From Candidatus Lindowiibacteriota bacterium (GTDB lineage: Bacteria; Lindowbacteria; 2-12-FULL-62-27): a stretch of DNA of 30,654 bases. Below are positions 1-30,654 of this stretch, piece by piece. Numbering within the stretch: the first letter of the stretch is position 1; the number at the start of each line of letters is the position of its first letter. The stretch spans positions 1-30,654 of the forward strand of contig JAHFCY010000005.1 in the NCBI GenBank assembly GCA_023249255.1. The letters are read 5' to 3'. The position numbers were made by a program, and so were the translations under genes. The notes under the pieces are model-generated. The model had not been told where the DNA came from. It made no database searches and worked only from the letters and a program-made list of their open reading frames with translations.

Positions 1-1120
1 ATCCAACTGTTGGAACGTACTTCTGGCCGTCAAGTTTCACTTCAAAGCGTGCATTATCGCCACCACTTTGACTGTTGAGCGGTGCTGTAATGAACCTTCG
101 ACCTGCCGGGATAGGGTCGGCATCCCGTAGTTCTGCAAGTGTGAGTCGCCTCCTCGTTCCGTCAAGTAATTCAATCCATGTGTATCCTTGGTCGAGCGAC
201 TTCTGGCTGCGATCCTGATACAGCTGTCGGTATTTCATTCGGTCTTTCGCCTTAGCGTACCAGAGCAAGTAGTCGTTGACAGTATCGAGGCCAGCTCCAC
301 CTTTCCCACTTGTTTTGATGAATGGGATTAGTGACACAAAATTCTCACTCCCAAACACCTCGTCGCACAGGTTCCTGACGAGATGAACATTTTCATCACC
401 GATCTGCGCGAACACGGAGCCGGATTCTGTGAGCAGTTCCCTTGCGGCGACCAAGCGGTCGCGCAGGTACGCGAGGTACGAGTGGATGCCGAGTTCCCAA
501 GTATCGCGGAACGCCTTGATCTGTTCCGGTTGTCGGGTGGCGTCTTCGACTTTGCCGTCTTTCACGTCGCGCTTGCGCGTGGAGACCTGCCAGTTGGAAC
601 CGAATTTGATGCCGTAGGGCGGGTCGATGTAGATCATCTGGATTTGGCCTTTGAGGCCCTCCTTTTCGGCGAGGGAGGTCATCACCAGAAGCGAGTCGCC
701 GAGGATCATGCGGTTGGTCCAGTGCTGGGAGTGGCGGTAGAAGTCGATGAGGCGTTCAAAGTCGAGGCCGTTGAAATCGGAAAAAAGATCCGCCTGCGGT
801 TCGGCTTTGTCCTTGCGCTTGAATGCCTCGAGGTCTTCGATCAGATGGCGCGGATGGATTTTCTCCTGAATGTAAATCGGCACCACCGGCACTTCGAGCG
901 GTTTGGCGTCCTGCTCGTCCTTGCCTTTCCAGACGAGTTGGGGATCGAGCGAAGGGTCGCGGGGGTAGAGCATTTTCTTGGGACGGGTTTCGTCCTCTTT
1001 CACGAAATCCTGAAGTTCAGCAGTCGGGATATTCACCCTGCGTTCCTTTTTGTGGACGTGGGCTTCGACCGGACTCTGTGCGTTCTTTTTCTTCCGTCGG
1101 GCGGTTTTGGCCTTCGGCAT
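1..1120 (-). CDS. mod: Type III-like adenine-specific DNA methyltransferase (Mod), 3' end outside window
   Basis: An open minus-strand frame starts with ATG at 1120 and stays open for 373 codons to the window edge, so the C-terminus is missing. The catalytic amino-methyltransferase motif DPPYG is at residues 166-170, followed by the segment SVFAQIGDENVHLV typical of type III Mod proteins. DPPY before the SAM-binding motif means beta-class order, so the FxGxG motif should lie in the unseen part. The protein would methylate adenine in the recognition site and guide the Res subunit. The start lies 10 nt after the hicB stop, so it is the last visible gene of the res-hicA-hicB-mod operon. Codons in the first two thirds are mostly G/C-ending; from about position 400 leftwards, where the target-recognition region should begin, third positions become mixed. 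The family is clear from the motifs; the exact R-M type is inferred from the neighbouring res. Confidence 0.88.
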   Translation of the reverse strand, partial: MPKAKTARRKKKNAQSPVEAHVHKKERRVNIPTAELQDFVKEDETRPKKMLYPRDPSLDPQLVWKGKDEQDAKPLEVPVVPIYIQEKIHPRHLIEDLEAFKRKDKAEPQADLFSDFNGLDFERLIDFYRHSQHWTNRMILGDSLLVMTSLAEKEGLKGQIQMIYIDPPYGIKFGSNWQVSTRKRDVKDGKVEDATRQPEQIKAFRDTWELGIHSYLAYLRDRLVAARELLTESGSVFAQIGDENVHLVRNLCDEVFGSENFVSLIPFIKTSGKGGAGLDTVNDYLLWYAKAKDRMKYRQLYQDRSQKSLDQGYTWIELLDGTRRRLTLAELRDADPIPAGRRFITAPLNSQSGGDNARFEVKLDGQKYVPTVG

Positions 1121-1130
1121 TATCGGTTGG

Positions 1131-1352
1131 TCACGCCGCGGTCTGATAAATCGCCGGCCGATAACGGGGTGTCGGAATCGACTTGCCGATTTTTCTCGCC
1201 GTTTTCATCCAAGCCTTCTTGGCGATCTGGACTTCCTTGAGCGCCTTTTCCGGAGTGGACCCGAAGGCCGAACAACCATGCAGATCGGGAATGTCGGCGA
1301 TATAGCCCTTGTCTTCTTCGCTGTAGAAAAGGTTGATGTGATAATCTTTCAT
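1131..1352 (-). CDS. hicB: HicB-family antitoxin (73 aa)
   Basis: A small protein starting MKDYHINLFYSEEDKGYIAD, with the HicB signature of a beta strand, an acidic turn, then IPDLHGCSAFGSTPEKAL and a helix (residues 20-42). This is the partial RNase H fold that covers the HicA active site. At 73 aa it is the short form, and I see no C-terminal ribbon-helix-helix or HTH DNA-binding domain, so autoregulation through this protein is uncertain. The ATG directly follows the hicA stop (TGA then ATG, no gap), and mod begins 10 nt after its own stop. The partner is HicA, encoded just upstream. The toxin-first order is usual for hicAB. Confidence is high for the family. Confidence 0.85.
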   Translation of the reverse strand: MKDYHINLFYSEEDKGYIADIPDLHGCSAFGSTPEKALKEVQIAKKAWMKTARKIGKSIPTPRYRPAIYQTAA

Positions 1353-1604
1353 TCAGTCATCCTCCATCTTTAGATTGTATTTTTCCACAATTTTCAGGAA
1401 TTGTCGAATCTGATAGGGCTTGGTCTGTCCCCCAACTTTTTGGAGATTCACAAGCTCACGAACACCTGGATGCTGATAAATATGGTGGCTGGCGTTAATC
1501 CTGTCCAGTTTGAATCCGAATGCTTCAACGATCTGCGTGAACTTGACGAACCGCACGTTCTGCGGATTGCGGATAATTTTTTGAAGAAATGATTTTTTGT
1601 TCAA
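1353..1604 (-). CDS. hicA: HicA-family toxin, mRNA interferase (83 aa)
   Basis: A small basic double-stranded RNA-binding-fold protein of the YcfA/HicA family. Visible are the GFKLDRINASHHIYQHP segment (about residues 30-46), whose SHH histidine is the expected catalytic residue for RNA cleavage, and the second-half strand LVNLQKVGG. In this family the toxin cuts mRNA and tmRNA until bound by HicB. The start is TTG at 1604; TTGA overlaps the TGA stop of res by 4 nt, which argues for translational coupling to the restriction subunit. The gene is more A/T-rich than res. Its site between res and mod suggests it stabilises the R-M locus or acts as a second defence layer; that role is inferred from position only. 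Confidence 0.85.
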   Translation of the reverse strand: MNKKSFLQKIIRNPQNVRFVKFTQIVEAFGFKLDRINASHHIYQHPGVRELVNLQKVGGQTKPYQIRQFLKIVEKYNLKMEDD

Positions 1605-4582
1605 GCGGGTTGTGACTCCAATTTGTTCAGAATGGATGATCGGATCAAATTCTTCGCGTCCCAGGGGTCGGAGATTTCGATAAAGGCCCAGCGGCCAAAC
1701 CCGCCATGATTATTGACGGCCGGGACCCAGAGGGTTTGAGCAGTGGCGACTTTTGCCGCTTTGTCTTTTTTCTTTTCGCCCGTCACTTCGACGATGAGGT
1801 TCAGAGGGTCGGTTTGGCCATCATTGAAATGGACGAGGAAGTCCGGGAAGTAATTTTTTTCGGCGCCGCCGAGCGTGTAGGGGATTGAAAATCCGAGGTT
1901 CTGATTTTTGACGTAACAGAGAACTTCGTCCATGTCCTCCAGCGAATGCGCCAGTTTCTGTTCCCATGTGTCGGTATCAGCGACAACATGGCTGATGTGG
2001 CTTTTGTCCGGCCGGGTTTCGTAGACGGGTTTGGCGGTGTTGAAATCGACGTGTCGGGTGGTTCCGGCGGGATCGTAGGGACGAAGGATCGGTTTGAGGG
2101 TCTTATCGTCGCGCACGTTTTCGGCGATGGCGCGGTGAATTTTGTCGGATGCGTCATGCGTGAACTCGATGAGCAGGAGCATCTGCGGAAACGCGTCGTC
2201 TTTCAGAACGAGACATTCGCGCAACCAGTGCCGAGCGATCCGCAGAATGTCGGGGAAGAGCCAGTGTTTGAGGTTGCCTTCGTCGTCCTTGAAATATTTT
2301 TCCAGAACCCGCTTTGACAGGCTGAAGACGACTTCCTGTTCGCGTTTGCGTTTGAGATCGTCCAGCGTGTGGATGCTGGTTTCGCCGACGATGGGATCGA
2401 GCTGGACTTTGGTCGGAATGTCCGCCGTGGTCAGCGCCATTTTCGAATCGGCCGTGAATTTCGCCTCCAGCTTTTCGGAGGGCATGTCGTAGCGATAGCC
2501 GATGACGCGCGGGAAACGCATTTCGAGGTCGGCGCGATCTTCAAGCGCGCGGACGCGGGTGACGGCCGGAGGCGGGACCGGAATGACAATCGATTTTGAG
2601 CATGGGATGAACGAGAATGGCACGCCGTAGACTTCGGCATATTCGGGAGTCAAAAGGCCGTCGTCTCCCGGTGTGTAGCTGATCCGGCGAAGGCCGCGGC
2701 CGATCACCTGTTCGCAGAGAAGCTGGGTGCCGAACGCCCGCACGCCCAAAATGTGTGTGACGGTGTTGGCATCCCAGCCTTCGGTGAGCATCGAGACGCT
2801 AACGACGCATTTGATGTGCTCGCCAAGTTTGCCGGGTTTGCCGACCGTGTTCATGACTTCGCGCAGGAGATCCTCGTCGGTCAGTTTGGAAATGTCGCGG
2901 TCGGGAAAGCGTTCGCGGTATTCCGCCTTGAACTCGTCGATCTCGCGTGCGGCGATTTTTTTGAAATCCGGATTCATGGCCTCGCCGCTTTCGAGCTGTT
3001 CGCTGTCGATGAGAAGGCTGTTGGGCCGGGATAGCCACACGCCGTTGCCGTCGTCGTTCCGGAAGATGTCGAAATTGCCGGCCTGAACAACCGCGTTGCC
3101 GTTCTTGAGAGTCTTTTCCCACCCGGCGACGTAGTCATAGACGAGTTTGGAGACGTTGGTGTTGTTGCAGACGACGATGAAGACAGGCGGCGTGCCGCGG
3201 CGATGGGATTCCCAGAGGCGGTAGGTTTTCTCGTAATTGCCGTAGAGGCTGTGGAGGGCGCCTTGAAGTTCTTTCGGGAGTTTGGGTTCGCCGGAGACTT
3301 CGGCGGTTCCACGGCCTTTTTTGGGCAGGCCAGCATCCTTGATGCGAGTCCAGAGGTCGCGGTACGTCGGCTGGTCGCCTTTCATCTGGTCGTCGGAAAC
3401 CGGAACGCGGGGAATTTTGACAATCCCAGATTCGATCGCGTCAATGAGGGAGAAATCCGAAACGACCCATGGAAAAAGTGTGCCCTCGCGGTAGCCGGAA
3501 CCCCGGAGAAAAAACGGCGTGGCGGAGAGATCGTAAATGACCCTGACGCCGATTTTGGCCTTGACTGCCTCAAGACCGGTGATCCAGATGCGGGCGGCCT
3601 CTTCCCGTTTTTTGGCCTCGCGGCGCTCGTCGCCTTTCAACACGCCTTCTTCGTCATCGACATCGGGTTTGCTTCGGTAACAGTGGTGCGCCTCGTCGTT
3701 GATGACGATGATGTTTTTCTTATTGCCCAGTTCCCGGCAGACGCGGCGGACCATTTCGTCGGGCGATTCGATGAGTTGTTTGCCCTCGCCGTTTCGGGTG
3801 AGGAGTTTTTTGGTGAGGCGCGCCACGGCGTATTTTTCACGCGGTTTGAAAGCATGGAAATTGGTGATGAGGATGGTGGACTTGCGAAGTTCGACCTGCC
3901 GGTCGGCCGGAAGAATGTCGCGTTCGCGGTAGTAGCTCGTCGGGTCATTCGGCAAAAGTACGCGGAGGCGGTCGCGGATGGTGATGCCAGGCGTTACGAT
4001 CAGGAACGTGTCGGAGAAGCGTGCGTCCTGCGGGTTGGCGAATTTGTTGAGCGCGTGCCAGGCGATGAGCATGGCCATGACGACGGTCTTGCCGGAGCCG
4101 GTGGCCATTTTGAACGCGAGACGGAAAATTTCAGGATTGGTCTCGTCGTTGAACCGGCGAAGGTCGTTTTCGATCCATGCGTCACCGCATTTCTTGGCGG
4201 CCTCCGTGATGTAGATAGCTGTTTCGAGCGCCTCGATCTGGCAGAAGAACAGGGGACGTTCGCGGTCCGAATTTTTCCAGTAATCCAGAAGAAAACGGGA
4301 GGTCTTGGTGATTTCCGTGTATCCACCCTGCCGCCAGAGATTGACGCGGGATCGGACGCGGTTGATGAATTTGTTTTCCTCGATCCTGTCCGGCGTCCAC
4401 TCGGTATCGAAGGTCAGTTGTTTGCCTTTCTTTTTTGGCTGGGGGATGGGCATGAAATAGGAACTGATGCGGCGGGAATCTTCTACCTCGTTGGTGATTC
4501 CGGTTTTCGCAAACTTGAAATGACGGGCCGGTTCCGCAAAGGGCGAGTTGAGGATCGGGTTTTCAATAATCACTTGGGGCAT
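1601..4582 (-). CDS. res: Type III-like restriction endonuclease subunit, DEAD/DEAH helicase-nuclease (993 aa)
   Basis: A superfamily 2 helicase fused to a C-terminal nuclease, resembling the large restriction proteins called BPTD_3080 family (recognised from memory). Walker A ATGSGKT is at residues 160-166, the Walker B box DEAH at 296-299 and the SAT motif at 353-355. The helicase C-terminal half carries TEGWD and the motif VI-like QVIGRGLRR. A PD-(D/E)xK-like nuclease lies at the C-terminus: P913-D914 in NYFPDF, and E932 in IVEVTGEK, where the usual lysine position is threonine with a lysine a few residues on. It should translocate on DNA and cut in concert with Mod. The start is ATG at 4582 with no clear Shine-Dalgarno; the end overlaps hicA. 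The order is res first and mod last, the reverse of the common mod-res order. Codon use resembles the chromosomal genes rather than the AT-rich integrase module. Confidence 0.9.
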   Translation of the reverse strand: MPQVIIENPILNSPFAEPARHFKFAKTGITNEVEDSRRISSYFMPIPQPKKKGKQLTFDTEWTPDRIEENKFINRVRSRVNLWRQGGYTEITKTSRFLLDYWKNSDRERPLFFCQIEALETAIYITEAAKKCGDAWIENDLRRFNDETNPEIFRLAFKMATGSGKTVVMAMLIAWHALNKFANPQDARFSDTFLIVTPGITIRDRLRVLLPNDPTSYYRERDILPADRQVELRKSTILITNFHAFKPREKYAVARLTKKLLTRNGEGKQLIESPDEMVRRVCRELGNKKNIIVINDEAHHCYRSKPDVDDEEGVLKGDERREAKKREEAARIWITGLEAVKAKIGVRVIYDLSATPFFLRGSGYREGTLFPWVVSDFSLIDAIESGIVKIPRVPVSDDQMKGDQPTYRDLWTRIKDAGLPKKGRGTAEVSGEPKLPKELQGALHSLYGNYEKTYRLWESHRRGTPPVFIVVCNNTNVSKLVYDYVAGWEKTLKNGNAVVQAGNFDIFRNDDGNGVWLSRPNSLLIDSEQLESGEAMNPDFKKIAAREIDEFKAEYRERFPDRDISKLTDEDLLREVMNTVGKPGKLGEHIKCVVSVSMLTEGWDANTVTHILGVRAFGTQLLCEQVIGRGLRRISYTPGDDGLLTPEYAEVYGVPFSFIPCSKSIVIPVPPPAVTRVRALEDRADLEMRFPRVIGYRYDMPSEKLEAKFTADSKMALTTADIPTKVQLDPIVGETSIHTLDDLKRKREQEVVFSLSKRVLEKYFKDDEGNLKHWLFPDILRIARHWLRECLVLKDDAFPQMLLLIEFTHDASDKIHRAIAENVRDDKTLKPILRPYDPAGTTRHVDFNTAKPVYETRPDKSHISHVVADTDTWEQKLAHSLEDMDEVLCYVKNQNLGFSIPYTLGGAEKNYFPDFLVHFNDGQTDPLNLIVEVTGEKKKDKAAKVATAQTLWVPAVNNHGGFGRWAFIEISDPWDAKNLIRSSILNKLESQPA

Positions 4583-4666
4583 GTGGTACGTTTATCACAG
4601 GGAAGCGAAGGGCAACAAGGGGATAAATGAGTAATTGGAAAATGAATCCGCGAGAAAAAACAATCC

Positions 4667-4710
4667 CGGCCGCCGCCGAATGCCTAGCATTCGGAATTCG
4701 GCGGCGGCCG
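4667..4710. repeat. Nested, mutually exclusive inverted repeats
   Basis: The outer arms cggccgccgccgaa (4667-4680) and ttcggcggcggccg (4697-4710) are perfect 14-bp reverse complements with a 16-nt loop. A second perfect repeat, ccgaatgc-cta-gcattcgg (4676-4694), uses the inner end of the left arm and the loop. The two hairpins share bases 4676-4680 and cannot fully form together. There is no T-run on either side, so a simple intrinsic terminator is unlikely. Confidence 0.8.
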
Positions 4711-4859
4711 AAGAGATAGAATAATTCTAACCATCGAAGACAATTCGCACCATAACCTACAATGGCTCAAGCAGAAACGAGCACAAAGATTTTTCAATTT
4801 ATTTAATGCCACCCCCTTGACAGAAGTGGGATCTTTCAATAGCTGGAAGATATAGAGTT

Positions 4860-4881
4860 AAAAATCCCACGAGGGGTGGGA
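4860..4881 (-). terminator. Possible intrinsic terminator, minus strand
   Basis: Read on the minus strand, TCCCAC-CCCTC-GTGGGA forms a 6-bp stem with a 5-nt loop and is followed by TTTTTA. Stem plus T-run fits a weak intrinsic terminator that would stop leftward transcription before the R-M operon. An upstream copy of the arm (gtgggat, 4826-4832) can pair with atcccac (4864-4870), giving an alternative fold. Confidence 0.4.
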
Positions 4882-5181
4882 AAAAGGGCGAGCGGATTTT
4901 CGTAGTTGCAGAACCCATGTTCTGCCACAAGACGCGCAGCGATACAACACCGACCGATCCGCCGCCAGACAATTGTCCAAGGCTTCAATGGAGTATCATC
5001 GTCGAGGAGGAAAAAATGTCCGGGGGAATAGGTCATCACGCTTTCTTAGTTCGCGAACTCAGCAGACTCCCTTTCCAGACTGGTGCCTTCCCCGGACTAC
5101 CAACTGGGGAGGGGTCTATTCCCTATGCCTTCGTACGCAATGATCGTGATATTTTTTGTAAAGGGAATTGGAGCACCAGCC

Positions 5182-5721
5182 ATGCGTGATTACTGTAGGC
5201 TCAAAAGTACATTTTGGACAGGTCATACAGGCAAACAAATTAGGGGAAACGGTACACACTGTCAACTTCTTGCTCTGTATTTGATCTCATCTCCGGGTTC
5301 AAACATGAACGGCCTCTATTATCTCCCTCTATCAACAATCAGTCACGATACGGGTCTCTCGAAGAGCTCTGTGACGAAGGAAATAAAATTTCTCGATGAG
5401 ATAGGATTTTCTAAATATGACGATGAGAATGAAGTCGTCTGGGTTATAGAAATGGCTCGGTACCAAACAAATGATGGATTCAAAGTTTCTGACAACCAAT
5501 GTAAAGGCGTCTTGCATCAACTGAAATCCTACGCCAACTGTAAATTCTACAAAGAGTTTATGGCCAAATATGCTGAACCATTCAATTTGAACCGCGACCT
5601 GTCTTCAAGCACGCAGAAATCCCATTCGAATGGGTCCGCAATCCCCTCCGAATGCCATTCGAGAGCCCTCGGAATGCCATCCGAAGCCAGGAGCAGTTTT
5701 CATGAACAGCTATCAAAATAG
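5182..5721 (+). CDS. Phage-type winged-helix replication-like DNA-binding protein (179 aa)
   Basis: Begins MRDYCRLKSTFWTGHTGKQI, and has the pattern LALYLISSPGSNMNGLYYLP (about residues 33-52), then a winged-helix segment ISHDTGLSKSSVTKEIKFLDEIGF, then VVWVIEMARYQ and KVSDNQCKGV. I recall this succession from small phage and prophage proteins near replication genes, where an N-terminal winged helix is followed by a low-complexity tail. The ATG at 5182 has GGAG at 5169-5172. An upstream in-frame ATG at 5083 gives an extension unlike the family and is not preferred. The C-terminal tail (from about residue 140) is rich in Ser/Pro and is encoded by DNA full of palindromes, as when a replication origin lies inside an initiator gene (lambda O). 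A DNA-binding role is fairly sure; an initiator role is inference. Confidence 0.65.
   Translation: MRDYCRLKSTFWTGHTGKQIRGNGTHCQLLALYLISSPGSNMNGLYYLPLSTISHDTGLSKSSVTKEIKFLDEIGFSKYDDENEVVWVIEMARYQTNDGFKVSDNQCKGVLHQLKSYANCKFYKEFMAKYAEPFNLNRDLSSSTQKSHSNGSAIPSECHSRALGMPSEARSSFHEQLSK
5621..5684. repeat. Cluster of short palindromes around CATTCG/CGAATG
   Basis: Three inverted repeats lie close together in the 3' end of the winged-helix gene: the perfect 14-bp palindrome cccattcgaatggg (5621-5634), cgaatg-c-cattcg (5649-5661) and tcgga-6-tccga (5669-5684). The same core occurs in the hairpin at 4676-4694 (ccgaatgc/gcattcgg). They could be operator or origin iterons for the DNA-binding protein encoded here; no footprint can be inferred. 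Confidence 0.6.
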
Positions 5722-5860
5722 CAGCAACAGGGGGAGGCTCGGAGGGGGATTGTGGATTCTGTGGATAATGTGGATAAGTCGCTTGTGGTTTATCGACGTT
5801 AAAAACGTTCAGCAAAGGGAACTCATGCTGAACTATGAACGATGGCTGGGAGGGAGATAG
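5702..5860 (+). CDS. Possible small membrane peptide (52 aa)
   Basis: An ATG at 5702 has a strong Shine-Dalgarno AGGAG at 5689-5693 with 8-nt spacing, overlaps the end of the winged-helix gene by 20 nt and stops 7 nt before the next gene. The peptide starts MNSYQNSSNRGRLGGG and has one hydrophobic, tryptophan-rich stretch (LWILWIMWISRLWFI, about residues 17-31), then a charged tail. I recognise no family. The hydrophobic stretch is written by three abutting 9-bp DnaA-box-like repeats, so it may be an accident of non-coding origin DNA rather than a gene. Good ribosome site and tight packing speak for it; repeat-driven composition speaks against it. Confidence 0.35.
   Translation: MNSYQNSSNRGRLGGGLWILWIMWISRLWFIDVKNVQQRELMLNYERWLGGR
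5751..5777 (-). other. Three abutting DnaA-box-like 9-mers
   Basis: tgtggattc (5751-5759), tgtggataa (5760-5768) and tgtggataa (5769-5777) follow each other with no gap. The last two are the reverse complement of the consensus DnaA box TTATCCACA without a mismatch; the first differs at its two last bases. A fourth weak copy, tgtggttta, is at 5784-5792. Tandem boxes beside a replication-like gene suggest an origin in the element; function is inferred. Confidence 0.6.
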
Positions 5861-5867
5861 TGCCGTG

Positions 5868-6425
5868 ATGACTCGAAAAGAAATAGAAAATTTTTTCAAT
5901 TTCCAAAATATGTCGCGTCGAGATTCAATAATCTTCGAAGGAGATCTCGGCGAGATATTGAATGACAATGGAGGAGATGAAAATGCGATAGACGACAAGC
6001 AGTTCAAACAGGCTATCATTACACTTACGAATTATGGATGGTATCGACGTCAGAGCGACACCTTAGCACAGAGAACCGAACGTAAGCCGAGTTCGGTCGA
6101 TTTCTCTAGAAGCGAATTACTGACCCCGTGCAACGCATCATCAACATATGTGGAGCAATTGAGATTCTACACCGTTACCCAAGCCGCACAAATTCTTCAG
6201 TGCCATCCTCAAACCATCTATACTTACATTTGGCGAACGCGACCGAAAGAATTCCGTAACAAACCCATCAGACTTACCGATGAAGATCTCCTAAAAATAG
6301 CCGCCGCAATTTTTGGGGTATCGAAAAATAGAAGGCGCGGTAGGCCGCCGACAGCGCATGCGAAATATGTGCCGTTTCCATCCAATCAAAGGGAGGAAGA
6401 ACTTGAGCCAATCAAAACAAATTGA
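5868..6425 (+). CDS. Excisionase-like HTH protein with AT-hook-like motif (185 aa)
   Basis: Residues 100-135 (FYTVTQAAQILQCHPQTIYT onward) form a MerR/excisionase-type helix-turn-helix, as in recombination directionality factors. It is followed by a basic RRRGRPP patch (156-161), which looks like an AT-hook. The first 95 residues are acidic and unrecognised. The start ATG at 5868 follows GGAGGGAG at 5849-5856; an in-frame GTG at 5865 and ATG at 5835 are alternatives. The gene ends 23 nt inside the recombinase gene, so the two are probably co-translated, as expected for an xis-int pair. At 185 aa it is longer than most excisionases, so it could instead regulate the module. The HTH is solid; the excisionase role is inferred from context. 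Confidence 0.6.
   Translation: MTRKEIENFFNFQNMSRRDSIIFEGDLGEILNDNGGDENAIDDKQFKQAIITLTNYGWYRRQSDTLAQRTERKPSSVDFSRSELLTPCNASSTYVEQLRFYTVTQAAQILQCHPQTIYTYIWRTRPKEFRNKPIRLTDEDLLKIAAAIFGVSKNRRRGRPPTAHAKYVPFPSNQREEELEPIKTN
6390..6396 (+). promoter_or_regulatory. Shine-Dalgarno site that sets a TTG start for the recombinase
   Basis: AGGGAGG lies 6 nt before the in-frame TTG at 6403. The first in-frame ATG (6313) lacks such a site, would add 30 arginine-rich residues and overlaps the upstream gene more deeply. The TTG start is therefore preferred. Confidence 0.7.
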
Positions 6426-7569
6426 GTCGATCAATATAGAGAGCCCGTCAGGAATTTCCATCCGTGTTTACCGCCGGGGCAAGAAAGGAACTTGGTGGTT
6501 CGCTTTTAACTACAGAGGAAATCACAGAGGAACAACCCAAACGAAGAGCCTGAAGCATGCCAAGGACGAAGCGATCCAAAAAGCCGAAAAACTATGCGCC
6601 CAACGACGCCTCGGACTATCCGAAAAAGAATGCGCAACGGCACCTTTGCTTAATGAATTTTGGTCGACGTATTTGGAGCAGCACAGTAAGATTAATAAGC
6701 GACCGCGGACAGTTCAGCGGGATATAACCAGCGCAAAACACTTGCTACCGTTTTTTGGAACTACGCGAATCGACGCCGTCTCTAAAAAGATGGTTGCGGA
6801 ATTTCAGGCCAAGCGACAGAAAAAAGTAGGAAATCGCGAGATCAACATCGAGACAAACCTTTTGAAGGCCATCCTCAACAAAGCTGTCGATTGGGAAATC
6901 ATCCCCTCTAACCCATTGCAGAGACTCAAGAAACTGCCAGAGAATCCTGGAAGGACAAGATATTTGTTCGATGAGGAATGGAACTTACTACGTTCGAAAC
7001 TACAGGAACTCGAAATCACGGGCCCGGCGTACAGTGTCACAGCCAGGCTGCGCCGGTATACGAGTATTTCCATCGGTACGATGATGCGGCCATGCGAATT
7101 GATTTCTCTTAAATGGTCGGACACTGATTTCAAGTTGCAGCAGATCACGGTACAGGATTCCAAGAACAGAACCAGCCGGGTCGTTCCTATGTCACCGGCA
7201 GTATATGAATGTTTGCAGCAACTCAGGTTAATTCAGACTTCAAAATGGCCCACCTGTGACTACGTGTTTCCGAATTCACATGGCTGCAAAGCGTCAATGT
7301 ACACGTTCAGTCTCCCCTTTCGGAAGCTGGTGAAAAAAATAGGCCTGAAGGATTTCAGGCGTTATGATCTACGTCATACGGGAGCAAGTTGGGCCGCACA
7401 GGTTTACAAAGATGTGTTTGCGCTTCAGGAAGTCATGGGCCATAAATCTCTATCCATGACGCGCAGATATTCCCATCTGAGTGACCGGCAGAAACGGGAC
7501 GTAGTCAATGCCATCGACAACCGATTGAGTACCCACTTGGCGCCAGCGGATCGACTCGAAGTCGCCTGA
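6403..7569 (+). CDS. int: Tyrosine recombinase / integrase (388 aa)
   Basis: Phage-type integrase. Order: a small N-terminal arm-binding region (residues 15-60, GTWWFAFNYRGNHRGTTQTK), a SAM-like core-binding domain (80-180), and the catalytic domain. Catalytic residues: R229 in GTMMRPCELISLKW, K254 in the beta-hairpin SKNRTSR, R324 in RYDLRHTGAS, H347 in VMGHKSLSMT and nucleophile Y356 in RRYSHL. The first histidine of the HxxR box is tyrosine (Y321-D-L-R324), a tolerated variant in the family. Translation most likely starts at TTG 6403. It overlaps the excisionase-like gene by 23 nt and points at the truncated tRNA-Arg about 220 nt away, the usual position of an integrase next to its attachment site. 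It should integrate and excise the element through a Tyr-DNA intermediate. Confidence 0.9.
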   Translation: MSQSKQIESINIESPSGISIRVYRRGKKGTWWFAFNYRGNHRGTTQTKSLKHAKDEAIQKAEKLCAQRRLGLSEKECATAPLLNEFWSTYLEQHSKINKRPRTVQRDITSAKHLLPFFGTTRIDAVSKKMVAEFQAKRQKKVGNREINIETNLLKAILNKAVDWEIIPSNPLQRLKKLPENPGRTRYLFDEEWNLLRSKLQELEITGPAYSVTARLRRYTSISIGTMMRPCELISLKWSDTDFKLQQITVQDSKNRTSRVVPMSPAVYECLQQLRLIQTSKWPTCDYVFPNSHGCKASMYTFSLPFRKLVKKIGLKDFRRYDLRHTGASWAAQVYKDVFALQEVMGHKSLSMTRRYSHLSDRQKRDVVNAIDNRLSTHLAPADRLEVA

Positions 7570-7620
7570 TGGCCAAGTGTCGGACAAATGATTTTGAGAC
7601 GTCGGGAGAACATCAGAAAC

Positions 7621-7642
7621 TTGTACCAGATTTGTACCAGAT
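7621..7642 (+). repeat. Tandem 11-bp direct repeat, candidate integrase arm site
   Basis: ttgtaccagat occurs twice back to back (7621-7631, 7632-7642), between the recombinase stop and the attachment site. Short direct repeats there are typical arm-type binding sites; binding is not shown. The rest of 7570-7788 shows nothing recognisable. Confidence 0.45.
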
Positions 7643-7788
7643 TCCGAGACAAAAAGGGGATGAACAGTGATGAACGAGACTGAAAATTATGGAAAGAACC
7701 GAACGAGAGATAGAGATAATTCAAAACATTCCAGACGGTTACTGAATAATCATGAACCATACTGAACTCGCAAAAAACTTCCCGGTGA

Positions 7789-7829
7789 GCTTAGAAGGCC
7801 GATGCTCTATCCAACTGAGCTACGGGCGC
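7789..7829 (-). pseudogene. tRNA-Arg (UCU), 5' half only, broken in the anticodon arm
   Basis: On the minus strand from 7829: acceptor GCGCCCG, TA, D-stem GCTC with loop AGTTGGATA and GAGC, A, anticodon stem TCGGC, loop CTTCTAA (anticodon TCT), then GC. The expected GCCGA closing strand, variable loop, T-arm (GGTTCGAATCC-like) and 3' acceptor strand are absent; the DNA continues with unrelated sequence. The break lies on the side of the recombinase, so this is the chromosomal half of an attachment site. Because the 3' half is not restored here, this copy should be non-functional unless another sits elsewhere. Confidence 0.75.
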
Positions 7830-7863
7830 AGACTGCGATACCTGCGTACCATGAAGCGGAGTA

Positions 7864-8922
7864 TCAGCGTTTCTTGTTCCTAAAGGATTTCGATTTGGAC
7901 GCAGGCGATTGTGCGGACATCAGGAGGTCGTTGATTTTCTTCCGGAGGAACGAGTGTCCCCCATGATCGTCCTCGTCTTCATCCCCTTCGTGATCATCAT
8001 CCCCAACTTCGACGTCCACCAGGACGATTTTGCCCGACTTGTCCAGCAAAAACGCCGATGGAATTCCCCGGATGGAGTAATCTTTCATTGTTTTGCTCTT
8101 CCATCCTCCGTCCGGCATCACCTGCGGCCACCGGATGCCCTTGTCGCGGACATAATCGTTGAGCTTGTCTTTGTCCTGATCCAAACTGACGCCGATAATC
8201 GTGAAATCTTTTCCCTTGAAATCCTCATAGAGGTCCTTCAAGTGCGGCATCGCTTCGCGGCAGGGCGGACACCATGTCGCCCAGAAATCTACGAGGACCA
8301 CCTTGCCCTTGAAATCAGACAGCGACATTTTCTTTCCGTCCATTTCGATGCCCGAGATGTCCGGTGCAACGGACCCGATCAGGCGATCCTTGGCGGCGTG
8401 CGTCACAAGTTCACGGATGGGTTCGACCTTCCGCATGGACTCTTCTTCCATCCCGTCCATCATCTCACGGGCCCGGTCGTACTCGCCGATGGACACCAGA
8501 TACAATAGTGCGGCCTGAATGCCGTTGAGATGATCGTGGGCCGCATCTGACGCTTCATCCGCGTTTTTATACTGAACCCCGGGAACAACAACCTTCACCG
8601 AATTGCCCGTTCCGTACTCGTTGCTTACGGAAAAGGAATTTGTCGGATCCGCAATCCAGCCGGCATCGGGCAACTTTTTGCGGGATTCGACTTTGAATTT
8701 GTATTCGTAGACTCCCGGATCAAGGTCGAGCGTTTTGACCCATTCCCGGCCCTTCCGCGTCATCAAATTCTCATCCGACTGTTTCCAGCCGTTGAAAGAT
8801 CCGAGGAGATACACCTGCTTTGCATTCGGAAAGTTCAATTTGAATTCCACATCGGAAGCCGCCGCATGGACTGCCGGCGCAACGACCAGAAAAATGGCAA
8901 TCCATCCGATCAATCGGTTCAC
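7864..8922 (-). CDS. Exported TlpA/ResA-like thioredoxin with N-terminal glycogen-binding-like domain (352 aa)
   Basis: The GTG start at 8922 is preceded by AAGGGGAG. Residues 1-20 form a signal peptide ([15 protein letters not shown]), so the protein is exported. Residues 24-112 form an immunoglobulin-like E-set/CBM48-type domain related to AMPK glycogen-binding and early-set domains, with [11 protein letters not shown] and [11 protein letters not shown] as hallmarks. A helical linker (118-180) leads to a TlpA/ResA/AhpC-type thioredoxin fold with redox motif W217-CPPC (C218, C221) and cis-proline P288 in [10 protein letters not shown]. An Asp/Glu/His-rich loop (307-323) sits near the C-terminus and a basic tail ends the protein. 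A thiol-disulfide role outside the cytoplasm is likely; the E-set domain may bind a glycan or a partner protein. The combination is unusual. It is chromosomal, reading toward the tRNA remnant. Confidence 0.8.
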
Positions 8923-9122
8923 GAGAGTTTCTCCCCTTGGTTTATCGCCTGAATTTCCATGCGCGGCATTGAATCAGGACGTGGACTGAATCGCAAGGAC
9001 GATTTCGGAGTACAACCTTTCCAGCGGAAAAAATCATGATAATGTGGGGGGAAGAACTAAACTTGGCAAAGTGGAGGACATGCGGGAATGCGACTGATCG
9101 GAAAGAAACTCGCGATCGCTGA

Positions 9123-10175
9123 ATGGGGAATTTCCTGATGGAGGCGACGCTCGCAGCGGCGCTTGGGCCCTGGCTTAAGCCGGCGCTGATTTTTGTCCTG
9201 TTCACCATAGGGGGGTTTCTTTCTCCACTGATCGTCCTCAAACCCCTGCACGCTCTCTTCAGCAAAACGGAAACCCGGATCGACGACGTGATTTTGTCGG
9301 CGGTGCGCCGGCAGATTCCCCTGTGGCTCATCCTTGCGGGAATTGCGATGGCCCTGCGGGTTTCCCCGCTTGACCCGGTCTGGATCGCGCGAATCGACCG
9401 CCTGCTCATGGTCGCGTTCATCCTGTCGGTGAGCTGGGCGGTGTCGAGCCTCCTGACTGCGTTGATTCGGGCCTCCGCCCTTCGGCTGGGACTGGGCGCG
9501 ACCACGCTGGTGGAAAATCTCTGCCGGATCGCGGTTTTCGGAATGGGTCTGCTTCTGATTTTGTCCAACCTCGGCATCGCCATCGCGCCGCTTCTCACGG
9601 CCCTCGGCGTCGGATCTCTGGCCGTCGCCCTCGCGCTTCAGGACACGCTCTCCAATCTTTTTTCCGGCATTTATATTCTGGTGAACCGCCGCGTTCGCGT
9701 CGGCGATTTCATTCAGATCGAGTCGGGCCAGAAAGGATACGTCGCGGACATCACCTGGCGCGCAACGGCGCTCCGGGAACTGGCGGGCAACCTCATCCTG
9801 GTGCCCAACGCCAAACTTGCGCAATCGATTGTGACCAATTATTCCGGACCCGACAAGGAAATGGCGGCGCTGGTTCAGGTCGGTGTGTCCTACACCTGCG
9901 ATCTCGCTCATGTCGAGCGGGTGACGGTGGAAACGGCGCGGGAAATCCAACGGGAGGTTTCCGGCGCGGTTGCGGGGTTTGAGCCGATCGTCCGTTATCA
10001 CACATTCGGAGATTCGTCGGTCAATTTCACCGTGACCCTTCGCGTCAAAGAATACACGGACCAGTACGGGGTGACACACGAATTCATGAAGCGCCTCCAC
10101 GAGCGATACCGCAAGGAGAGCATTGAAATTCCGTTCCCCCAGCGCGTCGTGCATTTGCCCGGCAAGCAAGGTTGA
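9123..10175 (+). CDS. MscS-family mechanosensitive ion channel (350 aa)
   Basis: A small-conductance mechanosensitive channel with about five membrane segments (residues 18-40, 64-80, 92-113, 131-150 and the pore helix 155-185). The pore region reads LLTALGVGSLAVALALQDTL, followed by NLFSGIYILVNRRVRVGDFI, the hallmark TM3b and beta-domain entry of MscS. The cytoplasmic alpha/beta part follows (GYVADITWRATALRE, LVPNAKL, SIVTNYS). It should open on membrane tension and release solutes during osmotic downshift. The start could be ATG 9123 (bounded by an in-frame TGA just before it) or ATG 9138; neither has a strong ribosome site. It is divergent from the thioredoxin gene and stops 9 nt before crcB, so the two channels are probably co-transcribed. 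Confidence 0.9.
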   Translation: MGNFLMEATLAAALGPWLKPALIFVLFTIGGFLSPLIVLKPLHALFSKTETRIDDVILSAVRRQIPLWLILAGIAMALRVSPLDPVWIARIDRLLMVAFILSVSWAVSSLLTALIRASALRLGLGATTLVENLCRIAVFGMGLLLILSNLGIAIAPLLTALGVGSLAVALALQDTLSNLFSGIYILVNRRVRVGDFIQIESGQKGYVADITWRATALRELAGNLILVPNAKLAQSIVTNYSGPDKEMAALVQVGVSYTCDLAHVERVTVETAREIQREVSGAVAGFEPIVRYHTFGDSSVNFTVTLRVKEYTDQYGVTHEFMKRLHERYRKESIEIPFPQRVVHLPGKQG

Positions 10176-10184
10176 CAAGAAACC

Positions 10185-10562
10185 ATGAGACGAATTGCTC
10201 TGGTGGGCGCGGGCGGAATGATCGGGTCCGTCGGAAGATACCTAGTCAGCGGCTGGGTTCACCGTTACTTTGGAAGCCCCTGGTTTCCGTACGGAACTCT
10301 GACCGTCAATTCAATCGGCTGTCTTCTGATCGGCTACATCATGGGCCTGACGGAAATCCGGCAATGGTTCAATCCCGACACCCGTGTGTTTCTGGTCGTC
10401 GGCATCCTGGGCGGTTTCACTACTTTTTCCGCGTTCGGGTTCGAGACGTTTGCGCTGGCGCGGGACGGAGACATGATCCGCTCGGCCATGAACGTCGGGT
10501 CGCAGGTCGCACTGGGTCTTGTGTGCGTCTGGGCGGGATATTCTCTTGCGAATTACGTTTGA
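10185..10562 (+). CDS. crcB: Fluoride-specific ion channel CrcB/Fluc (125 aa)
   Basis: A short four-helix membrane protein with all family signatures: GGMIGSVGRY (10-19), GTLTVNSIGC (37-46) with the conserved asparagine N42, and GILGGFTTFSAFGFE (73-87), which holds the phenylalanine box and the central Na+ site region. It works as an antiparallel dimer that lets fluoride out of the cell. The length is normal. It starts 9 nt after the MscS gene, suggesting one transcript. No fluoride riboswitch could be seen upstream of the pair. It is convergent with the Gfo/Idh gene. Confidence 0.93.
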   Translation: MRRIALVGAGGMIGSVGRYLVSGWVHRYFGSPWFPYGTLTVNSIGCLLIGYIMGLTEIRQWFNPDTRVFLVVGILGGFTTFSAFGFETFALARDGDMIRSAMNVGSQVALGLVCVWAGYSLANYV

Positions 10563-10583
10563 GGGGGCCCGGTGGGGCCGGGT

Positions 10584-10601
10584 ATTGACATTATTGACAT
10601 T
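10584..10601 (+). repeat. Tandem 9-bp repeat between convergent genes
   Basis: attgacatt twice in a row (10584-10592, 10593-10601), next to a 5-bp GC hairpin cccgg-tgggg-ccggg (10568-10582) in the 51-nt space between crcB and the oppositely directed dehydrogenase gene. There is no T-run, so a terminator is unproven. Confidence 0.4.
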
Positions 10602-10613
10602 TGAAATTCGTCC

Positions 10614-11615
10614 CTATTCCATCGGATACCGAAGATTCCACTGGCCGCGAACGGCGTCCAAGGTTTTCATGATCGAGAGCGTTTCATCCAGAGGCATGAC
10701 GGGACTTTCGAAGAGGCCTTCGCGCAGACAACGCATGGTTTCGGCGGCCTGGTAGTGGTAGCCGTTGCCTTCGTATGGCATGTCGATCGGTTTGTCGGCC
10801 TCATCGGGCAGGCAGATTACCGCGCGGGACGGATGCCACCAAGGAAAGGGTAGCCGAATCATTCCGGCCGTCCCGAGAATCTCGCCCTCTTCCGTCATCC
10901 GCGTCCGGTTGGCGCACGACAGGATGGCCAGAGCGCCGTTTTTGTAACCGAACACCATCGCGGCCTGCTCGTCCACTCCCGTTTGGCCGATGTCGGCCAT
11001 CGAGACGATCCGCGTCGGGGCGTTGCCAAACAGCGCTGATGCGAAAGAGACCGGATAGATGCCGATGTCCAAAAGAGCGCCGCCGCCAAGGGCCGGATCG
11101 AACAGACGGTTTTTCGGATCAAATTCCGCACGAAATCCGAAATCGCCTACGAATTGCCGGACCTCGCCGATGACGCCGTCTGACACGATTTGCCGCACAT
11201 GCCCGACCAGCGGTAAAAACCGCATCCACATGGCTTCCATGAGAAATAATTTTTTGCGCCGTGCAGTTTCGATCATCTCTTTTGTTTCCGTCGTGTTGAT
11301 CGCAAACGGTTTTTCGCAGAGGACCGCCTTGCCGGCGTTCAGACAGAGCAACGTGTTTTCGCGGTGGAGCGAGTGCGGCGTGGCGACGTAGATGACGTCC
11401 ACGTCGGGATCGTTCGCCAGCGCGGCGTAGCCTGGATAGCGGCGTGGAATTCCATATTTTTCTCCGAAGGCATCCGCCGTTTCCTGTTTGCGGGACCCGA
11501 CCGCAAGCAATTCCGCGTCGGGCAATCGCCCCAGACTCCACGCAAACGCCCCGGCAATGCCGCCGGCGCCGAGAATTCCCCAGCGGATCTTAGATGCCGT
11601 CTCGTGAATCCCCAT
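10614..11615 (-). CDS. Gfo/Idh/MocA-family NAD(P)-dependent dehydrogenase (333 aa)
   Basis: An N-terminal Rossmann fold with RWGILGAGGIAGAF (residues 11-24) for the nucleotide, SRKQETADAFGEKYGIP after strand 2, VATPHSLH, and the catalytic EKP (101-103). The C-terminal domain has GGGALLDIGIYPVSFA (177-191), whose Asp/Tyr positions line the substrate site. The pattern, with MEAMWMRFLP and LLDIGIYP, resembles the dihydrodiol / D-xylose dehydrogenase branch, so the substrate may be a sugar or cyclic diol; the exact substrate is unknown. The ATG shares one base with the stop of the upstream flavoprotein gene (TAATG), so translation is coupled. It is the last gene of the leftward cluster. Confidence 0.85.
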   Translation of the reverse strand: MGIHETASKIRWGILGAGGIAGAFAWSLGRLPDAELLAVGSRKQETADAFGEKYGIPRRYPGYAALANDPDVDVIYVATPHSLHRENTLLCLNAGKAVLCEKPFAINTTETKEMIETARRKKLFLMEAMWMRFLPLVGHVRQIVSDGVIGEVRQFVGDFGFRAEFDPKNRLFDPALGGGALLDIGIYPVSFASALFGNAPTRIVSMADIGQTGVDEQAAMVFGYKNGALAILSCANRTRMTEEGEILGTAGMIRLPFPWWHPSRAVICLPDEADKPIDMPYEGNGYHYQAAETMRCLREGLFESPVMPLDETLSIMKTLDAVRGQWNLRYPME

Positions 11616-12337
11616 TACACTTCAGCAGGCAGGAAAAATATTTCTTTATGAATTTTCTCGACCGGAACGCCATGGCCTTTCAGGTATCCCTCCACGCGCA
11701 CGATCATGGCGCCGTTACCGGCGAGGAAATATTCTTTACCATCCACGGCTCCGATCTCGTCCGAAAAGACTTTGCTTAGCATGCCCCGTTTTCCCGGCCA
11801 CGATGGACTGGCATCAGAGAGAATGATCCGGTACGAAAAATGAGGATGTTTTTTTGCGGCCTCGTCCAGCACGTTTTGGAGATAGATATCCTGCTCCCGT
11901 TTGAGACCCCAGAGGAACAGGAATTTTGTTTCAGGATGTGCGGCGAGTTTACTGTGCAAAATACTGTTGATGGGCGAAAAGCCCGTGCCGGTGGCCACGA
12001 GAACGATCTCGGATTCGGTCTTTTCCGGAAAGGTGAATTTCCCCATTCCCCATGGCCCGGAGAATTTCACCTGATCCCCCGATTTTAGATCGGACACAAA
12101 TTGAGAAGCCACTCCAACCACTTTCACACAGAGGGAAAACCCACGGGAATTCGGAGGCGAGGCGATGGAATAGGATCGTTTGACGACTTTTCCATTCTGT
12201 TCAGCAGTATGAAGAATGATGTACTGGCCCGCCTCGTAGCGGATTTCGGGCGGATCCACCATTTCAAAATCGACCTGGACCACATCGGGTCCTATGTCAT
12301 CTTTTGTGATAACTCTCGCCGTCAGCGCTGTCGCCAT
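11615..12337 (-). CDS. Ferredoxin-NADP reductase-like flavoprotein (240 aa)
   Basis: An FNR-fold oxidoreductase. The FAD-binding barrel has RSYSIAS (54-60) and FSLCVKVVGVAS; the pyridine nucleotide domain has LVATGTGFSPINSIL (113-127), FLWGLKREQDIY and FLAGNGAMI (204-212), where the usual cysteine of CGxxxM is replaced. No [2Fe-2S] cysteine set is present, so electrons go to a separate partner such as ferredoxin or flavodoxin. Length is normal for the stand-alone form. It follows the glycosylase gene after 104 nt and is coupled to the dehydrogenase gene through TAATG. The physiological partner is not evident from the neighbours. Confidence 0.82.
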   Translation of the reverse strand: MATALTARVITKDDIGPDVVQVDFEMVDPPEIRYEAGQYIILHTAEQNGKVVKRSYSIASPPNSRGFSLCVKVVGVASQFVSDLKSGDQVKFSGPWGMGKFTFPEKTESEIVLVATGTGFSPINSILHSKLAAHPETKFLFLWGLKREQDIYLQNVLDEAAKKHPHFSYRIILSDASPSWPGKRGMLSKVFSDEIGAVDGKEYFLAGNGAMIVRVEGYLKGHGVPVEKIHKEIFFLPAEV

Positions 12338-12441
12338 GTAAATGTCAGGTTAACATAAAAAATCGTGAAGGTGAGCAAACTGCCGACTCTCGAGCCACCT
12401 CATCCACTCAAGTCGCCATCCATTCCGAATGTCCGGCAGGG

Positions 12442-13332
12442 CTAACGGGTGAGGACTTCTCTCCACCGGAAACATTTGATCAGGTGGTCGTTGACCATGC
12501 CGGTGGCCTGCATGTGGGCGTAGATCACGGTTGAACCGATAAAGGAAAATCCGCGGCGTTTTAGATCGACGCTGACCGCATCGGACAATTCAGTCCTCGG
12601 GGGCAAGTCTTTGAGCGAACGAAACCGGTTTACGCGAGGGCGGCCGCCCACAAAGGACCAGATGTAGGCGTCGAAGGATCCGAATTCCTTTTGGACGTTG
12701 AGAAAGGCGGCGGCATTCCGAATGGTCGCTTCGATTTTCAGGCGGTTCCGGATGATGCCGGGGTCGGCGATGAGTTTTCGGACGCGCACCGGAGTGTACT
12801 TCGACACTTCGCGCGCATCGAAGTTGCTGAAAGCTTTCCGATATCCCTCGCGCTTTTTCAGGACGATTTCCCAGCTCAAGCCGGCCTGCGCGCCTTCAAG
12901 AACGAGGAATTCAAAAAGTTTCCGGTCATCGTGAAGCGGGACGCCCCACTCGCGGTCATGATAGTCACGGAGGATTCCCTCTTTGGCCCAGCCACATCGC
13001 GGGCGGACGTCAGCCGGTTCATTAGCCGCGACAACCGACGCGGCCGCCCAGTCAGACAGCCGCGATGCATCTTCAATAATATCCGGCGGGACTTCATAAT
13101 AATTTTTGAGCGTTTGTTTCGAATTGGGACGGAAAGGCTTCATCCCGTTGGCATGGAATTCGGAGACGTTGGACGGACCCGTTTTAAAATAAAGCCGGTT
13201 TTTGTGAATGATCCCGAAGAAACACTCATCTTTGTAGAGACCGAACCCGCCAAACATCGAGCGGCACATCAGGCCATTCAGTTCCGTCAACTGGTCGAGA
13301 ATGAAATTCTTGAATCCGATGTTATTTGGCAT
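12442..13332 (-). CDS. tag: TfoX-N domain fused to DNA-3-methyladenine glycosylase I (296 aa)
   Basis: Residues 1-100 match the TfoX N-terminal domain (LTELNGLMCRSMFGGFGLYK, then FFGIIHKNRLYFKT). Residues 111-296 are a complete Tag enzyme: RCGWAKEGILRDYHDREWGVP with zinc ligands C113 and H125, LEGAQAGLSWEIVLKKREGY with the catalytic glutamate region (E146), and NDHLIKC giving ligands H283 and C287. Tag removes N3-methyladenine from DNA by flipping the base. A TfoX-N domain joined to it is uncommon and its role here is unknown. There is no stop or frame break between the two parts, which share one frame with a short linker. It lies 51 nt after guaA on the same strand and may be read through from the nucleotide operon. 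Confidence 0.85.
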   Translation of the reverse strand: MPNNIGFKNFILDQLTELNGLMCRSMFGGFGLYKDECFFGIIHKNRLYFKTGPSNVSEFHANGMKPFRPNSKQTLKNYYEVPPDIIEDASRLSDWAAASVVAANEPADVRPRCGWAKEGILRDYHDREWGVPLHDDRKLFEFLVLEGAQAGLSWEIVLKKREGYRKAFSNFDAREVSKYTPVRVRKLIADPGIIRNRLKIEATIRNAAAFLNVQKEFGSFDAYIWSFVGGRPRVNRFRSLKDLPPRTELSDAVSVDLKRRGFSFIGSTVIYAHMQATGMVNDHLIKCFRWREVLTR

Positions 13333-13383
13333 TATCGGTCGTCAAACCACGATTCTACCAGGTGAAAACGACACGTGGGCCGG

Positions 13384-14901
13384 CTATTCCCACTCAATGC
13401 TGGCCGGCGGTTTGGTCGAAATGTCGTACAGGACGCGGTTGACGCCTTTGACTTTATTCAAAATCGCGTTTGCGATTTGCCGGAGGAGTGTGTGAGGCAG
13501 TTCGGCCCAGTCGGCGGTCATCGCATCGCGGCTCGTGACACACCGGATGGAGAGCGCATGCTCGTACGATCGCTCATCGCCCTTGATGCCGACAGTTTTG
13601 ACCGGCAGAAGCACACAGAGCGCCTGCCAAGTCTTGTCGTACCAGCCCGATTCTTTCAAGTGGCGAACCAGAATATCGTCGGCCTCGCGAAGAACGTCGA
13701 GTTTTTCTTTTGTGACGGCGCCGGGAATGCGGACTGCCAGGCCGGGACCGGGGAACGGATGGCGGTTTAAAATTTCGAGGGGAATGTTCAGCACGCGGCC
13801 GAGCGCACGGACTTCGTCCTTGAAGAGATCGGCCAGCGGCTCCATGACCTTTCCTTCGCGTTTCAGTTCAAGGATTTTGTCAACGCGGTTGTGATGGGTT
13901 TTGATGCGCGACGTGATATCAGACCCGCTCGTGGCGCTTTCGATCACGTCCGGGTAGAGCGTGCCCTGCGCGAGAAGCTCGATGTCACCCGCGGTTTCAT
14001 AAAAGACTTTCACAAAGAGGTCGCCGATGATCCGCCTCTTCTTCTCCGGATCTTCAACGCCCGCCAGGGCCGGAACAAATTTGTCCCCGGCTGGAACGGT
14101 CTCAATGGCGATGGCCATCTCGCGGAAATTTCGTGCGACTTCGACTGGCTCGTTTTTCCGAAGTAGCCCCGAATCGACAAAAATCGGACGCAGTCGGACG
14201 CCGCTCTCTTTGAGCAGGACAGCCAGGACGGTCGAGTCGACGCCTCCGGATACAGCGCAGATGACAGAACGGCCCCGGACTTCTTCGCGGATGGACTGGA
14301 TCAGTTCGTCTTTGTAGGACGCCATCGAAAAATCCGGCTGCCGGTTCATCAGCGACAGGAAATTTTTCAGAATGCGCGTGCCGTGCTCGGTGTGGCTGAC
14401 TTCAGGGTGGAATTGAATGCCGTAGAAGGACGGACTCCACTGGATCGCCACCGGATGGCCGGCCGGGTTTCGGGCGAGGACGGAACTTTGCGGCGGGCAC
14501 CCGGTCACGACGTCGGAATGGCTCATCCAGACGCGAAAAGTCGATCCGACACCGTCGAGGATGCGGTCAGACTGTTCGACACGGACGTCGGCAGGACCGT
14601 ACTCGCGACTGGCGCCCGACGAGACCTTGCCGCCCCATTTGACGTTCAGGATCTGCATGCCGTAGCAGATGCCGAGCACCGGCGCGTTGAGACTCTGAAG
14701 GAACTCGAAATCGACATCCGGCGCACCGGGTTCAGTCACACTGCGCGGCCCGCCGGACAGGATAACCGCGCCGACATTACCGATATTTCGAATGTCGGCC
14801 GGCGCGTACAAATGGGAATAATATCCGATCTCCCGGACCCGGCGGACGATCAACTGCGAATATTGGGAGCCGTAATCGATCACGGCCACCCGCGTTTTCA
14901 T
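13384..14901 (-). CDS. guaA: GMP synthase, glutamine-hydrolysing (505 aa)
   Basis: Converts XMP to GMP using ATP and glutamine. An N-terminal class I glutamine amidotransferase has catalytic C79 in LGICYGMQ and H165/E167 in QFHPEVSHT. The ATP-pyrophosphatase domain has PP-loop SGGVDST (218-224), and the C-terminal dimerisation domain ends IEWE, the usual GuaA terminus. The length is normal. It is preceded by a G-rich ribosome site (GGGGGG about 6 nt before ATG 14901) and by the 52-bp palindrome, 102 nt after guaB. It is the last biosynthetic gene of the run and performs the last step to GMP, whose base is the likely ligand of the riboswitch at the head of the operon. Confidence 0.97.
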   Translation of the reverse strand: MKTRVAVIDYGSQYSQLIVRRVREIGYYSHLYAPADIRNIGNVGAVILSGGPRSVTEPGAPDVDFEFLQSLNAPVLGICYGMQILNVKWGGKVSSGASREYGPADVRVEQSDRILDGVGSTFRVWMSHSDVVTGCPPQSSVLARNPAGHPVAIQWSPSFYGIQFHPEVSHTEHGTRILKNFLSLMNRQPDFSMASYKDELIQSIREEVRGRSVICAVSGGVDSTVLAVLLKESGVRLRPIFVDSGLLRKNEPVEVARNFREMAIAIETVPAGDKFVPALAGVEDPEKKRRIIGDLFVKVFYETAGDIELLAQGTLYPDVIESATSGSDITSRIKTHHNRVDKILELKREGKVMEPLADLFKDEVRALGRVLNIPLEILNRHPFPGPGLAVRIPGAVTKEKLDVLREADDILVRHLKESGWYDKTWQALCVLLPVKTVGIKGDERSYEHALSIRCVTSRDAMTADWAELPHTLLRQIANAILNKVKGVNRVLYDISTKPPASIEWE

Positions 14902-14918
14902 AGGGACCCCCCGTTTTC

Positions 14919-14970
14919 AAAGTGATATCATGATATCATGATATATATCACGATATCATGATATCACTTT
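14919..14970. repeat. 52-bp near-perfect palindrome of TGATATCA units between guaB and guaA
   Basis: The two 26-bp arms (14919-14944 and 14945-14970) are reverse complements with a single mismatch and no loop. The inside is made of 8-bp units that are themselves palindromes: tgatatca at 14923, 14931 and 14959, cgatatca at 14951, and a central tgatatatatca. The A/T-rich block stands out from the GC-rich surroundings. In the mRNA it would form a long hairpin just upstream of the guaA ribosome site; in DNA it could be an array of dimeric operator sites. No T-run follows. Confidence 0.92.
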
Positions 14971-15003
14971 GCCTTCCGAGTCATCCGAGGCGGCGGCTGT
15001 CTT

Positions 15004-16476
15004 CTACTCGCCATCCGCCGCGCCCGTCATCGGCGACACCGGCTCTTCGCTCACGACCACGTCATGCGTCTGGCTCTCCCGAAGACCACCCGGCGTGAGG
15101 CGCACGAATCGCGCGCGTTCACGGAGCGTCTGAAGATTTTTCGCGCCGATGTATCCCATGCCCGATCGCACGCCTCCCATGAGCTGGGCCACCGTCATGC
15201 CGAGACTTCCGCGATACGGCACGCGCGCCTCCACTCCTTCGGGGACAAGTTTGCCCGACGCGTTTTGGCCGTAACGGTCGCTCGATCCTTTTCTCATGGC
15301 CTTGATCGACCCCATTCCCCAGTATTCCTTGAACGGCTTGCCCTGCCAGATCACGGTGCTGCCCGGACTTTCCTCCGTTCCCGCAAAGAGCGAGCCGATC
15401 ATGACCGAATCGGCGCCGGCTGCCAGCGCTTTGAGAATATCGCCGGAGAATCGAATGCCACCGTCGGCGATGAGAGGCACACGTTTTTTCCGGCAGACGC
15501 GCGCCACGGTCTGAATCGCCGTAAACTGCGGAACTCCAACGCCGGACACGACTCGGGTCGTGCAGATCGATCCGGGACCCAGGCCAACCTTGACGGCCGA
15601 CGCACCGGCGCGGATGAGATCCAGCGCGCCCTGTTCAGTCACGACATTTCCGGCGACGACCGGAACATCATCGACTTTTTTTCGGATTTCCGTCAGGATC
15701 GTGACGACGCGCCGAGTGTGACCTGTTGCGGCGTCGATGAACAAGCAGTCGGCACCCGCCTCGGCAAGCGCCTGCGCCCGCGCCACAGCGTCATCACCAA
15801 CGCCGACGGCCGCGCCCGCACGAAGCCGGCCGTATTCATCCTTGCACGATTCCTGAAACATCATTCTCTTTTCAATATCCTTGCCGGTCATCATGCCCGT
15901 CAGTCGGCCGCGTTTGTCGACGAGCGGAAGTTTTTCAATGCGATGTTTGTAGAGGATGGATTTGGCGTCGGACAGGCTGGTGTTCGGCGGAGCCGTCACA
16001 AGCCGTTCGCGCGGGGTCATCACTTCCTTGACCTGTCTGCCATCCGGTTCGAGGAATCGGATGTCGCGGCGGGTGACCATGCCTTTGAGCACGCCATCAT
16101 CGTCAACGACCGGAAATCCCGAGATGCGTTTTTCGCGCATGATCTGATGAAGCTCGCGGATTGTAGTTTCCGGCCTGACCGTAATCGGTTTATCCACGAC
16201 TGTATGCTCCGAACGTTTTACGGTTTCGACCAGTTCGCATTGTCGGATCACCGCGCAATTCCGGTGAATCACACCGACGCCGCCTTCCCGGGCCAGCCCG
16301 ATCGCCAGTTTGTCCTCTGTCACGGTATCCATCGCCGCGGACAACACGGGAATTTTCATCGGCATGCCCCGCACCAAAAGCGTACCAAGATCGATCTCCG
16401 GCGGCAGAACGTCGCTCAGACACGGAACCAGCAGGACATCGTCAAAACTCAATCCCAGCGGAATTTCTTTCGACAT
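15004..16476 (-). CDS. guaB: IMP dehydrogenase (490 aa)
   Basis: Oxidises IMP to XMP with NAD+. N-terminal FDDVLLVP (11-18) and the catalytic loop GPGSICTTR with nucleophile C305; two CBS domains (about 92-205) lie inside the barrel and in the family sense ATP/GTP. Flap and active-site motifs are [23 protein letters not shown] and [17 protein letters not shown]. Length is normal. GAGGAGG (16485-16491) precedes ATG 16476. It follows pyrE after 27 nt and is separated from guaA by the palindrome. This is the first committed step to guanine nucleotides. Confidence 0.97.
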
Positions 16477-16503
16477 GACACACGCCTCCTCAATAAAACA
16501 GGA

Positions 16504-17079
16504 TCAGACTTTCTTGGTTCCCGGGCGATGCGCGGGGACTCCCTCGCGACAGAGCGGACAGTCCGCCGGGTCGTAGACCGGAAATTCACATGCGACGACC
16601 GATGCGATCGGGAGTTGGTTCCACGTCGATTTACCCGAACGGTTCACCACCGTGAACACCCCGACGATTTCACCGCCGTGTTCTTCGACCAGTGGGTTGA
16701 GTTCATCCAACGTTCCGCCCGTTGTGATCACATCCTCGACCATCAAAATTTTTTCGCCGGGCTGAATGGCGAAACTCCGTTTTAAGATCATCCGATTTTT
16801 TTCGTTGCGTTCGGCAAAAATCGAGCGGCATCCGACGTGCAAAGCGACCTGCTGACCGACAGGAATGCCGCCGACCGCCGCAGACAACACGACGGCGACA
16901 TTCCCCGCCCACGAATCAAGCGGCGACCTGATCAGATCCTGCAGAACCCGGGGATGCTGGGTAAGCATCGCCACCTGAAAATAATGGCCGCTGTGTTTAC
17001 CGCTGGCCAGGACGAAATGTCCGGTTTTCAGCGCGTCGTGTTCCTTCAGAACATCCAGAATTTCATCCACGGAACGCAT
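16504..17079 (-). CDS. pyrE: Orotate phosphoribosyltransferase (191 aa)
   Basis: Makes OMP from orotate and PRPP. The PRPP-binding motif is ILMVEDVITTGGT; the N-terminal FVLASGKHSGHYFQV holds the substrate loop. The C-terminus has a Cys pair in DPADCPLCREG, known from one PyrE subgroup and possibly structural. ATG 17079 gives MRSVDEILDV and a 17-nt overlap with the end of pyrF; a longer frame reaching 17130 adds a non-family arginine/serine-rich stretch and is rejected. It is followed by guaB after 27 nt. Confidence 0.93.
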   Translation of the reverse strand: MRSVDEILDVLKEHDALKTGHFVLASGKHSGHYFQVAMLTQHPRVLQDLIRSPLDSWAGNVAVVLSAAVGGIPVGQQVALHVGCRSIFAERNEKNRMILKRSFAIQPGEKILMVEDVITTGGTLDELNPLVEEHGGEIVGVFTVVNRSGKSTWNQLPIASVVACEFPVYDPADCPLCREGVPAHRPGTKKV

Positions 17080-17830
17080 CGTCGATTTTTTCCTTGAATG
17101 TTTTGGCGCGGCGGCGGAATCCCTCTGCACCCGAATCGTAGAGGAGACTTCGCGAAACGTTCACCACGATTGGCGCTCGGCGGGAGGCGAGAGAAAGCAG
17201 GCCCAACTCGCCCCCCTGTGCTCCAAGACCGGGGATCAGCAGGGGCACATCCGGGATCCGGCTGAACACCTCGTCCGACGCCTGTGTCAGACCCACAACC
17301 AGTCCGACCGTGGCTCCGTCCGGGCGAACCGTCGCTGTCTTGTCGACGACATCCTGAAACAGATATCGGTCATGATTTTTTTTAAGCTGAAAGTCCGATG
17401 CGCCCGGGTTTGACGTGACGGCCAGAACGTACACGCCCTTGTCGGCGTATCTGAAAAACGGCTCACAGGAATCGACACCTAGATACGGATTAAGCGTAAC
17501 CGCGTCCACGTTCCAATTTTCAAAATAAGCGCGGGCGTAATAGGTTTGGGTCTCCGGAATATCGCTACGTTTGGCGTCGAGAATGATCGGAACCGGTTTG
17601 GGAATGTGAATGAGAATTTTTTCGAGAATCTGATATCCGGCCGCGCCCATGGCTTCGAAATAGGCGATGTTCGGCTTGAAGGCCGCCGCTTCTTCCGCCA
17701 CGTCGTCCACAACGTGCCGGAGGAAATCGTAGACATCTCCGTCGATCAAATCCGGGCGGGGATCGAGTCCAACACACAGATGCGTTGACGCGGACGCAAT
17801 CCGATGCGCCAGCCGCTGCTCGAACGTCAC
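17063..17830 (-). CDS. pyrF: Orotidine 5'-phosphate decarboxylase (255 aa)
   Basis: Decarboxylates OMP to UMP. The catalytic Lys/Asp motif reads DAKRSDI (85-91, K87 and D90); most family members have glycine where S89 stands. CVGLDPRPDLI near the N-terminus and LIPGLGAQGGE near the phosphate site fit the longer, mycobacterial-type PyrF. The start is GTG 17830, which forms a GTGA overlap with the pyrD stop. The frame is open 123 codons further upstream, but that part is arginine-rich out-of-frame pyrD and not protein-like. Confidence 0.93.
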   Translation of the reverse strand: MTFEQRLAHRIASASTHLCVGLDPRPDLIDGDVYDFLRHVVDDVAEEAAAFKPNIAYFEAMGAAGYQILEKILIHIPKPVPIILDAKRSDIPETQTYYARAYFENWNVDAVTLNPYLGVDSCEPFFRYADKGVYVLAVTSNPGASDFQLKKNHDRYLFQDVVDKTATVRPDGATVGLVVGLTQASDEVFSRIPDVPLLIPGLGAQGGELGLLSLASRRAPIVVNVSRSLLYDSGAEGFRRRAKTFKEKIDDAFRG

Positions 17831-18654
17831 GGCCTGCGCATCCGTAGCGCCCTCCACTCCTGCAGAATCCGGCGAAGCGCGCCCGGATCGACATACTGAA
17901 TGCTCCCGACTTGCACGGCTTTTGCCCCGGCGCCTAAAAATTCCTCGACATCGCGGCCTGCCGTCACGCCGCCGGACGCCACAATCGGAATCCGAACGCG
18001 CAAGGACGTCTGATAGACGTAATACAATGCCATCGGCTTGACGGCCGGACCCGCAAGCCCGCCCTGCATCCGGTGTCCCTTCGGCGTGAACGCGATCGAG
18101 GGATACGTGTTGCTCACGGTCACGGCGTCGGCTCCGGCGTCTTCGCAGACCTGTGCGGCATCGATGCATGTATAAGGCGGAAGTTTTGCGCAAATCCACT
18201 TTCGAGTCAGCCCGCGTGCGGTTTTTACCATGCGGCGGACGAATACCGGGTCAACTGACGGCATCACCCGGCGCTGGCGGATGTTCGGACATGAGAGATT
18301 CAGTTCATATCCTGAAATTCGGCTCTCGGTTTCCATTTTGGACAATACCCGGGCCAGGTCCGCAGTCGACTCGGCATAGACGCTCACGATGAAAACCGTC
18401 GGAATGCGGATCCGGCGGATGAGATTCAAAAATCCGTCAACGCCGGGATTTTCGAGGCCGACGTAGTTGACCGAACCGGACGGCGTTTCGACGATTCGAG
18501 GCGGCGGATTGCCGGCCCGCGGAAGGGGTGTAATGGTTTTACAGATGAACGCGCCCGCGTGGCGGTAGCGCTCCGGATATTTGTCACCCAGACCAAATGT
18601 CCCACTCGCCACGATAAGCGGATTTATAAGCGCGAGTCCACCCAACTTGATCAT
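17827..18654 (-). CDS. pyrD: Dihydroorotate dehydrogenase, class 1B catalytic subunit (275 aa)
   Basis: An FMN enzyme that oxidises dihydroorotate to orotate. NPLIVASGTFG (11-21) starts the barrel; the catalytic base is cysteine C122 in ELNLSCPN, as in class 1 cytosolic enzymes (class 2 has serine). The FMN-phosphate part is PIVASGGV and AVQVGSI. With PyrK encoded directly upstream (ATGA overlap at 18651-18654) it forms the NAD-linked PyrDK heterotetramer. Slightly shorter than the common 300 aa. The downstream pyrF overlaps by GTGA. Confidence 0.95.
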   Translation of the reverse strand: MIKLGGLALINPLIVASGTFGLGDKYPERYRHAGAFICKTITPLPRAGNPPPRIVETPSGSVNYVGLENPGVDGFLNLIRRIRIPTVFIVSVYAESTADLARVLSKMETESRISGYELNLSCPNIRQRRVMPSVDPVFVRRMVKTARGLTRKWICAKLPPYTCIDAAQVCEDAGADAVTVSNTYPSIAFTPKGHRMQGGLAGPAVKPMALYYVYQTSLRVRIPIVASGGVTAGRDVEEFLGAGAKAVQVGSIQYVDPGALRRILQEWRALRMRRP

Positions 18655-19409
18655 AGTGAAATCATCTCTTCTCGAAAGACCGGTCCTTCGTCACAGGCCC
18701 GATAGTATCCCTGGCCGGTTCGCTTTTTCACGGGACAGGTGTAGCAGATTCCGAATCCGCATCCCATCATTTCCTCAAGCGAAACTTCGATCATCGGAAT
18801 CCGGCCACGAACCAGATCCGCCGTCGCCCGGATCATGCCGGTCGGGCCGCATACAAAGCAGTTTCGAAATCGTTCGAGCGCCATTTTCTTCAGGCGGTTT
18901 GTAACGACGCCGCTTCGCTCCTCCACAACAACCTCGGTCTTCACTCCGAGACTTTTCAAAACCGCCGGCGCCGTTTCCCGCCGGAATCTGACGCCATACA
19001 CAAACGTGACCGAAACGCCGCGCGATTTCAAGGCGCGGACCAGATAATGGACGCCGCCCAATCCCGTGCCCCCGGCCACGACAAGCGCGGGGCCGACTGC
19101 GGTATCGTCAATCGAAAAAGCGTTGCCGAACGGACCCAGAATCGAGACGGAGTCACCGGGCCGCCATTCGCTCATTCTTGCGGTTCCCGGCCCGATGACT
19201 TTGTAGAGAATATCCATCGCGCGGCCCCGGATATCCATCACGCTGAAGGGCCGGCGCAAAAACGGCGTTGTCTCGCCTGGCGTTCGGCAGAGAATTTGAA
19301 CAAACTGCCCGGGAAAAATCGTCAGACGCTCGCGGACGCCGAGCGTCAGAACATGGTAAGAATCTGAAACCTTCTTATTTTGAAGAACACGTGACGCGAT
19401 TTCGTCCAT
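18651..19409 (-). CDS. pyrK: Dihydroorotate dehydrogenase electron transfer subunit (252 aa)
   Basis: An FNR-fold iron-sulfur flavoprotein that passes electrons from PyrD to NAD+. FAD motif RRPFSV (52-57), nucleotide motif VVAGGTGLGGV (111-120), and [2Fe-2S] cysteines C217, C222, C225 and C239 in MMGCGFGICYTCP and YYRACDEGP, in the normal PyrK spacing. ATG 19409 with AGGA about 8 nt upstream is preferred over an in-frame TTG at 19430; it overlaps the end of pyrC by 35 nt. The stop overlaps the pyrD start by ATGA. Confidence 0.94.
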   Translation of the reverse strand: MDEIASRVLQNKKVSDSYHVLTLGVRERLTIFPGQFVQILCRTPGETTPFLRRPFSVMDIRGRAMDILYKVIGPGTARMSEWRPGDSVSILGPFGNAFSIDDTAVGPALVVAGGTGLGGVHYLVRALKSRGVSVTFVYGVRFRRETAPAVLKSLGVKTEVVVEERSGVVTNRLKKMALERFRNCFVCGPTGMIRATADLVRGRIPMIEVSLEEMMGCGFGICYTCPVKKRTGQGYYRACDEGPVFREEMISL

Positions 19410-20697
19410 CCTTCGTCCTATCCAGAACAATCTGGCCGCTCACGGTGACCAACTCGACACTTCCATCGAGATCCTTTCCGAGAAACGGCGTGTTGCAACT
19501 TTTTGATTTCAAAAACGCGCGATCAACGCGGGTTTTCTTCTGCGGATCAAAAACCAGGAAGTCGGCGCGATTGCCACGGCGAATCGAGACCGGATCAAGT
19601 CCCAGGAGTTTGCGGGGATTGGAGGAAAAAGCCGACGCGAGCCGGCCCCAGGACAGCCGCTCGGTCTTGATCAGATGCGTATAGAGAGACAGAAGAGCCG
19701 TTTCGAGCCCGATGATGCCAAACGGCGCGGAACAATAATCCTCATTTTTTTCGTATGTTGTATGAGGCGCGTGGTCGGTCGCGATGCAGTCAATCACGCC
19801 CTCCTTGAGGCCCTCCAGGAGGCGCGCGCGATCCTCATCGCGGCGGAGCGGCGGATTCATTTTGAGATTCGTGTTGTAGTCGACGATATCCTTGTCGCAA
19901 AAAATCAGATGGTGGGGGGTGACTTCACAACTGACCGGCAGCCCCTGCTGTTTAAACCGCCGGATGATCTCGATGCTGCCTGATGCCGAGACGTGATGAA
20001 TATGAATCCGCGCCCGCGTCCACTGCGCAATCCGCAAATCCCGGTCGATCGCGATTTCCTCGCTTGCGGACGGAATGCCGGGCAGGCCCAGTTTGTAGGA
20101 AACGGCGCCCTCATTGACCACCCCGCCCTCGGACAATTCCCGAACTTCGGCGTGCGATCCGATAAGGAGTTTGAAATTCCGCGAGTATTCCATGGCGCGG
20201 CGCAAGAGCCGGGCATCGGAAACCGGATCTCCGTCGTCTGTAATCATCACCGCGCCCTTTTCGACCATGTCGCCGATCTCCGCGAGTTCCCTGCCCGCGC
20301 GGCCGCGTGAGACGCATCCCGCCGTGTAAACCGGAATGCGCGATCTCTCCCGCGCGAGATTCAGGACGAACCGGACCATGCCGCCGGTGTCGATGGCCGG
20401 CTCTGTGTTGGGCATCGCGAGAATTCCAGTGATGCCGCCGTTGACGGCCGCCTCGGTTCCCGTCTCAAGGGTTTCCTTGTCTTCCCGGCCCGGTTCGCGA
20501 AGATGCACGTGCATGTCGAACAAACCCGGGACCAGAAACTTCTCGTTACAATCGATGACGGGTGTCGCCGCATCAACTTCGATGTGCGGGTCGACACCTG
20601 CGATCCGGCCGTTCTCCACCAGAACATCCCGAAGTTCGGGCGCGCGGGCATCCTCCGTCACGACCCAGCCGCGCTGAAACAGAACCCGGCCCATCAC
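19375..20697 (-). CDS. pyrC: Dihydroorotase, class I (440 aa)
   Basis: An amidohydrolase closing carbamoyl-aspartate to dihydroorotate. Zinc ligands: DMHVHLREPG (H63, H65), the TDDGDP aspartate near 154, SHAE (H182), HIHHVSA (H234/H235) and catalytic D308 in IATDHAPH. Class I enzymes carry a bridging Asp, as here, rather than a carboxylated lysine, and often pair with PyrB. The start is GTG 20697 (GTGA with the pyrB stop), or the next codon ATG 20694. Full length. Confidence 0.95.
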   Translation of the reverse strand: MMGRVLFQRGWVVTEDARAPELRDVLVENGRIAGVDPHIEVDAATPVIDCNEKFLVPGLFDMHVHLREPGREDKETLETGTEAAVNGGITGILAMPNTEPAIDTGGMVRFVLNLARERSRIPVYTAGCVSRGRAGRELAEIGDMVEKGAVMITDDGDPVSDARLLRRAMEYSRNFKLLIGSHAEVRELSEGGVVNEGAVSYKLGLPGIPSASEEIAIDRDLRIAQWTRARIHIHHVSASGSIEIIRRFKQQGLPVSCEVTPHHLIFCDKDIVDYNTNLKMNPPLRRDEDRARLLEGLKEGVIDCIATDHAPHTTYEKNEDYCSAPFGIIGLETALLSLYTHLIKTERLSWGRLASAFSSNPRKLLGLDPVSIRRGNRADFLVFDPQKKTRVDRAFLKSKSCNTPFLGKDLDGSVELVTVSGQIVLDRTKDGRNRVTCSSK

Positions 20698-21668
20698 GAC
20701 GCCTGCGCGACGGCCGGCGTTTTTTCGTCAACCGCCAGATGCAAAAGATACAAGACTGACATTCGCACCGCGATGCCGTTTTCGACCTGCCGATTGATGA
20801 GACACCGGTCATAGTCCATCACTTCGTCGATCAATTCCACACCGCGGTTAACCGGCCCCGGATGCATGATGTAGATGCCTTCATCCGAAATCTGCCGGAA
20901 CCGCTCGCGCGTGATACCGAAGACACTGTGATACTCGCGCATGCTCGGAAAAAAATTGGCTTTCTGACGCTCGAGTTGAAGACGCAGGAGATAAATCACG
21001 TCGGGTTTCCACCGCATTGCCTCATCGAACTGGTCAAAGACCGTCAGGTGCGGCGGGACGGACGAGGGAATCAGAGTCCCCGCGCCGAAGACCGCCGTTT
21101 TCATGCCGAGGTAGTGCAGACACCGGCTGGTCGAACGGGCGACGCGCGAGTGAAGGATGTCGCCGACTATGAGTATTTTTTTGGCGCGGAGGTCGTCAAA
21201 AATTTCATCCAGCGTGGACGCGTCAAGGAGCGCCTGGGTCGGGTGGGCATGGAAGCCGTCGCCGGCGTTGATGACCGAGGCCGACGTTTGCCGGGCGATG
21301 AGGTTCGGCACGCCCGAGACGGAGTGACGGACGACAATGAAGTCGACATTCATCGATTGAAGGGTCGCGATCGTGTCGAGGATCGACTCGCCTTTCACAA
21401 CGCTTGAGGTCGACACCGCAAAATTGGCGACGTCGGCGGACAACCGTTTTGCGGCGATTTCAAAGGACGTTCGCGTGCGCGTCGACGGTTCATAGAACAA
21501 CAGCAACACCGTCTTCCCCTTGAGCGGCGGGACTTTTTTGACCGACCGCGTGAACAGGTCCTTGAATGGTTTCGCCGTGTCCAGAATCAGGCGGATTTCG
21601 TCCGAGGACAACGACTCGATGTCGAGAAGATCTTTTCTGGAAAATTTCATTTTCGGCGTTTTTTTCAC
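20694..21668 (-). CDS. pyrB: Aspartate carbamoyltransferase catalytic chain (324 aa)
   Basis: Condenses carbamoyl phosphate with aspartate, the first committed pyrimidine step. Carbamoyl-phosphate motifs STRTRTSFE (62-70) and HPTQALLDA (142-150); the aspartate-domain loop is IMHPGPVNRGVE. No pyrI regulatory subunit is encoded, so control probably falls to PyrR and transcription. GTG 21668 forms a GTGA overlap with the pyrR stop. Start-near repeats of Lys (MKKTPKMKFSRKDLL) are ordinary. pyrC follows with a 4-nt overlap. Confidence 0.96.
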   Translation of the reverse strand: MKKTPKMKFSRKDLLDIESLSSDEIRLILDTAKPFKDLFTRSVKKVPPLKGKTVLLLFYEPSTRTRTSFEIAAKRLSADVANFAVSTSSVVKGESILDTIATLQSMNVDFIVVRHSVSGVPNLIARQTSASVINAGDGFHAHPTQALLDASTLDEIFDDLRAKKILIVGDILHSRVARSTSRCLHYLGMKTAVFGAGTLIPSSVPPHLTVFDQFDEAMRWKPDVIYLLRLQLERQKANFFPSMREYHSVFGITRERFRQISDEGIYIMHPGPVNRGVELIDEVMDYDRCLINRQVENGIAVRMSVLYLLHLAVDEKTPAVAQAS

Positions 21669-22234
21669 CGCGGGGAATCCTCCCGCAAAAGATAAACCGC
21701 GTCCTCGCCGTCCCCTTCGTGAAATCGCACACGGATGTATTCGTTCGATCTGGTTTCGACGAATTTTCCCGTGTAATTCGGGCAGATCGGAAGTTCCCGG
21801 TTGCCGCGGTCAACCAGCACCGCCAGTTCGATCCTGGCCGGCCGGCCGTAATCGATCAGCACGTCGATCGCAGCCCGAATGGTCCGGCCCGTAAAGAGCA
21901 CGTCGTCGAACAAAACGATGAGCGAGCCTTCGACGTCAAACGGCAGTTCGGTTCCGCGCACGGACGGGATGGTTCCGAGATTATCGAGGTCATCCCGGTA
22001 GAGCGTGATATCAATCGTGCCGCGCGACACTGTTTTGTTTTTTTGCGAGACCGCCTCATACACGCGATCGGCAAGAACAACGCCGCGCTCGTGGATACCG
22101 ACGAACGCCATCTGCCGGCCGTTATGTTTTTCCAGAATTTCAAGCCCGATCCTCTGAACGACGTGATCCATTTCTTCGGCGCCGAGTAATTTGGTCTGCG
22201 TCAGATCTTTTTCGCTCACGGCGCGGCGACTCAT
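21665..22234 (-). CDS. pyrR: PyrR: pyrimidine operon attenuation protein / uracil phosphoribosyltransferase (189 aa)
   Basis: PRPP-binding motif VLFDDVLFTGRT (107-118) in a type I PRTase fold, and the PyrR-specific VDRGNRELPICPNYTGK (141-157). In Gram-positive bacteria PyrR binds UMP and then a stem-loop in pyr mRNA to favour termination, and has weak UPRTase activity. Here it opens the pyrimidine half and overlaps purD by ATGA, so there is no leader between them for a classic PyrR attenuator. Its RNA target would have to be inside coding sequence, at another locus, or lost. Confidence 0.93.
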   Translation of the reverse strand: MSRRAVSEKDLTQTKLLGAEEMDHVVQRIGLEILEKHNGRQMAFVGIHERGVVLADRVYEAVSQKNKTVSRGTIDITLYRDDLDNLGTIPSVRGTELPFDVEGSLIVLFDDVLFTGRTIRAAIDVLIDYGRPARIELAVLVDRGNRELPICPNYTGKFVETRSNEYIRVRFHEGDGEDAVYLLREDSPR

Positions 22235-23520
22235 TCCCGTCCGGCGACGGCCCCGGCAAGGCGCGACTCGCGAACGGTATCAAAATGAAGACGACCGATG
22301 TCCCGGCGAACCTGCATGCCGTCAAATCGGATTTTATCAACTTCGCGATACACGCGCGTAACCGCCGCTTCGCGCGTCACAGCAGACGCAACCACCGACA
22401 AAACGCGGCCGCCATTGATCTCCCACGTTCCGTCCGAATTTCGCCGCGTGCCGGAATGATAGATCCGCGCACCGTCAACCCGGTCCAAGCCCGCAATCAG
22501 CCCTCCGGCGCCAGACCTCACCGGATAATTTCGAGAAGCCAGAACGACAGTCACAGCCCATTTCCGCTCAACGCCCAGAAGACGCGGGTTCAACTTCCCC
22601 TGCGCCGCGGCAGACAGATACTCGGCCGCATCGCCGCCCATCAGTTCGAAAACGGACTGCGCCTCAGGATCGCCGAACCGGCAATTGAATTCAAGAACTT
22701 TCGGCCCGGCGGCGGTCAGCATCAATCCGAAATACAAAAATCCCCGGTATGGCAGGCAGTCCTTTTCAAGCCCGTTCATCACAGGCCGGATGATCGAGGT
22801 TTCGATGTCATCCGCAATTGTTGCCGGAATCAAATCGGGCGAGGCGACCGCTCCCATCCCGCCCGTGTTGGGCCCGCTGTCTCCATCTCGAAGACGTTTG
22901 TAATCCCGCGCCGGGACGAACATCTGATATTGCCCGTCGCTGACGGCGCAGATAACCGATATCTCTTTCCCCTCCAGACACTCCTCGATCAACACATTCG
23001 GATTTTTTCCGAACCGGGTTTCGTCGAAGACGCTCCGGATGAAATCCTCGACATCTGTTTCCGTCGCGCACACCGCAACGCCCTTGCCGGCCGCCAGGCC
23101 GTCGTATTTCAAAACACACGGAAGTGCCGATGATGCTCGCCGGACTCGATCGGCCGTGGACGCGACTGAAAATCGCGCCGTTGGCACGCCGTGCCGGCTC
23201 ATGAACTCCTTGGCGAATATTTTGCTGGTCTCAAGCCTGGCGGAGGATCGGTCCGGACCCCAGACGGGAATGCCCGCGGCGCGGCACGCATCCGCCAAAC
23301 CTTCCTCGAGATATTTTTCCTCGCCGACGACGCAGAGATCAATCTGTTCCTGACGGAAAACGCGAAGAATCTCCGAGGGCGGCACACCAATTCGGCGGGC
23401 CACATCCAACATTCCGTCACTGCCGGGGCAGACGAGAACATCCGGGCGGGACGGCGACTCATGAAACGCGCGCGCCATCACGTGTTCCCGCGCGCCCTGG
23501 CCGACGACGGCGATTTTCAT
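22231..23520 (-). CDS. purD: Phosphoribosylamine-glycine ligase (429 aa)
   Basis: An ATP-grasp ligase joining glycine to phosphoribosylamine to give GAR. N-terminal VGQGAREH (6-13, the usual GxGGREH), ATP-grasp part VLKYDGLAAGKGVAV, glycine-site NTGGMGA and metal-binding LEFNCRFGDPEAQ. Length is normal. ATG 23520 shares one base with the purF stop (TGATG) and the stop overlaps pyrR by ATGA, so this gene is the joint between the purine and pyrimidine halves. Being made directly after PurF fits hand-over of unstable phosphoribosylamine. Confidence 0.96.
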   Translation of the reverse strand: MKIAVVGQGAREHVMARAFHESPSRPDVLVCPGSDGMLDVARRIGVPPSEILRVFRQEQIDLCVVGEEKYLEEGLADACRAAGIPVWGPDRSSARLETSKIFAKEFMSRHGVPTARFSVASTADRVRRASSALPCVLKYDGLAAGKGVAVCATETDVEDFIRSVFDETRFGKNPNVLIEECLEGKEISVICAVSDGQYQMFVPARDYKRLRDGDSGPNTGGMGAVASPDLIPATIADDIETSIIRPVMNGLEKDCLPYRGFLYFGLMLTAAGPKVLEFNCRFGDPEAQSVFELMGGDAAEYLSAAAQGKLNPRLLGVERKWAVTVVLASRNYPVRSGAGGLIAGLDRVDGARIYHSGTRRNSDGTWEINGGRVLSVVASAVTREAAVTRVYREVDKIRFDGMQVRRDIGRLHFDTVRESRLAGAVAGRE

Positions 23521-24941
23521 CAGACCGGCTCAGGCTCAAGCGGCGCAGACTCGGGAGCGGCCGCCGTTTTCGAAATGCAATTGCTTTGCCCGTTCACCGG
23601 CACCGGATATTTCCCCGTAAAACACGCCATGCACGTTTGATCGCCAACGACGCGTTTCAGCGCGTCAACCGACAGGTAACCGATGGAATCGACGCCAAGA
23701 TATCCGGCCAACTGATCCGCCGGAGCCTTGTTGGCGAGAAAATCGTCCGGGTCGGGCATGTCGATTCCGAAGAAACACGGATGGCGGACCATCGGAGACG
23801 CGATCCGAAGATGGACCTGTGCCGCGCCGTGGTCACGAAACATTTTGACGATCTGCCGCGACGTCGTGCCGCGAACAATCGAATCGTCCACAACCACGAC
23901 GCGCTTGCCCAACACCGAATCGGAAATGATGTTGATTTTTTTCCGGACGTTGAGATCACGCATCGACTGGTACGGCGCGATAAACGTGCGGCCGGTGTAG
24001 TGGCTTCGGACGAGCACGATGTCGAGCGGAATACCTGAGGCGATCGAGTAGCCGAGCGACGCGGAGTTCGAAGAATCAGGAATGCCGGTGACGATGTCAG
24101 CGTCGACCGGATGTTCGCGAGCCAGCTCCTCGCCAAGTTTGATTCGATAGCGGTGGATGGCCTGATTTTTAAACTGGCTGTCCGGCCTGGAAAAATAGAT
24201 CGTCTCGAACGAGCACATGCGCTCAACGGCCGGCACGGGCAGTTGAAACCGCCGAAGCCCTTTCGGTCCGACAAAATATCCTTCGCCCGGCGACACTTCC
24301 GCGACGCACTCGGCATTCAAAATATCGAAGGCGCATGTTTCGGACGCGAAAAAGATCGATCCATCCTTGCGTCCGAGAAACAACGGCCGAAATCCGAACG
24401 GATCGCGCACGGCCGCGACCCCGTCATTGAATAGAAAGACAAGCGAATACGCGCCCTCGACGCCCCGCAGACCCTCGCATATTTTTTCAACGGGATCGTC
24501 CGACCGGACCCGCACGATTTTGTGCAGGATGACTTCGGAATCGCTCGTGGTGGTGAACACCGATCCGTCGGATTCGAGGCCTTCCTTGAGATCAAGGGCG
24601 TTGACGATGTTGCCATTGTGGGCCATGGCGATGATCTGGCCGCGGTGCGTTGCGACCAGAGGCTGAATGTCCTTCTCGGCACAGCTTCCGGAGGTCGAAT
24701 AGCGGACGTGCCCGATGCCGAACGTTCCGTCGAGCTGATGCAGAAGTTTCTCCGAAAAGACGTTCGTGACCAGGCCGATGTCTTTATGGAGCGCGTAGTC
24801 GCCGAGACCGCGGCTCACGACGATGCCGGCGCTCTCCTGGCCGCGGTGTTGCTGTGCGTAGAGCCCGAGATAAATGTCCTTTGACGTCGTCCGGCCGTTG
24901 TACGCCGCAAACAGGCCGCATTTTTCTTTGAGGTCCATCAC
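23520..24941 (-). CDS. purF: Amidophosphoribosyltransferase, Fe-S type (473 aa)
   Basis: Makes phosphoribosylamine from PRPP and glutamine, the first purine step. C8 (KEKCGLFAAY) is the N-terminal nucleophile after removal of a short propeptide. PRPP loop VVVVDDSIVRGTTSR is at 348-362. Four cysteines, C243 (RMCSFE), C389 (RHPCFF), C437 and C440 (QTCMAC), match the [4Fe-4S] ligands of Bacillus-type PurF, which makes the enzyme oxygen-sensitive. GTG 24941 overlaps purQ by GTGA (ATG 24938 is the alternative). The last 20 residues are a Pro/Ala/Glu tail. Confidence 0.96.
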   Translation of the reverse strand: MMDLKEKCGLFAAYNGRTTSKDIYLGLYAQQHRGQESAGIVVSRGLGDYALHKDIGLVTNVFSEKLLHQLDGTFGIGHVRYSTSGSCAEKDIQPLVATHRGQIIAMAHNGNIVNALDLKEGLESDGSVFTTTSDSEVILHKIVRVRSDDPVEKICEGLRGVEGAYSLVFLFNDGVAAVRDPFGFRPLFLGRKDGSIFFASETCAFDILNAECVAEVSPGEGYFVGPKGLRRFQLPVPAVERMCSFETIYFSRPDSQFKNQAIHRYRIKLGEELAREHPVDADIVTGIPDSSNSASLGYSIASGIPLDIVLVRSHYTGRTFIAPYQSMRDLNVRKKINIISDSVLGKRVVVVDDSIVRGTTSRQIVKMFRDHGAAQVHLRIASPMVRHPCFFGIDMPDPDDFLANKAPADQLAGYLGVDSIGYLSVDALKRVVGDQTCMACFTGKYPVPVNGQSNCISKTAAAPESAPLEPEPV

Positions 24942-25708
24942 CGGTAGAGCGCCCCGATCTCTTCTTTGATTTGCCGGGCCGAATGGCCCGTCTGCGTCAC
25001 CGCTTCATAAATCGATTTGAAAAAGTAATACCCCCAGCCCCAGGGCGAATCGATGTTCAGATCGCCGTCGTAATAATCTTCGCGATATAAAACCCGTTCC
25101 GGATGCGGCATGAGCCCGATCACGCGGCCGGTTTCATCCTGAAGCGCGGCGATCGATTCCTCGGATCCGTTCACGGCGTCCTTGTAGACAAGCGGAACGA
25201 GCCCCCGTTCAACGTAGCGTGCCGCCAGGCCCGGCCTTGAGACAAAACGCCCTTCGCCGTGGGCGATCGGCAGTTCAAATTCGGGCGGCAGGAGCGTGAG
25301 ATAGGGACTGTTCGTTTTCATTGTTTTCAGCGTGACCCACCGGCACAAAAATTGACGGCCGACGTTTTCGACCAGGCTCCCCGTCGGCAGAATTCCCAGC
25401 CGCGAAAGAATCTGAAATCCATTGCAGATTCCGAGGACATATCCGCCGTCCACGATAAATTCGGACAGCGTATGGCCGAGTTTTCGCTCGATCTCCAACT
25501 GAGCGAAGCGGCCGGCTGAGATGTAGTCGCCATAACTGAATCCTCCGGGCAGAACGACCAGCCGCGCCAGAAGGACGTGATCGGCCGTCAGAGCGGCAAA
25601 CGGCACAATTTCGGGATGGAAGCCGACAACGGACAGAGCCCGTGCCGTCTCTTCCTCGCAGTCGGTTCCCGGAAATTTCAGAAGTAACGCTGCAGGCCGT
25701 TTTTCCAT
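24938..25708 (-). CDS. purQ: FGAM synthase glutaminase subunit (256 aa)
   Basis: A class I glutamine amidotransferase supplying ammonia to PurL. Nucleophile C95 in LGICNGFQ, and H202/E204 in MPHPE. N-terminal LLLKFPGTDCEEET and LPGGFSYGDYISAG are typical PurQ. About 25 aa longer than Bacillus PurQ, through the segment around NVGRQFLCRWVTLKT, seen in other lineages. ATG 25708 overlaps the end of purL by 31 nt; GTGA links it to purF. It acts with PurS and PurL, whose genes lie just upstream. Confidence 0.95.
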   Translation of the reverse strand: MEKRPAALLLKFPGTDCEEETARALSVVGFHPEIVPFAALTADHVLLARLVVLPGGFSYGDYISAGRFAQLEIERKLGHTLSEFIVDGGYVLGICNGFQILSRLGILPTGSLVENVGRQFLCRWVTLKTMKTNSPYLTLLPPEFELPIAHGEGRFVSRPGLAARYVERGLVPLVYKDAVNGSEESIAALQDETGRVIGLMPHPERVLYREDYYDGDLNIDSPWGWGYYFFKSIYEAVTQTGHSARQIKEEIGALYR

Positions 25709-28086
25709 GGTAATTTCAATTCCTTGAGAGGTTCGTTCAGAATGACTTCCTTTGCGGCGCGAACGACCAGATTCGAATGGTGGCCAATCGTGCGGCCGAT
25801 GATTGAAAAGGGCAGGCCGTCAAAACAGCGGGCGATGCCGCCAAGATGTTCCACATCGGACTCGAACAGAATCCGGCTGTTGGATTCCGAAAACAGGATG
25901 TCGACCGAAGACAGCGCAGGATCGCAGGAAACGTTGTGAAGGTCGATCTCGACGCCGCCGCCGGAAGCGAAGGCCATTTCGGCCAGCGCGACGGCCAGAC
26001 CCCCATCGGACAGGTCGTGCGCTGATCGGACCCAGCCTTCCCGTACACACCGATAAAAACAGCGATAAAGTTCCAGCGCCCGATCGGGATCGAGACCGGG
26101 CACGACACCGCCGGTTTCGCCCAGCACCCGCTCATACACACCCGCTCCGCGCTCACTGTGCGTAGTCCCCAGGAGACACACCATGCTGTTGGCGCGGCGA
26201 AACGCGGTTGTCGTCAGATGTCTCTTCTCCTCAACCACGCCCAGCGCGCTGACGAGCAGAGTCACGGGAATGGAAACCGTGCGGCCGTCTGTGGATTCAT
26301 AACAATTGTAGAATGAGTCTTTGCCCGAAATAAACGGCGCCTTGAAAATTTGCGCGGCCGCCGACATGCCCCGCACGCATTCGACCAGCGCGCCAAGCTC
26401 CTCCGGATCGTCGGGATTGCCCATGCAGAAATTGTCGAGCAGGGCGATGAGGTCGGGATTCGCTCCCGCGACAACCACCTGCCGGATGGCCTCATCGACG
26501 CACGATTGTCCCATGCGATACGGATCGAGAACGCCGTACGACGGCGAAAGCGCGACGCCGATCGCAAGACTCTTGCCGGATCCATCCACGCGGATGCACG
26601 TGCCGTCGGCGGGATTATCGCCATTTAAGCCGCCCAGCGGTTTGATCACGGTGTTGCCCTGAACTTCATGATCGTACTGCCGGATCACCGGCTCACGCGA
26701 CGCCACGTTCACGTCCGACAGGATCGTCCGAAGCGCCGCGCGAAGATCGGTCGGTGGAACCAAAATTGAGGCCGCGGCGGCACGCGGTCGATATTCCGAC
26801 CGGAGCGTCCGGCGCGGAGCTGAATGAAGAAATTCGCATTCCAAGTCGCACACCTTTATATCCTGATGGAACACTTCGAGCGATCCAGTATCGGTTGTCT
26901 CGCCGATCACGGTACACTCGGTGTCGTACATCTCCGCCAGATTCCGCAACGCGTCGAGGTGTTCGTCCCGGACGCCGAGAACCATGCGCTCCTGGCTTTC
27001 CGACAGAAAAATTTCCCAGCATGCGAGATTCTCCTCCTTAAGCGGCACGCGGTCGAGATAAACACGGCCGCCTGTTTCAGAAACCATTTCGCCGGCGGCG
27101 CTGGAAAGTCCGCCCGCGCCGCAGTCGGTGATGAAATCAATGAGACCGCGCTCACGCGCCTTCAATACGCAATCCATCAGCTTCTTTTCCTCAATCGGAT
27201 TGCCGATCTGGACCGCCCGGCGGTCATCAGTCGGACTTTCCGACGTGAGTGACGCGGACGAAAACGTCGCGCCGTGTAAACCGTCCCGGCCCGTTCGGCC
27301 GCCAAGCAGGACGATGTTCAACTCCGGCCTGACTTCTTTCAAAATTTCGTCGACCGGCAGAACTCCGGCTGTTCCACAAAATACGAGTGGGTTCAGGGCA
27401 TACCCGGAGTCGAACACAATTGCGCCGGCGATCGTTGGAATGCCCATGCGATTTCCGTAATCGCGCACGCCGCGTACCACACCCCTCAGAACGCCCAGCG
27501 GATGGATGCGGTCGGCCGGAATGGATTCGCGCGAGGCGGCCGGCATCCCGACGCAAAAAGCGTCAATCGACGCAACCGGTTTGGCGCCCTTGCCGGCGCC
27601 CAGCACATCGCGGATGACGCCGCCCAATCCGGTGTTGGCGCCGCCGTACGGTTCGATGGCCGAAGGGTGATTATGAGTTTCAACTTTCAGACAGGCGGCA
27701 AGTCGCCCGTTCAGATTGATGAATCCGGCATTATCGCGAAACGCGCTCAACACGAAATCAGGTTTGTCGCGATTGATTTCTTCGGTGACGTTCCGAATGA
27801 AAGTTTCAAAAAGTCCGTCAATGGGTGTAACATCGCGGTTGCTGCGGTGGACGATCCGCGCGTTGAATATCCGGTGCTTGCAGTGCTCGCTCCACGTCTG
27901 CGCGATCGTTTCGAGCTCTACGCAGGTTGGATTTCGTCCGGTCGATTTGAAATAAGACTTGATTTCCAGGAGGTCCGAGATACCCAGAGACAGTTTTCGC
28001 GAACGGCTGAGAGATTCCAAGTCTGCTTCGGCCATATCGAGAATCGGAATGGTCTCGTAAGGCGCGGCGAGCACGGACTCAGGCAT
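25678..28086 (-). CDS. purL: FGAM synthase large subunit, small PurL type (802 aa)
   Basis: Uses ATP and ammonia to turn FGAR into FGAM. The N-terminal catalytic helix is QTWSEHCKHRIF (63-74 from ATG 28086); the nucleotide and substrate loops KVETHNHPSAIEPYGGA and GGRTGRDGLHGATF and the repeated second half (SGKDSFYN, LSDGGLAVALAEM) are present. It lacks the fused glutaminase of large PurL, so it needs PurQ and PurS. ATG 28086 is preferred; a GTG at 28098 adds four residues. The start region overlaps the purS-like gene and sits next to a GC-rich palindrome. Confidence 0.95.
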   Translation of the reverse strand: MPESVLAAPYETIPILDMAEADLESLSRSRKLSLGISDLLEIKSYFKSTGRNPTCVELETIAQTWSEHCKHRIFNARIVHRSNRDVTPIDGLFETFIRNVTEEINRDKPDFVLSAFRDNAGFINLNGRLAACLKVETHNHPSAIEPYGGANTGLGGVIRDVLGAGKGAKPVASIDAFCVGMPAASRESIPADRIHPLGVLRGVVRGVRDYGNRMGIPTIAGAIVFDSGYALNPLVFCGTAGVLPVDEILKEVRPELNIVLLGGRTGRDGLHGATFSSASLTSESPTDDRRAVQIGNPIEEKKLMDCVLKARERGLIDFITDCGAGGLSSAAGEMVSETGGRVYLDRVPLKEENLACWEIFLSESQERMVLGVRDEHLDALRNLAEMYDTECTVIGETTDTGSLEVFHQDIKVCDLECEFLHSAPRRTLRSEYRPRAAAASILVPPTDLRAALRTILSDVNVASREPVIRQYDHEVQGNTVIKPLGGLNGDNPADGTCIRVDGSGKSLAIGVALSPSYGVLDPYRMGQSCVDEAIRQVVVAGANPDLIALLDNFCMGNPDDPEELGALVECVRGMSAAAQIFKAPFISGKDSFYNCYESTDGRTVSIPVTLLVSALGVVEEKRHLTTTAFRRANSMVCLLGTTHSERGAGVYERVLGETGGVVPGLDPDRALELYRCFYRCVREGWVRSAHDLSDGGLAVALAEMAFASGGGVEIDLHNVSCDPALSSVDILFSESNSRILFESDVEHLGGIARCFDGLPFSIIGRTIGHHSNLVVRAAKEVILNEPLKELKLPWKNGLQRYF

Positions 28087-28570
28087 CGGACCGCCCACCT
28101 GCCCTGCCTGCCGGCAGGCACGGCGGCAGGCAGATACTCCAGTCCTGAATCACCGGATTCACCAGATCGCCGACAATCCGACGGATGTCAGCCTCCTCAC
28201 AGGGATGCTGAATATAATACCGCTGAATGATGGCCAGATCGTGGATTTCCAGGTTGGCCGGCCTCGCCCCGTTAGCGTAGCGGAGGATGTATTCCTTCTC
28301 CAAGTCGAGCACGCCGGGTTTCAAAAACACGTCAAGCGCCGCTGTGCCCTCGGCGGCTGTTGGTCGGCCATCCTCCATGATTTCCTCGACAATCTCATCC
28401 GTCAGAACGCCGCGAACAAAATGCCGAAGCCCCTCCGACGATCCCGAATAGTCGATGTCGTAGACGCGCGTTCGGCGGTAGAGAGGCGCACTGTCGAGAG
28501 GGCTGTAGACCAGTTCGTTCGCGCTCACAAAATTCATCAGACGATTGACGATCTCAAACCGAGAGCGCAT
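28079..28570 (-). CDS. purS: PurS-like FGAM synthase component, extended (163 aa)
   Basis: It lies between purC and purL, where purS is expected, but is twice the usual 80 aa. Residues 79-145 resemble PurS: ALDVFLKPGVLDLEKEYI, a strand around LEIHDLAIIQRYYI, and a final helix ending VGDLVNPVIQDW. Residues 35-66 (RVYDIDYS ... GVLTDEIVEE) look like the second half of another PurS unit, so this may be one and a half repeats or a two-repeat protein with a worn first unit. PurS bridges PurL and PurQ. ATG 28570 gives a 17-nt overlap with purC; upstream open frame is out-of-frame purC. The last 17 residues come from the palindromic repeat. Similarity is by eye and moderate. Confidence 0.6.
   Translation of the reverse strand: MRSRFEIVNRLMNFVSANELVYSPLDSAPLYRRTRVYDIDYSGSSEGLRHFVRGVLTDEIVEEIMEDGRPTAAEGTAALDVFLKPGVLDLEKEYILRYANGARPANLEIHDLAIIQRYYIQHPCEEADIRRIVGDLVNPVIQDWSICLPPCLPAGRAGGRSDA
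28105..28133. repeat. GC-rich palindromic repeat at the purS-purL junction
   Basis: tgcctgccggcaggca (28105-28120) is a perfect 16-bp palindrome, followed by a second ggcaggcag arm (28125-28133) that can also pair with ctgcctgcc. On the minus strand it is read through by the purS-like gene as CLPPCLPAGRAGG, an out-of-character C-terminal tail. Such CTGCC/GGCAG repeats that add CLPAG-type tails recur in genes of candidate phyla (from memory). Confidence 0.7.
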
Positions 28571-29270
28571 GACTGACCCGTCCCAGCACATCGCTGTAAC
28601 TTTCCATGACTTCCCCAAGGTCTCTCCGGAATCGATCTTTGTCCAGCTTTCGGCCTGTTCGAATGTCCCACAGGCGGCACGTGTCGGGCGTGATTTCGTC
28701 CGCCAGAATGATTCGCGACCGGTCGGAATGAAGGCGGCCGAATTCGACTTTGAAATCGACAAGGCGGATTCCGACTTTTTCGAAAAATTCGCCCAAAAAT
28801 CCGTTGATCCGCATCGCCATGTCTCGAATGACGGAAACTTCTCCATCGGTCGCCAGGTTCAACTCTCGAAGGTGCTCCGTCGTGATCAACGGATCGTTGA
28901 GTTCGTCCTTCTTGTAATAGAATTCGACCATCGGCGCCGACAGAGGTGTTCCTTCAGGCCGGCCAATCCGGCCCGCCAAACTTCCCGCCACCCAGTTTCG
29001 CACGACGACCTCAACCGGAATGATCTCCACGCGCCGGACGATAATCCGGATCTCGTCGACATCCCGGACGAAATGACTTGGAATGCCGCGTTCCTCCAGC
29101 ATGCGGTACAACAGACACGTCAACTGTTTGTTGATCGCGCCTTTGTTCTGAAATTGCGTCTTCTTCTTGCCGTTGAACGCCGTCGCGTCGTCCTTGAACT
29201 CCATGAGGACTTCGTCAGGACAGTTCGTCCGGTACAACTTCTTCGCTTTGCCTTCATAGAGAAGTTCCAT
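28554..29270 (-). CDS. purC: SAICAR synthase (238 aa)
   Basis: Joins CAIR and aspartate using ATP. MELLYEGKAKKLYRT at the start, FKDDATAFNGKKK (25-37), VEVVVRNWVAGSLAGR and LVDFKVEFGR are all PurC signatures; ILADEITPDTCRLWD closes the active site. Length is normal. ATG 29270 is the first gene after the riboswitch leader, with only a weak ribosome site (GGGGTGA about 12 nt upstream), so translation may depend on the leader fold. It overlaps the purS-like gene by 17 nt. Confidence 0.96.
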   Translation of the reverse strand: MELLYEGKAKKLYRTNCPDEVLMEFKDDATAFNGKKKTQFQNKGAINKQLTCLLYRMLEERGIPSHFVRDVDEIRIIVRRVEIIPVEVVVRNWVAGSLAGRIGRPEGTPLSAPMVEFYYKKDELNDPLITTEHLRELNLATDGEVSVIRDMAMRINGFLGEFFEKVGIRLVDFKVEFGRLHSDRSRIILADEITPDTCRLWDIRTGRKLDKDRFRRDLGEVMESYSDVLGRVSHALSV

Positions 29271-29440
29271 TTTTCCGATTCACCCCACCGCAAATTCGAC
29301 TCTACAAGGTTGGTATCGAAACGGAAGTAGACCACGAGGTTTATTTTCCGGACAGCCCCCACGGCCGCCGAAAAACGACAGAGAGAAATCCCGCCCCGGC
29401 CGGTGAATGAACTCCAGCCGTCCCAGAGCGCTCTCTTTTT
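29271..29440 (-). promoter_or_regulatory. Leader between riboswitch and purC, probable expression platform
   Basis: About 170 nt without a gene. Right after the aptamer a run AAAGAGAG can pair with CTCTCT about 50 nt further, enclosing a 7-bp hairpin CGGCTGG-10-CCGGCCG, and GTCGTTTTTC follows (T-run at plus 29371-29375). This could be a terminator with part of its stem competing with P1 of the aptamer. A further 100 nt precede purC. The fold is my reading, not computed. Confidence 0.4.
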
Positions 29441-29510
29441 CCCCGTAGTCAGGAGGTTTACGGCCCCCTGGTAGAAACTCCCGGACCCATTACCAGGATT
29501 ATACGAGTCG
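29441..29510 (-). ncRNA. Purine riboswitch aptamer, guanine type
   Basis: Conserved core in order on the minus strand: CTCG-TATAAT (J1/2, plus 29498-29503), P2 CCTGG/CCGGG with loop TAATGGGT, J2/3 GTTTCTACC, P3 CAGG/CCTG with loop GCCGTAAAC, and J3/1 GACTACG (plus 29444-29450) closing P1 with CGGG. Loops can form the GG-CC kissing contact. The discriminating base in GACTA is C, which pairs with guanine or hypoxanthine; adenine switches have T. It sits between promoter and purC, so guanine should repress the operon. Confidence 0.9.
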
Positions 29511-29525
29511 AGACACTGAACGCCG

Positions 29526-29554
29526 ATTGTCGGCCAGAAATCAGGCCGTGTCAA
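29526..29554 (-). promoter_or_regulatory. Sigma70-type promoter of the nucleotide operon
   Basis: TTGACA (plus 29549-29554) is a perfect -35 box; 17 bp further GACAAT (29526-29531) matches four of six -10 bases. Transcription would start near 29519, about 10 nt before P1 of the riboswitch. Confidence 0.7.
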
Positions 29555-29582
29555 GATCAACCCAAAATTGTTTCCTGCCTCC

Positions 29583-30654
29583 TCACGAACATCCCAGAGT
29601 ATTTCCGCAATTGGAACATTTGTAGCACGTGCCGCTGCGAACCGTCACATGGCCGCAGACGTTGCAAAACGGCGCGTCGGACATGAGCGACGAATGAAAC
29701 TCGTTGACGATCGACCGCATGCCGCCCTTGCCGTTCGACCCGCCCTCGCGGGTTGCAGGCAAACCTTCCCGTGCGGCCCCCGCGACTGCCTTGTCATCCG
29801 CATCCGCATGATCAGGAGGTTTTACCTGTGCGAAATCGCTGCGATGCAGATAATCGACGCCGATAATTCGAAAGATGAGGTCGATCACCGACGTGGAATA
29901 TTTGATGTAGGGATGGCCTTCGACCGGGCCGTACGGCTGAAATCGACTGAACGTGAAACTGTCGACAAATTCCTCGGCCGGCACGCCATACTGGAGGCCG
30001 AGCGAAACGGCGATAGCAAAACAGTTCATGAGACTGCGAAACGCCGCGCCCTCCTTGTGCATGTCGATGAAAATCTCGCCTAATTTTCCATCCTCGTACT
30101 CGCCCGTGTGGAGATACACTTTCTGCCCGCCGATCCGAAGCTCGTACGTGGTGCCCTGGCGTTTGCGCGGCAGGCGCGACCGGACCGGGCCGGAAGACTC
30201 ATCGCCCGGCTGTTCGTCGGTTGCCGCGCGGATCGAGATCAGCGCCTGGACGGCTTTCGAACCGTCGCGATAAATAGAAATGCATTTGCATCCCGATTTC
30301 CACGCCAGATGATACGCCTCTCGCACATCGTCCATCGTCGCGTCGTTCGGCATATTGATGGTTTTGGAAATGGAGCCGCTGATGAAAGGCTGGGCGGCGG
30401 CGATCATCCGGATGTGCGACGGCCAACCCAGCGCCCGTTTGCCGTACGGCCCGCAGCGGTTGGCGCAGTCGAAGACGGCCAGATGTTCGGGCTTGACATG
30501 CGGCGCGAATTCGAGTGTTTGCCATCCGCAGATGTGCTTGTTTGCCTCTTCGATCTCGGCTTTGGTGAATCCGAGGTGATCGAGAACGTTGAAATCGAGG
30601 CGCGTCAGATCGTCGTCGGAGACGCCGAGGCGCTGAAGCGTCGCGCGCTCGAAC
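29583..30654 (-). CDS. nrdJ: Vitamin B12-dependent ribonucleotide reductase, class II, C-terminal part
   Basis: An open frame runs in from the right edge, so about 356 C-terminal residues are seen. FAPHVKPEHLAVFDCANRCG and HIRMIAAAQPFISGSISKTI followed by NMPNDAT are hallmark segments of the NrdJ barrel; AWKSGCKCISIYRDGSKAVQ follows. The end has a Cys-rich tail, CNVCG, then CYKCSNCGNTLGCS, a zinc-ribbon-like element with the C-terminal redox cysteines. The enzyme reduces ribonucleotides with adenosylcobalamin and needs no oxygen. The gene ends 28 nt before the -35 box of the nucleotide operon. A start at ATG 30407 is internal, not the real start. Confidence 0.92.
   Translation of the reverse strand, partial: FERATLQRLGVSDDDLTRLDFNVLDHLGFTKAEIEEANKHICGWQTLEFAPHVKPEHLAVFDCANRCGPYGKRALGWPSHIRMIAAAQPFISGSISKTINMPNDATMDDVREAYHLAWKSGCKCISIYRDGSKAVQALISIRAATDEQPGDESSGPVRSRLPRKRQGTTYELRIGGQKVYLHTGEYEDGKLGEIFIDMHKEGAAFRSLMNCFAIAVSLGLQYGVPAEEFVDSFTFSRFQPYGPVEGHPYIKYSTSVIDLIFRIIGVDYLHRSDFAQVKPPDHADADDKAVAGAAREGLPATREGGSNGKGGMRSIVNEFHSSLMSDAPFCNVCGHVTVRSGTCYKCSNCGNTLGCS

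Follow-up and report, generated by a model that had tools for sequence, protein, structure and literature searches.

A guanine-class riboswitch aptamer ahead of combined pur, pyr and gua genes in Lindowbacteria and directly before pyrR in some Verrucomicrobiota

A riboswitch aptamer of the guanine class is located in the leader of a 16-kb gene cluster of Candidatus Lindowiibacteriota (GCA_023249255.1, contig JAHFCY010000005.1), and it probably sets the expression of the pur, pyr and gua genes of this operon together. The window, i.e. the whole stretch of DNA that was analyzed, comprises 30,654 nucleotides. The leader aptamer would sense guanine while the leader is being transcribed. With abundant guanine the three-way junction would be locked and the downstream leader would take its OFF form, whereas with scarce guanine a downstream sequence would capture the 3' strand of P1 and the operon would be expressed; switching would take place by transcription termination or by translation. 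One purine signal would then act on the synthesis of IMP (pur), the synthesis of UMP (pyrR, B, C, K, D, F, E) and the branch from IMP to GMP (guaB, guaA). The OFF direction would be the one generally expected of biosynthetic operons that guanine controls. The leader contains the following elements:

29526..29554, minus strand: promoter-like TTGACA-17-GACAAT, between nrdJ and the aptamer (consensus scan, 10/12)
29426..29526, minus strand: purine (guanine-class) aptamer (Rfam RF00167, fold and covariation)
29509-29502/29447-29440 (P1), 29498-29492/29485-29479 (P2) and 29470-29464/29456-29450 (P3), minus strand: aptamer helices
29501 (U22), 29477 (U47), 29473 (U51) and 29448 (C74), minus strand: aptamer pocket positions
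29371..29436, minus strand: terminator-like imperfect hairpin AGAGAGCGCUCUGG...CUCUCU with a 6-nt bulge, then 4 nt and U5 (fold)
29330..29339, minus strand: candidate anti-P1 strand CCUCGUGGUC, complementary to J3/1 and the P1 3' strand GACUACGGGG (fold and duplex calculation)

The aptamer was identified by searching the whole window with cmscan. The Rfam Purine family RF00167 matched at 29526..29426 on the minus strand with 67.1 bits (E 6.5e-10, gathering score 37); the match spans model positions 1-102 without truncation and is the only one in the window that reaches its gathering score. It is also the only purine riboswitch found in this genome. A sequence-only reading had claimed a full conserved aptamer core and had named a search with this family as the check, and both the significant score and the intact core bear it out. 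The interval given there, 29441-29554, does contain the promoter and the aptamer core, but the element lies on the minus strand and its leader extends to purC at 29270. Our own covariance model R1, which was built with the window sequence included, scored the window aptamer at 82.3 bits, and the first 93 nt folded alone form the expected three-way junction. Two alignments were analyzed for covariation: A4 with 15 purine aptamers from eight genomes, window included, and A5 with nine aptamers from Lindowbacteria and Verrucomicrobiota. Standard pairs occupy 90.9% of the pair cells in A4 (covariation score 0.802, compared with 0.287 in shuffles), and 93.9% of the pair cells are paired in A5 (0.415, compared with 0.258 +/- 0.027). 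Neither score was reached by any of the 500 shuffles or by any slid control, and the three-way junction of P1, P2 and P3 is thus backed by compensatory changes. The L2 loop has six bases in all nine A5 aptamers, one fewer than the seven of the Rfam consensus; a DNA-pattern scan of the genome contigs for short-L2 aptamers gave no match. In the window L2 reads AAUGGG and L3 reads CCGUAAA, and the GG of L2 and the CC of L3 are invariant in A5, matching the predicted L2-L3 kissing loops. P2 is closed by one U-U mismatch.

The pocket was compared with the published rules for the ligand classes of this fold. C74 is the guanine-type residue, C51 (58 in class I) marks the 2'-deoxyguanosine classes, and xanthine-II aptamers carry G51 plus insertions in J2/3 and J3/1 (PMC8872408, PMC9295807). 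The window aptamer harbors U22, U51 and C74 of the guanine-class pocket and lacks junction insertions; in A5, U22, U47 and C74 are invariant and U51 is present in eight of nine sequences. Because the pocket U22/U47/U51/C74 fits the class rules, the window RNA is, by its sequence, an ordinary guanine-class member, and it probably senses guanine and also hypoxanthine. The guanine-type C of the sequence-only reading corresponds to C74. With the guanine-I class (RF00167) the window aptamer shares the three-way junction, the four pocket residues and the GG of L2 facing the CC of L3; it differs in its six-base instead of seven-base L2, in host phyla outside the usual range and in the presence of pyr genes in the operon. 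One aptamer departs from this pattern: in the pyrR leader L048 (9178-9277) U51 is replaced by G and the U at the top of P1 (U75) by G, without junction insertions. It has either decayed or changed its specificity; G51 is characteristic of xanthine-II.

The promoter-like TTGACA-17-GACAAT ends at the first modelled base of the aptamer and ranks first among the sigma-70-type matches on the minus strand from 13000 to 30000; it corresponds to the TTGACA promoter that had been proposed ahead of the aptamer. As sigma-70-type matches are as frequent in shuffled sequence (7 compared with 6.4 +/- 2.8), the argument for this promoter is its position. Downstream of the aptamer, the segment 29339-29330 is suggestive of an anti-P1 strand, with its complementarity equalled by 30 of 500 shuffles. 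Complements of the P1 3' strand also occur downstream in the G001 nrdJ leader and in the L040 group, where 2 to 115 of 500 shuffles do as well. For the imperfect hairpin and its U5, a putative terminator, a scan also gave a site at 29395-29367. In predicted folds of increasing length, the aptamer trails the optimum by no more than 1 kcal/mol in transcripts of up to about 174 nt, beyond which other folds win by up to 15.9 kcal/mol; these energies would fit a co-transcriptional decision. The predicted accessibility of the ribosome site shifts little, from 0.53 in the free to 0.34 in the bound form. The clearest terminator among the leaders compared is that of the G726 purC leader (L115 1384-1430), which ends with a textbook hairpin and U6 right before the ATG.

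The genes behind this leader, all on the minus strand, are:

28554..29270, minus strand: purC, first gene of the operon (Pfam SAICAR_synt, E 4.8e-80)
28079..28534, minus strand: 151-aa ORF at the purS position (conserved in relatives; Pfam: no match)
25678..28098, minus strand: purL (Pfam AIRS/AIRS_C/FGAR-AT_linker)
24938..25708, minus strand: purQ (Pfam GATase_5)
23520..24941, minus strand: purF (Pfam GATase_7 and Pribosyltran)
22231..23520, minus strand: purD (Pfam GARS_A/N/C)
21665..22234, minus strand: pyrR (NCBIfam PyrR NF003549, 194 bits, cut-off 138)
20694..21668, minus strand: pyrB (Pfam OTCace_N/OTCace)
19375..20697, minus strand: pyrC (Pfam Amidohydro_1 and DHOase)
18651..19430, minus strand: pyrK, dihydroorotate dehydrogenase electron transfer subunit (NCBIfam best NF000798, below cut-off)
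17827..18654, minus strand: pyrD, class 1B type (NCBIfam PRK07259, 233 bits, below cut-off 269)
17063..17830, minus strand: pyrF (NCBIfam TIGR02127, above cut-off)
16504..17130, minus strand: pyrE (NCBIfam TIGR01367, above cut-off)
15004..16476, minus strand: guaB (NCBIfam TIGR01302, above cut-off)
13384..14901, minus strand: guaA (NCBIfam NF000848, above cut-off)

The gene order from purC to pyrE and the lack of carAB here agree with the sequence-only reading, which had placed the whole pyr set except carAB downstream of the aptamer; guaB and guaA, which it did not mention, also belong to the cluster. ORFs of similar size (about 150 aa) lie between purC and purL in L017, L031 and L115, and the product of 28079-28534 is perhaps a divergent PurS-like protein. 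All junctions from purQ through pyrE overlap, those of purD/pyrR, pyrR/pyrB and pyrB/pyrC by 4 bp, and gaps of 27 bp and 102 bp separate pyrE from guaB and guaB from guaA. A transcript that starts at the aptamer would run on through the pyr and gua genes. A separate promoter for pyrR and the genes behind it, the point on which the earlier reading could have failed, was not seen: the scan for sigma-70-type consensus promoters on the minus strand found none from purC to pyrR. Between guaB and guaA lies a near-perfect AT-rich palindrome of about 55 bp, tgatatcatgatat... (14916-14974), at which animal and plant microRNA families of Rfam appeared below their gathering scores; these matches were rejected as caused by the AT-rich palindrome. 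Downstream of guaA, at 12442-13332, a TfoX N-terminal domain is fused to a DNA-3-methyladenine glycosylase I (Pfam), and a type III restriction-like helicase gene (ResIII, 1601-4582) and a phage-type integrase gene (6313-7569) lie near the far end of the window.

Within the phylum, three genomes were compared, that of the window (G000), G001 and G002. G001, Candidatus Lindowbacteria RIFCSPLOWO2_12_FULL_62_27 (contig MFPR01000012.1), represents a second genus of Lindowbacteria, in which nrdJ and then the genes purC to guaA stand in the order of the window, with proteins 56-81% identical; a purE-like ORF, read from the sequence, is inserted between purD and pyrR. G001 harbors two purine riboswitches, one before purC and one before nrdJ, which encodes a B12-dependent ribonucleotide reductase. 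The nrdJ aptamer (L017 18689-18590) is likewise of the guanine class. In the window genome nrdJ is located upstream of the aptamer, and its leader reaches the end of the contig at 32970 (L019 2905-2971, contig C357). The bases at the contig end, gcgcgaNNtctttcacttgtNgtccNtcc, match the G001 nrdJ leader, including the segment that is complementary to P1 in G001; therefore a second riboswitch probably lies before nrdJ just beyond the contig end. G002 yielded only distant matches (28% for purC, none for purL) and thus neither supports nor contradicts this arrangement.

Outside the phylum, relatives of PyrB were scanned with 10-kb flanks. Linkage of purD, pyrR and pyrB is common in Verrucomicrobiota, and some loci show the full pur-pyr-gua order. 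When 78 sources totalling 1.19 Mb (76 PyrB loci plus the window and L019) were searched with a covariance model, seven purine aptamers were detected, every one before purC or pyrR, and the Rfam model confirmed these at 38.9-67.2 bits. They comprise those of the window and G001, one in Kiritimatiellae (L031), which stands before purC and heads a pur-pyr-gua cluster, and four directly before pyrR (L040, L042, L044 and L048). In the latter the riboswitch is followed by pyrR-pyrB-pyrC-(pyrF)-guaB-guaA, a cluster without pur genes; each of these four genomes has no other purine riboswitch and carries purL on another contig. The four pur-less clusters indicate that the purine-pyrimidine link is no accident of a long operon. 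The cross-pathway link proposed by the sequence-only reading is supported by these pyrR placements and by the riboswitch-headed pur-pyr-gua clusters in the second Lindowbacteria genus and in Kiritimatiellae, while guanine binding and repression are what we infer. In L040, a pyrD gene (dihydroorotate dehydrogenase, 8080-9171) runs divergently to the cluster of riboswitch and pyrR. For most Verrucomicrobiota in which purD, pyrR and pyrB are linked, the DNA searched contained no riboswitch, and purine riboswitches are otherwise rare in this phylum (1 of 387 genomes phylum-wide, 4 of 213 in one order and 2 of 288 in one class, the sets overlapping); all six distinct Verrucomicrobiota genomes with such a riboswitch have it on purC or pyrR. 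In the PyrB tree the two Lindowbacteria sequences neighbor a clade of Verrucomicrobiota, and the five loci of Verrucomicrobiota with a riboswitch belong to a single group of seven. The other two members, L033 and L034, have no detected aptamer; their contigs start within purD or purL. It is likely, though unproven, that aptamer and cluster arose together long ago and that losses followed elsewhere.

The riboswitch might instead govern mainly the proximal pur genes, with pyr and gua carried along or served by an internal promoter under PyrR. A pyrR gene is indeed present, its product is in other bacteria usually the regulator of pyr genes, and internal promoters are frequent in long operons, where our scan covered the sigma-70-type consensus only. 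However, purD and pyrR overlap with no promoter match between them, the Rfam PyrR leader family has no match in 13000-30654 even at E up to 1, and the four Verrucomicrobiota genomes place the aptamer directly before pyrR, which together make this arrangement unlikely. We regard it as decidedly improbable that the purine fold binds something other than guanine (2'-deoxyguanosine, xanthine or a precursor of nucleotides, for example), although this would explain pyrimidine and ribonucleotide reductase targets. The unusual targets recall the 2'-deoxyguanosine-I switch of Mesoplasma florum (PMC8872408), as G001 nrdJ likewise has a purine-fold aptamer before a ribonucleotide reductase gene, and both the shortened L2 and the U51G change of L048 point the same way. 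The window aptamer and both G001 aptamers nevertheless have the guanine pocket without junction insertion, and since they carry U51, not the C51 of the Mesoplasma switch, guanine is their expected ligand. There is very little to commend a degenerate or non-functional relic: the U-U mismatch closing P2 and the imperfect expression platform would fit one, but the score of 67 bits, the intact core, the compensatory changes in all three helices and the conservation across genera and phyla contradict it.

A leader riboswitch acting on pur, pyr and gua together remains the preferred explanation, and a single purine signal would probably slow both purine and pyrimidine synthesis. Control of pyrimidine synthesis by purines is known from proteins and allostery. 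In E. coli, PurR lowers pyrimidine synthesis on a purine signal as a repressor protein on DNA, whereas in the window the effector would be a cis-acting RNA aptamer. The purine regulon of the B. subtilis type likewise has a guanine aptamer before the pur operon, and there also on transporters; its pyr genes form a separate operon attenuated by PyrR, whereas the window has pur, pyr and gua in one cluster behind one aptamer. Reports of guanine riboswitches come mainly from Firmicutes, plus one or two lineages of Proteobacteria (PMC3766115, PMC2258182). Our literature search, mostly of freely accessible papers, returned no case of such a riboswitch placed on pyr genes, also when it was directed at Verrucomicrobia. 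As far as this search shows, the new part is the wiring to pyrimidine genes and, in a single genome, to ribonucleotide reductase.

Several distant lineages, most of them uncultured, thus have a known RNA sensor placed on pyrimidine genes, some in clusters devoid of pur genes. The known targets of the guanine class thereby extend to pyr genes and to a ribonucleotide reductase that depends on B12. A single leader and a single ligand suffice for a direct test of whether purine and pyrimidine pools are balanced at the RNA level. On a wider reading, which we hold only tentatively and judge slightly short of evenly balanced, guanine would serve Lindowbacteria as an RNA-level signal for deoxynucleotides (nrdJ), IMP, UMP and GMP, and in some Verrucomicrobiota the riboswitch would be a dedicated pyrimidine-plus-GMP regulator that matches pyrimidine output to the purine pool.
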